Source of the DNA: Sphaerochaetaceae bacterium
GTDB taxonomy: Bacteria; Spirochaetota; Spirochaetia; Sphaerochaetales; Sphaerochaetaceae
Direction: 5' to 3'
Assembly (NCBI GenBank): GCA_028532915.1
Contig: JAQQAI010000006.1
Span: 1-64,000, forward strand
Length of the DNA: 64,000 bases
A program made the position numbers and the translations under genes. Below are positions 1 through 64,000 of the stretch, piece by piece. The notes under the pieces are model-generated. The model made no database searches. It was given only the letters and a program-made list of their open reading frames with translations, and was not told where the DNA came from. Every line of letters begins with the position of its first letter. Positions within the stretch are counted from its first letter, which is position 1.

Positions 1-2118
1 GGAATAGATCTTCTCGGAGATCAGAGAGAAGAGTATCTGACAGTCAAACAATGTACGAGTGTAGCCAATCAGTTCAGAAAAGAGATGGTTGTAAGCGAAA
101 TGTACGGCTGCACCGGGTGGAATTTCTCTTTTGCCGGACAAAAGAGAGTCGGAGAGTGGCAGTATGTGATGGGCGTCACTCGGCGGTGTCAGCATCTTTC
201 ATTTTATTCGATTACCGGTTGTCGGAAACGTGACTATCCTCCCGCTTTCTCCTATCAGAACACCTGGTGGAAATATTCTCATGTGATCGAAGACTATTTT
301 GCTCGTCTTGGAGTGTGTACGACCTCTGGTATAGTTCACAGGAAGATACTCATGATCCACCCGACGGGAACATTCTGGATGCGTTCGCATAGTTCTTTGA
401 ATGAAGATCTGAGCAGAATTTATATGAACATGGGATGGCTGGAAAAGAATCTTACAGATCTCAACAAAACGGGAGATTACTACAATCGTCTTACAGAGAA
501 GATCTTGAAAAAACAATTTGACTTCGATTTCGGAGATGAACTGATTATGAGTGAATCAGGGAGAATCGTCGGCGATCAGATCCAGGTCGGATCACACTGC
601 TATTCATATGTGATCGTTCCACCTCTCGAAACATTGATGGAGACAACATGCACTCTTCTTCGCACATTTCTTGATAGAGGAGGCATTGTCTTCTGGATGA
701 AACCTTTTCCTGAAAGAATCGATGCGGTAAAAAATAACAGTATAGATGATCTTATCAGCCACCGGAATGTTCATCCTCTTGAAGATGCCCGTCATCTCAT
801 AGCTGATCTTGAGCAGGAGGTTATTCGCCCTGTCATCATCTGTGATCGGTTTAATACAGGGCTCGACGGGTTCCTCTCTATGACACGACAGATTGAATCT
901 GCACAGATAATAAGTATCGTGAACACCAACGAATTTGCCATACCGGATGTGGATCTGGTATTCAGCACTACGGGGAGATTGTCACAGTATGACCTTATGA
1001 AGGGCACTGTTTCTCATGTCCCTGTGAGGGTGGACAAAACCGGAGTGTCAGAATCTGGAATGAGAATCAGTGTATCTTTCGGACGGGAGGAGACTCGGAT
1101 CTATTTTATTGAGCATGATGAAGAACCGACTGTAGAGGACTCTACAAAAAGAGCTTACCATCATCCTCATGAAGGAAAACTTCTGGTGTACGGATTCCCT
1201 TCGATTTGTCCTGTAGCATTGACAAAAGAGAACACCCTTACTCTGGATCGTTGTTCCTACAGAATTAAAAAGGAGCCGTGGAGCGATGAGCTGCCGGTTT
1301 GGAAGGCACAGCAAAAGATAAGAGAGAGAGCTCATATGCGCCCTGTATACTACAATGGAGCTTTGCAGAGATATCTTTGGATTGATGAGGATGAACATTT
1401 CGATGTAACTCTCCGTTTTCGATTTACAATCGACAGTCTCCCGCTAGAGCCGATGTTCGCCGTTGTGGAGAAATCCGGTAGAATGGATATCAGATGCAAC
1501 GGGGTCCCCTGTGATCCTCCGGATTCATGGTTCATAGATAGAGATTTTCTTACACATCGTATAGTCTCTGCACGTATTGGGGAGAATTCGATCGAAATAC
1601 AACTTTCATATACGAATTCTACGGAGCTGGAGGATATCTATGTGATTGGAGTGTTCGGGGTTTCCCCGGATCGACATATCATGTCTTGCCCGACTGTTTT
1701 ACGAAGAGGAGACTGGACACTGCAGGGGTTGTTGCATTATGGAGGCAGCTGTTGTTATCGGTACATCGTTCCTCCGCTTTCAGCATCACAAAGCGGTCGA
1801 AGACTCTATCTCTCTCTCGGAGATTTTAAAGGCTCATTGGCGATCATACGTATAGAAGAGGAAGATTCCGTCTACGTTTTTCAACCGTCTGTGATATTAG
1901 TGGATCACCTGCTCAGAAGAGATGCTGATACCCGCATTGAAATAGAGATTGTCGGGAATTTTAGAAATCTTCTCGGCCCCCTCCACAGATCTGCTGATAC
2001 ATGCTGCAGAATCAGCTGGGAAGACTTTCATCCCGCAGATGTTTCATATTCACACGATTATTCGATCGAACCGATGGGCCTGATGGGTGAAACATACATC
2101 TGTGAGATACCTGATTGA
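1..2118 (+). CDS. GH106-like glycoside hydrolase (alpha-L-rhamnosidase-like), 5' truncated
   Basis: The reading frame is open from the first base of the window to the TGA at 2116-2118, so the gene begins upstream; 705 residues are visible. The first 120 residues hold the end of a TIM-barrel catalytic region with the pattern SEMYGCTGWNFSF, then EWQYVMGV and GCRKRDYPPAFSYQ followed by WW. This KRDYPP/WW pattern is typical of large bacterial glycosidases annotated as GH106 or alpha-L-rhamnosidase. The remainder looks like beta-sandwich accessory domains; the HYGGSCCYRY stretch near the end fits a galactose-binding-like module. It probably removes a deoxy-sugar from plant or bacterial polysaccharide. 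No neighbour in the window confirms the substrate. The family is recognised from motif memory only, so the exact GH number is uncertain. Confidence 0.6.
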   Translation, partial: GIDLLGDQREEYLTVKQCTSVANQFRKEMVVSEMYGCTGWNFSFAGQKRVGEWQYVMGVTRRCQHLSFYSITGCRKRDYPPAFSYQNTWWKYSHVIEDYFARLGVCTTSGIVHRKILMIHPTGTFWMRSHSSLNEDLSRIYMNMGWLEKNLTDLNKTGDYYNRLTEKILKKQFDFDFGDELIMSESGRIVGDQIQVGSHCYSYVIVPPLETLMETTCTLLRTFLDRGGIVFWMKPFPERIDAVKNNSIDDLISHRNVHPLEDARHLIADLEQEVIRPVIICDRFNTGLDGFLSMTRQIESAQIISIVNTNEFAIPDVDLVFSTTGRLSQYDLMKGTVSHVPVRVDKTGVSESGMRISVSFGREETRIYFIEHDEEPTVEDSTKRAYHHPHEGKLLVYGFPSICPVALTKENTLTLDRCSYRIKKEPWSDELPVWKAQQKIRERAHMRPVYYNGALQRYLWIDEDEHFDVTLRFRFTIDSLPLEPMFAVVEKSGRMDIRCNGVPCDPPDSWFIDRDFLTHRIVSARIGENSIEIQLSYTNSTELEDIYVIGVFGVSPDRHIMSCPTVLRRGDWTLQGLLHYGGSCCYRYIVPPLSASQSGRRLYLSLGDFKGSLAIIRIEEEDSVYVFQPSVILVDHLLRRDADTRIEIEIVGNFRNLLGPLHRSADTCCRISWEDFHPADVSYSHDYSIEPMGLMGETYICEIPD

Positions 2119-2350
2119 CCTGCTGCAATATTATGATGAATACCTTAGGCCCTAAAGCCGTTGACAGATTGTCCGTTTTTCTTCACCATTGGGAAGAAAA
2201 TTTTATGATGATTGTCTGAAATTGCTGTCACTGATATACAGTTTTGCGGATGTACATATAGAAACTACATAATCATAGATTCTTTGATCTCAATATCCCC
2301 AGATCCCTGAGAGAGGGAAGCTTTCGTGACCGTATTTTTTCAGGATAATC

Positions 2351-2365
2351 GGGGAGCCTTTTATC
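2351..2365 (+). promoter_or_regulatory. Shine-Dalgarno and apparent ATC start of the BCCT gene
   Basis: GGGGAG at 2351-2356 lies 6 nt before an in-frame ATC at 2363. The frame is closed upstream by TGA at 2327-2329, and no ATG, GTG or TTG occurs in frame before 2486, which already lies past the first membrane helix. The ATG at 2379 is in another frame. The codons after ATC read N-T-Q-H-N-E-N-L-E-R-K-K-R-F-D, a normal-looking cytoplasmic N-terminus. Either AUC is used as the start or an ATG has mutated or been misread. Confidence 0.5.
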
Positions 2366-4003
2366 AATACACAACATAATGAGAATCTTGAGAGGAAGAA
2401 GCGGTTTGACATTCATCCGGTCGTCTTTTTCTCTTCTGCGGCACTTATCATCGGTTTCGTTATCATCTCCGTCTTCTTCAATGAGATGGTCGGAGGAATC
2501 TTCAATCCGTTGTTGAACAGTATTTCCACGAATGCCGGATGGTTCTTCACCCTCTCTGTGAATATCATCCTGCTGTTTGTCATCTACATCATGTTCAGCC
2601 GATATGGAGAGATCCGGCTCGGCGGTGATGATGCAGAGCCCGATTTCAGCACCAAAAGCTGGTTCGCGATGCTTTTTTCGGCAGGCATGGGAATAGGATT
2701 GCTCTTCTACGGTGTCGCCGAACCGATGTTCCACTTCATCAATCCTCCGATTCCGGTGGCAGATCAGACCGAGGCAGCACATCAGGCGATGGCGTTCACC
2801 TTCATGCACTGGGGACTGCACTCCTGGGCTGTCTATGCACTGATAGCTCTGGCCCTTGCATTCTTCAGTTTCAACAAAGGCCAGCCGCTTTCGATCAGAA
2901 CGATCTTCTATCCTCTTCTGGGAGAAAGAATCCATGGAGCGTGGGGAAATCTTATCGATATTCTGGCCACGATAGCCACACTCTTCGGAGTGGCCACTTC
3001 ACTCGGATTCGGAGTGCAGCAGATCAATGCGGGATTCAGTCACCTGTTCGGACTCGAACAGAACATAGGAGTCCAGATCGTATTGATCGTGATCATCACC
3101 GCAATAGCTACCATTTCGGTTGTGAGAGGTCTTGATGCAGGAATCAGAAAACTTTCGGAATTGAATATCAGGCTGGCTATGCTTCTTCTTCTGTTCGTGT
3201 TCATCGCAGGACCCACGATGTTCATCCTCAACGGTTTTACCGAGAATATCGGCTACTACCTGCAGAAACTCACGGTAATCTCGACATGGAACGAGACCTT
3301 CGAGAACACGAGCTGGCAGAATTCCTGGACGGTCTTCTACTGGGCCTGGTGGATCGCATGGTCTCCTTTCGTCGGAATGTTCATCGCAAGAGTATCCCGG
3401 GGAAGGACTATCAGAGAATTTCTCATGGGAGTTCTGTGTGTACCCACACTGGTAACATTCTTGTGGATGACAGTCTTCGGCAATACGGCCCTCTTTTTCG
3501 AGATGTTTGGAGGCGGAGGTTTTGCACAGGCCGTTACCGAGAATATTCCTCTGTCGCTGTTTCTGCTTCTGGAACGTCTGCCTCTCAACGGGATCACTTC
3601 TTTACTTGGTGTTCTGGTGGTAATCTCCTTTTTCGTCACCTCGTCAGATTCCGGCTCAATGGTCATCGACATCATCACGGCCGGAGGAAATCCCGATCCT
3701 CCAATTCCTCAGAGATTGTTCTGGGCGATTCTGGAAGGTGTCGTAGCTGCGGCGCTGCTTGTCAGCGGTGGACTTGCGGCACTGCAGTCGGCTGTCGTGG
3801 CAACAGGGCTTCCTTTCGCCATCGTTCTGATCGTTCTCTGTTTCAGCCTGAAAAAGGGACTGAATGAATACACCGGGGTGCAGACCTTCTCGGTCAAAGC
3901 CAAAAAAGGAAAACCGAAGAGATTCCAGATAGAGTCTTCAGATATCCCTCCGGTAATCTTCAAGAAGAAACGACAGAAAAAGGAGGACGATAATGTACAA
4001 TAA
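2363..4003 (+). CDS. BCCT family betaine/carnitine/choline transporter
   Basis: Secondary transporter of the betaine-choline-carnitine family, an integral inner-membrane protein that takes up quaternary ammonium compounds, often as osmoprotectants. About twelve hydrophobic segments are visible. The family signature is clear around residues 320-335 of the long form (SWTVFYWAWWIAWSPFVG, followed by RVSRGRTIREF), as is the glycine-rich AGMGIGLLFYGVAEP in an early helix. With the start at 2363 the protein is 546 residues, the usual size; with the first ATG (2486) it would be 505 and lack helix 1 (FFSSAALIIGFVIISVFF). The tail is basic (KKKRQKKEDD) and overlaps the next gene by 11 nt. The family is certain; substrate and start codon are not. 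Confidence 0.9.
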   Translation: MNTQHNENLERKKRFDIHPVVFFSSAALIIGFVIISVFFNEMVGGIFNPLLNSISTNAGWFFTLSVNIILLFVIYIMFSRYGEIRLGGDDAEPDFSTKSWFAMLFSAGMGIGLLFYGVAEPMFHFINPPIPVADQTEAAHQAMAFTFMHWGLHSWAVYALIALALAFFSFNKGQPLSIRTIFYPLLGERIHGAWGNLIDILATIATLFGVATSLGFGVQQINAGFSHLFGLEQNIGVQIVLIVIITAIATISVVRGLDAGIRKLSELNIRLAMLLLLFVFIAGPTMFILNGFTENIGYYLQKLTVISTWNETFENTSWQNSWTVFYWAWWIAWSPFVGMFIARVSRGRTIREFLMGVLCVPTLVTFLWMTVFGNTALFFEMFGGGGFAQAVTENIPLSLFLLLERLPLNGITSLLGVLVVISFFVTSSDSGSMVIDIITAGGNPDPPIPQRLFWAILEGVVAAALLVSGGLAALQSAVVATGLPFAIVLIVLCFSLKKGLNEYTGVQTFSVKAKKGKPKRFQIESSDIPPVIFKKKRQKKEDDNVQ

Positions 4004-4676
4004 TCCGGCACAGAAATTCACAGGATCCTGTTTCCTTCTGGTAAGGAAGGTAGAGAACAGCGTAGTATTTTTGGGAACCTCCTTCCTGGTTCATGAGAAA
4101 GGGTATCTGCTCACCGCAGCTCATATCATCGCAGGCGATCACAGTGACCTCATGGTTGTGAGGCCTCATGATCCAGAAGAATTCTCTTCTCTCAGCCTGG
4201 AAGAGGTGGGAGCCGTGAGTGTGGATGTTGTGAAAACTGATGTGTATCATAATGTAGCGGTTCTTAAGTTGAGCAGAGAGTTTCTCATTGAGACTCCCGA
4301 TCATCTGATAGGGCAGGTGGGAAACCTCACCTTGGGGACGGGTCTTGTCAACCTTGGATTCCCTTACGGCCATCAGGATATGCACCTGCTGGCAGTCAGA
4401 AGCAGCATCCTCAGTTCCAAAGTGAAACTGGGAAACGGGACGAAACTTCTGCTGTTCGATTCTATGGTTCATGACGGGATGACAGGCGGTCCTCTGGTAA
4501 GCGTATCTGATGAGAGAATCGTCGGTATCGTGATCGGAAGGTTCTCCCCTATAGATGACGGAGGAGATTTCAGCCGCGGAACGAACTATCCGGAATATGA
4601 TACTTCGATGAGCTATGCGGTATCAATCGAGTATGCTCACACTCTGCTAGATGAGCTTGATCTGAACATCAGCTGA
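3993..4676 (+). CDS. Trypsin-fold (S1-like) protein with altered catalytic triad
   Basis: A 227-residue protein with the chymotrypsin-fold layout seen in bacterial trypsin-2 type proteins: SFLVHEKGYLLTAAHII carries the triad His near residue 44, YHNVAVLKL stands where DxAVLK normally gives the Asp, and HDGMTGGPLVS stands where GxSGGP gives the Ser. Here Asp is Asn and Ser is Thr, so a normal serine protease mechanism is unlikely. No signal peptide is visible, so the protein is probably cytoplasmic. Its ATG lies inside the end of the BCCT gene, suggesting translational coupling and a possible role linked to the transporter. The fold call is good; activity is unknown. Confidence 0.75.
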   Translation: MYNNPAQKFTGSCFLLVRKVENSVVFLGTSFLVHEKGYLLTAAHIIAGDHSDLMVVRPHDPEEFSSLSLEEVGAVSVDVVKTDVYHNVAVLKLSREFLIETPDHLIGQVGNLTLGTGLVNLGFPYGHQDMHLLAVRSSILSSKVKLGNGTKLLLFDSMVHDGMTGGPLVSVSDERIVGIVIGRFSPIDDGGDFSRGTNYPEYDTSMSYAVSIEYAHTLLDELDLNIS

Positions 4677-4683
4677 AACGGTA

Positions 4684-5370
4684 TCAGTCTCTTATGGTCT
4701 CTCGAAGATACTCCTCTTCGAAAGACCATCCGACTTTGTTATCATCATGATCGGATGAAATCAGTTTTGCCTCCCGTATCATTCTTGTCATCAGATCCGG
4801 AGGGACTAAGATCGCCTGCTTGATGAACATCCTCTTATCGACCACATACAGATGCATCTGTGTCAGAATGAATATGAGATCGACAGACTCTCTATTTTCA
4901 TGATCGATCGTTCTCATAGAGGAAAGGATCTGTGAAAGATCAAAATCATTCGGGACGAAACTCAGAAAGAAAAAGAAGCAGTTAGTCCTGAATTTGCTAT
5001 AATGAGAGAATTTACCGAGTTTATCCTCGTATCTTTTGATCAGCTCATCGAAATAGGAACGCGTATCGCTCAGCCCTTTTGCATCGGCGGTAGCGATAAG
5101 TCTGCCGTCTTTAACGAACGAGAGTCCTTCGAACTGTATTTGATCTTTAATGGGAATCTGATCTGCCTGTTTGCCGAGATACATCGAATTGAAATGCTCT
5201 ATCCGTCCCGCTTTTTTTGATATCGCCCGGCTGACTTCAAGACCGATCGAATCGACTTTATTGTGCCAGTCAGGCTTTTCTCCTTTGATGAAATGGGGAA
5301 CATAATCATCCCACAGATATCTGAGTGACAGCAGAGCGAGAATCTCCCAATACACATTCTTCATTCTCAT
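4684..5370 (-). CDS. Hypothetical protein
   Basis: A 228-residue protein I cannot assign. ATG at 5370 is chosen because GAGAGG lies 5 nt upstream; a GTG at 5388 would add six residues. It is soluble and charged. The stretch PDWHNKVDSIGLEVSRAI near residues 33-50, with a following KAGRIEHF, loosely resembles the PD...(D/E)xV-type core of restriction-nuclease-like folds, but the lysine of PD-(D/E)XK is absent. A hydrophobic strand (CFFFFLSFVP) and an acidic C-terminus follow. It is convergent with the trypsin-fold gene (7 nt between stops). No function is proposed. Confidence 0.6.
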   Translation of the reverse strand: MRMKNVYWEILALLSLRYLWDDYVPHFIKGEKPDWHNKVDSIGLEVSRAISKKAGRIEHFNSMYLGKQADQIPIKDQIQFEGLSFVKDGRLIATADAKGLSDTRSYFDELIKRYEDKLGKFSHYSKFRTNCFFFFLSFVPNDFDLSQILSSMRTIDHENRESVDLIFILTQMHLYVVDKRMFIKQAILVPPDLMTRMIREAKLISSDHDDNKVGWSFEEEYLRETIRD

Positions 5371-5446
5371 GGTATCCTCTCTTTTCACTATTAGTATACA
5401 CCCTTATGTGAATGGAAGATCGATAGAGAATGATCCAGGAAGCTCC

Positions 5447-5845
5447 TTATTTGCTGATACCTTCATTATCCCTGATTTCGATAACCTTGACGACAACCAC
5501 AGAGCCGCTCCATGTCTTTTTCTCAAGGAAGATCACTTCCGCTTCAACTCTCTTTCCTGAAAAAGATCTGAGAGTGTTGGCCATATCACCGACTATCTCA
5601 TACGATTTTCTGCTTTTGGAATTCCAGTTTTCGACAAGCATGACAGACCCGTCTCCTGCAGTCTCGATCAATGCGGTGAGCCTCACTGTGTCAACAGCAG
5701 AACTGGCTTCTTCAATAGAGACAGGATGTACTGCAGGAGCTTCCTGTGCAGCCGGTGTACCCATACAGGATACACACATCATAAAACACACACTTGTTAG
5801 AACTGTTACGATCACTTTCTTGTACACATCAGACTCCTTGTTCAT
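5447..5845 (-). CDS. Small lipoprotein, OB-like domain
   Basis: A 132-residue protein with a hydrophobic N-terminus and a spirochaete-type lipobox (CVSCMGT, Cys near residue 27), followed by a low-complexity linker and about 80 residues of alternating beta-strand pattern (VRLTALIETAGDGSVMLVEN ... KRVEAEVIFLEKK ... VVVVKVIEI). This resembles small OB-fold envelope lipoproteins. Its ATG overlaps the stop of the upstream C11 protease gene (ATGA), so the two are almost certainly co-translated. It is probably anchored in an envelope membrane facing the periplasm or surface. Function unknown. Confidence 0.7.
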   Translation of the reverse strand: MNKESDVYKKVIVTVLTSVCFMMCVSCMGTPAAQEAPAVHPVSIEEASSAVDTVRLTALIETAGDGSVMLVENWNSKSRKSYEIVGDMANTLRSFSGKRVEAEVIFLEKKTWSGSVVVVKVIEIRDNEGISK

Positions 5846-7968
5846 TCTTTCGGGCTGGGATTATATGGATTCGGATCATCATCCGAATCATTGAACCAGT
5901 ACTGCAGCAGTTCAAACCATGATTCCACAGTACCATCTCCGTCGCTGGTACAGAAATCGAGTGCTCCGTAATCGGGACTATCCGGAGAACCCCACCACGA
6001 AGCATATTCAGAATGAGAAACTCCGTTATACCAGTGCTGATAAGCCCAGTAGGGATAACTGCCATAATCTTCATCACCGTCAGGGAAGAATATCGCCAGT
6101 CCGTTCTTTCCCTCTTCGAATCCTGTACCGTATGCATCATAGGAAGACTGAGCAAAAGAGTAGAGAACTGCATCATCGATGGCATCCATCAGATCATCGG
6201 CTGCATTGTCAATTGATGTGACTTCACTATTGGCTTTCACCTGTTCTGCCAGTTCGTACAGGTCGAATCCTGCATATGAATACCATTCACTTGTTTCTGA
6301 TTCATCAAAGTAAGCCATCAAACGACCTGTTCCTACAGCTCCTCTGATGTTTTCCACTTGTGTCTGATAATCTTTAATTGTCCCGGCAAAATCATCGGCG
6401 GCACTTTTTACATCGGCTATCTGGGTCAGATCCACGGCAGTCTGTGTTTCCCAGGAATCGCTGGACCATGCATCTTCATATTCTTGGGCTGCAACAGTGG
6501 CAAACTGATTTGCACTCAGAGTGTCGATACTATAGTAGGAATGTCCATCGGAATCGCTTCCGCTTTGACCGCTGAGTCTGCTGAAGATCGCATCGTATTC
6601 CCATCCGTCACCCTGCTCCGATGCGGGAGAGAATGTGATCGCATCGGAACCGAAATCACCGGTGTCGGGTCTGAATTCATAGGCGACTTCCACAAAGCCC
6701 ATTAAGCAGGCGTCCATACCGAGAAAATCTACACTGTGAGAAGAGTCGAGGTAATCTTTGATCTCCCCTATATACAGAGCATCATCTCCGTCAGTGTCAT
6801 CCCAGCAGATAGCCTTCGTCAATTCACCCTCTTCTTCGGCAGATCTTACTCCGCCTCCGTGGTTCCACAGTATCAGAGCATAGTGTTGAGCAGGGTAGTA
6901 CTCTTTTGCATAGTCTATGAAATCGGCAAGTTCTTCTGCCGAACCCATGTTGGGTTCAGTAAGAGATTCCAGCAATGTACTAGTAGAAGAGGGGGCAATA
7001 TATTGAGAGTTTTCTGTAGCATTTGGAAGCACTTCATATCTTCCCGGTACAGATGAAGAATTATCATGTGTCGGATTTTGGTCGTACTGGACGATGATAC
7101 TCAGTTTGTCTGTGATATCACTATCGCTTTGCTGAGCAAGATACAATCCATGTTCCATCTCATGAAAGTCGATGACTGCGGCTTCGTTAAGGTTGTTGTC
7201 CCCGTCAAGCCAGACCATAACGGTCCATCTATTGCCATCTACGGTTGAGAATGATTCAGAGGATGATGTATCCGAGGATAGATCCGAATAGACCGATTCA
7301 AGACGTATCAGATAATCTGTATCTAACTCAAGGTCTTCAACAGTATAACTGCCATACATATCAGAAGCTGATATTGAAGTAGAATTATGTTTGGTATATG
7401 AAGAGCCTGCATCGGTAGAAAGGTAAATATTGAACGAGAGATTGTCAGGGGCTTCTTTCTCGGTCACTTCAATATCAACAGAAGCACATGTTTCGCTTCC
7501 GTCGATGATGGAGAAAGATGGTATTACCGGTCCTATGTATGCTCCGCTGAGATTCGCTTCACTTTCGTCGGGAACGAGTACTATTTTCATGATATCTGAC
7601 ATGAAAGAGACTTCGTCAGGTTGGTCGCTGTCAAAATCTGAAAGAGAATCGAAGGTATCACTTCCCGAATCACATGCTATTCTTATAGAAGATAAAGAGT
7701 CAGAATAATTAAAAGTGAATTGACTATATTCCCATGAAGAATCAAGGTCTTCTTTTGAAATGGTTCCTTCATATGTCCTGTTAATATAGATATCGATTGA
7801 ATCAGACCCCAGCTCATCAAAATATGTTTCGTTTACATCAATTGCAATTGTATGCTCTACCTCTTCTGTTTCTCCGAAAATGATATCGATCAGCAGATCG
7901 CATGATAACAGAGATGACAGTGCTGCAATGATGAACAGTACCATCAATACATTTTTGATTTTCTTCAT
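5842..7968 (-). CDS. Clostripain-family (C11) cysteine protease lipoprotein
   Basis: A 708-residue secreted lipoprotein. The start at 7968 (MKKIKNV) follows AAAGGAGGG by 6 nt and gives a signal peptide ending in SLLSC. Residues about 150-245 look like an Ig/fibronectin-III domain. From about residue 245 the C11 peptidase fold starts with RWTVMVWLDGDNNLNE and continues to HYALILWNHGGG (catalytic His) and VDFLGMDACLMG (catalytic Cys). C11 enzymes are Ca-activated proteases that usually cleave after Arg or Lys and self-process. The region after the catalytic core keeps the DLYELAEQV helices common in the family. First gene of a two-gene operon with the small lipoprotein. Confidence in the family is high; the target protein is unknown. 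Confidence 0.88.
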   Translation of the reverse strand: MKKIKNVLMVLFIIAALSSLLSCDLLIDIIFGETEEVEHTIAIDVNETYFDELGSDSIDIYINRTYEGTISKEDLDSSWEYSQFTFNYSDSLSSIRIACDSGSDTFDSLSDFDSDQPDEVSFMSDIMKIVLVPDESEANLSGAYIGPVIPSFSIIDGSETCASVDIEVTEKEAPDNLSFNIYLSTDAGSSYTKHNSTSISASDMYGSYTVEDLELDTDYLIRLESVYSDLSSDTSSSESFSTVDGNRWTVMVWLDGDNNLNEAAVIDFHEMEHGLYLAQQSDSDITDKLSIIVQYDQNPTHDNSSSVPGRYEVLPNATENSQYIAPSSTSTLLESLTEPNMGSAEELADFIDYAKEYYPAQHYALILWNHGGGVRSAEEEGELTKAICWDDTDGDDALYIGEIKDYLDSSHSVDFLGMDACLMGFVEVAYEFRPDTGDFGSDAITFSPASEQGDGWEYDAIFSRLSGQSGSDSDGHSYYSIDTLSANQFATVAAQEYEDAWSSDSWETQTAVDLTQIADVKSAADDFAGTIKDYQTQVENIRGAVGTGRLMAYFDESETSEWYSYAGFDLYELAEQVKANSEVTSIDNAADDLMDAIDDAVLYSFAQSSYDAYGTGFEEGKNGLAIFFPDGDEDYGSYPYWAYQHWYNGVSHSEYASWWGSPDSPDYGALDFCTSDGDGTVESWFELLQYWFNDSDDDPNPYNPSPKE

Positions 7969-8152
7969 GGGGAGCCCTCCTTTAGTCCAGGCCATGGTAA
8001 AAGTTTATCATGTACGGTATCCGTGGTAAAGGAAAGGTGCAAAATTTTGGAAGACCCTTTTTCGTTTTTAATAGTTTTATCATATCTTGATGATAATTTT
8101 TGAACAAATTCGACTCATAGTACAGACACAACTTTTCAAGGAGATGTAAAGT

Positions 8153-9487
8153 ATGAAAAAGCTATTACTCGTTTTAACTATTGTGTTTTGTTCACTTGCT
8201 GTTGTTTCAGCGAATGGGACAACAGAAGAGAGTGCAGTTGCTGCAGCTGCCGATGATCGAATTGAAATAACCTTCTGGCATGCTCTCGGGGATGCGGCCC
8301 GATCGGGATGGATTCAGGACAGAGTCGATGAGTTCAACGCCTCTCAGGACACATATGTTGTGACTCAGGAAGCGAAAGGAAGTTACAGAGACACTCTTCA
8401 GGCAGCGATCCTTGCAGACAAGCAGGGGAATCCTCCTTCACTGGTTCACGTGTTCGAAGTGGGGAGCCAGCTTGCCTACGATTCCGGGATCTTCATGCCG
8501 ATCGGTGATATCGGAAACTTCGACACCGACGATTACATAGCTCCGGTTCTCAACTACTATACGATAGACGGGAAGGTAAACTCTATTCCGTTCAATTCCT
8601 CATCTCCGGTTCTCTATATCAACACCGACAAACTTGTTGAAGCAGGATTCCCTGCAGACTATGTTCCCGATACTTTCGATGACATGATCGGTGCGATCGA
8701 GACCGCCCGTGAAAGGAACGTCGAAGGTGCGAACATTTCCTTCGCTCTGCACGCATGGTATTTCGAGCAGTGGATGGCCGAACAGGGAGCTATGCTCGTG
8801 AACAACGACAACGGACGTGAGGCAAGAGCTACCGAAGTGAATCTCACAAGTGATGCAGCAGTGAAGATCGGGAACTTCATGAAAGAACTGGGTGAAAAAG
8901 ATATCTATTCATATACAGGACGTTTCGAGGACTGGGACGGAAGTGATGCTATCTTCAAAGGCGGACAGTCCATGTTCCACATCACAAGTACGGCCGACCT
9001 GGGCAATATCGCAAAAGCTGTCGAAGGTTCGTTCACCATGGGCGTAGGGAAACTTCCGATTCCTGCCGGCGAAATGAGAAACGGTACTGTTATCGGCGGA
9101 GGATCCATCTGGGTCACGAAGAATCAGAGTGAAGCTCAACTCGAAGGGGCCCGTGATTTCGCTCTCTTCCTCACAAATACCGACAATATGATCAGCTGGC
9201 ACAAACTCACAGGTTACTATCCGGTGAGAAACTCTTCGGTCGATAAACTCAGAGAAGAGGGATGGTTCACAGGGGATGCAAAACAGCTTGTCGCTTTCAA
9301 TCAGCTTCTCACCACGATCTCCAACAGTGCGACTGCAGGAGCTCTCGGCGGTACTCTCCTCGATAACAGAACGATCATCGAACAGGCCATGCAGAAGATC
9401 CTCCAAGGCGGCGATGTTATGAGCGCTCTTCAGGAAGCCAAAGATATCGCAGATGCAAAACTGGCTGAGTACAACGCAAACTTCTAA
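8153..9487 (+). CDS. Sugar ABC transporter, extracellular solute-binding protein
   Basis: A 444-residue family-1 binding protein, UgpB-like in style. The signal peptide is followed by AVVSANGTTEE, a common mature end in spirochaetal binding proteins (Ala-Asn-Gly rather than a clear lipobox Cys). The body begins RIEITFWHALGDAARSGW and has the usual two-lobe pattern with NPPSLVHVFEVGSQLAYDSG, PFNSSSPVLYIN and GGGSIWVTK. AAGGAG precedes the ATG. It is the first gene of an importer operon for a sugar or glycerol-phosphate-type solute. A strong hairpin separates it from the permease genes, as expected where the binding protein is made in excess. Confidence 0.9.
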   Translation: MKKLLLVLTIVFCSLAVVSANGTTEESAVAAAADDRIEITFWHALGDAARSGWIQDRVDEFNASQDTYVVTQEAKGSYRDTLQAAILADKQGNPPSLVHVFEVGSQLAYDSGIFMPIGDIGNFDTDDYIAPVLNYYTIDGKVNSIPFNSSSPVLYINTDKLVEAGFPADYVPDTFDDMIGAIETARERNVEGANISFALHAWYFEQWMAEQGAMLVNNDNGREARATEVNLTSDAAVKIGNFMKELGEKDIYSYTGRFEDWDGSDAIFKGGQSMFHITSTADLGNIAKAVEGSFTMGVGKLPIPAGEMRNGTVIGGGSIWVTKNQSEAQLEGARDFALFLTNTDNMISWHKLTGYYPVRNSSVDKLREEGWFTGDAKQLVAFNQLLTTISNSATAGALGGTLLDNRTIIEQAMQKILQGGDVMSALQEAKDIADAKLAEYNANF

Positions 9488-9513
9488 GAATCAGACACAC
9501 AAACAACCAAGGT

Positions 9514-9541
9514 GCGGGGGTCTGTCTCAGACAGTCCCCGC
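9514..9541 (+). terminator. Intercistronic hairpin (attenuator or mRNA-stabilising)
   Basis: GCGGGG (9514-9519) pairs with CCCCGC (9536-9541) and inside it CTGTC (9522-9526) pairs with GACAG (9530-9534) around a 3-nt loop. The weak tail TCCATTTT follows. It sits between the binding-protein stop and the permease start, so it probably reduces read-through or protects the upstream message. Confidence 0.7.
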
Positions 9542-9561
9542 TCCATTTTCGGAGCTCATAT

Positions 9562-10494
9562 ATGAAAGATGATCACGGTGTGTTCAGATCGCGTTTCACG
9601 GTCTGGCTCTACCTTTCCCCTACAATTCTTATCCTTGCGGTGTTCATTTTCTACCCGGCATGGAAGTCGATCATACTAGGCTTTTACAGAAGCAATCTTT
9701 TTCTGGGTACACGTACATTCATAGGTCTCGAGAATTTCAGAAATCTGTTCACCGGGATATTGTCTCCCGGATTCATCCAGGTTATGGTCCAGACAGTACT
9801 GTTCAGTACGCTTGTAGTCCTTTTCGGACTGAGTTTTTCTCTGTTTCTTGCCGTTCAGGCAAATAAGAATGTAAAAGGGGCGAAAGTCTACAGGATGCTC
9901 CTCATCTGGCCGTTTGCACTTTCTCCTGCGATCGCAGCTACCATATACCTGTTCATGTTCAATCCCGAAGTAGGGATCGTTAATACGGTTTTCGATGCGC
10001 TGTTCGGCATGAGACCCCGATGGCTTGATTCTCCTGTTCTGGCATTCTTCCTTGTCGTTGCAGCATCGGTATGGAAGAATATCGGATACAACATCGTATT
10101 CTACCTTGCCTCGCTGCAGAGTATCCCCAAAACTCCTCTCGAAGCTGCCTCTATCGACGGAGCATCCCGGTTCCAGTCGTTCAAAATGGTGATGTTTCCT
10201 CTGCTCAGTCCAACTACATTCTTCCTTCTGTTCACGAATCTCACTTTCAGTTTCTTTGACTCGTTCGCAATCATTGATGTGCTGACAAAAGGAGGCCCGA
10301 TCGGTCCTGCCCCGTTTTTCGACAACGAAGGGATAACCACGACCTTGATGTACAAAGTCTATCTGGACGGCTTCGGAGGAAGCAGCAATATGGGTTTTGC
10401 GGCATCTGAAGCTCTGGTGATGATGTCGATCGTCGCGATATTCACATTTCTACAATTCCGTTTCCTTGCAAAACGGGTACATTACGAAGGATAA
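9562..10494 (+). CDS. Sugar ABC transporter permease (UgpA/MalF type)
   Basis: A 310-residue inner-membrane protein with six predicted helices. The EAA loop that docks the ATPase is present as LEAASIDGASRFQSFKMVMF near residues 193-212. The N-terminus RFTVWLYLSPTILILAVFIF matches the MalF/UgpA family. It should pair with the next gene's product to form the translocation channel. There is no ATP-binding gene in the operon, so a shared MsmK/UgpC-like ATPase encoded elsewhere is expected. Confidence 0.9.
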   Translation: MKDDHGVFRSRFTVWLYLSPTILILAVFIFYPAWKSIILGFYRSNLFLGTRTFIGLENFRNLFTGILSPGFIQVMVQTVLFSTLVVLFGLSFSLFLAVQANKNVKGAKVYRMLLIWPFALSPAIAATIYLFMFNPEVGIVNTVFDALFGMRPRWLDSPVLAFFLVVAASVWKNIGYNIVFYLASLQSIPKTPLEAASIDGASRFQSFKMVMFPLLSPTTFFLLFTNLTFSFFDSFAIIDVLTKGGPIGPAPFFDNEGITTTLMYKVYLDGFGGSSNMGFAASEALVMMSIVAIFTFLQFRFLAKRVHYEG

Positions 10495-10496
10495 TC

Positions 10497-11390
10497 ATGA
10501 ACAGAAAAGAACCGGTGTGGGTACACATCATTTTGATAACAGCATCATTTTTCATCTGTTTCCCGCTGATCTTTGCACTCATCAAATCGACACAGCAGCT
10601 GTCGGTGGTGACCTCTGCATCTTTGATACCGGGAAAAGAATTTTTCAATAATTTCAAAGTGGTCTGGAACGACTATAATCTGGGGCGTTATATAAGAAAC
10701 TCCCTGTGGATATCTGTCTGGGTCGCCTCAGGAAAGATCGTTCTCTCGCTTCTTGCCTCCCATGCCCTTGTATTCTACCGCTTCAGAGGAAAGAGTCTCA
10801 TCTTCGGTTTCATCGTAATCACACTGATGTTTCCGACAGAGATACTGATTCTCGGTCTGTTCGAGCTGGTGAGTAATCAGGGGGCTTCATCACTCGTACA
10901 ACTTATTCAGTGGATGTTCAATCCTGTTGAATTCTTTTTCGCACCGACAAAGTACGGGTTCGGATGGGGAGACAGCACGATCGGGATCATCGTTCCGTTT
11001 CTCGCATCGGCTACGGGAGTGTTTCTGTTCAGACAGCATTTTCTGTCGATACCGAAGGCCCTTGCCGACTCTGCACGGATTGACGGAGCGAACTCGTTTC
11101 AGTTTCTCACCCGGATTATCATACCGATGAGTAAAAATACGATAGGTGCTCTTGCTCTGATCCAGTTCGTATATGTATGGGACCAGTACATCTGGCCGAG
11201 GATCATCATCAGAAGAAGTGCCAATCAGGTGGTACAGGTGGGACTCAACATGATAGTGGCGACAGGAGAATCTGTTCAGTGGGGACAGGTGATGTGTGCA
11301 ACGGTCATCGCGATAGTTCCTCCGCTGCTCGTTTTCGCACTCTTATACCGCGCTTTCATGAACGGATATGCCCTTTCATCGGATAAATAA
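10497..11390 (+). CDS. Sugar ABC transporter permease (UgpE/MalG type)
   Basis: A 297-residue inner-membrane protein starting 2 nt after the preceding stop. It has six helices and the MalG-type EAA loop ALADSARIDGANSFQFLTRI near residues 186-205. The partner permease and binding protein are immediately upstream. Substrate is not deducible; the binding protein suggests an oligosaccharide, polyol or glycerol-3-phosphate-like ligand. Confidence 0.9.
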   Translation: MNRKEPVWVHIILITASFFICFPLIFALIKSTQQLSVVTSASLIPGKEFFNNFKVVWNDYNLGRYIRNSLWISVWVASGKIVLSLLASHALVFYRFRGKSLIFGFIVITLMFPTEILILGLFELVSNQGASSLVQLIQWMFNPVEFFFAPTKYGFGWGDSTIGIIVPFLASATGVFLFRQHFLSIPKALADSARIDGANSFQFLTRIIIPMSKNTIGALALIQFVYVWDQYIWPRIIIRRSANQVVQVGLNMIVATGESVQWGQVMCATVIAIVPPLLVFALLYRAFMNGYALSSDK

Positions 11391-11454
11391 CCACATTCTC
11401 TTTTCTCTAATACGGGCAAAAACAGCAATCCTCTCCTCTGTCGCTGCATAACTG

Positions 11455-11463
11455 TGCTATAAT
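11455..11463 (+). promoter_or_regulatory. Extended -10 promoter candidate
   Basis: TGC followed by TATAAT at 11458-11463 makes a perfect extended -10 element 46 nt before the GNAT-fusion start. No good -35 is visible 17 nt upstream, which is usual for extended -10 promoters. Confidence 0.5.
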
Positions 11464-11509
11464 GGCCCCGAGACAGCTTATTTGATGAGGATGAGTAAAG
11501 GAACACGCG

Positions 11510-13339
11510 ATGAATACAGGCCCTACTGAAACAGTTTTTCCAACAAACCGCTCTGTCGGCAGCAGGATAATGAGCATAGCACGGAGACTGCACCTTCCCC
11601 CGTGGTTGTTCGATCACAGCCGGACGTATCTCATGGAAGTTCCTGTGCTGCCCTCAGCTGTGCACGATTACACCGTCAGACCTGCAGCTTTGAATGATCT
11701 TCCTCTTCTTGCTGTGTGCAGAGAGATGGAGGATGTTGATAAGGGTGTTTCTCTTTTTACTGAAAGAATTAACAGTGGAGCCTCCTGTTATCTTGTCTTC
11801 GATAAAGAAGAGAATCTTCTGGGATATGCCTGGGTCACGGAAACTCAGAATCTGTTCGAAGATGATGACAGAATCGCCGTGAGCTGCTCAGCCGATGAGG
11901 CCTACATCTTCGACACCTTTCTCCATCCGGGTTCCAGGGGAAAGGGACTGTACAGAATACTGATTTCACACCTTCAGCATGACCTGGCTGTGAAGAATAA
12001 AAAGAGATTTTATGTTCTTGTCGATCATATGAATGCCGTGAGCATCAAGGCGCATCAGAAACTCGGTGCAACGACTTTGGAACTCATCAGCTACACATGT
12101 ATCGCCGGAATATGTCACTATACGATGAAGACACCTGAAAAGAGGCGCGGTTATCTGCGCCGATTCCGCTCATCGCGTCCGTGTGATTCTCTCTCTCTTC
12201 ATCCTCAAAACCCGCGGCGGTTTGAATTGGCAGTCACCCGCATAAATGCAGAATCTGACTGGAATCGGGTAAAAGAGCGTCTTGAAGAATGTGAAAAATC
12301 GGACAGTGACACCAACACACCTTTCAGCGGCCCTTCAGTCGTACAAGTATGGTGGGAATCAGATATCAAAGATAAGGAAGATCTGTTTCTTCTCGAGATG
12401 ATCGATACAGAGCGTTCGCAGACGGCAGCGTACGGATTCTTCCGCCTCTACGAGGATCGAAACCGGTTCGCTCACCCGAAAAAACTATCCCTCTTCGATG
12501 ATGTCTATTTCATGCATACCACGATGTTCACCCGATGCGGGAATCTTCAATCTCACGATGTGATGAGATTTCTCACCTCACGGCACTGCATGAAGGTTAT
12601 TCAAAAAGAGACGGGAGCCGATGTTATGGTCTTCCACCGTCTGTCTCCGCAGCAGCTTCCGACCCTCTCGAGAGGCAGGCTAACCCGGTGGGATGTAAAG
12701 TTCGAAGCCGATTATCCTGTGCTTGAAGGAAGTGCAACGGGAACCCCTCTTCAAAGCGATATCGGCGAACATACATTGAGAGATCTGAAGAAACAGGCTA
12801 AGAGGTTAAAGAACAGGTTCACCACAGAGAGAGTTACCGACCGCTTCGAGCTCGGGCTGATGAATGAACAGGATCGGGAGAATGTCCTGCAGCGGTTTTT
12901 CACCATCTTCACTTCCAGCTGGCAGCATCAGTGGATGGAAGAGAGCGACTGCGTAGACAACGAGCTTTACGAGAAGAAACTGAGAGAATATACCCGCCGA
13001 TGGGCGGCTGACGGGAGTGCCGTCATCTACATCACATCCGTGAAGGAGATCGATATGAGCTATCTCTTCACACTTCAAAAGGGACAGTACTGCTGGTGTC
13101 TTCTCATAGGATATGATCCGCAGTATAAGACTTACTCACCGGGGAAAGCGGTTCTTATCGACATGCTCGCCGATACATGGGATAATGGAATCAGAGAATA
13201 CTATCTGGGTGGAAATGTCGTCGGATGGAAGAACGAGTGGTTTACCAGATGTCCGCCGCTTCACACTATGGAACTGTGGTTGACGTCTGATAAGGCTTTC
13301 ATCCATCGTATGAAACTTTTTGTCAGGAAAAGTCATTAG
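11510..13339 (+). CDS. Two-domain acetyltransferase (GNAT + CelD/FemAB-like)
   Basis: A 609-residue protein with two acyltransferase-fold halves. Residues about 55-205 form a GNAT domain with DTFLHPGSRGKGLYRILI (acetyl-CoA loop SRGKGL) and a C-terminal HQKLGAT. Residues about 265-600 form a CelD/BcsL-like GNAT (Acetyltransf_6 type) with TLRDLKKQAKRLKNRF, RFFTIFTSSWQHQWME and GIREYYLGGNVVGWKNEW. CelD-like enzymes are often found in polysaccharide loci and are thought to acylate sugars or precursors. AAAGGA precedes the ATG. The gene lies 11 nt before the ManC-like gene, so the pair probably supplies or modifies an amino- or acyl-sugar of the polymer. Confidence 0.7.
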   Translation: MNTGPTETVFPTNRSVGSRIMSIARRLHLPPWLFDHSRTYLMEVPVLPSAVHDYTVRPAALNDLPLLAVCREMEDVDKGVSLFTERINSGASCYLVFDKEENLLGYAWVTETQNLFEDDDRIAVSCSADEAYIFDTFLHPGSRGKGLYRILISHLQHDLAVKNKKRFYVLVDHMNAVSIKAHQKLGATTLELISYTCIAGICHYTMKTPEKRRGYLRRFRSSRPCDSLSLHPQNPRRFELAVTRINAESDWNRVKERLEECEKSDSDTNTPFSGPSVVQVWWESDIKDKEDLFLLEMIDTERSQTAAYGFFRLYEDRNRFAHPKKLSLFDDVYFMHTTMFTRCGNLQSHDVMRFLTSRHCMKVIQKETGADVMVFHRLSPQQLPTLSRGRLTRWDVKFEADYPVLEGSATGTPLQSDIGEHTLRDLKKQAKRLKNRFTTERVTDRFELGLMNEQDRENVLQRFFTIFTSSWQHQWMEESDCVDNELYEKKLREYTRRWAADGSAVIYITSVKEIDMSYLFTLQKGQYCWCLLIGYDPQYKTYSPGKAVLIDMLADTWDNGIREYYLGGNVVGWKNEWFTRCPPLHTMELWLTSDKAFIHRMKLFVRKSH

Positions 13340-13350
13340 AGAGGGTAAAT

Positions 13351-14646
13351 ATGCAGGTATTGCTGTTATCAGGGGGATCGGGAAAACGTCTTTGGCCGCT
13401 TTCGAACGAAGTGAGGTCTAAACAGTTCCTTCAGGTGCTGAAAAGTCCTTCAGGAGAGAGTGAATCGATGGTGCAGAGAGTGTACCGTCAAATACGGGAG
13501 GCGGGAATCACAAGTGAGCTCACCATTGCGAGCAACCGGGGACAGAAGGAAAGTCTTCAGATGCAGCTGGGCTCTTCGGTCAACCTCGTACTCGAACCCG
13601 AAAGGAGAGATACCTTTCCTGCGATCGCGCTTGCATGTACCTTTCTTCATCTAAAGAAGAATGTTCCTCTCGACGAGGTGGTGGTGGTCCTTCCCGTTGA
13701 TGTGTATGCGGATTTAGACTATTTCAAGACTCTTATAGAGATGGAGAAGGTGATACTGAACGGGGAAGCTGATATGGCTCTGATGGGAATCACTCCTGAT
13801 TCTCCGTCGGAAAAGTACGGATATATCCTTCCCGAAGAGAATATTCGGGAGAATGTGATACGTGTGAAAGGTTTCAGCGAGAAACCGGATACTGCCCGTG
13901 CCCAAATGCTTGTCGATGAAGGTGCCTTCTGGAACGGGGGTGTGTTCGCATTCTCTCTCGGTTATCTTCTCAAAGATGAGAAGTTCCTGAGCCGCTGCGA
14001 CTCATTTGAGCAGAGACTCGAAGACTACGGGCAGCTGAAGAAGACGAGTTTCGACTATGAGGTCGTCGAGCAGTGTGATTCTCTGGCGATGGTTCCCTAC
14101 AGCGGACAGTGGAAGGATCTCGGTTCATGGAATGTTCTCACTTCAGTTATCGAAAATTCTCCGTCCGACACTATCCTCATCGAGGAAGATTTCGGAAATA
14201 CCCATATCATCAATGAACTGGACATCCCAGTTCTCGCTCTGGGAACGAAGAATATGATAATCTGTTCCAGCTTCGACGGGATTCTGGTTGCCGATCTGGA
14301 TCACTGCAGCAATCTGAAAGAACATGCACAGAAGCTGACCGCGAAACCCCGCAGGGAACAGTTTCTGTGGGGGAGCTCGCACATTGTCGATATCACAAGA
14401 CTTCCTGACGGTACAGAAGCTCCACTGCATCGGATCGTTGTCAACGGAGGAATGACCTCTGACGTCCTTTTGGATAATGATTCTTCATCAGTCCTCACGA
14501 TCCTCTTCGGAAACGGCGAGATTTCTATAGATGATGAGAAAAAAGAGATCGAAAGAGGGGATGTCCTGGAAGTTGCTAAAGGTGTCTCATACCGTCTTTC
14601 GGCAGAAAGCGAGATGGTGGTATTGAAATTACCGGTCGTTCCTTAG
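13351..14646 (+). CDS. manC: Mannose-1-phosphate guanylyltransferase (ManC-like)
   Basis: A 431-residue sugar-nucleotide pyrophosphorylase. LLSGGSGKRLWPLS at the N-terminus is the nucleotide-binding signature of the ManC/CpsB family (usual form LSGGSGTRLWPL); SEKYGYI, FSEKPD and FWNGGVFAF follow in order. The last 80 residues form a cupin-like tail (HRIVVNGG ... LFGNGEISIDDEKKEIERGD), but no isomerase activity can be claimed. It should make GDP-mannose or a related GDP-hexose for the polysaccharide made by downstream genes. Its stop overlaps the convergent lipoprotein stop by 4 nt. Confidence 0.85.
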   Translation: MQVLLLSGGSGKRLWPLSNEVRSKQFLQVLKSPSGESESMVQRVYRQIREAGITSELTIASNRGQKESLQMQLGSSVNLVLEPERRDTFPAIALACTFLHLKKNVPLDEVVVVLPVDVYADLDYFKTLIEMEKVILNGEADMALMGITPDSPSEKYGYILPEENIRENVIRVKGFSEKPDTARAQMLVDEGAFWNGGVFAFSLGYLLKDEKFLSRCDSFEQRLEDYGQLKKTSFDYEVVEQCDSLAMVPYSGQWKDLGSWNVLTSVIENSPSDTILIEEDFGNTHIINELDIPVLALGTKNMIICSSFDGILVADLDHCSNLKEHAQKLTAKPRREQFLWGSSHIVDITRLPDGTEAPLHRIVVNGGMTSDVLLDNDSSSVLTILFGNGEISIDDEKKEIERGDVLEVAKGVSYRLSAESEMVVLKLPVVP

Positions 14647-15239
14647 AATGCGCGAACCGCTCTTACAAGAAAAAGCTCTGTTTTCTCGATCTTGCCTGTG
14701 ACCCCTTCGGTAAATCCCTGCCCCCAGGCAAAGTTCTCGTCGAATTCGGAGGAACTCCAGTAACCGAAACCTTCCTTCTGCAGTTCACCGAGATCTTTTT
14801 GGGCGAGCTCCCAGAAGACCAGATCGAGCTCATCCAGAGAGGGGAGGAACCAGTCATCATATTCGCCGATCGTCAGCTCATCGCAATAGGTGGCTGCCTG
14901 AGGCCTCATCTCGAGCTCCCTGATAATCTGTGCGATCTTTTGAGTGTTCTGCTTTCCTTCACCTATTGCGGTAGATGTGCCGCCTATCACAGAACCGTAT
15001 GATCCCCACTGCAAAGAGAGCTCGGTTTCAGGCGGAGCAAGCTCCAGATATCTCCACCCGTCGCTGTACTCTCCCTTATCGTAGAAGACAAGACCTCCTG
15101 CAGGCCCTGTGTCTCCCGGGATATAGGTCTTTTCGACTACCACTTTCTCTTCTTCAGGGGTCGTCTGACAGCCTGAGAGAACCACAGCAGATATCATTAG
15201 TATTGCAGACAGCAGAACTCTGATTTTTGGACGGTTCAC
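14643..15239 (-). CDS. DUF1566-type lipoprotein
   Basis: A 198-residue protein with GTG start; AAGGAG lies about 6 nt upstream. The signal peptide ends at the lipobox VVLSGC. The mature part begins with an acidic linker, then GDTGPAGGLVFYDKGEYSDG, LELAPPE, DWFLPSLDELDLVFWEL, GYWSSSE and VRAVRAF, the pattern of DUF1566/Lcl C-terminal domains that occur on bacterial surfaces. It is 10 nt downstream of the GGDEF-like gene on the same strand, so it may be a co-expressed envelope component. Role unknown. Confidence 0.8.
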   Translation of the reverse strand: MNRPKIRVLLSAILMISAVVLSGCQTTPEEEKVVVEKTYIPGDTGPAGGLVFYDKGEYSDGWRYLELAPPETELSLQWGSYGSVIGGTSTAIGEGKQNTQKIAQIIRELEMRPQAATYCDELTIGEYDDWFLPSLDELDLVFWELAQKDLGELQKEGFGYWSSSEFDENFAWGQGFTEGVTGKIEKTELFLVRAVRAF

Positions 15240-15249
15240 CTATGACTCC

Positions 15250-16599
15250 TTATTCTTCGCTTTTGTAGGTGGTGCTGATGATGTTCGAATAGATCATATA
15301 GCCGCCTCTCTCCCTCTCTTTTACCGCAAACGTTGCTATCTCGGCAAGCCTGATGAGTGTGTTGACCTCGTCACTGTGTTCGGGATAGAGCGATATACCT
15401 GTTGAGACTGTCGCCTTGATGAATTGCTCATTGACTTCAAAGGGTTCGCTGAAGACATTGCTGATCTTCTTTGCGACGGCAAGCACATCACGGCGGTTTC
15501 TCAGACCGTTGAGCAGGACAATGAACTTGTCACCCCCCAATCTTGCGACCAGGTCGCTCTTTCGCACCTGTTCTTTGATTCTTCCCGCTATCAGCTGCAG
15601 CAGCCGGTCTCCAACCTTATGGCTGTAGCGTTCGTTAATATCGGTGAATCTGTCAACGTTGATGCTGAGAAAGGCCACGATGTCTTCCGTATACCGGGCC
15701 TGCGAGATGGTCATCTTGGCCTGATCATGAAAGAAGTTTCTGTTGGGGACACCCGTGAGGATATCCTGAGTCGCAAGGAATGAGAGTTTGTCTTCGAGTT
15801 TCTTCTGGTAGGTGATATTCTCGATCGCACCGTCGTAGTAGATGACTTCCTTGTTCTCATTGAAAACGGCTCGTGCATTGTCTCTCACCCAGATCGTTTC
15901 ACCGTCATACGGTTCGATCTCGAAGATCAGTCCGTGGATGAACCGGTCTCTGTCAATGATCTCCTTCCATGTAGAGTGCTGATCGGGATCCTTGAACAGT
16001 GAGAAATAATTTTCTCTGCGCAGAACTTCAAGGTTCGGGGCTCTGAGGATATTCACCATCGTCTTGTTAATATCGATGAAATTCCCTTCGGTGTCTATGC
16101 GGTAGAGACCCGAGGGGACACTGTCGAAAAGAGAACTGTCTTCGGAAGAGGGTGAAATGATCTGTTCAAGGTGGTGGGATGTGATCTCCGCCGTATCTTC
16201 CGATACTTTGATGTCATTGAGTTCACGGAGAATCGAGTTCAAGGCGTTCTGGGCATCTGTTACATGAAGACCGTGAATCTGCATTCTGGTGTTTTCTATC
16301 ACAGGGGACTCATTCTCACTTATCACAAGGATATATCGGAATGATCCGACTTCCAGCAATATCCTGATCATCTTGGACACGGTGTAGAAGTCCTCCATGT
16401 CATTGGAAAGGATCGCTGCATCATATCGTTTGTTCTTGGTCGCGGAAAGCCCTTCAACCATTGAATTCACGCATGAGAGGTTCGAGATGTTCTCTTTGAG
16501 CAGCTGTTCCAACTCGGATTTAAGGGGGGTGACCTCAGTGATGAAAATAGTATGTATCGAATCTATCATAAAACCTCGCAATAAATGAGTTGAATTCAT
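15250..16599 (-). CDS. Receiver-like/PAS/degenerate GGDEF protein, probable c-di-GMP sensor
   Basis: A 449-residue protein. Residues about 10-140 look like a receiver-type alpha/beta domain; about 165-285 is a PAS/PAC domain (LFDSVPSGLYRIDTEGNF ... WVRDNARAVFNE); about 290-440 is a GGDEF domain starting at LATQDILTGVPNRNFFHD. The active-site loop reads RLGGDKF: the catalytic Glu of GG(D/E)EF is Lys, so cyclase activity is doubtful. The inhibitory-site RxxD (RKSD) lies five residues upstream and is intact. It may therefore bind c-di-GMP and transmit a signal. ATG at 16599 is preceded by CAGGAG; a later ATG at 16569 is also possible. Divergent from the glycosyltransferase operon. Confidence 0.85.
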   Translation of the reverse strand: MNSTHLLRGFMIDSIHTIFITEVTPLKSELEQLLKENISNLSCVNSMVEGLSATKNKRYDAAILSNDMEDFYTVSKMIRILLEVGSFRYILVISENESPVIENTRMQIHGLHVTDAQNALNSILRELNDIKVSEDTAEITSHHLEQIISPSSEDSSLFDSVPSGLYRIDTEGNFIDINKTMVNILRAPNLEVLRRENYFSLFKDPDQHSTWKEIIDRDRFIHGLIFEIEPYDGETIWVRDNARAVFNENKEVIYYDGAIENITYQKKLEDKLSFLATQDILTGVPNRNFFHDQAKMTISQARYTEDIVAFLSINVDRFTDINERYSHKVGDRLLQLIAGRIKEQVRKSDLVARLGGDKFIVLLNGLRNRRDVLAVAKKISNVFSEPFEVNEQFIKATVSTGISLYPEHSDEVNTLIRLAEIATFAVKERERGGYMIYSNIISTTYKSEE

Positions 16600-16677
16600 T
16601 ATCCTATCTCCTGTGGAGGTATGTCAATGATAATTGCCGAGGAATCTTCACCAATACAGCCTTTTATGAAAATAGTG

Positions 16678-16706
16678 TAGAAATGGGTAATTCTATAGCG
16701 TATACT
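16678..16706 (+). promoter_or_regulatory. Candidate promoter of the glycosyltransferase operon
   Basis: TATACT (-10) at 16701-16706 ends 6 nt before the ATG at 16713. The -35 at 16678-16683 (TAGAAA, 4 of 6 matches) is weak, with 17-nt spacing. There is no Shine-Dalgarno before this ATG, so a leaderless mRNA is likely. Confidence 0.4.
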
Positions 16707-16712
16707 AAGTAC

Positions 16713-17975
16713 ATGAAAGGACCATCGCATATAGTACACATTCCCAGACGTTTCGTCGTTTCTCACTGGGGAGGCTCTGAGACTTTTGTAGCAGAAGTTT
16801 CCAGAAGATTGATCAGGCGGAACTATGATGTCAGTATCTACACCTCGAAGGCGTTATCGAATGATGCGGTTGATTCATACGAGAACATACCGATCCGCCG
16901 TTTCTCCTATTTCTACCCGTATATAGGACTCTCTTCCTCTGTGAAAGATCTGCTGGATCAGAAGGCCGGAAATCTGTTTTCCTTTTCTCTGCTGAAGGCC
17001 CTTCTGTCCAAAGAGAAACTCGATCTCATCCACCTGCATACGGGAAAGAGGATGGGAGGTATCGGCCGATACTGCGCCAACAGGAGACACATTCCCTATA
17101 TCATCTCGCTTCACGGAGGCAATCTTGCGGTTCCTCAGGATGAAAGGGAGACGTGGGTCGAACCGACTCAGAAATCGGTTGAGTGGGGGAAGGTTCTCGG
17201 GATGCTCGTAGGCTCCAGACGTGTGCTCGATGATGCATCTGCGATCATCTGTGTCGGAAAAGACGAGTATGATGCGATGATTTCCCGTTATCCCGACAAA
17301 TATATCGAGTACCTGCCCAACGGAGTCGATATAGAAAGGTTCGAAACCGGTGACGGAAAGTCGTTTCGCGAACAGTTCAATATTCCTCCAGACAGATTCG
17401 TCTGTCTTACCATGGCCCGTCTTGATGTTCAGAAAAATCAGTTGGGGCTTATCAGGCAGCTGCCATCTCTTCTCAAGAAGAACAAAGCGATCCATCTTCT
17501 TCTGATCGGACCGGCAACAAACCGAGGATACGCCGATTCTCTCAGGAACGAGGCCGAAAAACTCGGTGTATCCGATCATCTTACCATTATCGAAGGGCTG
17601 CCGTATCAGAAACAGATACTCGTTGATGCCTACAAGGCTGCCGACTGTTTTGTTCTTCCTTCGCTGCATGAACCGTTTGGAATGGTGGTCCTCGAGGCCT
17701 GGGCGAGCTCACTCCCTGTAGCCGTTTCCCGTCGGGGAGGGCTGGCTTCACTGGTCACAGAGGGTGAAACAGGGCTTTTCTTCGATCCCTCATCTGAGGT
17801 GGATGATGAAAACAGCATAGCATCGGTTGTAGGACGCCTTTCTCTGGATGGAAAGATGCAGAAGAATCTGAGTGAAGCAGGGAAGAAGGAGGCTGTACAG
17901 TCATACAGCTGGGACAGCATCACAACGCGATTGGAAGCAATTTATCAGAGGGTTTATGAACATACTATTCATTAA
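16713..17975 (+). CDS. Glycosyltransferase family 4
   Basis: A 420-residue GT-B enzyme. The N-terminus HIVHIPRRFVVSHWGGSET is characteristic of a GT4 subgroup in polysaccharide clusters. The C-terminal half has the nucleotide-sugar site: ARLDVQKNQLGLIRQLP, and DCFVLPSLHEPFGMVVLEAW with the E-x7-E motif near residue 330. The start is set at 16713 because family members begin just before the IPRRF motif; in-frame ATG 16683 and TTG 16590 would extend into the divergent gene's leader. First of six closely packed genes that build the polysaccharide repeat unit on a lipid carrier at the cytoplasmic face of the membrane. Confidence 0.85.
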   Translation: MKGPSHIVHIPRRFVVSHWGGSETFVAEVSRRLIRRNYDVSIYTSKALSNDAVDSYENIPIRRFSYFYPYIGLSSSVKDLLDQKAGNLFSFSLLKALLSKEKLDLIHLHTGKRMGGIGRYCANRRHIPYIISLHGGNLAVPQDERETWVEPTQKSVEWGKVLGMLVGSRRVLDDASAIICVGKDEYDAMISRYPDKYIEYLPNGVDIERFETGDGKSFREQFNIPPDRFVCLTMARLDVQKNQLGLIRQLPSLLKKNKAIHLLLIGPATNRGYADSLRNEAEKLGVSDHLTIIEGLPYQKQILVDAYKAADCFVLPSLHEPFGMVVLEAWASSLPVAVSRRGGLASLVTEGETGLFFDPSSEVDDENSIASVVGRLSLDGKMQKNLSEAGKKEAVQSYSWDSITTRLEAIYQRVYEHTIH

Positions 17976-19107
17976 TACGACAGGCGGCTTCTTTGGAGGA
18001 GTCGAACAGAATATCGCTTTAGCTGCACAGGGGCTGACCTCAGAAGGGCATAATTGCTATTTTGTCTGCAGAAACAGATCGATGATCGACCAGGAATCCT
18101 TCGATTCTCTTTTTGTCAAATCCTGGGAACTGTCTTCCACCTCACTGCAGCAGATCGTTTCAGAAGTCGACATCGATGTCTTTTATGTACACAAGTTCGA
18201 ACCGATTGAAGATATCCTTGCAGTAAAAGGTACGAAGAAAATAGTCCGGATGGTTCACGATCATGATATCTACTGTCCGCGAAAACATAAGTACTATGCT
18301 CTTTCACGAAAGATCTGTACCAGAAGATGCGGTCTGATCTGCTATGCTGATCTCGCCTTTCTTGAAAGGAAGGAAGGGAAGTTCAAGTTCGTTTCGATCA
18401 GAAAGAAAATAGAGCAGATGAAGCAGAACTATGAAGTCGATACACTGCTTGTCGGCAGCAATTATATGAAAGAGGAACTCGAAAGAAACGGTTTCGATTC
18501 CCCCAAGATCCATCTGCTTCCCCCCTGTGTCCAGAACTATCCTGAACCGCTGCAGACCTTTCCCTCAGATCCTTCCATACTCTATGTGGGACAGCTGATC
18601 AAAGGTAAAGGTGTCGACATCCTTCTTGAGGCATACCGCCTGCTGATCGAGCGACTGGAATTCTCCATACCTCTTCACATCATCGGAAGGGGAAATGAGG
18701 AAATATCTCTCAGGCAAAAAGCTGAAGAAGCAGGCCTCAACTCATCTGTGACCTTTCACGGATGGGTAGGTCATGATGACCTTGCATCCTACTACGATAA
18801 TGCGTCGATGGTTGTCGTTCCCTCCCGCTGGCCGGAGCCTTTCGGGATGGTAGGTGTGGAGGCAATGCTGAGAGAACGGCCTGTGATAGCAAGCGATGTC
18901 GGAGGTATCAGCGACTGGCTGAAAGAAGGAGAGAACGGACTCTTATTCCCTGCAAATGATGCAAAAGCGCTCTCCTATTCGATGTTTTCTCTCATCGTCG
19001 ACAGGGATAATGCGAAAAAAATGGGGAAAACAGGTAAAAAATTGGCTGAAGACTTGTTTTCCTATGAGAAATATATTCATAATTTAGAGTATCAATTGGA
19101 GAGGTGA
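17956..19107 (+). CDS. Glycosyltransferase family 4
   Basis: A 383-residue GT-B enzyme starting at MNILFINTTGGFFGGVEQ (ATG 17956, AGAGGG just upstream), overlapping the previous gene by 20 nt. A central Cys-rich insert (YCPRKHKYYALSRKICTRRC) is seen in GT4 relatives that follow a VHDHDIYC motif. The donor-binding half holds LYVGQLIKGKGVDILLEAY and WPEPFGMVGVEAMLRERPVI (E-x7-E). Acceptor and donor sugars cannot be told from sequence. Confidence 0.85.
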   Translation: MNILFINTTGGFFGGVEQNIALAAQGLTSEGHNCYFVCRNRSMIDQESFDSLFVKSWELSSTSLQQIVSEVDIDVFYVHKFEPIEDILAVKGTKKIVRMVHDHDIYCPRKHKYYALSRKICTRRCGLICYADLAFLERKEGKFKFVSIRKKIEQMKQNYEVDTLLVGSNYMKEELERNGFDSPKIHLLPPCVQNYPEPLQTFPSDPSILYVGQLIKGKGVDILLEAYRLLIERLEFSIPLHIIGRGNEEISLRQKAEEAGLNSSVTFHGWVGHDDLASYYDNASMVVVPSRWPEPFGMVGVEAMLRERPVIASDVGGISDWLKEGENGLLFPANDAKALSYSMFSLIVDRDNAKKMGKTGKKLAEDLFSYEKYIHNLEYQLER

Positions 19108-19109
19108 TT

Positions 19110-20273
19110 ATGATAAGAGTTGGGTGTCCCAGTTTCGGAACAGATTGCGGCCGATCCGGTATAGGGTCTTATTTCAGAGAATTGCTGGACCGTTTCGATG
19201 ATGATGCGCTTCGTGATGAATTCTCATTCGAACTGATAGGACCTGCCGAGGATAGAGACTACTACCTGAAAGGGAAGAAGAACATCCTCTATTATCAGGT
19301 GGAAGGTGCTGATAACTCTCCTATGCAGAACTTCTTCTGGAATCAGTTTTCTCTGCCGAAGATCTGCAGAGAAAGAGGCTATGATCTGCTTTTCCTTCCC
19401 GCCGCGAACCGCAGACTCTGCGGGAAAGTCTCCTGCCCGACAGTCGGTACGGTCCACGACCTGGCCACACTTCATCTGAAAAACAAGTACGATTTCTCCC
19501 ATGCAGTTTTCAACAGAAAGATACTTCCTTATCTGACGAGAAAACTGACTCACGTTCTCACCGTCAGCAATTTTTCCAAACAGGATATCATCCGTTTCGC
19601 GCGTGTGCGTCCCGAAGACATCACAGTCACCCATCTCGGAGTGGACCATACGACCTTCACCCCGCCTGAGGATAAAGGGAAGATCACTTCGTGGGTGAAT
19701 GAGAAATTCGGTATCGATAAACCTTATATACTCTATATCTCCCGTCTCGAACATCCCGGAAAGAACCATGTGAATCTCATCAAAGCCTTCTCTCTTTTCA
19801 GAGACAAAGTCGATAAAGAGTATCAGCTGGTACTTCCCGGTCCGGACAGAGAGCGGGCGGATGAGATCCATGATGAGGCAGAAAAGTCAAAGTACAGCTC
19901 TTCTATCAGGTTTCTGGGCTTCATCGACAAGGAGGATGTCCCGAACCTGTACCGCGGTGCAGAATTATTCGTCCTTCCCTCCTATTTCGAAGGCTTCGGT
20001 CTGCCGGTCCTCGAGGCCATGGCCTGCGGGGCCCCGGTCATCACGTCGGATGCAGCTTCTCTTCCCGAGGTGAGCGGGTCGCTTGCTCCCCATTTCGATC
20101 CCGATTCTCCCGAACAGATGATGACCTCGATGCTTGAAGTGCTGAAAGACGGGGAAAAAAGAGATGAACTTGCACACAAAGGCCTTCAGCGGGCGAAGGA
20201 TTTTACCTGGGAGAAGACGGTTCAGCAGACACTCAATACATTCAGAAAAACAGTTCAGGAGAATAGAAGCTGA
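19110..20273 (+). CDS. Glycosyltransferase family 4
   Basis: A 387-residue GT-B enzyme. ATG 19110 lies 5 nt after GGAGAGG; a GTG six bases earlier is less likely. Motifs: SGIGSYFRELL at the N-terminus, TVGTVHDLATLHLK, HVLTVSNFSKQDI, ILYISRLEHPGKNHVNLIKA and SYFEGFGLPVLEAMACGAPV (E-x7-E). This pattern is close to mannosyl- and rhamnosyltransferases of O-antigen loci, in keeping with a GDP-mannose supply from the ManC-like enzyme. Its TGA overlaps the next ATG. Confidence 0.87.
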   Translation: MIRVGCPSFGTDCGRSGIGSYFRELLDRFDDDALRDEFSFELIGPAEDRDYYLKGKKNILYYQVEGADNSPMQNFFWNQFSLPKICRERGYDLLFLPAANRRLCGKVSCPTVGTVHDLATLHLKNKYDFSHAVFNRKILPYLTRKLTHVLTVSNFSKQDIIRFARVRPEDITVTHLGVDHTTFTPPEDKGKITSWVNEKFGIDKPYILYISRLEHPGKNHVNLIKAFSLFRDKVDKEYQLVLPGPDRERADEIHDEAEKSKYSSSIRFLGFIDKEDVPNLYRGAELFVLPSYFEGFGLPVLEAMACGAPVITSDAASLPEVSGSLAPHFDPDSPEQMMTSMLEVLKDGEKRDELAHKGLQRAKDFTWEKTVQQTLNTFRKTVQENRS

Positions 20274-21535
20274 TGGATACGGGTAAACGTTACGTAATAA
20301 CTATCACAGGACCTGCAGTATCGAGAGACGAGCAGGTGGCGAAATTTCTCGCAAAGCGGCTCAAAGTGGATACCATTCATTCATGCCATTCTCTCTTCCC
20401 TCATGCAGAAACCCTCGAATCGATGCAGAAGATATCTGCACAAGAGATCGGAAAAATACTCGATGGATATCCCTGTGAATATCTTATCATCTACGGTGAC
20501 AATGTGCTTGCACTGCAGAGCATGCGATCTTTGTCGAATGTGAAAATCTATGTTGATGCCGATGATATCGAGATCACATCCTCCGCATTGAAGGAGGCTG
20601 ATCTTGCCGAAAAGAGAGGGGAGGTGAAAAAGGAGACTCTTACGACTCAGGTTCAGAAGATTCTCCAGACTCATTCCGAGAAGATAGAAAATGAAGTTCT
20701 ATCTACCCGCGGGCATGCAGATATCATCATAGCAGCCGATGAAGATCCCGAAGAAGCCGTCCTCAGTGTGGAACGGTATATCGTCAGGACCGACTCGAGG
20801 AAACGGCCTCAGGATATGAGCAGCGAAGAGAGGAAGGCCAGAGTCGACCAGATGCTCAAACAGTATAGAAACCCGGCGGGACAGACCAGAAAAGCGAAGA
20901 TCAAGAGGAAGCTGTGGAGGATGGTCATCAAGGCTACGTTGGTCTTAAAGCGGCTGATCGATATCCTCGTTTCCCTCATCGCTCTGCTTCTGCTCTCTCC
21001 GCTTTTAATCACAGTCTCGCTGATCATCAAACTGACAGACGGAGGGAATATCTTCTATGTCCAGACCAGAATCGGCAAACAGGGAAAACCGTTTCCGTTT
21101 CCAAAATTCCGGTCGATGGTCGTCAATGCCGATAAGATGAAAGACAATCTTCTCAACGAGGCAGACAGAAAGGGGGATGTGACCTTCAAGATGAAAAAGG
21201 ACCCCAGGGTCACTGCTATCGGCCGGTTCATCAGGCGTTTCAGTATCGATGAACTTCCTCAGCTGTGGTGCGTTCTTATCGGTGATATGTCGATAGTGGG
21301 CCCCCGTCCTCCCGTGCCCCGGGAAGTCGCACTCTATACTCAGGAGGACCGGCGGAGGCTGGAGGTAACTCCCGGACTCACCGGTATCTGGCAGGTAAGC
21401 GGAAGATCCGATATCGGATTCAAGCAGCAGGTCGAACTTGATGTCCTGTATATCGAAAGTCACGGGTTCCTTCTCGACCTCAAACTTATACTGAAGACGA
21501 TTCCCGCTGTGCTGACGGGAAAGGGAGCGTATTGA
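20273..21535 (+). CDS. Priming sugar-phosphate transferase fused to a degenerate uridine-kinase-like domain
   Basis: A 420-residue fusion. Residues about 1-175 follow the uridine kinase/PRK fold: YVITITGPAVSRDEQ where the P-loop should be, YLIIYGDNVLAL for the VxxEGxxAL strand, NVKIYVDADD for the FVD(T) strand, and HADIIIA for the terminal YADIII. The Walker A Gly-Lys-Ser is absent, so kinase activity is unlikely. Residues about 210-420 are a complete bacterial sugar transferase (WcaJ/WbaP type): membrane hairpin, RIGKQGKPFPFPKFRSM, FSIDELPQLWCVLIGDMS with the catalytic Asp-Glu, IVGPRPP, VTPGLTGIWQVSGRS. It should transfer a sugar-1-phosphate to undecaprenyl phosphate, starting the repeat unit. 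Confidence 0.9.
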   Translation: MDTGKRYVITITGPAVSRDEQVAKFLAKRLKVDTIHSCHSLFPHAETLESMQKISAQEIGKILDGYPCEYLIIYGDNVLALQSMRSLSNVKIYVDADDIEITSSALKEADLAEKRGEVKKETLTTQVQKILQTHSEKIENEVLSTRGHADIIIAADEDPEEAVLSVERYIVRTDSRKRPQDMSSEERKARVDQMLKQYRNPAGQTRKAKIKRKLWRMVIKATLVLKRLIDILVSLIALLLLSPLLITVSLIIKLTDGGNIFYVQTRIGKQGKPFPFPKFRSMVVNADKMKDNLLNEADRKGDVTFKMKKDPRVTAIGRFIRRFSIDELPQLWCVLIGDMSIVGPRPPVPREVALYTQEDRRRLEVTPGLTGIWQVSGRSDIGFKQQVELDVLYIESHGFLLDLKLILKTIPAVLTGKGAY

Positions 21536-21537
21536 AG

Positions 21538-22299
21538 ATGAGCGATGATATCTTCACTTTCGTCGATATTCCTATCAGAAACGTCACGAAAGAACGGGCG
21601 GTCACCCTGATACAATCTCATCTCGAAGATGACAGGTGCAATGAGATTCACTTCGTGAATGCCCACTGCATCAATGTGGCTGTCAAAGATGATCAATACC
21701 GCTCGATACTTGCAGATGCTGCAGCCGTGTTCCCTGACGGGACAGGGATACGCAAAGCGGGAGATGCTCTCGGTCATCCGATCGTCGACAATGTGAACGG
21801 CACCGATTTGTTCCCCATGATCTGCGATATGTGCAAAAAGAGCGGAAAGACTATCTACCTGCTCGGAGGAAAGCCGTCTATCGCCGGAAAATGTGCGAAA
21901 TGGGTTGAAGACAATATCGGCTCTTCTGTTATCGGCGGCTGTCATGACGGCTATTTTACCGCAGAGGAAGCTGTCGATGTGATTGATGACATCAACGCTG
22001 CATCCTGCGATATCCTTCTGGTAGGAATGGGAGTTCCCTCCCAGGAGAAATGGATACACGAACATCTCGACTCTCTTGAGGTTTCTGTAGCCATGGGAGT
22101 GGGAGGATTGTTCGATTATTATTCGGGTACGATTCCCCGTGCTCCGCTTCTGATGAGAAAGATGGGAATAGAATGGGTATGGAGGCTGATGATGGAACCG
22201 CGCAGGATGTGGAGACGTTACATCATCGGCAATGCGCTGTTTCTCCTGAGGCTCAAACAGATTCAGCGTGAACAGAAAAAGGATAGAACAACAGCATGA
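21538..22299 (+). CDS. WecG/TagA/CpsF family glycosyltransferase (GT26)
   Basis: A 253-residue enzyme of the TagA family, which adds the second sugar to an undecaprenyl-linked first sugar. Typical motifs in order: FVNAHCINVAVKD, AAVFPDGTGI (the conserved PDG.G), VNGTDLFP, YLLGGKPSIA, HDGYF, DILLVGMGVPSQEKWI, MGVGGLFDYYSGTIPRAP and WVWRLMMEPRRMWRRY at the membrane-binding C-terminus. ATG 21538 is used; TTG at 21532 is an alternative with better Shine-Dalgarno spacing. It directly follows the priming transferase, as expected for the second step. Confidence 0.9.
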   Translation: MSDDIFTFVDIPIRNVTKERAVTLIQSHLEDDRCNEIHFVNAHCINVAVKDDQYRSILADAAAVFPDGTGIRKAGDALGHPIVDNVNGTDLFPMICDMCKKSGKTIYLLGGKPSIAGKCAKWVEDNIGSSVIGGCHDGYFTAEEAVDVIDDINAASCDILLVGMGVPSQEKWIHEHLDSLEVSVAMGVGGLFDYYSGTIPRAPLLMRKMGIEWVWRLMMEPRRMWRRYIIGNALFLLRLKQIQREQKKDRTTA

Positions 22300-23684
22300 A
22301 AGCAATATTTGATTTTACCAGGATATCGAAGATCGAGGTGCAGGGGCAGTCTTTCAATCACTCATCCTCCTTTCTTCCGATCATGGGCAAGCCGTTCATT
22401 CAGCATATATTGGAATATGTCGAAAGGCTGGGTATCAGTGAATGGGAGATCTATCTTTCCAATTCGGCTGATGAGGTTGAACAGTTCATCGGTGACGGCG
22501 AAAGGTGGGGAGTGACCCTCTCTTATCACCTTCTGAAAAAAGATGCGATGATAGAATCCAGACTCAGCATGGATTTGAAAGATGATTACAGCGAACCTTT
22601 TCTTTTCTGTAACGAGGAATTCCTTCCGATGATCACAAAGGATCAGCTTTCGAAAGAAGCGAGCTTTCAGAGTGAGACTTCAAAAGAGACTCGATGGCGC
22701 GTAGCGACACTCTCGTCTTTCAGAGAGGAACTTCCTTCAGTACAGGTCGAGACCATTTCGGTTGATTCACCCGAAAGCTATCTGGAAAGTGTCAAGAAAG
22801 TACTGGCAGAGAAAGGAAAAGGTCTGATCGTCTACGGAAAGGAAATCCGTGAAGGAATCTGGGCCGGTCCGGGTTCCCGTATACCCGACACAAGCACCCT
22901 TGTAGCTCCGGTATACCTGGGCTCACAGGTCAGAATCGACAGTCAGTCGATCATCGGTCCCAACGTGGAGATAGGAAGCGGATGCATCATCGGGTCAGAC
23001 AGCTTCATCACCGACTCCTCCATACTGGAAGGAAGCTTTGTGGGAAGCAATCTCGATGTGAACGGCTGTATCGTCAAACAGAATAAGATATTCAACACAC
23101 GGGTCGGGGCAGTATACAGAGCGACAGATGAGATCCTTGTCACTTCCGTCGAGAGCTCCGATAAGATCAGTGATGTAGTTCCGGTATCTCTCCCATCCAG
23201 AATACTCGCCTTTATTCTCATGGTGATCACACTGCCTGTTTTTGCGGTCCTTACACTGTTTACAAAGGTGAAATACCACCGTACCGTTGTTATGATCCCC
23301 CAGCGTGAGACGAAAGTCTCCAAGATGAAGACTCAGGTGATGACGATCTTCAAGCGCAGGTCGGAGACCTCCGGGAGTATGTGGAAACATCTGCTGTGGC
23401 ATCTGATTCCCAATCTGTATCTGGTAGTGGCCAGAGAAGCACGCTTTTTCGGAATTCCCTACAAGACAGTGCAGGAGTATGAAGAGCTTTCTCCCGAGTG
23501 GCAGGAACTCTATCTCCAGTCGATCCCCGGCCTGATCAGCGAAGCAGATATACTCTATGATCAGTATCCGGAAGACCAGCTGCTGTTTGCCAGTGAGATG
23601 TATTATCATGCGATGGATTGCCGATCCTACAATATGTCGCTGTTCAGAAAATATGTCAAACGACTGCTGAACATCCCGTTATAA
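22296..23684 (+). CDS. Pseudo-nucleotidyltransferase / hexapeptide / PGT-like fusion
   Basis: A 462-residue protein in three parts. Residues 1-130 follow the sugar-nucleotidyltransferase fold (FLPIMGKPFIQHILEYVERL, YLSNSADEVEQFIGDG), but the Gly-rich signature is replaced (DFTRISKIEVQGQSF) and the metal Asp strand reads FLFCNEEF. Residues about 190-280 are hexapeptide beta-helix repeats (STLVAPVYLGSQVRIDS, SIIGPNVEIGSGCIIGSD). Residues about 300-462 have a membrane hairpin and then a stretch resembling the end of a sugar-phosphate transferase (LIPNLYLVVAREARFFG, SIPGLISEA) without the DELPQ active site. Both enzymatic parts look inactive; a scaffold or regulatory role beside the true priming enzyme is plausible. 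Its ATG overlaps the previous stop. Confidence 0.75.
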   Translation: MKAIFDFTRISKIEVQGQSFNHSSSFLPIMGKPFIQHILEYVERLGISEWEIYLSNSADEVEQFIGDGERWGVTLSYHLLKKDAMIESRLSMDLKDDYSEPFLFCNEEFLPMITKDQLSKEASFQSETSKETRWRVATLSSFREELPSVQVETISVDSPESYLESVKKVLAEKGKGLIVYGKEIREGIWAGPGSRIPDTSTLVAPVYLGSQVRIDSQSIIGPNVEIGSGCIIGSDSFITDSSILEGSFVGSNLDVNGCIVKQNKIFNTRVGAVYRATDEILVTSVESSDKISDVVPVSLPSRILAFILMVITLPVFAVLTLFTKVKYHRTVVMIPQRETKVSKMKTQVMTIFKRRSETSGSMWKHLLWHLIPNLYLVVAREARFFGIPYKTVQEYEELSPEWQELYLQSIPGLISEADILYDQYPEDQLLFASEMYYHAMDCRSYNMSLFRKYVKRLLNIPL

Positions 23685-23688
23685 CCGG

Positions 23689-24771
23689 TCAGTTGTACAG
23701 CGCCCACTCTTCAAGGAAACGGGCGCTCTTTTCGTTCCACGCCGGATCGGCCGGGTCTGCCCTGTCAAGCAAAAGGGTGAGATCTCTGTAGAGTCTTTCT
23801 CTCGGATACACAAAAGAGAGTTTTTTCCTTCTAATATTTTTCAGCCCGTTTCTGAGAAGATTTTTCGCCGTATGCTGCTGAGGTTCTCTGATGAATGTAT
23901 CTTCAGCATAAGATGCGGCGTCTTTCCAGCTTTTCTTAGTCCTCACAGATTCACAGTGAAGCATCACTGAGATCCATAAAGAGGCGATCTCCTTCAGATC
24001 TTCTGAAGAAGGCTGATCTCTGTGGATACTGTCAGGCTCTGTCTTGAAACGGACAGCCTGAGTATACAAGGCGAGAATTCTGTCTGCGTCGGCAATATCG
24101 AACGACTTTACAGATTCAGTGAGTCTTTCAAGCCTCTGCTCAAGGGGAGGTGTATACAGGCGGTGGGTGATAAGAAGACTGTCTCCCAGAGCAAGAGTGC
24201 ATTTTTCCCGGTTGCGTCTGATGAAATCTTCATCTGGAAGAGTATAGGATGAATCTCCGTCCATCTTCTCACGATGCCCTATTGCCTGAAGCAGCCCGGA
24301 GCCCCTGTTGAGCAGCAGTCTGAGTGCCTCGACACGCGGGAGATCATCCTTCAGATATGAAGGAGCGTGTGCGCTGAGGATATCGGCAGGTCCGGCAAGA
24401 ACTTTATGGGACTGCAGCAGGTCCTGCCACATCAGCTGATGCGGCAGCTTTCTGATTGCGTTGACTGTCAGAGGTTTGCCGATATCGACTTCGATATTCA
24501 GTATATTTTCATATGATCGGGTGACTTCCATTACCTTGTCACTCAGCGTGTAATTATCTTTGACAACAAGAAAAAGATCGAAATCGTTATAAGGAGATTC
24601 CTTGTTTTCTCTGATGACGCAGGCTCCTTCTCCCCGGCCGTAACCGCCTGCAAGGATGAGTGCGATAAAGGAGTCTCCTACCGCCGACCTTACATCATTG
24701 GCTAGATCGGTCAGTACCGAGTCAAGGTATGCGTTGAACTGCTGAGAACCTGCTTTACTGTAGATGACCAC
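23689..24771 (-). CDS. Nucleotidyltransferase-fold protein (Pol-beta type)
   Basis: A 360-residue protein with GTG start (GGAG 7 nt upstream), overlapping the end of the GT2 gene by 17 nt. LILAGGYGRGEGACV near residue 40 and YNDFDLFLVV near residue 62 are the GG-S-like and DxD motifs of minimal/Pol-beta nucleotidyltransferases; a third carboxylate may be EVDIG near residue 93. The rest is helical and basic and matches no family I know. It could transfer a nucleotidyl group to a sugar or protein in the polysaccharide pathway. The fold is fairly sure, the substrate unknown. Confidence 0.7.
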   Translation of the reverse strand: MVIYSKAGSQQFNAYLDSVLTDLANDVRSAVGDSFIALILAGGYGRGEGACVIRENKESPYNDFDLFLVVKDNYTLSDKVMEVTRSYENILNIEVDIGKPLTVNAIRKLPHQLMWQDLLQSHKVLAGPADILSAHAPSYLKDDLPRVEALRLLLNRGSGLLQAIGHREKMDGDSSYTLPDEDFIRRNREKCTLALGDSLLITHRLYTPPLEQRLERLTESVKSFDIADADRILALYTQAVRFKTEPDSIHRDQPSSEDLKEIASLWISVMLHCESVRTKKSWKDAASYAEDTFIREPQQHTAKNLLRNGLKNIRRKKLSFVYPRERLYRDLTLLLDRADPADPAWNEKSARFLEEWALYN

Positions 24772-25636
24772 TTTCGAGCTCCTTCAATCCTTCGAGAAAA
24801 CCTTTCCGTCTGCCCTGAAGCTGGGCGAAACGGAGGATCGGCGAATAGAAAAACGCCCCTATCTTTTTTCTTGACAGACAGTAGCTCCAGTCGCTTTTCA
24901 CCTGTCTCAGATAGGGGAGGAATGAATAGCGAAGAAATGAACGTTCCCATGATGACCATTCAAAGATCTGGGCATCGGCCTTTCCTTCACCTCTCTGACG
25001 TTTTCTGAACTGTGAATAGGTATAATTATGAGAATGATAAACTTTCGAATCTTTGCGGTAAGCGATTGTCCATCCGCGCTGGCGCGCCTTCCATGTCCAG
25101 TCTATATCTTCGGAATAACTGATCGTCTCGCTGAAAGGTTCTTCATTCCAGCATTCGCGTCGTATCGCTGAAGAGGCCATCGAGAAACAGTGCTTCCAAT
25201 ATTTCTGTCTCGACCCGTCGCCGAATGTATCCTCTGTATCTTTGGCGAACAGGGGCATGCAGTCAGGTCTGGGGACCTGCCTCGAAAAGACCGCGCCGAC
25301 TGACGGATCATCGAAACCTTCGATCAGATTCTGCAGCCAGAACTCGTCTAACGGAGTGCAGTCGGAGTTGAGAAAGACGACAAAAGGGGCTCTCGGGTCG
25401 ACTGTTCTCATCGCTTCATTCAAGACCTTTCCGGGAACATAGGTCCCTTTTGGTACATTGTGGATATGACCGGTGAAAGATGGAAGGATCTGGTCTGTAC
25501 CATCTTCCGAATCGTTGTCAAAGACGTACAGCTCGAAAGGGATCGACTGTTCACTCACTTTCTCGAGCGTCTGTCTGATCAGATGGGCATCATTGTACGA
25601 TCTCATCACGATCGGGACAGGGATCATCTCATGCAT
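24755..25636 (-). CDS. Glycosyltransferase family 2
   Basis: A 293-residue GT-A enzyme, rhamnosyltransferase-like. Motifs: IPVPIVMRSYND at the N-terminus, YVFDNDSEDGT, VVFLNSDCTPL (the metal-binding NSD in place of DxD) and ISYSEDIDWTWKARQRGW (catalytic ED). AGGAG precedes ATG 25636. The start overlaps the end of the phosphodiesterase-family gene by 13 nt, so these minus-strand genes form one operon. It likely adds one sugar to the repeat unit or a side chain. Confidence 0.87.
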   Translation of the reverse strand: MHEMIPVPIVMRSYNDAHLIRQTLEKVSEQSIPFELYVFDNDSEDGTDQILPSFTGHIHNVPKGTYVPGKVLNEAMRTVDPRAPFVVFLNSDCTPLDEFWLQNLIEGFDDPSVGAVFSRQVPRPDCMPLFAKDTEDTFGDGSRQKYWKHCFSMASSAIRRECWNEEPFSETISYSEDIDWTWKARQRGWTIAYRKDSKVYHSHNYTYSQFRKRQRGEGKADAQIFEWSSWERSFLRYSFLPYLRQVKSDWSYCLSRKKIGAFFYSPILRFAQLQGRRKGFLEGLKELESGHLQ

Positions 25637-26796
25637 CTGTCTATCTCCTGTTTGAACAGCGAATACAGATCTTCGAGTCCGCGGGGGTAGGTGTCAAGCT
25701 CTACATTGCTGGCGAAGGCCGCGGTGGAATCCTTGTCATCGGGAGAGTATCCGTGCATGCCCGCGATCGTTCTTTCTCCCATATGGCTGGGGACGATGAG
25801 TACTCCCGGGTTCATGAGAAAGAAGAGGTCTCCGAATCGTTTATCGGGGAAATCGACACCCCATTTCTCCAAAGTAGAGTCAGAAAGAATCTGTCCTTCG
25901 TTCACGTTCTCGAGTACCTGACGGATGATCTTTTCGCTATCATCGGAGAGGAACCAGAAACGGGCCATCGTAGAATCATAGACTGCAGCATAATCAGTGC
26001 CGAATTTTAACGGGGTCTGTTCTATGAGCTTCATCAGATTGAAATCTGTGTGAACATCTGTCATTCCGTGGTCGCTGAAGATGAACAGTCTCACCTCTTT
26101 GTAGTGTTCCTGAGCTTTTGACAAAAGCTGGCGTATCTGAGTCTCATACCAGGCCATCTTCTTGTCGACTTCAGGATGATCCTTTCCGTACTGATGGAGG
26201 ATCGCATCCATTGAGGCCATATAGAGGTAGGCGAACGTGATGTTCCTGTTCTCATCGCCAAGAGCATCTTTGAGATTTCCCAGATTCTCCTCTTCGCCGG
26301 CTTTCCAGTCGGCCAAAAAGAAATCGACATTATTATCACGTGCATAATCTGTGATCGTAGGAATACCGCTGTTGATACCCCCTTTCTGATACAGATCCTT
26401 CTTCTCGGTATAATCGAACATGTGAAGGAGCTTGAACGGCATGTTGTAGATATTGAAATAGCCTGTGTAATCGAGTCTTCGTCTGATGATCCTGCCGGCG
26501 ATGTTGCGAACTCTGTTTCTGCTTGAAAGGGCTTTCGGAACCAGCCTCATCATCTGGATGAACGGAGAACCTTTGAAGGGAGAGTGTTCAGGGTCATAGG
26601 CGTAGAATGAAAAATGACCGTGGTCTCTCGGAAGAGCACCGGTCAGAATGGTGGGGTCACAGGTGGCACTGTAACCGAAGATAGTTCTCAGATCCTGTTT
26701 GTGGATCAGTTCATCATCCAGAAAAGAATGAGACTGAAGGATCTCCCATCCGAGAGCGTCGATGAATATCGAAAGACTGACCGATTCTTTTTTCAA
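25624..26796 (-). CDS. Type I phosphodiesterase / alkaline-phosphatase superfamily protein
   Basis: A 390-residue cytoplasmic-looking enzyme, TTG start with AGAGG 6 nt upstream. The zinc sites of the superfamily are readable: SIFIDALGWE (Asp), SATCDPTILTGALP (Thr nucleophile), ASMDAILHQYG (Asp and His), FIFSDHGMTDV (Asp-His) and GMHGYSP (His). It fits PF01663-type nucleotide pyrophosphatase/phosphodiesterases. In this operon, next to a GT2 and a nucleotidyltransferase-fold protein, it may add or remove a phospho-substituent, or act on a nucleotide-sugar. The substrate is not deducible. Confidence 0.82.
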   Translation of the reverse strand: MKKESVSLSIFIDALGWEILQSHSFLDDELIHKQDLRTIFGYSATCDPTILTGALPRDHGHFSFYAYDPEHSPFKGSPFIQMMRLVPKALSSRNRVRNIAGRIIRRRLDYTGYFNIYNMPFKLLHMFDYTEKKDLYQKGGINSGIPTITDYARDNNVDFFLADWKAGEEENLGNLKDALGDENRNITFAYLYMASMDAILHQYGKDHPEVDKKMAWYETQIRQLLSKAQEHYKEVRLFIFSDHGMTDVHTDFNLMKLIEQTPLKFGTDYAAVYDSTMARFWFLSDDSEKIIRQVLENVNEGQILSDSTLEKWGVDFPDKRFGDLFFLMNPGVLIVPSHMGERTIAGMHGYSPDDKDSTAAFASNVELDTYPRGLEDLYSLFKQEIDRCMR

Positions 26797-26831
26797 AGTT
26801 CACCTCTTTTGGTTATACTGTCCGGACGGAC

Positions 26832-27164
26832 TTATTTGCCGAAGGCTGCCAGAGCCTCTTCCTGCGAGTTGAAGACCTCTATCACCTGATGAAGTCTTAC
26901 CAGTTCGAACAGGACTCTTACAGGTTTCGTGATGTTACAGATCTTGAGGTCTCCGTTCTTCTTGCTCAAGATCTTGAGGCAGGAGAGAAAAACCCCGAGA
27001 CCGCTGCTGTCGATGAAGGTGATTCTGTTCAGATCGAGCAGAATGTTCGTTTCGTTCTCGATTTCCTTCTCCAACGCGGCTTTGAATTCTTTAGCGTTCG
27101 CGGCAGTGAGAGTTGTCGATTCCACCTCGATGACTGTTGCTTCATTCTTTTTTGTTATAATCAT
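26832..27164 (-). CDS. STAS-domain anti-sigma-factor antagonist
   Basis: A 110-residue SpoIIAA/RsbV-like protein. ATG 27164 is preceded by AGGAGG; upstream extension adds non-family residues. The phosphorylation motif is ITFIDSSGLGVFLS, with Ser near residue 55. In partner switching such a protein is phosphorylated by an RsbW-type kinase and dephosphorylated by a SpoIIE-type phosphatase; both activities are encoded on one protein at 30757-33321. It lies 35 nt upstream of the phosphodiesterase-family gene on the same strand, so it may be expressed with polysaccharide genes. Confidence 0.92.
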   Translation of the reverse strand: MIITKKNEATVIEVESTTLTAANAKEFKAALEKEIENETNILLDLNRITFIDSSGLGVFLSCLKILSKKNGDLKICNITKPVRVLFELVRLHQVIEVFNSQEEALAAFGK

Positions 27165-27274
27165 CTTTCCTCCTAGAACAAAGGTTATAATTTTTAACAA
27201 CCTGATTTATCATAAACTAAAAACTATTAAAAATATAGCTTGATTAACCGATTTTGTGAATATTGAGGCGATGT

Positions 27275-27289
27275 GCTGATTGCATCAGC
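27275..27289 (+). other. Small hairpin in GH9 leader
   Basis: GCTGAT and ATCAGC form a perfect 6-bp stem with a TGC loop about 40 nt before the GH9 start. It may stabilise the mRNA or block initiation upstream; no regulator is implied. Confidence 0.3.
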
Positions 27290-27327
27290 TGATATTCACC
27301 GTTACGATGGATGAAAGGAGACGACCA

Positions 27328-29535
27328 ATGAGATCCGTAACAAAGAATATCTTTCTGCTAAGCTTTCTGATCATTCTCGGAGGAAGCGGGTGTACTTCGC
27401 AGGGAAATCGGGAAGCAAAGCTCTCGATTTCGACGGCAGCTCCCCACATCCTCATCGTCTCTTTCGATGATGATTTCGGAACAATTGAATTCAGAGATGA
27501 TCCGCTGAGTACTACCACGTCCCAGTGGAGAGTGAACGGTAAGGCCCCGAAAGAAGTATATCACCGAAGCCGGAGTATCGATGAGAAACCGAAGGATTCA
27601 AAAGGGAACTATCCCGTGTCGAGAGGGTACTGGATCTACCTCGTGCTGGATGAAGATCTGGTCGAGGGGAAATCTTATACCATTGAAAGTCCCTTCGGCC
27701 GGGTCAGCTTCATCTTTGACCCGAAGCAGATACTCTGTGAATCCATCAAGGTCAATCAGGTGAGCTATCTGCCATCTTCTTCAGTCCGCTATGCGAATAT
27801 AGGAATCTACATGGGCGATGGAGGATCATACAAATTTGATTCACTGCCGTCCTACCAGGTCCTTGATCTTTCTGACGGTTCTTCAATCTATTCTGCTGTT
27901 GCCGAATACCGGGGAGATGATACGTCAGTCTCCTCAAATCTGGTAAGTTCGGGAGAACATGTCTATCGACTCGATCTGAGTCAGATACCTGAAGGCGGTC
28001 CCTATGCCGTCTATCTTGAAGGAGCCGGAGTCTCCGTTCCCTTTTATATCTCTGACGAGAAAGTTGGAGAGATCGCATCCACCTATGCCCGTTTTCTCTA
28101 TCATCAAAGATGCGGTATGGCACTTGAACAGCCGTATACCGAATTTGAGCGAGAAGCGTGCCATACTCAGGTTGCCGACACGCGAAAAGAGTGGAGTGCG
28201 AACGGATTCATCGAAGCGAGCGGATTTGAACCTGTGATTCATGTGATCGGAGGGTATCATGATGCTGGAGATTTCGACAGGCGTCCTTATCATGCTGTCA
28301 TTCCGATACTCATGCTGAGTTACTTTGAAGCCTTTCCTTCCCATTTTATAGACGGTCAGTACAATATAGCCGAATCGGGCAATACTCTCCCCGATTTCCT
28401 CGATGAAGCTCTGTGGGGGATGCTCTTATGGGAGAATCTGCAGATTCTCGATCCTTCAGATAGTGAATACGGTGCGATCAGGGCGGGGACGGAGACCTCC
28501 CGGCATCCCGAATACGGAAAGACCGGTTCGGCTGATGATCCTCTGATCTACGGTACCTGGGAGGCCACAGGTGAGATCACCGCATTCGGAGCCGGTATGA
28601 TGGCTCATGCGGCAAGAATCCTCTCTTCTTTCGACGGATTCGAGCAGAGAGCAGAAAAGCTGTATCAGAAGGCACTTCTGGCTTATGATGCACTTGATCT
28701 TTTCTATGATGATGTTTCTCAGGAACCAGACAGTGCGATCCTCTATGCATCGCTGCAGATCGCTCTCTCAGCTCCGGTTTTCGAACCGGATAATACTGTC
28801 CTCAAAGAGAAGTTTGAAGAGCTCTTCATCAGTAGTGCGCGGTCTCTTCTCGTGGAAGACGGCTACTGGCCGCAGCAGTACAGACCGGGGAATATCACGG
28901 CGAAGATACAGACGGCCCATTTTATCAGCTTCCTTCTGATGGAAGAGAGTTTCGATGATGAGCTGCAGGAGCAGATACAGAATCTGATTTTCACAAAAGC
29001 GGAGGAAGGGGGCTACATGGGTTTCGATCTTTCGATTCCGTACTATCCCCAGGGGGCGACAAAAGCCTACGGCTGGGGAGCTGCCACAGCCCAGGGCCGC
29101 TATGGTGATGTGATCGCTTTCGCCTATCGTCTTGCAGAAGATGAAAGCGAAAAGGACCGCTATCTCTCCATTCTCTCACAGCTCGGCGATTACGCTCTGG
29201 GACTGAATCCTCTCGGCCAGTCATACGTTACAGGTTTGGGGAGTGTTCAGGTTAACAGTCCGCTTCATCTCGATTCATATGTTGCAAAAGAGGAAGGTTT
29301 GGGAAATATCGCAGGACTGCTCATCTACGGACCGACATCTGAGCGCAGCGGAGCCGAATACCAGAGGGTGATCTCCGACACCCTCTATCCCGAGTGGGAG
29401 CAGCTGCCGCTTCAGCGGCGTTGGGCAGACGGATGGTCGCTTGTGAACAACAATGAATTTACCGTTTGGGAAACGAGTGTTTGGAACCTGTGTCTCTACG
29501 GCGTTCTTTATGATGCAGGATCTGTTGTGCGGTAA
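27328..29535 (+). CDS. GH9 family glycoside hydrolase (endoglucanase-like) lipoprotein
   Basis: A 735-residue lipoprotein; ATG 27328 follows AAAGGAG, and the signal peptide ends at ILGGSGC. Residues about 140-250 form the Ig-like domain (CelD_N type) that precedes many GH9 catalytic domains (SIKVNQVSYLPSSSVRYANI). The catalytic (alpha/alpha)6 domain starts near residue 255: GGYHDAGDFDRRPYH carries the DAGD base, NPLGQSYVTGLG the conserved NxxxxSYVTG, and LVNNNEFTVWET the general-acid Glu. GH9 enzymes cut beta-1,4-glucans and related polymers. In an export locus it probably trims or releases the locus's own polysaccharide at the cell surface. Confidence 0.9.
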   Translation: MRSVTKNIFLLSFLIILGGSGCTSQGNREAKLSISTAAPHILIVSFDDDFGTIEFRDDPLSTTTSQWRVNGKAPKEVYHRSRSIDEKPKDSKGNYPVSRGYWIYLVLDEDLVEGKSYTIESPFGRVSFIFDPKQILCESIKVNQVSYLPSSSVRYANIGIYMGDGGSYKFDSLPSYQVLDLSDGSSIYSAVAEYRGDDTSVSSNLVSSGEHVYRLDLSQIPEGGPYAVYLEGAGVSVPFYISDEKVGEIASTYARFLYHQRCGMALEQPYTEFEREACHTQVADTRKEWSANGFIEASGFEPVIHVIGGYHDAGDFDRRPYHAVIPILMLSYFEAFPSHFIDGQYNIAESGNTLPDFLDEALWGMLLWENLQILDPSDSEYGAIRAGTETSRHPEYGKTGSADDPLIYGTWEATGEITAFGAGMMAHAARILSSFDGFEQRAEKLYQKALLAYDALDLFYDDVSQEPDSAILYASLQIALSAPVFEPDNTVLKEKFEELFISSARSLLVEDGYWPQQYRPGNITAKIQTAHFISFLLMEESFDDELQEQIQNLIFTKAEEGGYMGFDLSIPYYPQGATKAYGWGAATAQGRYGDVIAFAYRLAEDESEKDRYLSILSQLGDYALGLNPLGQSYVTGLGSVQVNSPLHLDSYVAKEEGLGNIAGLLIYGPTSERSGAEYQRVISDTLYPEWEQLPLQRRWADGWSLVNNNEFTVWETSVWNLCLYGVLYDAGSVVR

Positions 29536-29546
29536 TTGTATATTGC

Positions 29547-29575
29547 TTGGCAATCGGGTTCACATGCCTTATAGT
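29547..29575 (+). promoter_or_regulatory. Sigma-70-type promoter, leaderless geometry
   Basis: TTGGCA (29547-29552), 17-nt spacer, TATAGT (29570-29575). The ATG of the following GT4 gene is 6 nt after the -10, and no Shine-Dalgarno is present. The promoter starts right after the GH9 stop. Confidence 0.65.
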
Positions 29576-29581
29576 GTCAAC

Positions 29582-30763
29582 ATGAAGATTCTAATTATTT
29601 CAAACCTCTATCCTCCTCACGTTCTCGGCGGATACGAGATTCTCTGTGCCCAGGTCGTCGACAATCTCAAAGCCCGCGGTCATCAGGTTCATGTCCTTAC
29701 CAGCGATCACGGCGGCGGCAAAAGTGATCAGGATGTGACAAGGACACTGAAGGTGTATCAGGATTTTGACAAGAGCGCCTCATTTATGAGATCAGCCAGG
29801 ATAAAGACGGCAATTCATAATAAAAAGGAGACATTGAAAATACTCGAGAATAACTCTTTTGACGTCGTCTTCATCTGGAGTCTTCTGCGTCTTACTCCGG
29901 CAAGTGCCCATGTCGTACAGAAGGAGTGCATCCCTGCCGTATACACGTTCAACGATGAAAATATAACGAGCTTCAATTATCATCCGTTCTCTTTTTCTTT
30001 GAAGACGGCAGCCCACTCTCTTTTAGACCGCCTGTTTCCCCTTACTACCGTCAGAAAGCTCGATTTTTCCCGAACTACTTGTATCAGCCGTATTTTAAAG
30101 AATAATCTTCTGGAAAAACACCTTCCGATCAATGAGAGCAAGGTCATCTATCAGGGAATTCCGATTGAGAAGTTCCCGCTTAAAAAAGGGCCTGTGGTCC
30201 TCGGACAGCCTGCGAAGATTCTCTATGTCGGACAGCTTCACCCCTATAAGGGTGTTCACACGATCATTGAAGCTCTCAAGATTCTTGAGAAAAAAGATGG
30301 GATCAAACCTTGTTCTTTGACGATAGTAGGAAAAGGTCCGAAAGAGTATACGCAAAGATTGGAAAAGATGGCCGCCGAAGCCTCTTGTGAAATCAGACTG
30401 GCAGGTCCTGTGCCGCATGATGAACTGCCTTCGCTGTACCGCGGTATGGATATCTTCATCTTCCCCTCGATATGGGAAGAGCCCTTCGGACTGACCCATC
30501 TTGAAGCGATGGCAAGCGGCCTGCCGGTCATCAGCACTGCAAACGGGGGACAAGGGGAGTTTTTGGTGGAAGGCGAGAACGCTCTCACTTTCACTCCCGA
30601 TGATCCGGAAAATCTGTGCAGGCAGCTTGAAAGGCTGCTTACCGATTCCTCTCTATATACAAAACTGGCTGTAAACGGAAGGAAGACTGTGGAGGAGCAT
30701 TTCTATTTCGACCGGTACGTCGATGAACTCGAGGAACTCCTTCTGTCAGCGGTATCTCACTGA
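29582..30763 (+). CDS. Glycosyltransferase family 4
   Basis: A 393-residue GT-B enzyme. MKILIISNLYPPHVLGGYE at the N-terminus is the family start; ATG 29564 would add six residues. Donor-site motifs: ILYVGQLHPYKGVHTIIEAL, VGKGPKE and FPSIWEEPFGLTHLEAMASG (E-x7-E). It is transcribed from its own promoter and convergent with the SpoIIE-type gene (7-nt overlap at the stops). It probably contributes one linkage of the repeat unit. Confidence 0.87.
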   Translation: MKILIISNLYPPHVLGGYEILCAQVVDNLKARGHQVHVLTSDHGGGKSDQDVTRTLKVYQDFDKSASFMRSARIKTAIHNKKETLKILENNSFDVVFIWSLLRLTPASAHVVQKECIPAVYTFNDENITSFNYHPFSFSLKTAAHSLLDRLFPLTTVRKLDFSRTTCISRILKNNLLEKHLPINESKVIYQGIPIEKFPLKKGPVVLGQPAKILYVGQLHPYKGVHTIIEALKILEKKDGIKPCSLTIVGKGPKEYTQRLEKMAAEASCEIRLAGPVPHDELPSLYRGMDIFIFPSIWEEPFGLTHLEAMASGLPVISTANGGQGEFLVEGENALTFTPDDPENLCRQLERLLTDSSLYTKLAVNGRKTVEEHFYFDRYVDELEELLLSAVSH

Positions 30764-33321
30764 TCTGAATCCAGAGTAAGTATTGTCTCATTGATCTTAT
30801 GGATTCTTCTGCGGGAGAAGAAACTTGTCATCGCATAGATGATCTGCAATCCCCGTCCCCTATCATCGGTATTCTCGTTCAGTTCGTCGAAGAAATGATC
30901 CATCTGAGGTTCTTTCTCGGGGGGGTCCCACTCGACCGCGCTGTCACGTATGATGACATTAACCTGTTTGCCGTATCTGATTTCCAATGCGATCTTTTCT
31001 GAATCATTCTTCGGAAGTCCGTGTTCAACGATGTTGTTGAGAAATTCCGTGGCTACAAGACGTGTTTTGAATCCCAATTCATCTGACCCTCCCTGAGAGG
31101 TGATGAACGATTCCACATCCAGGCCGATCTGATCCACCTCGGCAAGCTGCGAATAGATCTCTTTATAGAAACATGAGCACATATTCCTTGAGGGAACAGA
31201 CTGCAGGGCAATGAACGAGAAATCGTCATTACGGTTCGTATACCCGTTCTGATCGATCACATCGTAACAGAGGTGAGGGAGCATCAGACAATCATCGACA
31301 TCGATCGATTTTGTAAGGAGATTCAGCAGCTTTTTCTGTCCGAGCTCTTCTCCTTTATCGTTGAAACACTCGAACACTCCATCGGTTAGAAGACAGATTG
31401 CATCGTCGTTGGAAAAGTGTGTTTCGATCATATCCTTTTCTTCGTAGACGAAATCTTCCACCCATCCGATCGGTATAGACCCTGCAGAGTCAAGCAATTT
31501 AGTCTTTTTTGTTGAAAGGTTGTAGAGGAAAAGAGGGGGATGTCCGGCATTGAAATTCTTCAAAGTCATCGTCTCGAAATCGACCAGACAGTAATTCATC
31601 GTCATATAATTGTCGTTGAAAAGCCGCTTGCTCAATGTCGCATTGATCTGTGTGAGAATTTCCGCGGGAGATTCAGGAACCTGCTCACTTCTGATGAACA
31701 TATTAATGATCGATTTTACTGCAGTCATTGTCAATGCCGCCTGGATCCCGTGTCCCGAGATATCTGCAACATAGAGGATATAGCGGGTGTCGGAAATCCT
31801 GACACAATCGAAAAGATCTCCTCCTATAGTCGACCATGGCGTATAGTTTGCCGAAAAAAGAATCCTGTCATCGACCTGCAACCACGACGGCAGCATATAG
31901 GTCTGAATGGACTGGGCGATCTTCAGATCTTCCATAATCCCTGTATATACGGTACTCAGTTCATCTGCTGCCAGCTTTCGTTCAATACTGTCGCTAATCG
32001 ATATGGCATAGAGTTTTAGAAGGTCACACTCGACAGACGACCACACATATTCTGTGACGCAGTTACTTAAAACAAGAAAGCCCCAGAATCTGTGTTTTGC
32101 AAATACAGGAAGAACGAGTATTGCTTTGATACGTTTCTCTTCCAGATGAGCTCTTAAGGGACCTTTTTCCATCCGGGATGTGATGACCTGAAACAGTTCA
32201 TTTCTTTTCAAGATATCAAGGATAAGGGTCGTTTCCACGGAAGGAAGCTTGAACGTATCTTCTGATTCCCGGAAACTTTCATCGTCATCATCCTCACCTT
32301 TCGTCTGTCTGACGACTTTCACAATAGTGCCGTCGGTATCGTAGATGTTCTTGAAGTAATTGATTCTGTCAATTCCTGTCGCTTCCTGCACGAAGAGGTT
32401 GAGCGACTTGGGAAGAGAGATCGAAAAATCGGGTGATTTGATCAGTTCCTGAGTTGCCAGCGTGATGGCATTGGACAGATGGTCGCGGAGCTGAAGGTCT
32501 TTTTCCAGCTTGACCCGCTGGGTGATATCGATCGCTATTCCCCGAAAGCCGGTGAATGCACTTCCGTTTCGGATGGGAGAGAGAGTGAGGTTGACCATGA
32601 AGGTCTGATCACGGCTGTTTTTCATCCAGAAATCGCCGCTGGTCATAGTCTCACCCATCTCGCAGTTATGGAGGAGCTCGAGGACATTATTTTTTGATGA
32701 CTCGGGAAAGAAATCAAAGATAGATTTCGGTCTGAACTCATCGGAATCGATCTGCTTGAATATCTCCTGAGTTCTCTTGTTGACGTACGTTACCTGGTAG
32801 GAAGTGTCGAGTTCTATGATGAGTCCGGGAAGCATGTTTGCCATGTCCATGAACTGCTTGCTGCTTTTTTTCAGTTCAGTGTTCTGCAGACAGGCTTTGC
32901 ATGCAGTTCCAAGTTTATGGTTTATCGGCCGAAGTGCGCCCAGAAGAGGGGTGTCAATCCTCCCGTTGCTTTTGAACAGAACAAGAAGTCCGATATCCGA
33001 GATGCTCATCACATAGTAAATCCCTTCCTCTTCATCAATTTCATGAGTGATGATATCGTCGGAGAAATCATGGTGCAGCAGTCTGTTCCGCAATGCTTTG
33101 AACGAAGGTTGTGCTTCAATATTTCTGGGGATGGAGAATGCATTGGAGAGGGCGAACGTAGACGAGTCTGTTCTATCTACCAGAAGAACGGCCCCCATCG
33201 AGCATTCGAGTTCTCCGATATACAGAGCGAGTGACCTGCCCAGCATCTTTTTCAGATCAAGCGATTCACCGATCGGGAGGAGGATCTTGTAACAAATCTG
33301 GTCGATGTTCTGGTTGTTCAT
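30757..33321 (-). CDS. GAF/PAS/GAF-SpoIIE phosphatase-RsbW-like kinase switch protein
   Basis: An 854-residue soluble regulator. An N-terminal GAF-like region is followed by PAS (about 160-270: MANMLPGLIIELDTSYQVTY) and a second GAF-like region (about 290-450). The PP2C/SpoIIE phosphatase (about 470-690) has GGDLFD, VADISGHGIQAAL, CLLTDGVFE and NDDFSFIAL. The C-terminal GHKL kinase of RsbW type (about 715-854) has ATEFLNNIVEHGL (N box), IIRDSAVEWDPPE and DRGRGLQII. The substrate should be a STAS protein such as that at 26832-27164. ATG 33321 has GGAGA 9 nt upstream. It is the last gene of the wzy-wzx-wzc operon. Confidence 0.9.
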   Translation of the reverse strand: MNNQNIDQICYKILLPIGESLDLKKMLGRSLALYIGELECSMGAVLLVDRTDSSTFALSNAFSIPRNIEAQPSFKALRNRLLHHDFSDDIITHEIDEEEGIYYVMSISDIGLLVLFKSNGRIDTPLLGALRPINHKLGTACKACLQNTELKKSSKQFMDMANMLPGLIIELDTSYQVTYVNKRTQEIFKQIDSDEFRPKSIFDFFPESSKNNVLELLHNCEMGETMTSGDFWMKNSRDQTFMVNLTLSPIRNGSAFTGFRGIAIDITQRVKLEKDLQLRDHLSNAITLATQELIKSPDFSISLPKSLNLFVQEATGIDRINYFKNIYDTDGTIVKVVRQTKGEDDDDESFRESEDTFKLPSVETTLILDILKRNELFQVITSRMEKGPLRAHLEEKRIKAILVLPVFAKHRFWGFLVLSNCVTEYVWSSVECDLLKLYAISISDSIERKLAADELSTVYTGIMEDLKIAQSIQTYMLPSWLQVDDRILFSANYTPWSTIGGDLFDCVRISDTRYILYVADISGHGIQAALTMTAVKSIINMFIRSEQVPESPAEILTQINATLSKRLFNDNYMTMNYCLVDFETMTLKNFNAGHPPLFLYNLSTKKTKLLDSAGSIPIGWVEDFVYEEKDMIETHFSNDDAICLLTDGVFECFNDKGEELGQKKLLNLLTKSIDVDDCLMLPHLCYDVIDQNGYTNRNDDFSFIALQSVPSRNMCSCFYKEIYSQLAEVDQIGLDVESFITSQGGSDELGFKTRLVATEFLNNIVEHGLPKNDSEKIALEIRYGKQVNVIIRDSAVEWDPPEKEPQMDHFFDELNENTDDRGRGLQIIYAMTSFFSRRRIHKINETILTLDSDQ

Positions 33322-33337
33322 GTTCTGCGTTCTCCAT

Positions 33338-35593
33338 TTAATCAAGATAGACGGATCTGACTTTTGTCAGGATGATACTTTCCGGAGGGGTCGGTGTCTT
33401 CTTGAGTCTTTTAAGGGATTTCTGGATATGAGGAGGTTTGAGCATATCACATGCGGTGACGAACAGAAGCACATCCGAATAATTGGTCAGGATCTCCGAA
33501 TCGACACACTCGTCCACGGGAGCTCCCTCTATAATGATGATAGAGTACATCTGTTTCAGTTCCTCCATGAGCTCCGCCATTCGTGCAGACTGGAGAAGAT
33601 CGGGGATGACAGCCTTCTCATTTCTCAGGATGATATCGACGCCCGGGATGATAGTCTGATTGATGATCTCCTCACTCGAAGCGACCTTGTATGAGAGGTA
33701 TTCTCCGATTCCCGCAGGATGAGATTCGAGTGATTCGGGAAGGCAGAAGGCGTGCAGTGCAGAAGGGGTCTCGCTTGTTCTGATCTGGGCATCTATGATC
33801 AGTACATGTTCGTCCTGCCTTCCGTAGACAGTGGCAAGATTGATTGCAACAGTACTTTTCCCTTCACCTTTCGAGGTGCTTGTGACAAGGAATGTAGTGC
33901 CGTGTTCTGGATGCTGAAGCCTGAGAGGTCGTGCAAAGATCCTGTACAGTTCTATGTGGGCTGATTCTTTATCTTCTCCTGGCAGCAGTGAATGGTTATT
34001 ACGCAGATAGGGGAAGACGGCAGAGACTTCCATACTCAGTTTCTGTTTCGCATCGGCACTCGATTTGATCCTGGTGTCGGTGATTATCCTGATAAGAATG
34101 AAAACGAAACCCAGAAGGAATACCATGAAGGCCACAACTATCGCTATCATCCGTTTATTCGATTCGAGAGGCAGCAGAGGGACCGGGGCATCGCTGATGA
34201 TGTAGAATTCGCTGTGATCGCTTTCGGCGATTGTTTTGTAACTGTTGAGGATCTTCTCGAGGCCGCGAGTCTCCGCCTGAAGTGAGATCACTTCACCGTT
34301 GAGGGTATTATAGGTCTGACTCAGTGTCGGCAGATCTATATAGTTCTCGTTCAATTCGGCATAGCGGGCCCTGTCTGCCTCGAGCTGCAGTTCGAGTCTG
34401 ATAAGCTCGAGTTCGTTCTCAATGAGCAGAAGTTTTATCTGCTGCAGATACTCGTTGTCGTTGATGTCAGTCTCTGTTCCCTTGGTCGGAAGGGACCTGA
34501 TAGCCTCCATCTCTTTTTCTACTTTCTCGATATCTTCTGTTTTGTTTACCTGAGCCTTCAGCAGCTGATAGTCATAATAGGCTGCCAGATAATCGCTTTT
34601 GGAGATCAGTCCCCTCACATATTCGTTTTCGGCGATGGTGAGATTGTCTTTCAGCTGTGCAAGAGAGATGGGATCCATGATCTCGGAACGGATGCTTTCA
34701 AGCTTCTCATCAAGCTGGCTGATCCTCAAAGCAGATTCTTCTGCCGTTATACCTTCGGCAGCTTCATCTTCTTCCACGTCGTCTTCTGTTTCCAGATTTG
34801 ACTGTTCGATACTCGCCACTTCCTTTTCTACTCTTACTATCCTTTTTTGATAAATCTCTATCTGGTCTTCATCTTCCTGGATGGATCGTTCCAGTTCGGC
34901 GATCTCGGATGCATATGCTGTCGTTTGAGTCTCGATGTCCTTGATACCATAGGTCTCTATGAATTGTGAGAAAGTCTGTTTGGCCTCGGCCAGTTCGGTT
35001 GATGTATCTGAATACTGTTTCTCTATAAGGACGAACTGCTGCTGAATCTCTTCGGTTATTCTCGCATCGATTGTCTCGAGAAAGATGTCTCTGATCGTGT
35101 TGGCTATCAGCTGAGACTGTTCTCTATCCTCTGATTTTGCCGAGATGAACATGAGGTTAGTGTCATTTGCAACCCACACATCTATTGAAGATCCCAGCTG
35201 CTGGAGTGTCATCTCCAGATCGAGTCTCTTTCTCAGTTCTTCGAGATTAGGCTGAGTCTTGACCATGTTCACCCGGTTCCAGATCGAGTTTTCAGTTACC
35301 TCGATCTTCTGCTGACCGGCTCCCTGTTCATAGGTGAGTTCGGTGCCCTCTCCGATACTCTGGTAGATTCTGAAGGTGTCGGGGACATATGATTCGATCG
35401 GCTGATAAAAAAGGACTGTCGTCGATTCGTACTGCTGGGTGCCGAAATAGAGAGCTGCTCCCACTCCGAGGGCGCAGGCCAGAACGAAGATGAGTATCAG
35501 CCACCAGATTTTGAGCAGCAGAGTCTTGAGAACGGTTTTGAATTCTATCGGAAGTCTGAACTCTTCCTGATTTGCCGACGTTTCAGTAGCCAT
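33338..35593 (-). CDS. Wzc-like polysaccharide co-polymerase with CpsD/BY-kinase-type domain
   Basis: A 751-residue inner-membrane protein. The Wzz domain spans helix 1 near residues 28-50 (IWWLILIFVLACALGVG) to helix 2 near 480-505, with a long coiled coil of Glu-rich heptads between. The cytoplasmic ATPase has Walker A FLVTSTSKGEGKSTVAINLA. Walker A' reads VLIIDAQIR (usual IDxDxR) and Walker B reads YSIIIIEGAPVD (usual IIDTPP), so both are altered. The C-terminus ends VRSVYLD with one Tyr instead of the usual Tyr cluster. It should control chain length and connect export across the envelope; kinase activity is uncertain. It lies between wzx and the SpoIIE-type gene. Confidence 0.88.
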   Translation of the reverse strand: MATETSANQEEFRLPIEFKTVLKTLLLKIWWLILIFVLACALGVGAALYFGTQQYESTTVLFYQPIESYVPDTFRIYQSIGEGTELTYEQGAGQQKIEVTENSIWNRVNMVKTQPNLEELRKRLDLEMTLQQLGSSIDVWVANDTNLMFISAKSEDREQSQLIANTIRDIFLETIDARITEEIQQQFVLIEKQYSDTSTELAEAKQTFSQFIETYGIKDIETQTTAYASEIAELERSIQEDEDQIEIYQKRIVRVEKEVASIEQSNLETEDDVEEDEAAEGITAEESALRISQLDEKLESIRSEIMDPISLAQLKDNLTIAENEYVRGLISKSDYLAAYYDYQLLKAQVNKTEDIEKVEKEMEAIRSLPTKGTETDINDNEYLQQIKLLLIENELELIRLELQLEADRARYAELNENYIDLPTLSQTYNTLNGEVISLQAETRGLEKILNSYKTIAESDHSEFYIISDAPVPLLPLESNKRMIAIVVAFMVFLLGFVFILIRIITDTRIKSSADAKQKLSMEVSAVFPYLRNNHSLLPGEDKESAHIELYRIFARPLRLQHPEHGTTFLVTSTSKGEGKSTVAINLATVYGRQDEHVLIIDAQIRTSETPSALHAFCLPESLESHPAGIGEYLSYKVASSEEIINQTIIPGVDIILRNEKAVIPDLLQSARMAELMEELKQMYSIIIIEGAPVDECVDSEILTNYSDVLLFVTACDMLKPPHIQKSLKRLKKTPTPPESIILTKVRSVYLD

Positions 35594-35596
35594 GTA

Positions 35597-37126
35597 TCAA
35601 CTCCTAGTTCTTCGATGGGCGATTCTGTCACGCACCTTTTGTTTCATACTCTTGTCGATGGAGAAGAACCAGAAGAGTATAAGGTAGACGATAACGCCCG
35701 GTATCGCCTTTATTATCATATCCCACAGACCGGATACAGGGAAGAAGTATTTCAGAAGGTACCCTGCGGCGACCAGGAAGATCCCCGGAAGGAGTACCGG
35801 CAGAAAGACTCTGGTGATGTAGTGATGGTAGGGGAACGAATAGATCTTGGCAGCCTTGCGGAGTGTGAAGATCACATTGTTGATCACGATCGATATGAGC
35901 GTTCCCAGAGCTATTCCCGTCAGTTTGAAGAATCTGACGAGTATCAGAGATGCTCCCAGATTGACGAAAATCGAGATGACCGAGATCTTTGCCGTGAATG
36001 TGTGTTCTCCTGTCATGGTAAGGACACTCGATGCAATCAGTTCCGGGATCGTAAGGAGAAATGATGTCATCAGAATAAGAAGGGGAACATTCGCCTGAAG
36101 GAAAGCCTCTCCTACCCAGAAATATAAGAGTTCTTTTGAAAACACATAGATGGTGAGAGTAATCAGGGCTCCTGTTGCGGCAACATATTTGGAAATATCG
36201 AGAAGAAGATACCTGATGGAATCATCTTCCTTGTTTTCCTTCAGCTCACTGATGAGCGGTGTGAGAACGTTCACCAGCTGCTTGGACAGCAGGAAGGAGT
36301 ATTCGTTTATCTTCAAAGCCACTGCATAAACTCCGACCAGTTCGAGATTCAGCGTGAGCTGAACGATCAGTGTGTCGGTCTGGAACAGAACCAGACCTGC
36401 AACGGTCGTGATGAATGAGTAGATGCTGAACGAAAGGGCTTCTTTGATGAAGGATCTTTTTACCTTTTTCAAAGAAAGAGAGAGTTTTTCTGTTTTCCTG
36501 AAGGCGAAGATAAGATAAAGGATGTTTTCGGCGAAGAATGCAAGACAGTTCACAGATGCGAGTCCGACCACGCCAAGCCCTCCGGTCAGAGCGAAATATG
36601 CTGAAACAGCATATACTACATTGCTGAGAATCTGGATGATGTTGATAAGATAGATTCTCTGTTCACCGAAGAGAACTCCTTTGAACAGACTCATGGGAAT
36701 CTGAATGAGTAAAGAGCGTACCCCCAGAATGATGAGGATGGTGACGGCGACCGGAATCAATTCTTCCGGTATCGAAAAGAGTTTTCCATAGAAGAAGGAG
36801 AAGATGATCAGAATCGCCATTCCCGCGAGAGCGAGAATGATGTAGACAAAAAGGACAGTGGAAAGCATCGAGTTGCGATAGTCGAGTTTTCCGTTGATCC
36901 GGGATTCTCCGGTCCATTTCACGACACCCAGACCGAAACCGAAATCGAGAAGTGAGAAGAATCCGATGATACTGAAGGTGAGAGACCACAGCCCGTACAG
37001 GTCCTGACCGAGACTTCTGATGATGAAAGGGATAAGCCAGAACGAAATGATTATCGTCAGGAAGAATCTGAAATAATTGGTCAGCGCGTTTATCGTCGTT
37101 ACCCGCACTCTTTTGTTATCACTCAT
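35597..37126 (-). CDS. wzx: Wzx-type polysaccharide flippase
   Basis: A 509-residue MOP-superfamily membrane protein with about 12-14 hydrophobic helices. The N-terminus INALTNYFRFFLTIIISFWL, then LGQDLYGLWSLTFSIIGFFS and LLDFGFGLGVVKW matches the PST/Wzx family. It moves lipid-linked repeat units from the cytoplasmic to the periplasmic face of the inner membrane. Five bases separate it from the wzy stop and three from the wzc start, so the three are one transcription unit. The basic tail (RDRIAHRRTRS) is cytoplasmic by the positive-inside rule. Confidence 0.88.
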   Translation of the reverse strand: MSDNKRVRVTTINALTNYFRFFLTIIISFWLIPFIIRSLGQDLYGLWSLTFSIIGFFSLLDFGFGLGVVKWTGESRINGKLDYRNSMLSTVLFVYIILALAGMAILIIFSFFYGKLFSIPEELIPVAVTILIILGVRSLLIQIPMSLFKGVLFGEQRIYLINIIQILSNVVYAVSAYFALTGGLGVVGLASVNCLAFFAENILYLIFAFRKTEKLSLSLKKVKRSFIKEALSFSIYSFITTVAGLVLFQTDTLIVQLTLNLELVGVYAVALKINEYSFLLSKQLVNVLTPLISELKENKEDDSIRYLLLDISKYVAATGALITLTIYVFSKELLYFWVGEAFLQANVPLLILMTSFLLTIPELIASSVLTMTGEHTFTAKISVISIFVNLGASLILVRFFKLTGIALGTLISIVINNVIFTLRKAAKIYSFPYHHYITRVFLPVLLPGIFLVAAGYLLKYFFPVSGLWDMIIKAIPGVIVYLILFWFFSIDKSMKQKVRDRIAHRRTRS

Positions 37127-37131
37127 ATAGT

Positions 37132-38460
37132 TTATCCCTTCTCCAGTTTCTTATCATTCTTCACTTTGGTAATGAGTGACTGTCCGAATGCCGAAGCTAC
37201 TACAAGTTGATACAGCACGGGAGATTGTCTTAGCACCCATTCATAAAGTCCTATGGCGAACACAGCCGCGAATCCGACTACTAATGCTAATAGTAACCGT
37301 TGTTCCATGCTTTTCCAAGATATACCATTGAGGAACATGGAGAAAATGAAACTAATTATAATGAAAATGAAGAAATACATCCCCCAATAGCCCATCTCTG
37401 CTGCTGTGAGAAGATAGATATGGTGGGCAACACCGGCCTGTTCTTCGTATTTCATCACTGTTATGTGCTTCCGGTATTCTTCGGTGACGGTGAGAACCTG
37501 CGAGTACTGGTTGAGTCCTACTCCGAAATTGTGATCGTCCGCCATCATGACCGCCGCGATCTCAAATTCGTTTCTTGCCTCTTCACTCTCTTCAGGAGCA
37601 TTGAGAAAGCGGTCTATGACCGTGTCGATGACCATCAATCCTCCCAGGATCATACAGACCATCAGAAAGATAGTGGTGAATTTTATCCTGGTGTTCTTCA
37701 ATCTGAAATTCGAGATGACCAGGGCTGCGACCAGTGATCCGGCAGCAGTGAGGATCCCTGTGCGGGAGCCGGTCGATATGATTGCCACGGTCATTCCCAG
37801 TGTCGCTCCCAGAGGGATGAGAAAATGCATCCGTCTGAGTTCGGTATCGGTGAGCACCCATACCATCATGGCGCACAGGAAAAATAGAGCGAATGATGGA
37901 ACGGTATTGGAATGGTCGAAGAAGGCGAAGATCCTGTAGATACCGTCGAGGTACTTCTGTTTGAGTGCAATGACAGTCAGTATGGAGGCGGTGACCGTGT
38001 ATGCTGTCATCAGAACTCTAATCGAGGTCCTGCTGTAATCTTCGGTGGCGAAGAAGTTCGTGATACACCAGTACATCAGCCCCATCCTGAACAGCTGCCA
38101 GACAGCGAACCAGCCGTACACCTGATAATCGGACCGGTAGACATTGAAGACGGTAAAGAGGAAAAAAGCAAGGAGCGTCATCATGAACCGCGGTTTCCAT
38201 ACGATCTTGCTTCCGGTGCGAAGCAGCATCCCGATGATCAATCCCACCGCGATGATATCTGCGATCGTGATCTCGAACCCGCGTACAGGTCCTCTGTACT
38301 GTTCCATGGACATGAGATTTATACTGAACTGCGAATTGAAGAGAAATGAGGTGACCATAGCGATAAGTGCAAGATACTTGAGCTTTTTGGAGAAAGCTGT
38401 TGCTCCTGCTATTACCGGGATCCCTATGATGAGGGCAATGTAGAACAGTATGAACTTCAT
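37132..38460 (-). CDS. wzy: O-antigen polymerase/ligase-like (Wzy/WaaL fold) membrane protein
   Basis: A 442-residue membrane protein with about 11-12 helices and a periplasmic loop that contains FGVGLNQYSQVL and the downstream AGVAHHIYLLTAAEMGYWGM. The H-N/HHxYL motif in the large loop followed by an E-x-G-x-x-G helix is typical of the Wzy_C/WaaL family. Beside wzx and a Wzc-like gene and far from lipid A genes, polymerase is likelier than ligase. First gene of the export operon; its ATG has no Shine-Dalgarno but a promoter-like element ends 6 nt upstream. Confidence 0.8.
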   Translation of the reverse strand: MKFILFYIALIIGIPVIAGATAFSKKLKYLALIAMVTSFLFNSQFSINLMSMEQYRGPVRGFEITIADIIAVGLIIGMLLRTGSKIVWKPRFMMTLLAFFLFTVFNVYRSDYQVYGWFAVWQLFRMGLMYWCITNFFATEDYSRTSIRVLMTAYTVTASILTVIALKQKYLDGIYRIFAFFDHSNTVPSFALFFLCAMMVWVLTDTELRRMHFLIPLGATLGMTVAIISTGSRTGILTAAGSLVAALVISNFRLKNTRIKFTTIFLMVCMILGGLMVIDTVIDRFLNAPEESEEARNEFEIAAVMMADDHNFGVGLNQYSQVLTVTEEYRKHITVMKYEEQAGVAHHIYLLTAAEMGYWGMYFFIFIIISFIFSMFLNGISWKSMEQRLLLALVVGFAAVFAIGLYEWVLRQSPVLYQLVVASAFGQSLITKVKNDKKLEKG

Positions 38461-38466
38461 ATCCAG

Positions 38467-38495
38467 ATAATAGTATCATGAAACGGTCATATCAG
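38467..38495 (-). promoter_or_regulatory. Promoter of the wzy-wzx-wzc-spoIIE operon, leaderless geometry
   Basis: On the minus strand: CTGATA (38490-38495, 4 of 6), 17-nt spacer, TATTAT (38467-38472, 5 of 6), then CTGGAT and the wzy ATG at 38460. There is no Shine-Dalgarno. Confidence 0.5.
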
Positions 38496-38560
38496 GAAAG
38501 TTATGCATACAATATTTATTTTTACGATTCAGACACGTAATTTTACACTTAATCATCATG

Positions 38561-38589
38561 TTGTTAACTTTTAGAGACTCTGATAGACT
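38561..38589 (+). promoter_or_regulatory. Promoter candidate for the CelD-like gene
   Basis: TTGTTA (38561-38566), 17-nt spacer, TAGACT (38584-38589), 29 nt before the ATG at 38619, which has GGAGG. Divergent from the wzy promoter. Confidence 0.4.
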
Positions 38590-38618
38590 TGATGTGGTGA
38601 AAGGAGGATCGGCGAACG

Positions 38619-39746
38619 ATGAAAAAGGCTGCTGCGACCTTTGTATTAAGACCCATAGTAGATGAATATCCTCTGAACGAACGATTCAGAGCCGAATGGA
38701 AAAGACTCTACGATATTCAAAAGACACATTCCCCTTTCTCCACTCTTGAATGGATAGAAGCGGGTATCGAAGTATATCTCGATGATAAAGAGAATATTTT
38801 TCCTATCCGATTTGTCGATGAAAAAGGTATGACGCGTGCTATAAGCATATTGAGACTCGTTATATTCAAAGAATCCAAATCAGCGAGGATATGGCCTCTC
38901 AGGGAACTGAGAACTATCGATTTCAACTCTCAGCGGACCACTCCCATCATGGCTGAAGACAGACGGATGCTCAGCGCAGCTGTCGATGCACTGCTTACTG
39001 CTGATCAGATTTCCTTCGATGTCATTGAGCTGTTCAAAGTAGAGATTCCCAAAGAAGATCCTTTCGAAGGCCTTTCGTTTACCTCCAGAAACTATTTTGC
39101 CAGAAAATATTCCGTATATGATATCCAACCCCGTTTTCTCTTCTCGGGTGATTGGGACAGTTATCTGATGGCAAGAACCCAGGGACACCGCAAGAAGATC
39201 AGAAGATATACAAGAAAGCTGCAGGAAGCTTATCCTGATTACCATTTTACTCGTCTGAGAACACCTCGTGAATTCGAAGAATACGGGGTTGAACGGTGTG
39301 TCGGACAGATGAATGAACTCTTTCAGAGAAGCTGGCAGGCCAAAGAACTTTCAAAGAAAAGAGAAGATTCCCACATCGACTATCGCAGCTTCTATACGAG
39401 AATCTTCAATGAATTCTATGTAAAGGATCAAATCGATCTTGCCATGCTGCATGCTGACGGGCGTCTTCTGGCTTTTGATATGAGTCTGAATATCGATGGT
39501 CATATATACATGGTGTATGGCGCCTACGATTTGGAATATCAGGATCGTTCACCGGGGACTGCGAACCTCGTCGAGATCATTCGAAGCGGATTCGAACTTC
39601 AGGATGTTGTCCTTGAATTCGGCGGCGGGTTCCTCGATTACAAGCGAATATGGGCAAACGACGAGAAACGGTCGTATCAGGTATCGATCGCCAGAAATAC
39701 AGCAAGAGGTCGCATTACCGCGATTCTGTGGAAGTTCGGACGGTAA
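38619..39746 (+). CDS. CelD/BcsL-like GNAT acetyltransferase
   Basis: A 375-residue cytoplasmic protein of the Acetyltransf_6 (CelD-like) type. The catalytic GNAT part runs about residues 170-350: RTQGHRKKIRRYTRKLQE (the basic RxxIRR helix of the family), RSWQAKELSK, AMLHADGRLLAFDMSLN, HIYMVYGAYD, and LEFGGGFLDYKRIWA near the end. It parallels the C-terminal half of the 609-residue fusion at 11510-13339, so the locus has two such enzymes, one at each border. Probable role: acylation of a sugar in the polysaccharide or its precursor. GGAGG precedes ATG 38619. Confidence 0.78.
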   Translation: MKKAAATFVLRPIVDEYPLNERFRAEWKRLYDIQKTHSPFSTLEWIEAGIEVYLDDKENIFPIRFVDEKGMTRAISILRLVIFKESKSARIWPLRELRTIDFNSQRTTPIMAEDRRMLSAAVDALLTADQISFDVIELFKVEIPKEDPFEGLSFTSRNYFARKYSVYDIQPRFLFSGDWDSYLMARTQGHRKKIRRYTRKLQEAYPDYHFTRLRTPREFEEYGVERCVGQMNELFQRSWQAKELSKKREDSHIDYRSFYTRIFNEFYVKDQIDLAMLHADGRLLAFDMSLNIDGHIYMVYGAYDLEYQDRSPGTANLVEIIRSGFELQDVVLEFGGGFLDYKRIWANDEKRSYQVSIARNTARGRITAILWKFGR

Positions 39747-39754
39747 ATGGCGGT

Positions 39755-39785
39755 CAGACGGCAGAGGTCTCATCTCTGCCGTCTG
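39755..39785. terminator. Strong hairpin between convergent genes
   Basis: CAGACGGCAGAG (39755-39766) pairs perfectly over 12 bp with CTCTGCCGTCTG (39774-39785) around a 7-nt loop. It lies between the stops of the CelD-like gene and the minus-strand ABC gene and could serve both, though neither side has a strong U-tract. Confidence 0.65.
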
Positions 39786-39798
39786 CTTCGGGATTGAT

Positions 39799-41529
39799 TC
39801 ACAAGAGTTTCTGAATCTCTGCCATTTTCGAAAACATCCCGTTTTTCTCACCCAGCTGTTGAGGTGTGCCGCATTCGACAACTTTTCCTCCGTCCAGAAC
39901 AACGATATTGTCCGCATGTCTGATCGTGCGCATTCTGTGAGCGATGATTATAAGTGTTCTGTTCCTGATGAGATTTGATAATCCGGATTGGATCTTCGTT
40001 TCATTTTCAACATCTACACTCGCTGTCGCCTCATCAAGAAGGACTATCGGCGCATTCTTTAAGAGTGCTCTTGCGATACTGATTCGCTGCCTTTCACCTC
40101 CTGACAAAGTTTCTCCATTTTCTCCGATCACCGTGTCATAACCATCGGGGAGCCGTTGTATGAACTCGTGGCATTGCGAGAGTCGTGCAGCTTCCATCAC
40201 TTCCCGGTCGGTTGCCTCTTTTTTCCCAATCCTGATATTATCTGCGATAGAAGCGTTGAACAGCACCACATCCTGGAACACCACAGAGTAATAATTCAAC
40301 AGGGTTTCAGGCTCTATCGTTGAAATGTCGACACCTCCAAGTGTGATCTTTCCGCTGTTGATATCCCAAAATCGTGCCGCGAGTTTAGCTGCGGTACTTT
40401 TCCCTCCACCGGAGGGGCCTACCAGAGCTGTCACCTTCCCCTGAGGTGCACAGAACGAAACATCGGTAAGAACCTGTTTACCTTCTTCGTAGGAAAAGTC
40501 GACATGATCGAATTCGATAGTAAAATTCTCAGGAGTGAATTCGGTCGATCCCGCCTGAGTTGTCATCGCCTCCATAGCTTTCACACGATTGATTCTGACA
40601 TCAAGATAGAAAAGCACTGCCATATTATTGAGAATCTCCGTTATCGGATTATAGATATGTGCGGAAATGAGGCAGAACATCATATAGGTTAACAAATCAA
40701 TCGATGATGAACGTAAAAGCAGTGCTCCTGTTATCACGACGGTTGCCAATCCCAGTTTCAAAAAGATGTAGGCCACATTAATGAAGGTCCCGGTAAGCAG
40801 TTCGCTTTTGATTTGATACCGTTCATTCCGTTTTATTGTATTTGAGAATGAATCGAGATATTCATCCTCCATGTTGTAGGATCGCATCTCCTGAACAGTT
40901 TCAAGTCCTTCCTGGATCTGTTCTGTGACCTCTCTTTTGACATGATAGAATTCTTTATTCAGCGTGCCCATTCTCTTTTTTGAAAAGAGAATCACTGTGA
41001 AGGAGATGGGCACGACCCAGAAAAGAGCCAGTGCCATATGCCATTCATAGAAGAACAGAGCAATAGCTGCAGTTGCTATCAGGGCAATCGAAGCGAACAG
41101 TTGGGGAACGGCATGGGAAAAGACCTGTTCAAGCTGAGTACAGTCATCCATGATCGTTGAAGTCAGATCGCTGAGATTCTTCTCTTTAAAGAATGCAAGA
41201 GGCAGTTTTCTCAACTTCTCGGCAAGCTCGATCCGTCGTTTTGCACTCTCGTTGTAGGTGACAGAGTAGGTGCTCCGGTACTGCAGCCTGGCGATAATGT
41301 ACATGATCAAAATTAAAAGCAGACCGATGATTGTATAATAGGATGCAGAATGTACCGTCTGGGACTGCTGTGAGAGTGCTGCAGGCAAATATTCACTTAG
41401 AAAACCGTAAAGAAGTACCATTGGAAACATGAGGGTTATGTATTGCAGATATGTGAAAAATGTTCCTGTAAGGAATTCTTTCGCCCCTTTTTCTGAAAGG
41501 GCAAGACGTTTCTGAAGATAATTAAGCAT
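39799..41529 (-). CDS. ABC exporter, fused permease-ATPase (half-transporter 2)
   Basis: A 576-residue type IV ABC exporter half. ATG 41529 follows GGAGGAAAAA; a longer frame upstream would overlap the neighbour. Residues 1-330 hold six helices; the nucleotide-binding domain has Walker A VGPSGGGKSTAAKL, Q-loop VVFQDV, signature LSGGERQR, Walker B IVLLDEATAS and H-loop IIIAHRMRT, all intact. It overlaps the preceding half-transporter gene by 8 nt, and the two should form a heterodimer that exports a drug, lipid or peptide. Confidence 0.9.
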   Translation of the reverse strand: MLNYLQKRLALSEKGAKEFLTGTFFTYLQYITLMFPMVLLYGFLSEYLPAALSQQSQTVHSASYYTIIGLLLILIMYIIARLQYRSTYSVTYNESAKRRIELAEKLRKLPLAFFKEKNLSDLTSTIMDDCTQLEQVFSHAVPQLFASIALIATAAIALFFYEWHMALALFWVVPISFTVILFSKKRMGTLNKEFYHVKREVTEQIQEGLETVQEMRSYNMEDEYLDSFSNTIKRNERYQIKSELLTGTFINVAYIFLKLGLATVVITGALLLRSSSIDLLTYMMFCLISAHIYNPITEILNNMAVLFYLDVRINRVKAMEAMTTQAGSTEFTPENFTIEFDHVDFSYEEGKQVLTDVSFCAPQGKVTALVGPSGGGKSTAAKLAARFWDINSGKITLGGVDISTIEPETLLNYYSVVFQDVVLFNASIADNIRIGKKEATDREVMEAARLSQCHEFIQRLPDGYDTVIGENGETLSGGERQRISIARALLKNAPIVLLDEATASVDVENETKIQSGLSNLIRNRTLIIIAHRMRTIRHADNIVVLDGGKVVECGTPQQLGEKNGMFSKMAEIQKLL

Positions 41530-43303
41530 TTTTTTCCTCCGATTGTATGGTCCATTCGATCGCCGTCTGATATTCATTCCACATCCGGTGATACATCTGC
41601 CCGTGTCTGAGCAGGTCGCTGTGCGTTCCTCTTTCGATGACAGTTCCATTATCGATGACCAGAATCTGGTCGGCATCCTCTACGCTCGACAGACGGTGGG
41701 CGATCATCAGGACGGTCTTATTCCTTCTCAGCTCGAACAGAGCCTTATGGATAAGATGTTCATTTTCAGGATCGGCAAATGCTGTAGCCTCATCAAGGAC
41801 GATGATCGGGGAATCCTTCAGTATCGCCCGTGCGAGAGCAATACGCTGCATCTCCCCTCCCGAGAGGTATGTGCCGTCGGATCCGACCTTAGTATAGATT
41901 CCATCCTCGAGCCGGTCGATGATGTTCCGGCACTGTGCAAGATCGATCGCTTCGTTTACATTCACAAGTGAAGCATCCTTTATTCCATATGTGATATTTT
42001 CCAATATCGATGTCTTGAAAAGTTTAGTTGTCTGGAAAACGAAAGAGATCGAGTTCATCAGCTGTTCTTTTGAAATAGCGCGTACATCAATACCTCCGAT
42101 CGTTATACTCCCTTCAAGAACATCCCAAAACCGGGGGATGAGACGGGCGATTGTCGTCTTTCCTCCACCTGATGGACCTACGAGGGCGCAGGTCGAGCCT
42201 TCAGGAATAGTGAAACTTACATGATTCACCGCCTGTGTACTGCTGCCTGGATAGGTGAACAATACATCGTTGAATTGTATTTCACAGGAGTCGGGCTGTT
42301 GTTCAGTTTCCACATATTTCATCGGCTCAACATCAACGAGTCCTTCGATTCTCTCCAGAGCCTCCCTGGCGATGAACATGCTCTGAGACAGGTGCATGCT
42401 CCTCATGATGTACACCGAGAGGATAGGAGTGATCATCACATAGAGAAACATATCGACCAGTGTTGCAATATATTCGCCTCTGTGCGACATGAGAATTATC
42501 GCGGCAGGTATGAGAACGAAGGCGAAACTATGGATGATGACTGTATAGAAGGAAAAAGAACTCTCCCAGCTGTCCGTATATTTCTTTACCAGTCTATTAT
42601 ATTTGAGAATACTCTCATGAAACCGTTTGAACGAATAGATGGTCTGCTGGAATACTTTCACAACCGGTATTCCCCTTACATATTCGACAGCTTCGCTGCT
42701 CATCTGTTCCAGAGCATCCATGTACATCTTCTGGAAGACTCTGCTTTTTTTCCCCATCATCATCCTCAGCGTGATTAAAACGAAGACAAGCGGGATCATA
42801 CAGGCTATAGCTAATTTCCAATCGAACAGGAATATGACAGCGAGTGTTCCGACCGGCATGATGACAGTTCCAGCGAGGTCGGGAAGCTGGTGTGCTAAAA
42901 AAGTATGTGTGGTACTGCTGTCATCATCGATTATCTTTCTGATTTTTCCGGTCGTATTGGAATCAAAGAATCCCAGAGGCATATGGACGAGTTTTTCCAT
43001 TGCCGTTCTGCGAAGATTCCCTTCTACTCTGAATGCGGCGAGATGACTTGTCATGAGGGCGAAAAAATAGAAAATCACACTGACGATAGCGATACCAGTT
43101 GCCCACCATGCATATATTACGGCATTGGTTCTGTCAATGATGCCGGAGTGAGACAGCAGATCCTGAAGGATCTTCCAGATGAGGATGTACGGGATCATTC
43201 CCAAAACCGCAGAAACTGCAGATAAAGTCAGCGCCAACGGGAGAAGCGGTTTACGAGTCCCCATATACTTCTGCAGAGAACGCAGAATCGATTCTTTTTT
43301 CAT
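41522..43303 (-). CDS. ABC exporter, fused permease-ATPase (half-transporter 1)
   Basis: A 593-residue type IV ABC exporter half with AGGAG 7 nt before ATG 43303. Membrane domain about 1-330 (VLGMIPYILIWKILQDLL first), nucleotide-binding domain with VGPSGGGKTTIARL, FVFQTTKLF, LSGGEMQR, IIVLDEATAF and LMIAHRLSS. The motifs are intact in both halves, so both ATP sites may be active. It is 35 nt downstream of the MATE gene in the same operon, suggesting a coordinated efflux response. Confidence 0.9.
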   Translation of the reverse strand: MKKESILRSLQKYMGTRKPLLPLALTLSAVSAVLGMIPYILIWKILQDLLSHSGIIDRTNAVIYAWWATGIAIVSVIFYFFALMTSHLAAFRVEGNLRRTAMEKLVHMPLGFFDSNTTGKIRKIIDDDSSTTHTFLAHQLPDLAGTVIMPVGTLAVIFLFDWKLAIACMIPLVFVLITLRMMMGKKSRVFQKMYMDALEQMSSEAVEYVRGIPVVKVFQQTIYSFKRFHESILKYNRLVKKYTDSWESSFSFYTVIIHSFAFVLIPAAIILMSHRGEYIATLVDMFLYVMITPILSVYIMRSMHLSQSMFIAREALERIEGLVDVEPMKYVETEQQPDSCEIQFNDVLFTYPGSSTQAVNHVSFTIPEGSTCALVGPSGGGKTTIARLIPRFWDVLEGSITIGGIDVRAISKEQLMNSISFVFQTTKLFKTSILENITYGIKDASLVNVNEAIDLAQCRNIIDRLEDGIYTKVGSDGTYLSGGEMQRIALARAILKDSPIIVLDEATAFADPENEHLIHKALFELRRNKTVLMIAHRLSSVEDADQILVIDNGTVIERGTHSDLLRHGQMYHRMWNEYQTAIEWTIQSEEKNA

Positions 43304-43338
43304 AGATAAACTCCTATTGTTAATATGTGGTCTGATTC

Positions 43339-44691
43339 CTATCTTTTTAGTATCCTTAACTTTTTAAATTGGATCAGAATGATGACTATGGCCCATGCGA
43401 TCATGATCAGATCGATGAGAAAAGATCCGATATACACCCATCGGACTCCGAAGAATCTTGGAAGGGTAAGCATCACAGGGATATAGAAAACTATCTGTCG
43501 GATGATTCCGATGACCGAAGCTTTGTTTCCTTCGTCTATCGCGGGGAAGAAGGTCATGGCCATAAACATGACCGGTAATACCGGCAGAAGCATGATGAAG
43601 ATTCTGAAGTTCCACAGGTCAGTATGTATAAATTCAGCTGAAGGAAGCATTATGTGAAGTATTGCCTGCGGGTTCACAAGCATCACCAGCCACAACGGAA
43701 GCATGAGAACCAATCCTGCAACGGTAAAGATCTTCACATTGCTGATGACTCTTTCATATTTACGTGCGCCGAAATTTATACCTACGGCCGGCTGCAGAGC
43801 CCTCATTAATCCGAATATGGGAGTCAGCATGAAAATGAATATCCTGTAGACTATCCCGTAGAATGCTATATCCGTGGTAGATCCGTACCGACCTAGAGCA
43901 TTGAGGACCACAATTCCCTGAATCAGAGTCATGAAAGTCATGATAAACGAGGGAATTCCGTTGGAGAGTATTGCTTTTATGATATGGGGGTCCCTATGGA
44001 TGGAGAAGGCCTTTGCCTCGAAGGATATATGTCTGCTCTTTGCATAGAGGAAGAACAAGAATGTATAAATGAACATTCCCAGATTCGTTCCCCACGCAGC
44101 TCCTTTGACACCGTAATCAAGGATGACAATCAGAAGATAATTCGCAGCAATGTTGACAAGCAGTCCGATACCCATCATCACTGCCGCAAATCCCATTTTC
44201 CCTTCAGCTCTCACAACCATATTGCCTGCAAGACCTGATATCCACAGCACAGACCCGTATAAGGTGACTCTGAAGTAATCTGTGCCCTGTACCAGGCTCT
44301 CTCCGGTCGCACCCATCATCGCAACCAGCGGTTTGCACAATATCAGGGCGATGATTGTGAGAGCTGCTGCGAACAGCACTGTGAGGTAATTCATATTTCC
44401 GATGATTCTCTTTTGGGTATAATGATCGGATGAACCGATAGCGATGCTTAGTGCAGAACCGGCACCGACTCCCGCCAGGGATCCCAGGCCGAGGGATATC
44501 TGGCTTAACGGGTAAGCCATCGAGATACCTGCCAGGGCTGTTTCACCGACAAATCTTCCGATGAAAACTGCATCAAAGATCGTATTCAGTCCATACAGGA
44601 CCATCGCAATGACTGCAGGCCATGAAAGTCGGACCATGACTTTCCACATGTTCTCATGCAGTATCATATCTCTGTGTGTATTATTGTTCAT
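43339..44691 (-). CDS. MATE family efflux transporter
   Basis: A 450-residue inner-membrane antiporter with 12 helices in two pseudo-symmetric halves: LSWPAVIAMVLYGLNTIFDA and VGETALAGISMAYP in the first, LGRYGSTTDIAFYGIVYRI and ALQPAVGINFGARKYERV in the second, typical of MATE proteins that use Na+ or H+ to export drugs. AAAGGA precedes the ATG. First gene of MATE-ABC-ABC, a known arrangement under MarR-type control in Firmicutes and spirochaetes; the long palindrome upstream supports this. Confidence 0.9.
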   Translation of the reverse strand: MNNNTHRDMILHENMWKVMVRLSWPAVIAMVLYGLNTIFDAVFIGRFVGETALAGISMAYPLSQISLGLGSLAGVGAGSALSIAIGSSDHYTQKRIIGNMNYLTVLFAAALTIIALILCKPLVAMMGATGESLVQGTDYFRVTLYGSVLWISGLAGNMVVRAEGKMGFAAVMMGIGLLVNIAANYLLIVILDYGVKGAAWGTNLGMFIYTFLFFLYAKSRHISFEAKAFSIHRDPHIIKAILSNGIPSFIMTFMTLIQGIVVLNALGRYGSTTDIAFYGIVYRIFIFMLTPIFGLMRALQPAVGINFGARKYERVISNVKIFTVAGLVLMLPLWLVMLVNPQAILHIMLPSAEFIHTDLWNFRIFIMLLPVLPVMFMAMTFFPAIDEGNKASVIGIIRQIVFYIPVMLTLPRFFGVRWVYIGSFLIDLIMIAWAIVIILIQFKKLRILKR

Positions 44692-44728
44692 CTGTTTATG
44701 TCCTTTTATGTTGTATCCGTTTACTGGA

Positions 44729-44760
44729 GTTTGTTAATTAGTTAACTCTAATTAACAAAC
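44729..44760. promoter_or_regulatory. Large palindromic operator of the efflux operon
   Basis: Perfect 13-bp arms GTTTGTTAATTAG (44729-44741) and CTAATTAACAAAC (44748-44760) around TTAACT, with the smaller palindrome AGTTAACT (44740-44747) at the centre. It covers the spacer and -10 of the operon promoter, as expected for a MarR-family repressor site. Confidence 0.8.
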
Positions 44761-44768
44761 TAAGTCAA
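44740..44768 (-). promoter_or_regulatory. Promoter of the MATE-ABC-ABC operon
   Basis: On the minus strand TTGACT (44763-44768), 17-nt spacer, TTAACT (44740-44745, only 3 of 6). The -10 is buried in the operator. The interval 44692-45005 has no gene: besides this control region it holds AT-rich DNA (about 44825-44850) and the terminator at 44942-44985. Confidence 0.5.
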
Positions 44769-44941
44769 TAGGTAATGGATGAGATTGTTGTTGATAAAGA
44801 CCGCTTGGTGTGGTTTAAAGATTATAATTATATATATAATATATTAATTAGATGATATTTTAGAAAACGGGAAGGTGAAAGATGTGATATTGAGAGAAAG
44901 TTAATACGAATAAATATAAAGGAGGATAAAATCGGTGCTGT

Positions 44942-44985
44942 TCAAAATAAAAACGGGTGATGTGCATTTCACATGCCATCACCCG
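44942..44985 (-). terminator. Rho-independent terminator of the DUF2089 operon
   Basis: On the minus strand CGGGTGATG pairs with CATCACCCG (9 bp; plus-strand arms 44954-44962 and 44977-44985), with an inner GCAT/ATGC stem, followed directly by TTTTTATTTTG. It lies about 20 nt past the stop of the SHOCT-like gene. Confidence 0.9.
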
Positions 44986-45005
44986 CCGGTTCTTATGTAT
45001 GCAGC

Positions 45006-45428
45006 TTATCGGCAGAACACTCTGATGACAGAGTCCTCGTTGTCGACATCGACTGTGAGCTGTTCCAGTGAATCCATGATATCCTGGATATTCTCCGGGT
45101 TGAAATTTGAGAAGTCGAAATTCATTCCCTGCTGCTTCAGTTCGTTGTTGATCTCATTTTGTGCCTCTTTCGGAATAAGGCCTGCAATATTGAAACCTGC
45201 TTTGATCAGTGCGAACGGGACTTTTACCTGCACTCTTCCGATTTTCGCTCCGCCGGGGGTGTTCTTCGGTTCTACATTCACATAGATGAACTTGCCGGAT
45301 GAATTTGAGCCGGACAGATTCATCTCACTTTCTTTTTCCTGTGCCGCAGAAAGGAGCTGTTCAGCTTCTTCTGCATTTATCTTGCCCTCTGCGAGCATCG
45401 TTAAAATTTTCATTCTTTCTTCGTTCAT
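45006..45428 (-). CDS. SHOCT-like/YvlB-N-type domain protein
   Basis: A 140-residue protein. MNEERMKILTMLAEGKINAEEAEQLL at 45428 is the classical N-terminus of SHOCT-like domains found with DUF2089 and LiaI/PspC-type genes; GAGGG lies 8 nt upstream. An earlier ATG at 45443 overlaps the previous stop (ATGA). The second half (FIYVNVEPKN ... VQVKVPFALIKAGFNIAGLI) resembles the start of a repetitive beta domain as in YvlB. It probably binds or senses membrane state as part of a small envelope-stress operon. Confidence 0.8.
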   Translation of the reverse strand: MNEERMKILTMLAEGKINAEEAEQLLSAAQEKESEMNLSGSNSSGKFIYVNVEPKNTPGGAKIGRVQVKVPFALIKAGFNIAGLIPKEAQNEINNELKQQGMNFDFSNFNPENIQDIMDSLEQLTVDVDNEDSVIRVFCR

Positions 45429-45439
45429 AGTATTTTCCC

Positions 45440-45715
45440 TCATGTTATGTTTACTTCAAAATTCGCATCTTCGTTCTCTACTGTTATATTGGTTCCAATC
45501 ATAGCTCCGAATATTTGAGGTAAGGCGAAAAACAGCTTCAGGTATTTTTTTGCCGTTGAATCTCTTGTGCCCGAAATGCTTATGATGAGCAGCACGATAG
45601 ACGCAAGGATGTACAGAGGCAGAAGGATAATGTATATGAGGATCAGAGGAAACCATATAGGAAACGTCTTTCCTTTCTTCGTCCTGAAATATCCTGATAC
45701 CAGCATCGCTATCAT
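45440..45715 (-). CDS. Small membrane protein of the DUF2089 operon
   Basis: A 91-residue protein with a helix pair near residues 17-45 (FPLILIYIILLPLYILASIV and following) and a second amphipathic/hydrophobic region (LFFALPQIFGAMIG). Its ATG overlaps the DUF2089 stop (ATGA) and its own stop overlaps the next possible start, so the three genes are translationally coupled. No family recognised; the C-terminus (ITVENEDANFEVNIT) is probably outside the membrane. Confidence 0.75.
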   Translation of the reverse strand: MIAMLVSGYFRTKKGKTFPIWFPLILIYIILLPLYILASIVLLIISISGTRDSTAKKYLKLFFALPQIFGAMIGTNITVENEDANFEVNIT

Positions 45716-46086
45716 GTGCCAAGCTCCTTTAAAGCATCTTTCACTTTCATTTCACCTGAAGATATCTTATCTAATACGCGAGATAAGGATTCAGTATCCT
45801 TAACATCTTTGATCTGCAGACCGTAATTATCAACCTTTTTTGATAACTCGTTGAGTTTGTTCTTCACGGTAGGGTAGCTGATGTTGAAAATCGATTCCAT
45901 CTGCTTTATCGAACCGTGAGTCTTTATAAATGCGACGATAAACTTCTGATCCTCTTCGCTTAACGTCGACATCTGAGGCAGCTGGAAGTCCCCTTCGATC
46001 GTAAGGTTGTCTTCCGGTATGTACACTTTCTTCACGACGATTCTTTTGCCCCTGCTCAGTTCAAGAAGTTTCTTCCAATTATGCAT
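45712..46086 (-). CDS. DUF2089 family regulator-like protein
   Basis: A 124-residue protein. ATG 46086 (AGGAG 5 nt upstream) is preferred over a longer frame to 46116. It has LSEEDQKFIVAFIKTHGSIK, MESIFNISYPTVKNKLNEL and the C-terminal EMKVKDALKEL helix, the DUF2089 pattern (PF09862), with a sigma-like helix-turn-helix. The N-terminal zinc ribbon present in many members is absent. It likely regulates its own operon. First of three genes. Confidence 0.85.
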   Translation of the reverse strand: MHNWKKLLELSRGKRIVVKKVYIPEDNLTIEGDFQLPQMSTLSEEDQKFIVAFIKTHGSIKQMESIFNISYPTVKNKLNELSKKVDNYGLQIKDVKDTESLSRVLDKISSGEMKVKDALKELGT

Positions 46087-46106
46087 ATCAGCTCCTTCAT
46101 AACTGC

Positions 46107-46135
46107 AATGTAACACTGAAAATTGAATATGGCAA
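46107..46135 (-). promoter_or_regulatory. Promoter of the DUF2089 operon
   Basis: On the minus strand TTGCCA (46130-46135), 17-nt spacer, TACATT (46107-46112), 20 nt before the ATG at 46086. Confidence 0.5.
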
Positions 46136-46280
46136 TAGTAAAAATTAATAATATCAATAAAAAATCTAAAAATTATTAAAAAAATTAATATTCACCAATG
46201 CAAAGCGATAAAAATAGATATTTTTTCTGGAATATTTAAGATTTGAGTATTTAAACATAATATGGTACCCTCATTATTGC

Positions 46281-47867
46281 ATGAATCATCGGACAGAATT
46301 ATCTGTTATCGTAATACTTTGCCTCATTACCATTTTTCCTCTTTCTGCGTCTTCAAAGCAGAAACTGTGGAGTTCAGATTCCGAACTCGTATCGCAGATG
46401 CAGATTCTCTATTCAGTCTGCGGTTTTGCCCGGTCGGGTCACAGCGGGAATGTGACAACCGGAGAATTGATGTATTCTCTTGATTATCTGAAAAAAGAAT
46501 GTGAGCAATTGTCTTCGGATCAGCTTCTTTTGTTCGAGGATATCGAAGATAAGCTGAAAATCAGGTCCGATCTTGTTTTCAGCGATGATTCTTCCATGGA
46601 TATATCGCTCATCTATTCTTTCGAACTATATGCGCATACGAATGAACAGCAGGTGAGAGAAGAACAGTTGTGGCATCTTCAATGGCCTGACAGACTTCCC
46701 CTGATCTCTGTTCCTCTGACGTTCTCTTTGTTCGATACCTTTTATTCTTCCGTTGATTTCGTGGTGACTCGGAGACTCCTTGATTATCCGGACCAGAGCC
46801 TCTATTCTTCTTCGGTTTCGACAAACCATTCTCTGCGCGACTTTTTTACCCTTGATTTGAACTGGCCGTACAGAGCCGTAGCTGCGGCCGGAGGTAGACA
46901 GTGGAACTTTCAGTTCGGCCGTGCAGTTCTCAATATGGGACCGGCTTATACCGGGAATCTTCTCATCTCGGATCATCTTCCCTATCATGATTACGCACAG
47001 TTCAGGACATGGTTCGGACCTCTGACCTTCACTGCTCAGGGGATAGGATTCCCTCCTCCTTCAGAAACGGGAGAGGGTGATGACACAATCAAAATGCTTC
47101 TCACTCATAGAGTAGACTGGAATGTCACCTCTTCAATAAGATTCTCGGTTACTGAAGCGATGATGTATCAGGATGCGATACTCGAACCGAGATTCCTCAA
47201 TCCGATGATGATCTATCATCAGTATTTCATGAGTGATAAATCGAATTCTTTTCTGACGGCGGAGATGATCGTCTCTCTGATTCCAGGGCTGACAATCTAT
47301 GGACAGGCCGGTGTCGATGAGATGCAGATTCTCGGGGAAAGCAGCAGTATTCCCAACGCGCTGGGATGGCAGACGGGAATCGAGTATGCATGGCTGAACA
47401 AAGGTTCGATGGTCCATATCTGGGCAGAATTCGTGCATACTGATCCATATCTTTATCTGAGAGACGGGATAAACTATACTGTTGCGTTTAAGAATACCCA
47501 GACTTATTTTACCAGGTATGCGGGCTATCCTCTGGGAGGAGATGCTCAAGTGCTGGCTCTAGGATTCGAGTGGGATAATTCAAAGAACATGAAGGTCTTC
47601 GGGTCAGTTCAATACAGCCGGAAAGGGGAGGTTACATACGATTCTTCGTATCCTCCCGAAGATTCGTCTGTTACGACACCGACCGGTGTCATTCAGACGA
47701 CGGTAAGGCCTTCAGTGGGAATGAGGTATGTGATCACCCCTTTTTATGCCGGAGAAATCATACTGAAAGGGGAGTTTTCCTATCTTCACATCGAGAATGT
47801 AAATAACTGTGAAAATGACACGTTGACCGATTATCAATGCTCGTTTTCTGTAAGTTACTCTTTATGA
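46281..47867 (+). CDS. Wzi-like outer-membrane beta-barrel protein
   Basis: A 528-residue exported protein with a signal peptide (VIVILCLITIFPLSASS). After a helical N-terminal region (about 30-110), the rest alternates hydrophobic strands ending in aromatic residues, typical of an outer-membrane barrel. Features shared with capsule-assembly (Wzi-type) proteins are FQFGRAVLNMGPAYTGNLL, PRFLNPMMIYHQYF and FVHTDPYLYLRDG. It has a paralogue directly downstream. Wzi anchors capsule polysaccharide at the surface; here that role is inferred from resemblance and from the nearby export locus. No Shine-Dalgarno is evident before ATG 46281. Confidence 0.65.
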   Translation: MNHRTELSVIVILCLITIFPLSASSKQKLWSSDSELVSQMQILYSVCGFARSGHSGNVTTGELMYSLDYLKKECEQLSSDQLLLFEDIEDKLKIRSDLVFSDDSSMDISLIYSFELYAHTNEQQVREEQLWHLQWPDRLPLISVPLTFSLFDTFYSSVDFVVTRRLLDYPDQSLYSSSVSTNHSLRDFFTLDLNWPYRAVAAAGGRQWNFQFGRAVLNMGPAYTGNLLISDHLPYHDYAQFRTWFGPLTFTAQGIGFPPPSETGEGDDTIKMLLTHRVDWNVTSSIRFSVTEAMMYQDAILEPRFLNPMMIYHQYFMSDKSNSFLTAEMIVSLIPGLTIYGQAGVDEMQILGESSSIPNALGWQTGIEYAWLNKGSMVHIWAEFVHTDPYLYLRDGINYTVAFKNTQTYFTRYAGYPLGGDAQVLALGFEWDNSKNMKVFGSVQYSRKGEVTYDSSYPPEDSSVTTPTGVIQTTVRPSVGMRYVITPFYAGEIILKGEFSYLHIENVNNCENDTLTDYQCSFSVSYSL

Positions 47868-47884
47868 TATTTCAGGAGGAAAAA

Positions 47885-49594
47885 ATGAAACGAATTGTTT
47901 CTGTAACAGTCTTATGTATCGGATTATTGAGCTCGACAGTATCAGCTGCGAATTATCAGAAGATCATTCCTGTTGATTCGCAGATATATGAGATGGTCGA
48001 TGCTCTCTACGCTGAAGTCGGTTATGCGCCGGCTGTGATGAGTTATCCTGTTACAGTGGGAGAATTGAAGGATGTTATTTCCTATATTCCCGAGAGGGAC
48101 CTGTCTTCAGAAGGGAAGGAGCTTTTACGGCAGGTGAGAATGCTCTGCAGCCCTGAAGAAATGAGTGAGAAGACATTTAGAGGGAGTGTCGGATTCGAAC
48201 CCGCTTTGGAGTTCTACATTCATCAGGATGAAGTGAACTATGATGAGGAAACTGACTGGATCTACGATTATGACAGCAGAAAACCGCTTGTCACAATCCC
48301 TCTAGAGGCTTTCATGACAGATTATATCTACAGCGAAACCGATCTGGTAGTGCTTAAGACCCGTTATTCCTATAATAATTCGACAGGGGTTACTGATTCC
48401 ACCGAGATCTTCTCTCCGAAATTCTCGTTCAACAATCCTTTCGATGAAAGCCTCGTGAATCATGTCGATCTGAATTTCCCTGAAAGAGCTGTGGCAAGTG
48501 CAGGTTTTGACAGGATCAATGTCACAATCGGCCGGGATGATCTGAAGTGGGGAACCGGAAATACCGGGACTCTCACTGTCGGCGATCATCTTGATTATTA
48601 CGATTTCGTCAAGTTCTCGACCTATCATGAGAATTTTAAATATACCTATATGATAAGCGGGTTTGACTCACCATCATGGATCTCGGCAAATCAGAACAGT
48701 ACAGTCGACGATGATGATACCTCGTTCTCTGATTCCTCCGATAATCTGAAAATGTATGTGGCCCATCGCGGCGAGTTCAGGCTCTTTGATAAAAGAGTCA
48801 CCCTGGCAGTGACTGAAGCGATGATGTATCAGACCAGTGCTGTCGATTTCAGATATCTCAATCCATCTATGTTCTATCATAATCTGTTTATCAGAGGTAA
48901 CGGGAACTCAACGCTTGCCTTCGAGCTGAATGTGAATCCCTACAGATATGTGAACGTATACGGTAATGTGGTTCTTGATGAGTTCCCGTACCCGGGAGAG
49001 GATCAGAGCTCCAGCGGGGCCCATCCGACCGGTATCGGACAACAGTACGGTGTAGAAGGGGTATACCCTCTTGGCAAAGGCTATATCTCCGCTTTCATCG
49101 AATATGTCCACACTGATCCCTATCTCTATCTCAGAGACAGTGTGGATTACATCGTGAACAGAAGAATCTTCAATATGGAAACAGGATTTTCCATCAAGAA
49201 GAACTTTCTGGGCTATGAATACGGTAACGATACGATTGTGGTTGCCGCAGGTGTCGATTATTGGGTCGCAGATAGTTTTACCGGATCTTTAAGTGTCACC
49301 TATAAGCTTCATGGGGAGACGAATATCGATTCGGCATGGGGGAAGGGGCCCGATCATGTAAACAGGGAAACCCCGTATGATGATCCGTCGACGCCAAATT
49401 TGACCGTCGAGGAATCACTGAAAGTGTCGGCCGGTACACAGTTATATCCGTTCAGGTCTTCACGATCGAAACATCTGAGAAACATCAGCCTGATGGGGCA
49501 GGTGGATTTCATCAGCCATGAGAACAAAGATAATGAAGTTGGACTTGATACATTCGACATCCAGCTTATCCTCGGTGCAGGATGGAAGCTGTAG
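47885..49594 (+). CDS. Wzi-like outer-membrane beta-barrel protein (paralogue)
   Basis: A 569-residue exported protein with AGGAGG before ATG 47885, 17 nt after the previous stop. Signal peptide MKRIVSVTVLCIGLLSSTVS then Ala-rich cleavage. Same order of motifs as its neighbour: VNHVDLNFPERAVASAGF, IGRDDLKWGTGNTGTLTVGD, VTEAMMYQTSAVDFRYLNPS and FIEYVHTDPYLYLRDS, showing a tandem duplication with strong divergence. It ends in a short barrel strand (QLILGAGWKL) typical of outer-membrane insertion. Function as for the first copy. Confidence 0.68.
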   Translation: MKRIVSVTVLCIGLLSSTVSAANYQKIIPVDSQIYEMVDALYAEVGYAPAVMSYPVTVGELKDVISYIPERDLSSEGKELLRQVRMLCSPEEMSEKTFRGSVGFEPALEFYIHQDEVNYDEETDWIYDYDSRKPLVTIPLEAFMTDYIYSETDLVVLKTRYSYNNSTGVTDSTEIFSPKFSFNNPFDESLVNHVDLNFPERAVASAGFDRINVTIGRDDLKWGTGNTGTLTVGDHLDYYDFVKFSTYHENFKYTYMISGFDSPSWISANQNSTVDDDDTSFSDSSDNLKMYVAHRGEFRLFDKRVTLAVTEAMMYQTSAVDFRYLNPSMFYHNLFIRGNGNSTLAFELNVNPYRYVNVYGNVVLDEFPYPGEDQSSSGAHPTGIGQQYGVEGVYPLGKGYISAFIEYVHTDPYLYLRDSVDYIVNRRIFNMETGFSIKKNFLGYEYGNDTIVVAAGVDYWVADSFTGSLSVTYKLHGETNIDSAWGKGPDHVNRETPYDDPSTPNLTVEESLKVSAGTQLYPFRSSRSKHLRNISLMGQVDFISHENKDNEVGLDTFDIQLILGAGWKL

Positions 49595-49607
49595 ATGCTG
49601 TCTGCCT

Positions 49608-50282
49608 CTAAAAGAAATTATCGAACATCTTCCATGCGATCTTCTCTCCGCGGATGAGATGTTTTTCCATGGCGGTTTCAGCCAGAGAAGCTTTTCCCTT
49701 TTTTATCGCATCGAGGATCGCGAGATGCTCATTCACGGTTATGACAAGATTCTCTTTCGGAAAGTCCTTTTCATAGCTCCACAGTCTGAGCAGGTGACAC
49801 TGTTCATTGATCGGACGGCCGATACTGATCAGCCGTTCGTTACCGGTACTCTTGAGCAGAAGAGAATGAAAGACGATGTCGCTGGCGATGAACTCTTTGA
49901 GATCATCTTCACGATTGCTCAGCAGATCATTCTGTAGCTGATACATCGTATCGAGTTCTTCAGTGCTGCAGTTTTCCGCGGCGCTGAATGCGGCGAGCTT
50001 ATCGAGATATCTTCTTATCGAAAAAATGTGATGGATCTCGTCGTAGCGGGGGTTGAACACTACATACGATTTTCCGTTGTACCCGACGATTCCCTGATTC
50101 ACCAAAAGTTTGAGTCCTTCTCTGACAGGTGTCATGCTGACACCGAGTTCGGCAGCGAGAGTTTCCACTATCAGTCGTTCACCGCGATGGTACTTCAGGT
50201 CGAAGATCTGCTCCTTTATAACTTTGGATACCTCATCTCCCAGGTACTGTTTTGATAAAAGGACACCACTGTCTTTATTCAT
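49608..50282 (-). CDS. GntR family regulator, FCD subfamily (FadR-like)
   Basis: A 224-residue repressor. ATG 50282 with GAGG 6 nt upstream. Winged helix at about 10-75: LGDEVSKVIKEQIFDLKYHR, then LAAELGVSMTPVREGLKLL. The FCD ligand domain has the metal-binding set in DIVFHSLLL (Asp, His), VNEHLAIL (His) and AMEKHLIRGE (His), which fits carboxylate sensing. It is divergent from the tripartite tricarboxylate transporter operon, and near-identical palindromic sites lie at both promoters, so it probably represses both. Confidence 0.92.
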   Translation of the reverse strand: MNKDSGVLLSKQYLGDEVSKVIKEQIFDLKYHRGERLIVETLAAELGVSMTPVREGLKLLVNQGIVGYNGKSYVVFNPRYDEIHHIFSIRRYLDKLAAFSAAENCSTEELDTMYQLQNDLLSNREDDLKEFIASDIVFHSLLLKSTGNERLISIGRPINEQCHLLRLWSYEKDFPKENLVITVNEHLAILDAIKKGKASLAETAMEKHLIRGEKIAWKMFDNFF

Positions 50283-50367
50283 TATCTGCCTCTGATCCAA
50301 ACATATTCACATGTGTTTCTTGCCGTTGCCTTTTGTGAACGAAATGTCTGTTTATGTAATTATTTAG

Positions 50368-50386
50368 GTATATTGTATACTATATA
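50368..50386. promoter_or_regulatory. GntR operator copy 1 (regulator side)
   Basis: GTATATTGTATACTATATA, centred on the palindrome GTATAC, 86 nt before the regulator's ATG on the minus strand. It matches the copy at 50548-50566 in 18 of 19 positions. The region 50283-50620 has no gene: it holds the two operators, the transporter promoter and AT-rich DNA. Confidence 0.75.
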
Positions 50387-50539
50387 AGGCTATGAGTAAA
50401 CAAATTTTTAATGTGAATAAAATGCGATTAATTCCTGCATACAATAAGTTTTTGTTGATGTTTACGGGGTTTTGCACATTAAATTCATATATTAGAGATA
50501 TAGAAGAATTAATCGTCCAAAAATAATAAAAATTTTTCG

Positions 50540-50568
50540 TTGACACCGTATATTGTATACCATATACT
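50540..50568 (+). promoter_or_regulatory. Promoter of the TTT operon with GntR operator copy 2
   Basis: TTGACA (50540-50545), 17-nt spacer, TATACT (50563-50568). The operator GTATATTGTATACCATATA (50548-50566) covers the spacer and -10, ideal for repression by the divergent GntR protein. A short GC hairpin (GGGTGC/GCATCC, 50582-50597) is at the mRNA 5' end. Confidence 0.8.
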
Positions 50569-50620
50569 AAATCTGGAAAGAGGGTGCTTGAGCATCCTTA
50601 ATTTTATCGGAGGTCTTTCA

Positions 50621-51589
50621 ATGAAAAAACTGATTTTGACTTTGACCATTCTTTTGGTCATCTCTTTCTCTGTCTTTGCACAGGGCGATGCTGAAGAAGC
50701 AGCGTTCCCCACAAAGCCGATCACTATTACTATTCCTGTTTCTGCAGGTGGTGGTACTGACCTGCTCGTTCGCGCAATGAGCGCACCGCTCAAAGAGATT
50801 CTCGGCCAGACAGTGAATGTTGTGAATAAGCCGGGTGCCGGTGGGGCTATCGGTTTTGCCGCAGGTGCTGCTGAAAAACCCGATGGGTACAATGTGACGG
50901 CTATGCTGGCAGAGCTTATCACTGTTACTCAGGTCGCAGATGTTAATTTCTCTTATGAGAGCTTCATTCCTGTTGCCAACGTGAACAGCGAATGTGCAAC
51001 ACTCACAGTAAGGGCAGATGCTCCTTATGACACTCTCGAAGAGTTCGTTGAATACGCCAAGGCTCATCCCGGTGAAATCTCTATCGGTAACAGCGGTATC
51101 GGCGGTATCTGGCACTTCATCGCTGCTGCTATCGCATCAAGCACAGGTGTCGAAGTCACTCACGTTCCTTTCGAAGGCGGCGGTACAGCTGTAACTGCTC
51201 TTGCAGGCGGTCACGTTGATGCAGTACCTGTGACTCCTCAGGAAGTCGAAGTTCAGGTAAAAGCAGGCAGAGCTAAGATCCTTGCTGTTCTTGCACCGGA
51301 AAGAGTCGCATCATTCCCTGATGTTCCTACCGCAAAAGAACTTGGCTATGAAGATCTTATGTTCACCATCTTCAGAGGATTCGGTGTTCCTCTCGGAACT
51401 CCTGATTCAGTTGTTCAGACACTGAGCGATGCATTCGAAGAAGTCCTTCAGGATCCTGCGATCATCGAGTTCATGGCTGAAAAACACTTCACCAAAGACT
51501 TTGTTCCAGGTCCTGAATTCGGCGAACAGATGGCTCGTGAAGAGAAGATCTACGCTGAGATGGCCCAGCAGCTTGGTCTGAGCAAGTAA
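50621..51589 (+). CDS. tctC: Tripartite tricarboxylate transporter substrate-binding protein (TctC)
   Basis: A 322-residue periplasmic protein. ATG 50621 with GGAGG; signal peptide MKKLILTLTILLVISFSVFA. The mature part begins FPTKPITITIPVSAGGGTDL, the classic TctC start, followed by VNKPGAGGAIGF, HVPFEGGGTAVTALAGGHVD and FRGFGVPLGTP. It binds a carboxylate solute and delivers it to TctAB. A hairpin follows the gene, and the operon continues with tctB, tctA and two metabolic genes. Confidence 0.95.
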   Translation: MKKLILTLTILLVISFSVFAQGDAEEAAFPTKPITITIPVSAGGGTDLLVRAMSAPLKEILGQTVNVVNKPGAGGAIGFAAGAAEKPDGYNVTAMLAELITVTQVADVNFSYESFIPVANVNSECATLTVRADAPYDTLEEFVEYAKAHPGEISIGNSGIGGIWHFIAAAIASSTGVEVTHVPFEGGGTAVTALAGGHVDAVPVTPQEVEVQVKAGRAKILAVLAPERVASFPDVPTAKELGYEDLMFTIFRGFGVPLGTPDSVVQTLSDAFEEVLQDPAIIEFMAEKHFTKDFVPGPEFGEQMAREEKIYAEMAQQLGLSK

Positions 51590-51615
51590 ACAGCTCAAAT
51601 GCTATTGTAATAAGA

Positions 51616-51643
51616 GAGAGGCTCTCTGAAAAGGAGGCCTCTC
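51616..51643 (+). terminator. Intercistronic hairpin after tctC
   Basis: GAGAGGC (51616-51622) pairs with GCCTCTC (51637-51643) over a 14-nt loop, 27 nt after the tctC stop. It is placed like the hairpins at 9514 and 58091. Confidence 0.55.
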
Positions 51644-51666
51644 ATTCTATCTTAGGGAGTCCTAAC

Positions 51667-52110
51667 ATGGTTAAAATTAGTCGAATCCTGTCAGTGTCCG
51701 CTATTATTCTGGGCCTGTATGTGATTGTCGCAGCAAGTCAATTCCCCGAAGGCGCCGACGGCGTACCCGGTCCGGGGTTTTTTCCTGTAATTCTGGGAAT
51801 AATGATCATCTTATTGTCGGTTCTGCAGTTGTTCAATACGAGAAAAGATAAGGATGATGATACGAAATTCATGAACGAGGGAACCAGAAGAGTACTGATC
51901 TCCTGTGCCATCATCATCGGTTATCTTGTCGGGATGGAAGTTCTCGGTTTCATTGTCTCTACACCGATATTCCTCTTTTCCATCATGTGGTATTTCTCGG
52001 TCCGAAAAGTATCGACTCTGATTTCCATACCATTGGTGTCAACAGGAATCCTCTATTTCGTGTTTTTGAAATTTTTATCGGTAAGCCTGCCCACCGGCTT
52101 ATTCTTCTAA
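51667..52110 (+). CDS. tctB: Tripartite tricarboxylate transporter small membrane subunit (TctB)
   Basis: A 147-residue membrane protein with four helices: the first near residues 10-30 (ILSVSAIILGLYVIVAAS), then GVPGPGFFPVILGIMIILLS, a third at RVLISCAIIIGYLVGMEVLG and a fourth at SIPLVSTGILYFVFLKFL. The PGPGFFP turn is typical of TctB. AGGGAG precedes ATG 51667. It joins TctA in the inner membrane. Confidence 0.93.
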   Translation: MVKISRILSVSAIILGLYVIVAASQFPEGADGVPGPGFFPVILGIMIILLSVLQLFNTRKDKDDDTKFMNEGTRRVLISCAIIIGYLVGMEVLGFIVSTPIFLFSIMWYFSVRKVSTLISIPLVSTGILYFVFLKFLSVSLPTGLFF

Positions 52111-52119
52111 GGAGTCAAC

Positions 52120-53610
52120 ATGTTTGTAGATGTACTACTTAACGTATTTTCGTGGGAAGTCCTGCTTGCCCTCGTCGGAGGAGTTACTGCCGGTATCGCG
52201 ATCGGAGCCATGCCGGGACTGACTTCCACTATGGGTATCGCACTCTTGATGCCGCTTACTTTCCGTTTCGAGCCGGCTGTAGGTATGATGCTGCTCATAG
52301 GTGAGTTTGTCGGAGGTATCTACGGAGGGTCGATCACAGCGATTCTGATCAATACCCCCGGGACATCTTCCGCAGCCGCAACGACGCTCGACGGTTATCC
52401 GATGACCAAAAGGGGAGAAGCTGCAAGAGCCTTGGGAATTTCGACGATCGCATCTTCCACCGGAGGTATGATCAGCGCTCTCATGCTTATTTTCATCGCC
52501 CCGACTTTAGCAAGTATGGCATTGGAATTCAGTGCACCCGAGACTTTCGCCCTTGCCTTCTTCGGTATCAGCATTATTTCAAGCATAAGCGGGAAATCAC
52601 TGGTAAAAGGTCTTCTTGCCGGATTGCTTGGACTGATGCTTTCACTGATCGGAATGGATAATATCTCGGGATTCTCCCGCTTCTCTTTCAATACGATCTT
52701 TCTGATGAACGGTCTGTCGTTCATTCCCGTCCTTGTAGGTCTGTTCGCGATGAGTCAATGTCTGTTGAGCGTCGAACAGTTGTATAACGACAATACGATT
52801 GATGCAAAGAATCTCAAAAGAGCAAAAATATCTTTGAAAGACTTTTTGAAAATTCTTCCGACAACCATTCGAAGCGGTATCACGGGAACATTGATCGGAA
52901 TCATCCCCGGAGCGGGCGGTGATATCAGCGCCTTTGTCTCCTACGACATAGAAAAGAGGTTCTCCAAACATCCCGAAAAGTTCGGAACGGGGATTCCTGA
53001 AGGAATCGCCGCTCCCGAAGCATCGAACAACGGTACGACCGGAGGTGCTCTGATACCGCTGCTGACGCTGGGTATTCCCGGAGATTCGAACACAGCAGTC
53101 ATGCTCGGGGCTCTGATGATGCATAATCTCGTTCCCGGCCCACAGCTGTTTGTTGAGCATGAACTTACAGTCAAGACCCTTTTCGCAGGTCTGTTCATCG
53201 CGAACCTTGTAATGCTGGTCCTCGGTCTGAGCAACGTGAAGAACTTCGTCAAGATCGTGAACATCCCGAAAAAGGTACTCACTCCGATTGTCATGGTTCT
53301 CTGTGTTATCGGATCATTTGCAATCAACAGCAACTTCAACGATGTTATTGTCATGTTCGTCTTCGGTGTGATCGGTTTCTTCCTGTGCAAAGGGGGCTTT
53401 CCTCTCTCTCCGATCGTTCTTGCACTTATTCTCGGGCCTATGGCGGAAGGAAACCTCAGAAGATCACTGGTCATGAGTCACGGAAGCTACTCTATATTCT
53501 TCACCCGTCCGATAGCAGCAGTGTTCATCTTCATCTCGATCATTTCTCTGTTCTGGCCGATAGTGAAATCGCTGCGGCAGGAACATGCAAAAAGAAAGGA
53601 AGGCAGATGA
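52120..53610 (+). CDS. tctA: Tripartite tricarboxylate transporter large permease (TctA)
   Basis: A 496-residue inner-membrane protein with about 11-12 helices. Family motifs: AIGAMPGLTSTMGIALL (near 27-45), FVGGIYGGSITAILINTPG, the second repeat GIIPGAGGDISAFVSYD and APEASNNGTTGGALIPLLTL followed by GIPGDSNTAVMLGA. The duplicated PG-rich loops are the substrate pathway. AAGGAG precedes ATG 52120. Its TGA overlaps the dehydrogenase start region. Confidence 0.95.
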   Translation: MFVDVLLNVFSWEVLLALVGGVTAGIAIGAMPGLTSTMGIALLMPLTFRFEPAVGMMLLIGEFVGGIYGGSITAILINTPGTSSAAATTLDGYPMTKRGEAARALGISTIASSTGGMISALMLIFIAPTLASMALEFSAPETFALAFFGISIISSISGKSLVKGLLAGLLGLMLSLIGMDNISGFSRFSFNTIFLMNGLSFIPVLVGLFAMSQCLLSVEQLYNDNTIDAKNLKRAKISLKDFLKILPTTIRSGITGTLIGIIPGAGGDISAFVSYDIEKRFSKHPEKFGTGIPEGIAAPEASNNGTTGGALIPLLTLGIPGDSNTAVMLGALMMHNLVPGPQLFVEHELTVKTLFAGLFIANLVMLVLGLSNVKNFVKIVNIPKKVLTPIVMVLCVIGSFAINSNFNDVIVMFVFGVIGFFLCKGGFPLSPIVLALILGPMAEGNLRRSLVMSHGSYSIFFTRPIAAVFIFISIISLFWPIVKSLRQEHAKRKEGR

Positions 53611-54563
53611 TGAAGATCGGTTTATCGCACAATCTGCCTCTCGATACTGTCGCTGATTATTTCGAAGGTATCGAGGTTATCACCCCTGACAGACCTCTGG
53701 AGGCGTTCACCACCGAGCAGCTGCACGGGATTCTGCCCGATCTCGATGCATTCATCTGCATCGCTGACACCCCTTTCGGTAAAGAAGAGTTCGAGATAGC
53801 TGCAAAACTGAAATGCATAGGTAATCTCGGATCGGGGTTCAACAATGTCGATATTGAGGAAGCTACATGCAGGAATATACCTGTGCTGAACACACCTGTT
53901 GCCGTCGTGAATCCCACTGCAGAAAATACCTTCTCTCTTATTCTCGGAATCACCAGAGCGACTGTCCGTTACGACAGGGACCTCAGGAAAGACGGGGTCT
54001 GTCCGAAAGAACTGCTCAGTTATAAAGATATGACCCTCTCGGGAAAAACTCTCGGTATCGTAGGCTACGGAAGAATCGGAAGAAAGGTAGGGGAACTCGC
54101 CTGTGCCTTCGGGATGAATGTGATTCACTTCGATCCTACCAGCAGTGACTCGGTCTCTCTCGAGCAGCTTCTTTCCAGCTCTGATGTAGTCACGCTGCAT
54201 GCCCCGTATTCATCGAAGACGCACCATCTCATCAATAAACAGACTCTGTCGATGATGAAAGAGAGCGCATATCTTATCAATGCCTCCCGCGGGGCTGTCG
54301 TTGAGGAGAATGCTCTCGTAGGAGCGCTCCGGAACAGAACGATCAGAGGAGCTGCTCTGGATGTGCACGAATTCGAACCGACTGTATCACAGCAGATAAG
54401 AGAGCTCGATAATATCGTCATCACCCCCCATATCTCGACGAATCTTGCAGAGGTAAGACTTGCGATGCTTCGGGAATTGGCACAGGGGATTCATACCTTT
54501 GTCAACACGAAGGAGCTTCCCCGAAATACCGTAAATAAGAAACAGTTACAAATCAAGGAGTAA
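53610..54563 (+). CDS. D-2-hydroxyacid dehydrogenase
   Basis: A 317-residue NAD(P)-dependent enzyme of the D-3-phosphoglycerate dehydrogenase-like family. Rossmann loop GIVGYGRIGRKVGELA near residues 152-167; catalytic Arg in LINASRGAVVEENAL, Glu in ALDVHEFEP and His in IVITPHIST. Start is at one of two consecutive ATGs (53607, 53610); GGAAGG fits 53610 better. It probably oxidises or reduces the hydroxyacid imported by the TTT system. Confidence 0.9.
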   Translation: MKIGLSHNLPLDTVADYFEGIEVITPDRPLEAFTTEQLHGILPDLDAFICIADTPFGKEEFEIAAKLKCIGNLGSGFNNVDIEEATCRNIPVLNTPVAVVNPTAENTFSLILGITRATVRYDRDLRKDGVCPKELLSYKDMTLSGKTLGIVGYGRIGRKVGELACAFGMNVIHFDPTSSDSVSLEQLLSSSDVVTLHAPYSSKTHHLINKQTLSMMKESAYLINASRGAVVEENALVGALRNRTIRGAALDVHEFEPTVSQQIRELDNIVITPHISTNLAEVRLAMLRELAQGIHTFVNTKELPRNTVNKKQLQIKE

Positions 54564-54565
54564 TT

Positions 54566-55501
54566 ATGGTTGATCTTAGTTCATATTTCACATTCGGCAT
54601 CAGTGTAGGCCTGCTGTATCCTGAAGCCGCACTCAGCGCTGAACGTCAGCTCAGTGCTTTTACGAAAACGGCTCAGCTGCCGCACTACGAATCTCTCGAA
54701 GCTATCTTGTCCGATGAGCCTTCCATCAGGAAAGCGCAGATAGAGATCGCGAAAGAAGAAGGGAAAATCATCAATTACAATTTTCCTCCCGAATTTCAGG
54801 TGCCGGGACAGTTCGATCCCTCAAGCGAGAATCCCCTGTACAGAAAAAGTGCTCTTGAAAGAGCTAAGACGCAGGTCGATTATGCATATGAAGCCGGTTC
54901 GAAGGTGATCGGAATGACCAGCGGGATCGATCACGGTGAAGAAAACCGCGAACAGTCTCTAATCTATTTCAAAGAATACATGGTTGCTTTGGCTGACTAT
55001 GCAAAACAGGCCGGTATCGTACTGACTCTCGAACCTGTAGAGAGGGGAGTGTTCAAAAACCTGCTATTAGGGCCTACAGAAGAGATATCTGCTTTCGTCA
55101 AGATGATGAATGATGAAGGCCATGATAATGTCGCAGTCCTTTTCGATACGGCCCATATGCCGCTGATGAAAGAAGACCCGATAACAGCTGTAAGAATTGC
55201 ACACGAAGTAGGGATCGGCCATATTCATATCGGAAATGCCATTGTCTCAAATAAGAACAATCCGCTATACGGTCATACTCATCCCCCCATCGGGATCATG
55301 GACGGAGAGTATGACTTCTCGGATGTTGCCCTGTTCTTCAAAGAACTCGTTGACCTCGGGTATTTGAGCAAAGAAAAGACGACACGGAAGAAATGTCTTT
55401 CTCTTGAGATGACAGGGTATCCCGGAGTATCACCGGAGCTCTCTGCCATGGTTGCATATGAAAAGATCGCCTCTGCCTGGCAGATGGTACTCGAAAGCTG
55501 A
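54566..55501 (+). CDS. Sugar phosphate isomerase/epimerase-like TIM-barrel protein
   Basis: A 311-residue xylose-isomerase-like barrel (AP_endonuc_2 type). Metal ligands in order: Glu in IVLTLEPVERG, Asp and His in VAVLFDTAHMPL, His in IGHIHIGNAI and Glu in CLSLEMTG. AAGGAG precedes the ATG, 2 nt after the dehydrogenase stop. It is expected to isomerise or epimerise a sugar or hydroxy-keto acid in the same pathway. Last gene of the TTT operon. Confidence 0.85.
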   Translation: MVDLSSYFTFGISVGLLYPEAALSAERQLSAFTKTAQLPHYESLEAILSDEPSIRKAQIEIAKEEGKIINYNFPPEFQVPGQFDPSSENPLYRKSALERAKTQVDYAYEAGSKVIGMTSGIDHGEENREQSLIYFKEYMVALADYAKQAGIVLTLEPVERGVFKNLLLGPTEEISAFVKMMNDEGHDNVAVLFDTAHMPLMKEDPITAVRIAHEVGIGHIHIGNAIVSNKNNPLYGHTHPPIGIMDGEYDFSDVALFFKELVDLGYLSKEKTTRKKCLSLEMTGYPGVSPELSAMVAYEKIASAWQMVLES

Positions 55502-55562
55502 TTTTGATACTCTCTGCAAAAAAGTTCCATTGAGGTTATGTGCAGCGAGTGTGATGAAAGAC

Positions 55563-55605
55563 TTCGGGGAGGTTGTGTTACTGCACGACATCCCCGAAAC
55601 TTTTT
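55563..55605 (+). terminator. Terminator of the TTT operon
   Basis: TTCGGGGA (55563-55570) pairs with TCCCCGAA (55591-55598), with an inner GTTGTG/CACGAC stem, followed by ACTTTTTG. It lies 62 nt after the isomerase stop. The rest of 55502-55762 has no gene; a second stem (ACTTTTCC/GGAAAAGT, 55695-55718) may terminate the convergent regulator gene. Confidence 0.8.
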
Positions 55606-55762
55606 GAGTGAGCCGGCAGTCGGTCATTCGGAATATGACCAGATCTTTCCATGCACCGGAATTCACAAGCACCATCAAAAAAAAGATGGATTGAACTTTT
55701 CCTGCATGGGGGAAAAGTGAGCGAAGTGATGCTTTTATCTTCCGATTTGAAAAAAAGAACGG

Positions 55763-56842
55763 TCAGTATTCCTTTATTGTGAAGGGATGTTCTACCTTGA
55801 AATGGGACGTATTCCATTTACCGACCATTCCCATCAGCAGTTCTGTGACGAGCTTTCCATATTCAAACGCGTCCTGTACTGCCGAAGCGATCAGCTCGGA
55901 ATCCCTGAGCATTCCGACATCATCAAAATTCACGAACAGTGGGCGATGTTTCTTCTCTATCATCGGCCGTATTGCAGCCATCGTACCGATAAGGATATCG
56001 GCGTTAACCGCAAGAATGCCGTCGACCTTACCGGCTTTGATTTTCTGTGCGATCTGCACCGCATTCTCTTTTTTGATGATCGACTGCATGGTGCTGATGC
56101 GATGAAGATGGTCTTCGGGTCTGGCGAATCCATGTTTTTTCAGAGTGTCGATGAATCCTGACTCCCGTTCGGCGAATGATGATGCGTATAGATGTGTGAG
56201 GCAGACGGGATGTTCGCATCCCCGTTCCAGCAGCTTCCCGGTCAGCATGCAGGAAGTCTCATAATCATTCGATATGACATAGTTGGAGTTAGTCTTGTCA
56301 AGATAACGGTCGAAGAATATGTAGGGGAGGTCTGTCTGTTCGGCAGCATGGAGTATTCTCAGGTTGTTCCGAAGATATTCTTCCTTCGTCTTCATACTCA
56401 TAGGAACGAAGATGAGACCCGATACATGGCGTGATGAGAGTGACCGGATATACTGTTCCGTTTCCGAGAAGTCTCCGTGATGGGTGCCGACTATCAGATG
56501 ACGCTGCTGCTGTTCTGCAGCGCTGCTGATTCCCTGAAGTGCTTTCGTCCAGAAGTAGGGTGAGGGGAATTCATGCAGGATGATGGCGATGTCACCGTTT
56601 TCCTGCTCTATACAATCCCATTTGCTTCTTGGAAGTATGACCGTTCCCTTTCGGGCCGTCCTGCTGATGTATCCTCTTTCGACCATCGAAGAGAGTGCTC
56701 TGTCAATCGTTACGCCTGAGGTACCGAACTCGCCGGCGAGTTCTTTTGTTCCGGGGATGATCGTGCCTGTCTTGTAGAATCCGTTTTGAATCCTTCTGAT
56801 CAGTTCACTTTCAATTTTCTTGTAAAGGTATTCTTTGGCCAT
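55763..56842 (-). CDS. GntR-HTH/LacI-type sensor hybrid repressor
   Basis: A 359-residue regulator. Residues 1-70 are a GntR winged helix (KKIESELIRRIQNGFYKTGT, ELAGEFGTSGVTIDRALSSM, RTARKGTVIL). Residues about 85-355 are a LacI/periplasmic-binding-like sensor (IAIILHEFPSPYFWTKALQG, GLIFVPMSM, DLPYIFFDRYL, VDGILAVNADILIGTMAAI, FVNFDDV). AraR-like proteins share this layout and respond to sugars. AAGGA is upstream of the ATG. It is divergent from the TRAP operon and most likely represses it. Confidence 0.9.
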   Translation of the reverse strand: MAKEYLYKKIESELIRRIQNGFYKTGTIIPGTKELAGEFGTSGVTIDRALSSMVERGYISRTARKGTVILPRSKWDCIEQENGDIAIILHEFPSPYFWTKALQGISSAAEQQQRHLIVGTHHGDFSETEQYIRSLSSRHVSGLIFVPMSMKTKEEYLRNNLRILHAAEQTDLPYIFFDRYLDKTNSNYVISNDYETSCMLTGKLLERGCEHPVCLTHLYASSFAERESGFIDTLKKHGFARPEDHLHRISTMQSIIKKENAVQIAQKIKAGKVDGILAVNADILIGTMAAIRPMIEKKHRPLFVNFDDVGMLRDSELIASAVQDAFEYGKLVTELLMGMVGKWNTSHFKVEHPFTIKEY

Positions 56843-56860
56843 GCTGTTTATCCTTGCTTT

Positions 56861-56869
56861 ATTATACCA
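56861..56869 (-). promoter_or_regulatory. Extended -10 promoter of the GntR/LacI regulator
   Basis: On the minus strand TGG then TATAAT (TATAAT at plus 56861-56866), 18 nt before the ATG. No clear -35 is visible. Confidence 0.5.
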
Positions 56870-56964
56870 AGCAATTTGAATTAAATATATAAAAATATAA
56901 AAAAAACAGGTTTATTAGTTTTATTTATGGTATTTAGTACCGATTAAAATTGTAGAATTAATCG

Positions 56965-56993
56965 TTGACACCTGAAATAAACCATAATACAAT
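56965..56993 (+). promoter_or_regulatory. Promoter of the TRAP operon
   Basis: TTGACA (56965-56970), 17-nt spacer, TACAAT (56988-56993). Inverted TTATGGT (56925-56931) and ACCATAA (56981-56987) flank the -35. CGATTAA and TTAATCG (56941-56947 and 56958-56964) form another inverted repeat. Confidence 0.7.
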
Positions 56994-57006
56994 AGTTTTA
57001 AAAGGT

Positions 57007-57023
57007 AATAAACTAAGTTTATT
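57007..57023. promoter_or_regulatory. Palindromic operator of the TRAP operon
   Basis: AATAAACT-A-AGTTTATT, perfect 8-bp arms, just downstream of the -10. A related but imperfect site (TTTATTAGTTTTATT, from about 56911) lies upstream of the promoter. Both are candidates for the divergent GntR/LacI repressor. Confidence 0.6.
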
Positions 57024-57058
57024 TAGGTTGTGATTACCAGAAACTAAAGGAGAGACGT

Positions 57059-58054
57059 ATGAAAAGAAACGTTATACTCGTATTGGTCTGTGCGCTGACC
57101 ATCCTGTTTTCAGCCAGCGTGTTCGCATCGGGACAAACCGAGGGCGCCGGCAAAGTGACGACATTGAAAATCTCGACGAATCATTCGGAGGCAACACCTG
57201 CTTCCAAGGGTCTTGCTGTATTTGCTTCGGAGATTGAAGAGCTGACTGAAGGATCTGTGAAAGGGGAGATCTTCTACAGTTCGGTGCTTGGTTCAGAACG
57301 TGAAGTCATGGAGCAGCTGAAGGTCGGAGCCGTGGATCTCACTCATGTATCTGCAGGATTCTTAAGTGCTTTCGTACCCATAGTCGATGTCTTCAATGTA
57401 CCGTATGTATTCAGATCAGGAGAACACTACTGGAACGTACTCACAGGTGAAGTAGGTGCTGAAATCATCCAGGCTATTGAAGATGCCGGATACAAGTTCC
57501 TTTATTGGGAAGAATCGGGGTCTCGATCCTTCTACAATAATGTAAGACCTATCTATACCCCCGATGATGTCAAAGGATTGAAGATCCGTGTCATGGGATC
57601 AGAAGTAATGCTCGAGACAATGACTACTTTAGGTGCGAATCCGACAACGACAGCCTTCGCAGAAGTATATAATGCCCTGCAGACAGGTGTTATCGACGGT
57701 GCCGAGAACAACTCCATCAGTGTTTCGAGTATGAAGCACAACGAAGTTGCAAAATACTATTCACTGAATGAACATATGAGAATTCCTGATCTGGTACTCA
57801 TGAGCACCGACAGCTGGAATGCTCTCAGCGATGCACAGAAGGATGCCTTCCTTGATGCTGCACAGACAGCACAGGATTTCGTGATCGAAGAGTGGAACAG
57901 ACAGGAATCTGCCGCTTATGATATCATCCGCGAGACCACCGAGATCAATGAAGTTGTCGACAAGACTATCTGGGTTGATGCTGTAGCTGAACTTCATGAA
58001 AAGCTGTCACCTAAATTCGGCGGTATGATCGAAAAGATCAAGGCAGTGCAGTAA
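57059..58054 (+). CDS. dctP: TRAP transporter solute-binding protein (DctP family)
   Basis: A 331-residue periplasmic protein. Signal peptide ends VFASGQTEG, the spirochaetal form. Family motifs: SEATPASKGLAVFASEIEEL, VLGSEREVMEQLKVGAVDLT and KGLKIRVMGSEV with the carboxylate-binding Arg, then ALQTGVIDGAENN. It captures a C4-dicarboxylate, sugar acid or related solute. AAAGGAG before ATG 57059; a terminator-like hairpin follows. Confidence 0.94.
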   Translation: MKRNVILVLVCALTILFSASVFASGQTEGAGKVTTLKISTNHSEATPASKGLAVFASEIEELTEGSVKGEIFYSSVLGSEREVMEQLKVGAVDLTHVSAGFLSAFVPIVDVFNVPYVFRSGEHYWNVLTGEVGAEIIQAIEDAGYKFLYWEESGSRSFYNNVRPIYTPDDVKGLKIRVMGSEVMLETMTTLGANPTTTAFAEVYNALQTGVIDGAENNSISVSSMKHNEVAKYYSLNEHMRIPDLVLMSTDSWNALSDAQKDAFLDAAQTAQDFVIEEWNRQESAAYDIIRETTEINEVVDKTIWVDAVAELHEKLSPKFGGMIEKIKAVQ

Positions 58055-58090
58055 GATTTCTATCTGAAAGATCAATCTGTAACACAAGAT

Positions 58091-58111
58091 GGTGGGACAT
58101 TCTGTCCCGCC
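58091..58111 (+). terminator. Terminator-like attenuator after dctP
   Basis: GGTGGGACA (58091-58099) pairs over 9 bp with TGTCCCGCC (58103-58111) around TTC, followed by TTCTTTT. It lies between the dctP stop and the dctQ Shine-Dalgarno. Confidence 0.8.
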
Positions 58112-58131
58112 TTCTTTTCGGAGGGTAATTA

Positions 58132-58638
58132 ATGAAATATCTCACACGATTTCTCGATTTCGTGATGAAGGCAATAGGGTGGTTTCTGATCGGAGTTCTG
58201 GGTGTGATGACGGTGGTACTGGTACTGTCTGTGCTGAGCCGCTACTTCTTCGGATTCTCGATTCACTGGTCCGATCCCCTTGCAAGATACGGGCAGGTGT
58301 GGATCATGCTTCTCGGATCGACACTGGCTTTGAGAAAAGGGATGCACATCGGTGTGGATAACTTTGTGAATAAGCTTCCCGAGAAGATCCGGGTATGGGT
58401 TCTCCGCTTCAATCTTGCCCTGATTCTCGTGTTCTCTATTACGATGACAAAAGAAGGATTCAACCTGATCTCCATTGCCGAAGGTCAGATCATTCCGGAG
58501 ATGGGAATTCCCATGAAATATATCTACTACATGATTCCGGTAGCCGGGGCCCTGCTGGTTCTGACCAGTATCGAACTGCTGCTGAACAGGGATGTCCGTT
58601 CTATAACAACAGCAGAAGGAGAGGAACACGATGATTAG
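58132..58638 (+). CDS. dctQ: TRAP transporter small membrane subunit (DctQ)
   Basis: A 168-residue membrane protein with four helices. WFLIGVLGVMTVVLVLSVL near 17-35, then RYFFGFSIHWSDPLARYGQV (the conserved W-S/D-x-L-x-R-Y region), STLALRKGMHIGVD and MGIPMKYIYYMIPVAGALLV match DctQ. GGAGGG precedes the ATG. It connects DctP and DctM and overlaps dctM by 8 nt. Confidence 0.92.
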   Translation: MKYLTRFLDFVMKAIGWFLIGVLGVMTVVLVLSVLSRYFFGFSIHWSDPLARYGQVWIMLLGSTLALRKGMHIGVDNFVNKLPEKIRVWVLRFNLALILVFSITMTKEGFNLISIAEGQIIPEMGIPMKYIYYMIPVAGALLVLTSIELLLNRDVRSITTAEGEEHDD

Positions 58639-59914
58639 TATAACGCTTATTGCTTCTTTCTTTGTACTTTTGATTCTCGGTGTCCCCGTGGCATTTGCAG
58701 TGGGTGTTTCCGCTCTGGGAACGATCATGCTGACCAACGTTCCCGTATTTGTCATTTTCCAGCGGATGTTCGGGGGTGTTGACAGTTTCACTCTGCTTGC
58801 CATTCCTTTTTTCATCTTCATGGGCAACATCATGGATAAAGGAGGGATCGCAAAGAGAATCGTCGAGTTCGCGAATATCATAATCGGACAGATCAGAGGC
58901 GGGCTGGCCGCGGTGAACATCCTGTCGAGCATGTTCTTCGCCGGAATCTCGGGATCGGCAGTAGCTGACACTTCGTCGGTCGGAGCTATCCTGATTCCTA
59001 TGATGAATGAAGAAGGCTATGATAAGAACTTCACTGTCGCGGTCACGTGTACTTCCTCGACGATCGGTCTCATCATTCCTCCAAGCAACCCTATGATACT
59101 CTATTCTTTCGTAGCCGGAGGGATCTCTGTGGCGCAGTTGTTCGCTGCCGGTCTTGTTCCCGGTATCCTCGTCGGTCTTGGATTGATGGTGGTCGCATTC
59201 ATCATAAGCGTGAAAAAAGAGTATCCGAAGCACCCACGACCTTCGATGAATGAAATTGTCCGCACTGTGAAAGAGGCCGGGTTGAGTATGGTGATCGTTC
59301 TGGTCATAGTCGGAGGAATTCTCGGAGGAATCTTCACAGCTACCGAGGCTGCAGTTTTCGGAGTAGCTTACTCGCTTATCATCACTATGCTGGTCTACAA
59401 AGAGCTCAAACCCAAGGATCTGCCAGAGGTGATGCTCAAAACGGTACTGACCACTGCTATCGTCATCTTTTTGATAGCGACGTCGACAGCCTTCTCGTAC
59501 GTGATGGCCGTCGAACGGGTTCCTCAGGCGATCTCGGCGTTTCTGCTTTCGATCACCCACAACAAGTACCTTCTGCTGCTGATCATCAACGTGATGCTGC
59601 TGTTCGTAGGAATGTTCATGGATATGTCTCCGGCGATTCTCATCTTTACGCCGATCATACTTCCTATGGTTCAGTCATTCGGTATGAATCCTGTCCATTT
59701 CGGAATCATGATGCTGGTGAACCTCTGTATAGGACTGATCACCCCGCCTGTGGGTGCGGTACTGTTCGTGGGGCTCAGCATAGGAGAGACGACGATGGCG
59801 AAGGTTCTCAAGCCTCTGCTGTCGTTCATGCTGCCGATGGTTATCATCCTCTTATTGGTCACCTATATAGAACCTATAACGATGTTCATCCCCAACTTGC
59901 TGTACGGAAATTAG
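58631..59914 (+). CDS. dctM: TRAP transporter large membrane subunit (DctM)
   Basis: A 427-residue inner-membrane protein, 12-13 helices. DctM motifs: LLAIPFFIFMGNIMDKGGIA, FFAGISGSAVADTSSVGAI, IGLIIPPSNPMILY, GIFTATEAAVFGVAYSL and PVHFGIMMLVNLCIGLITPP. It forms the Na+- or H+-coupled channel with DctQ. Confidence 0.95.
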   Translation: MISITLIASFFVLLILGVPVAFAVGVSALGTIMLTNVPVFVIFQRMFGGVDSFTLLAIPFFIFMGNIMDKGGIAKRIVEFANIIIGQIRGGLAAVNILSSMFFAGISGSAVADTSSVGAILIPMMNEEGYDKNFTVAVTCTSSTIGLIIPPSNPMILYSFVAGGISVAQLFAAGLVPGILVGLGLMVVAFIISVKKEYPKHPRPSMNEIVRTVKEAGLSMVIVLVIVGGILGGIFTATEAAVFGVAYSLIITMLVYKELKPKDLPEVMLKTVLTTAIVIFLIATSTAFSYVMAVERVPQAISAFLLSITHNKYLLLLIINVMLLFVGMFMDMSPAILIFTPIILPMVQSFGMNPVHFGIMMLVNLCIGLITPPVGAVLFVGLSIGETTMAKVLKPLLSFMLPMVIILLLVTYIEPITMFIPNLLYGN

Positions 59915-59943
59915 GCAATATAACTATACAAAGGAAAATATTT

Positions 59944-60711
59944 ATGAAACCAGTGAACATCAAAGATAGTGAGATGAACAGAGAATATTCCCCAAAACAG
60001 CTCGGTCTGCACTATACGACAGTAGAACGACACAGAATCGGGGGAACGACTCTCTTTGAAACTGCAAAAAGCGAGCATGCCCTCGTCATCCTGAGCGGAA
60101 AAGGAGTCGTCGAATGTGCCGGGAAAATATTTTCGGTAGGTCATCTCGATACTCTCTATCTGCCGTGGCATCAGAGTGTGAGAATCGAAGGAGAAGACCT
60201 TACTTTCATGCGCTACAGTGCACCTTCGGACAGAGATGTCGAACCGACACTGTTCGAATTCTCGTCAATCAATTCCGATATTCGATTCCACAACACGTTC
60301 GGAAGTGTACAGGACGGGACGGGAAGAGAGGTGTGGAAGATCATAAATGATGATTTTCCCTGCTCAAGACTGATGATCGGTATCTGTAAAGGGATGCCGG
60401 GATGCTGGACTGCATGGCCTCCTCATCGTCACGGAGAGGCAAGAGAAGAAGTCTATTACTATTTTGAGATGGAAGGGAATTACGCTGTGCAGCTTGTGTA
60501 TAACAATGTAGATGATCCCGAGATGGTATCAATCGTCAAAGATGGAGATCTGATTTCCATTCCCGACGGATTTCATCCCAATTTCGGGACACCAGCACAG
60601 GGCATCTCATATATCTATTGTATGGTAGCCACCGTACCCGGAGAGAGGAACTTTATGGATCTGGAGATTCAGGAAGAATATAGAGAACAATTTGCGGGAG
60701 ACATGAAATGA
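59944..60711 (+). CDS. IolB/KduI-like 5-deoxyglucuronate isomerase family protein
   Basis: A 255-residue bicupin. Metal ligands are visible in WPPHRHGEAREEVYYY (His-x-His and Glu) and IPDGFHPNF (His), the IolB pattern. IolB isomerises 5-deoxy-glucuronate in inositol breakdown; no other inositol gene is in the window, so a different uronate or deoxy-sugar acid is possible. AAAGGA before the ATG, 29 nt after dctM. ATGA overlap with the next gene. Confidence 0.82.
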   Translation: MKPVNIKDSEMNREYSPKQLGLHYTTVERHRIGGTTLFETAKSEHALVILSGKGVVECAGKIFSVGHLDTLYLPWHQSVRIEGEDLTFMRYSAPSDRDVEPTLFEFSSINSDIRFHNTFGSVQDGTGREVWKIINDDFPCSRLMIGICKGMPGCWTAWPPHRHGEAREEVYYYFEMEGNYAVQLVYNNVDDPEMVSIVKDGDLISIPDGFHPNFGTPAQGISYIYCMVATVPGERNFMDLEIQEEYREQFAGDMK

Positions 60712-61532
60712 AATATGCACAAAGTTCAGCAGTATATTACAACTACTCTCTGGAGTATGCGATAAAGGACCTGGCTGCCAGAGGCTATGATGGAATTGAG
60801 ATATGGGGAGGACGTCCCCATATGTACAGGAAGGATCTTGATGATCATGCCTCCATGCTGAAAGATCTTCTTGATGAGAAAGGGATGGAAGTATGCAACT
60901 TCATCCCTGCCCAGTTCCGTTATCCATCATTATTGTGTTCTCTGGAAGAGCGGGTGAGAAAAGACAGTATCGGCTACATCGAAGATGCGATGAACAATGC
61001 GGTGAAGATGGGCTGCCCTTCGGTGAGCCTCTGTCCCGGAATGCTTCCGTGGGATCAGGATGTGAAAAAGGGCTGGGATACTCTGCGCAGAAGCTTTCTC
61101 GAGCTTCATGAGATCAATCAGGACAAAGGACTCAAGCTGCTGATCGAACCGGCCCACCGGTTCGAGACGAACCTGATCCTTACTATAGCAGATGCCTTGA
61201 GGATGATAGAAGAGATGGGTGTCGATGATTACGGAATTCTTCTCGATACGGGGCACTGTCATGTAAACGGAGAGGACTTTACAGAAGTGATCCCTCAATG
61301 TGCCCATCTTCCTCTTCATATTCATCTTGACGACAATAACGGCGACATGGATGCCCATCTGGTTCCCGGTGAAGGAACTGTAGATTTTGAAAGTCTAAAC
61401 CGGGCGTTGAAAAAAAGCGGGTACACCGGATTCGTCTCGGCAGAGCTCGGAACAAAATACATCATGGACCCGGGTGAGGCCTGTGATACATCGTTAACAA
61501 CCATGCGTTCAATATTCGAAGCGGCAATCTGA
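60708..61532 (+). CDS. FrlC-like sugar epimerase/isomerase (TIM barrel)
   Basis: A 274-residue enzyme of the ketose 3-epimerase/FrlC group. Metal ligands: Glu in KLLIEPAHRFE, Asp in YGILLDTGHCHV, His in PLHIHLDDNNG and Glu in FVSAELGTK; LVPGEGTVDF follows as in epimerases. It overlaps the IolB-like gene (ATGA) and its last base is the first of the next ATG (TGATG). Likely acts on a keto-sugar or amino acid-sugar conjugate entering through the TRAP system. Confidence 0.88.
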   Translation: MKYAQSSAVYYNYSLEYAIKDLAARGYDGIEIWGGRPHMYRKDLDDHASMLKDLLDEKGMEVCNFIPAQFRYPSLLCSLEERVRKDSIGYIEDAMNNAVKMGCPSVSLCPGMLPWDQDVKKGWDTLRRSFLELHEINQDKGLKLLIEPAHRFETNLILTIADALRMIEEMGVDDYGILLDTGHCHVNGEDFTEVIPQCAHLPLHIHLDDNNGDMDAHLVPGEGTVDFESLNRALKKSGYTGFVSAELGTKYIMDPGEACDTSLTTMRSIFEAAI

Positions 61533-62686
61533 TGGAAATCGACCAGCTGCAAAGAAGGCTTTCAGAGATTTCAGAGAATCTTGAAGAAAGAAGAAGTGAA
61601 GTGCAATCCAAATGTGCTTCACTTCGCTCTCTGATGAGTATGCATGGTATTGACGGAGTCTATCTTCAGAGAAAGGATTCGTTCGCCTGGCTTACCTGCG
61701 GATCATCGAACGGGGGCCTGATAGGTTCCCTGACCGGCTCGGCATCTCTTTTCATTACCCCGGAGAGACAATGTGTCATCGCATCGAACATCGAGATGCC
61801 CCGGCTGGTAGAGGAGGAGTCTGTCGAACAGCTGGGATTCGAACTTGTCTGTACCGACTGGATGGGTTCCTCTGATTTCGACACGGCCCGATCTCTTGTC
61901 AAGACAGACCGAATCTACAGCGATCTTGGACAGTATGATTCAGATTTCCAAAAGGCCCTTCTTTCTCTGCGCTACAGTCTTACATCCCGTGAGATCGAGC
62001 ACTACAGGATCTTCGGCACTCTGACCAGCCTCATTTTGGAGCAGACGATGATTTCTCTGACTCCGAATATGAGCGAATTCGAGGTTGTAGGGAAACTCTC
62101 TTCGAATCTCTGGGCTCATCAGATAGAACCGGTGAATCTTATGTGTGCCGCAGATGCGAGGGTTTTCTCTTACCGCCATCCGTCACCGACGGCGAAGAAA
62201 CTGGAAGCTTTATGCACGGTGAGTCTGGGAGCGCGTCATGGAGGGCTGATCGTCAGTCTTTCCAGAACAGTCTCCTTCGTTCCTCTACCTTCTAATCTGG
62301 AAAGGAAGAAAGACGCCTGTGACAGAGTCTTTGAAGCGATGGTTAAGAAGACAATCTGCGGTATGCCGGTATCGGCCATACTTGAGAAGGCGATCGAAAC
62401 ATATCGTGAAGCCGGGTTTGACCGGGAGTATCGCCATCATCATCAAGGCGGTGCCATAGGATTTCTTCCGAGAGAGTTCAAAGCGTTTCTCTATTGTGAC
62501 CAGGTGGTTCTGAACAATCAGGGGTACTGCTGGAATCCGACGGTAGGAGGCATGAAATCCGAGGAGACCATCGTGGCGACTGAGAAAGGACCTATTGCAA
62601 TCACATCCCCGATTCACTTTGACAAAACGGAGATCCGGTGCGATAGATCATCGATCTACAATTCAAAGATACTCATTCTTCAATAA
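61532..62686 (+). CDS. M24 (pita-bread fold) peptidase-like protein lacking metal Asp ligands
   Basis: A 384-residue protein. The N-terminal creatinase-N domain contains GIDGVYLQRKDSFAWLTCGS. The M24 domain (about 150-384) has VSLGARHGGLIVSLSRTVSF where active metallopeptidases have D...D, then HHHQGGAIGFLPREF (conserved His) and CWNPTVGGMKSEETIV (Glu). With both Asp ligands replaced, it cannot bind the usual dinuclear metal and may act like creatinase (metal-free hydrolase) or have another role. Relatives are often annotated as Xaa-Pro peptidase or antitoxin VapB. Last gene of the operon. Confidence 0.8.
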   Translation: MEIDQLQRRLSEISENLEERRSEVQSKCASLRSLMSMHGIDGVYLQRKDSFAWLTCGSSNGGLIGSLTGSASLFITPERQCVIASNIEMPRLVEEESVEQLGFELVCTDWMGSSDFDTARSLVKTDRIYSDLGQYDSDFQKALLSLRYSLTSREIEHYRIFGTLTSLILEQTMISLTPNMSEFEVVGKLSSNLWAHQIEPVNLMCAADARVFSYRHPSPTAKKLEALCTVSLGARHGGLIVSLSRTVSFVPLPSNLERKKDACDRVFEAMVKKTICGMPVSAILEKAIETYREAGFDREYRHHHQGGAIGFLPREFKAFLYCDQVVLNNQGYCWNPTVGGMKSEETIVATEKGPIAITSPIHFDKTEIRCDRSSIYNSKILILQ

Positions 62687-63591
62687 TCGCGTTCACTTCT
62701 GAATTTCGGTAGAATAGGCCATACTTGCTCTCTGTATCTGTCATACTCGGGATATTTTTTCCGGGTGATGTTCTCGGTGAAGACTGTTGAACCGATGAAA
62801 AGCAGAGTAAGCATGACAGGTCCGATGATGCTCCAATGAAGAAAAGATTCAGTCACAGATACTCCGAGAAAATAGATACTCCACCATACCCCCAGTTCTC
62901 CCAGATAATTCGGATGTCTTGACAGCGAGAAGAGTCCTGATGTTCTGAAACCCCTCTCATATTCATCTTTCATATTATCTTTTCGCGGAAGAAGTCCGTA
63001 TTTGGCCATTTGAAAATCGTACTGCTGCTGATCGGCTATCGTCTCGATCGTAAGGAACAGCAGGACGAATGCTGCAGCGATAAGTGCGGGCAGGTTTATC
63101 ATATCAGACCTGTTCTGACTCAGCACATACAGGGGTAAAGTGAAACATATGAAGAGAAACTGCTGATAGAATGCGATGAACAGCAGATCGAATGCGATCC
63201 ACGCAACAGGATGAAAGATCTTCTGGTGAAGGATCTTCCACCGGTAATCTTCATTGCCGCTGTACCCGTCTCTTCTGGCGAAATTGAAGGTGAGGCGAGC
63301 CCCCCATAAAGTAACCAGAACAGCGGCAAGAGTGACCGTCGGGTTGAAAGATCCCGCGTAGGCATACATCCATGCATAGGCGATAGGCGATATCGACCAT
63401 AGCCTGTCCGTCCATGAATAATCACCGGTGATCACCGAGAAGATGAAACTGATCAGAGCAGTAGATGCAGTGACTGCAATGACAGTGAGGAGAATTCCGT
63501 ATGTTTCATAGGGGACAGTGTAGATCGACAAGATGAATGCGGTGATGATCATGATGAAAAAGAATATAATTGTTTTCCCTGATAATCTCAT
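62680..63591 (-). CDS. DUF1295 membrane protein (steroid 5-alpha-reductase/ICMT-like)
   Basis: A 303-residue membrane protein with about 7-8 helices. The C-terminal signature SGLFSLSRHPNYLGELGVWW, followed by TENITRKKYPEYDRYREQ, belongs to the DUF1295/isoprenylcysteine-methyltransferase-like family, which acts on lipids using NADPH or SAM. SWTDRLWSISPIAYAW near residue 60 is also typical. ATG 63591 has no Shine-Dalgarno but a promoter ends 6 nt before it. Its stop overlaps that of the M24 gene by 7 nt. Confidence 0.85.
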   Translation of the reverse strand: MRLSGKTIIFFFIMIITAFILSIYTVPYETYGILLTVIAVTASTALISFIFSVITGDYSWTDRLWSISPIAYAWMYAYAGSFNPTVTLAAVLVTLWGARLTFNFARRDGYSGNEDYRWKILHQKIFHPVAWIAFDLLFIAFYQQFLFICFTLPLYVLSQNRSDMINLPALIAAAFVLLFLTIETIADQQQYDFQMAKYGLLPRKDNMKDEYERGFRTSGLFSLSRHPNYLGELGVWWSIYFLGVSVTESFLHWSIIGPVMLTLLFIGSTVFTENITRKKYPEYDRYREQVWPILPKFRSERDY

Positions 63592-63597
63592 ATATTC

Positions 63598-63626
63598 ACT
63601 ATATATTTTACAGAATTTGATATCAA
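63598..63626 (-). promoter_or_regulatory. Promoter of the DUF1295 gene, leaderless geometry
   Basis: On the minus strand TTGATA (63621-63626), 17-nt spacer, TATAGT (63598-63603), then GAATAT and the ATG at 63591. Both hexamers match consensus at 5 of 6 positions. Confidence 0.7.
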
Positions 63627-63661
63627 GTCAAAAACTTTTTTTAAAAAGTAATACGAATCAC

Positions 63662-63690
63662 TTGACTAAAAGTGTCAGTTAACTTATACA
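63662..63690 (+). promoter_or_regulatory. Promoter/operator of the MarR gene, leaderless geometry
   Basis: TTGACT (63662-63667), 17-nt spacer, TATACA (63685-63690), then 6 nt to ATG 63697. The palindrome AGTTAACT (63677-63684) abuts the -10 and equals the core of the efflux operator at 44740-44747, suggesting autoregulation. Confidence 0.65.
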
Positions 63691-63696
63691 TTAGGT

Positions 63697-64000
63697 ATGA
63701 CAAACGGTAGAGAACCAATATACGTTATGCAGCAGATCCTGACGCTTCTTCCGCATATGAACCGCAGGCCTCCGAAGCCGCACAGGACGGGAGACAGGAG
63801 GGTTGGAGCCTTTACTCACAATATGAAAAGGGCTCTCGGTATCCTTCAGAAGAAAGGGTCGATGAATCAGCGGTCTCTGGCAAAGGAGTTGAAGATCAAG
63901 GCTCAGTCGGTTTCGGTGATTGTCAGAAATCTGGAGAAAGAAGGGCTTCTGGAAAAAGAGGATGACCCGTCCAATAAGAGTTCCAATCTTCTTGTTCTGA
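63697..64000 (+). CDS. MarR family transcriptional regulator, 3' truncated
   Basis: An open frame of 101 codons running off the window end. It begins MTNGREPIYVMQQILTLL; a winged helix follows from about residue 45 (HNMKRALGILQKK, MNQRSLAKELKIKAQSVSVI, RNLEKEGLLEKEDD), with the MarR wing SNKSSNLLVL at the edge. The N-terminus has a basic, Pro-rich stretch (NRRPPKPHRTGDRR) that is longer than usual. It probably represses its own promoter. Ligand unknown. Confidence 0.85.
   Translation, partial: MTNGREPIYVMQQILTLLPHMNRRPPKPHRTGDRRVGAFTHNMKRALGILQKKGSMNQRSLAKELKIKAQSVSVIVRNLEKEGLLEKEDDPSNKSSNLLVL

Follow-up and report, generated by a model that had tools for sequence, protein, structure and literature searches.

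The enzyme predicted to start exopolysaccharide synthesis in a member of the Sphaerochaetaceae carries, in front of an intact small monotopic phosphoglycosyl transferase (PGT), a domain derived from uridine kinase (URK) in which the catalytic and ligand-binding residues of that family have been lost. The gene lies in the 64,000-nucleotide stretch of DNA that was analysed (the window), and its coordinates are given in Table 1 together with those of its neighbours. The open reading frame begins with ATG, overlaps the stop codon of the upstream GT4 gene by one base and is still open in homologues from about 15 other Spirochaetia genomes; the closest named relatives of the window genome are Sphaerochaetaceae and Sphaerochaeta assemblies. 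An initial annotation, made from the letters of the DNA, had proposed this reading frame with a transferase in its C-terminal half, and the open homologues and the PF02397 match confirm that it is real. Its central proposal, that a priming transferase is joined to a dead domain of uridine-kinase descent, is supported by profile, fold and residue-loss evidence.

Table 1. Features of the fusion gene and its surroundings (positions in the window).
Feature	Position	Strand	Basis
NDP-sugar synthesis	13351-14646		
Upstream GT4 glycosyltransferase	19104..20273	+	Pfam; neighbour conserved at the homologous loci inspected
Fusion protein, pseudo-uridine-kinase domain plus small monotopic PGT, 420 aa	20273..21535	+	ORF, Pfam/NCBIfam
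Pseudo-uridine-kinase domain (N-domain), residues 1-174	20273..20794	+	Profile against PDB and genomes, Foldseek, VIA-align, hhalign, TIGR00235
Former P-loop site at residues 13-20 (GPAVSRDE), without the Lys and Ser/Thr of Walker A; GPxxxR new	20309..20332	+	Mapping over 18 homologues
Kept URK strand Ala-Asp-Ile (A149 D150 I151)	20717..20725	+	A and D invariant in homologues
Linker/amphipathic helices, residues ~175-220	20795..20932	+	Start of relatives' matches (residue ~171-215)
Monotopic PGT catalytic domain, residues ~221-420	20933..21532	+	PF02397, invariant motifs
DELPQ motif, residues 326-330, intact	21248..21262	+	Motif conservation
Downstream WecG/TagA/CpsF glycosyltransferase	21532..22299	+	Pfam/NCBIfam; neighbour conserved
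Constant partner: degenerate nucleotidyltransferase, left-handed beta-helix, probable pseudo-PGT	22296..23684	+	Profile searches, co-occurrence
Wzc-like chain-length/tyrosine-kinase protein	33338-35593		
Wzx-like flippase	35597-37126		
Wzy-like polymerase	37132-38460		
Wzi-like proteins	46281-49594		

The C-terminal half matched Bac_transf (PF02397) over residues 226–414 with an E-value of 1.4e-65 and 220.7 bits, against a curated cut-off of 27, and this was the only PF02397 match found in the window genome, which is estimated to be 97% complete. DELPQ corresponds to the Asp-Glu dyad that monotopic PGTs are expected to use in catalysis; this motif and GPRPP (residues 343–347) are invariant across the fusion family, so that both the dyad and the GPRP motif are present. 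The predicted activity is the transfer of a sugar 1-phosphate to undecaprenyl phosphate. The best NCBIfam scores were obtained with PGTs of the EPS/WbaP/WcaJ type, but the catalytic part alone was aligned; the small-PGT model NF052601 (244 aa) matched residues 185–417. No match to PF13727 was found in the fusion protein using Pfam, and the four-helix bundle is likewise absent. Hence, the transferase, initially described as intact and of the WcaJ/WbaP type, is indeed intact as judged by PF02397 and DELPQ, but does not have the WcaJ/WbaP architecture. The nearest relatives outside the spirochaetes (Acidobacteriota, Planctomycetota, Desulfobacterota and others) were mostly small PGTs of about 235–265 aa, the match starting mostly at residue ~171–215 and a short helix preceding the membrane segment. 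This indicates that residues ~175–220 belong to the transferase itself and that residues 1–174 were added. Since the linker helices also occur in small PGTs devoid of the N-domain, the linker is ancestral to the transferase. Small monotopic PGTs (PglC-like or RfbP-like) therefore have the same PGT core and N-terminal amphipathic linker as the fusion, which differs from them by its extra 174-residue pseudo-kinase domain. In the PGT tree the 18 fusions clustered beside small PGTs, the divergent protein of genome G301 forming a long branch of unsure placement. On these sequences the fusion is restricted to the Spirochaetia and seems to have arisen once, when a domain was placed in front of a small PGT. 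AlphaFold modelled the PGT half of the full-length protein poorly (mean pLDDT 60.8, pTM 0.42).

Residues 1–209 alone gave no match in Pfam, and the NCBIfam model TIGR00235 (udk) recognized the window protein on its own with an E-value of 0.0068 (residues 66–164). A profile of six N-domain sequences, searched against six-frame translations of 395 genomes of the class, retrieved fusions in 15 genomes, and its only other matches were four P-loop kinases, namely a short cytidylate kinase and three uridine kinases in which GxxxxGK[ST] is intact. When the profile was extended to 18 sequences and compared with the PDB, URKs came first (3w8r, 8.8e-4; 3asy, 9.5e-4), followed by UCK1 (0.004) and then by UCK2 and phosphoribulokinase; in 393 genomes of the phylum its matches at 4.5e-6 to 0.01 formed a long list, most of the proteins being about 205–270 aa in length and many coinciding in position with uridine-kinase matches. 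Against spirochaete kinases, hhalign gave 96.7% for URK over 153 columns. As candidate parents, dephospho-CoA kinase and two cytidylate-kinase sets gave 0.9, 6.7 and 59.7% and were rejected; the five-member control set of long cytidylate kinases includes one sequence from outside the family (L203). The runner-up was the short cytidylate (CMP) kinase, with the 59.7%, and one N-domain member matched PF13189 at 0.0018. The AlphaFold model of the N-domain, obtained from an 18-row alignment (pLDDT 77, pTM 0.68) and compared by VIA-align, is a soluble alpha/beta fold. With this model, Foldseek placed UCK2 at the top (2.5e-7), the T. thermophilus uridine kinase also being ranked first, and VIA-align aligned 165 residues of UCK2 at 3.0 A with a Z of 15.1 (NRK1, 13.8; dephospho-CoA kinase, 12.7). 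The predicted fold is thus of the PRK/URK type, as the initial annotation had anticipated. Functional URKs (TIGR00235, PF00485; T. thermophilus 3asz, human UCK2 6n54) share this fold and order of elements, and they are the nearest sequence family, with the YVDAD and ADII strands in common. The S. pombe Tad2 N-terminal domain (7eey), which also scored high in Foldseek and VIA-align, is likewise a uridine-kinase-like domain on an unrelated enzyme, but it is fused to a tRNA deaminase instead of a PGT. Because profile, profile-profile and predicted-fold evidence agree, the N-domain is, by these comparisons, a uridine-kinase derivative.

The order of the motifs proposed at the outset was right, GPAVSRDE standing at the position of GxxxxGKS, KIYVDAD at that of the FVD strand and HADIII at that of the YADIII end. 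The strand then called "VxxEG-like" in fact reads YLIIYGDN, which puts a Tyr at the acidic position of hhhEG. The functional positions of URK were mapped onto 18 homologues. None of these carries a Walker A: the lysine was found in 0 of 18, its position being held by D, N, C, S, A, I, T or V, and the catalytic Asp (QDxYY) was equally absent from all. The first Asp of FDxPxAxD and the Tyr/His base and ribose contacts of YDF..H, as well as the LID arginines (R134, R137, R138), were replaced or deleted in 18/18, and the acidic residue of hhhEG was lost in every homologue, nearly always to Tyr. The sole URK residues retained, in all 18, are the Ala-Asp pair of the ADII strand, which are structural. 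A new signature, GPxxxR...Y, occupies the former phosphate site, with the P in most homologues and the R in 14. The N-domain thus differs from a functional URK in each of these sites, besides being joined to a PGT, and kinase activity can be set aside on the basis of its residues.

Conservation within the N-domain is uneven. Mean pairwise identity was highest (0.50) in beta-5 and the C-terminal helix, next to the PGT, and 0.18–0.34 elsewhere, the lowest value (0.18) corresponding to the substrate side, from alpha-1 to beta-3. Among close pairs from several lineages, dN/dS was about 0.08–0.27 for the N-domain versus 0.03–0.08 for the PGT. This indicates that the N-domain is maintained by purifying selection, weaker than that on the PGT. 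In the three fusion copies of genome G105 (L035, L036 and L037) about 35–45 core residues are missing, so that little of the N-domain core remains from alpha-1 to beta-4. Neither the PF00485 matches listed for 297 genomes nor the fusion homologues included an ancestral form in which a PGT is joined to a kinase domain whose Walker A is intact. Genome G301 has a divergent syntenic version of the PGT (L177/L180) and a divergent version of the partner. The N-domain of L177 has no Walker A, and the N-domain of the G301 relative alone gave no kinase match in Pfam or the PDB, so that its link to URK comes from synteny and from one short stretch, ADQPEAFD, similar to FDHPDAFD of URK. The G301 version is possibly an intermediate.

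The fusion gene lies within a Wzx/Wzy-type exopolysaccharide region. Two genes downstream is a partner whose nucleotidyltransferase-like start has no usual LAAGxGTR signature and whose middle part is a hexapeptide left-handed beta-helix. Its C-terminus matched PF02397 in 2 of 8 members (best 2.3e-6), and hhalign aligned it with the PGT weakly but collinearly, the DELPQLW segment of the PGT reading WHLIPNLY, with no DELPQ dyad; a profile of this C-terminus gave no match in the PDB. The partner is therefore a probable second pseudo-enzyme with a degenerate PGT domain. In one sample, the partner and the fusion occurred in the same 9 of 297 class genomes, G105 having three copies of each, although, as both genes belong to one operon, their co-occurrence is partly simple co-inheritance. 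Other genes were observed in the region. A group on the opposite strand encodes a type I phosphodiesterase-like protein (25627-26796, -), a GT2 glycosyltransferase (24758-25636, -) and a 360-aa protein with no Pfam match (23692-24771, -). A protein of glycosyl hydrolase family 9 whose start resembles that of a lipoprotein (27280-29535, +) lies inside the polysaccharide region. Beside the polysaccharide genes, a PAS/GAF-SpoIIE phosphatase with an HATPase domain (30757-33345, -) and a short protein whose sequence resembles STAS anti-sigma antagonists (26832-27200, -) possibly form a partner-switch regulator.

One important question is why selection still acts on a domain devoid of all its catalytic residues. 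This combination suggests that its role is probably to regulate or dock the enzyme, not to serve as a kinase. We give about an even chance to the N-domain being a docking or allosteric module of the PGT, and rank this reading first, because the substrate side is gone, the end facing the PGT is conserved and a second, probable pseudo-enzyme is a constant neighbour. On this reading, an ancestor of some Spirochaetia acquired an in-frame fusion of an ancestral uridine-kinase gene with the beginning of a small monotopic PGT gene. The kinase part then ceased to bind ATP and substrate and to catalyse, but was retained as a cytosolic accessory domain. This module may position or gate the first committed step, in which the sugar 1-phosphate of a UDP-sugar would be placed on undecaprenyl phosphate and UMP released. 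The N-domain would probably touch the PGT through the conserved beta-5/C-terminal helix, and would probably also contact other proteins encoded in the operon, most likely the partner with the degenerate PGT domain. Control at the priming step is plausible in view of two precedents: the DUF accessory domain of WbaP binds UMP, UDP and UTP, and WbaP is inhibited by UMP with an IC50 of 4.1 uM (PMC10942596), and the PGT EpsZ is activated by a partner protein, EpsW (PMC12802240). The large PGTs WbaP, WcaJ and EpsZ belong to the same catalytic family and also have an N-terminal accessory domain, but that of the fusion differs from theirs in fold and origin. It is improbable, though conceivable, that the two dead enzymes, the pseudo-URK on the PGT and the partner, assemble into a hetero-oligomeric priming complex able to monitor the supply of uridine nucleotides or NDP-sugars.

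The initial annotation had suggested nucleotide or UMP sensing that gates the first committed step. In this case the dead kinase fold would bind UMP, UDP, UTP or a UDP-sugar and gate the PGT as a functional analogue of the WbaP DUF. UMP is the product released by the PGT reaction, the isolated WbaP DUF is stabilized by UMP, UDP and UTP, and the mostly conserved GPxxxR at the P-loop, with Tyr in place of the hhhEG acid, gives the impression of a rebuilt site. Conservation, however, lends this reading no support: the URK ligand residues are absent from all 18 homologues, R18 is not universal, and the region on the substrate side is the least conserved and largely deleted in the three G105 copies. 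As those ligand residues are gone, sensing is a possible but doubtful second choice; the WbaP analogy and the new signature make it a rival to docking rather than the lead. Slightly less probable is a plain structural role in the folding, membrane orientation or stability of the small PGT, with no regulatory signal. The N-domain evolves fast, one lineage tolerates the loss of much of its core and the conserved end adjoins the PGT, and therefore a loosely constrained spacer fits too; against it, close relatives from other phyla do without the domain, several lineages keep it under purifying selection and the partner gene is constant. Single sequences do score weakly against kinases, as seen with TIGR00235 and Pfam, but that the N-domain is a functionless relic, or resembles P-loop kinases by chance, is very unlikely, given that all three lines of evidence point to URK and that dN/dS is well below 1 in several lineages. 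The docking or allosteric reading is thus preferred to sensing, and sensing to a structural role.

Fusions to monotopic PGTs are already known as a kind, and small PGTs with regulatory domains are among them, as cited in PMC12802240. No fusion of a URK with a PGT or sugar transferase was found in the literature searched, in line with the initial view that it is undescribed, although it may be mentioned in the main survey of PGT architectures. Within that literature, what is new is an accessory domain of pseudo-URK origin on a monotopic PGT. As an independent, maintained domain of traceable origin on what is apparently the sole PF02397 PGT of its genome, it lends itself to simple truncation and ligand tests. 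If it binds UMP, it would be convergent with the solution proposed for WbaP; if it does not, it would clearly illustrate the conversion of a fold from metabolic kinases to docking or allosteric use. Were the paired complex real, exopolysaccharide initiation would be controlled by two repurposed dead enzymes. In this group of spirochaetes, the enzyme that starts the exopolysaccharide carries a dead, URK-derived front end.
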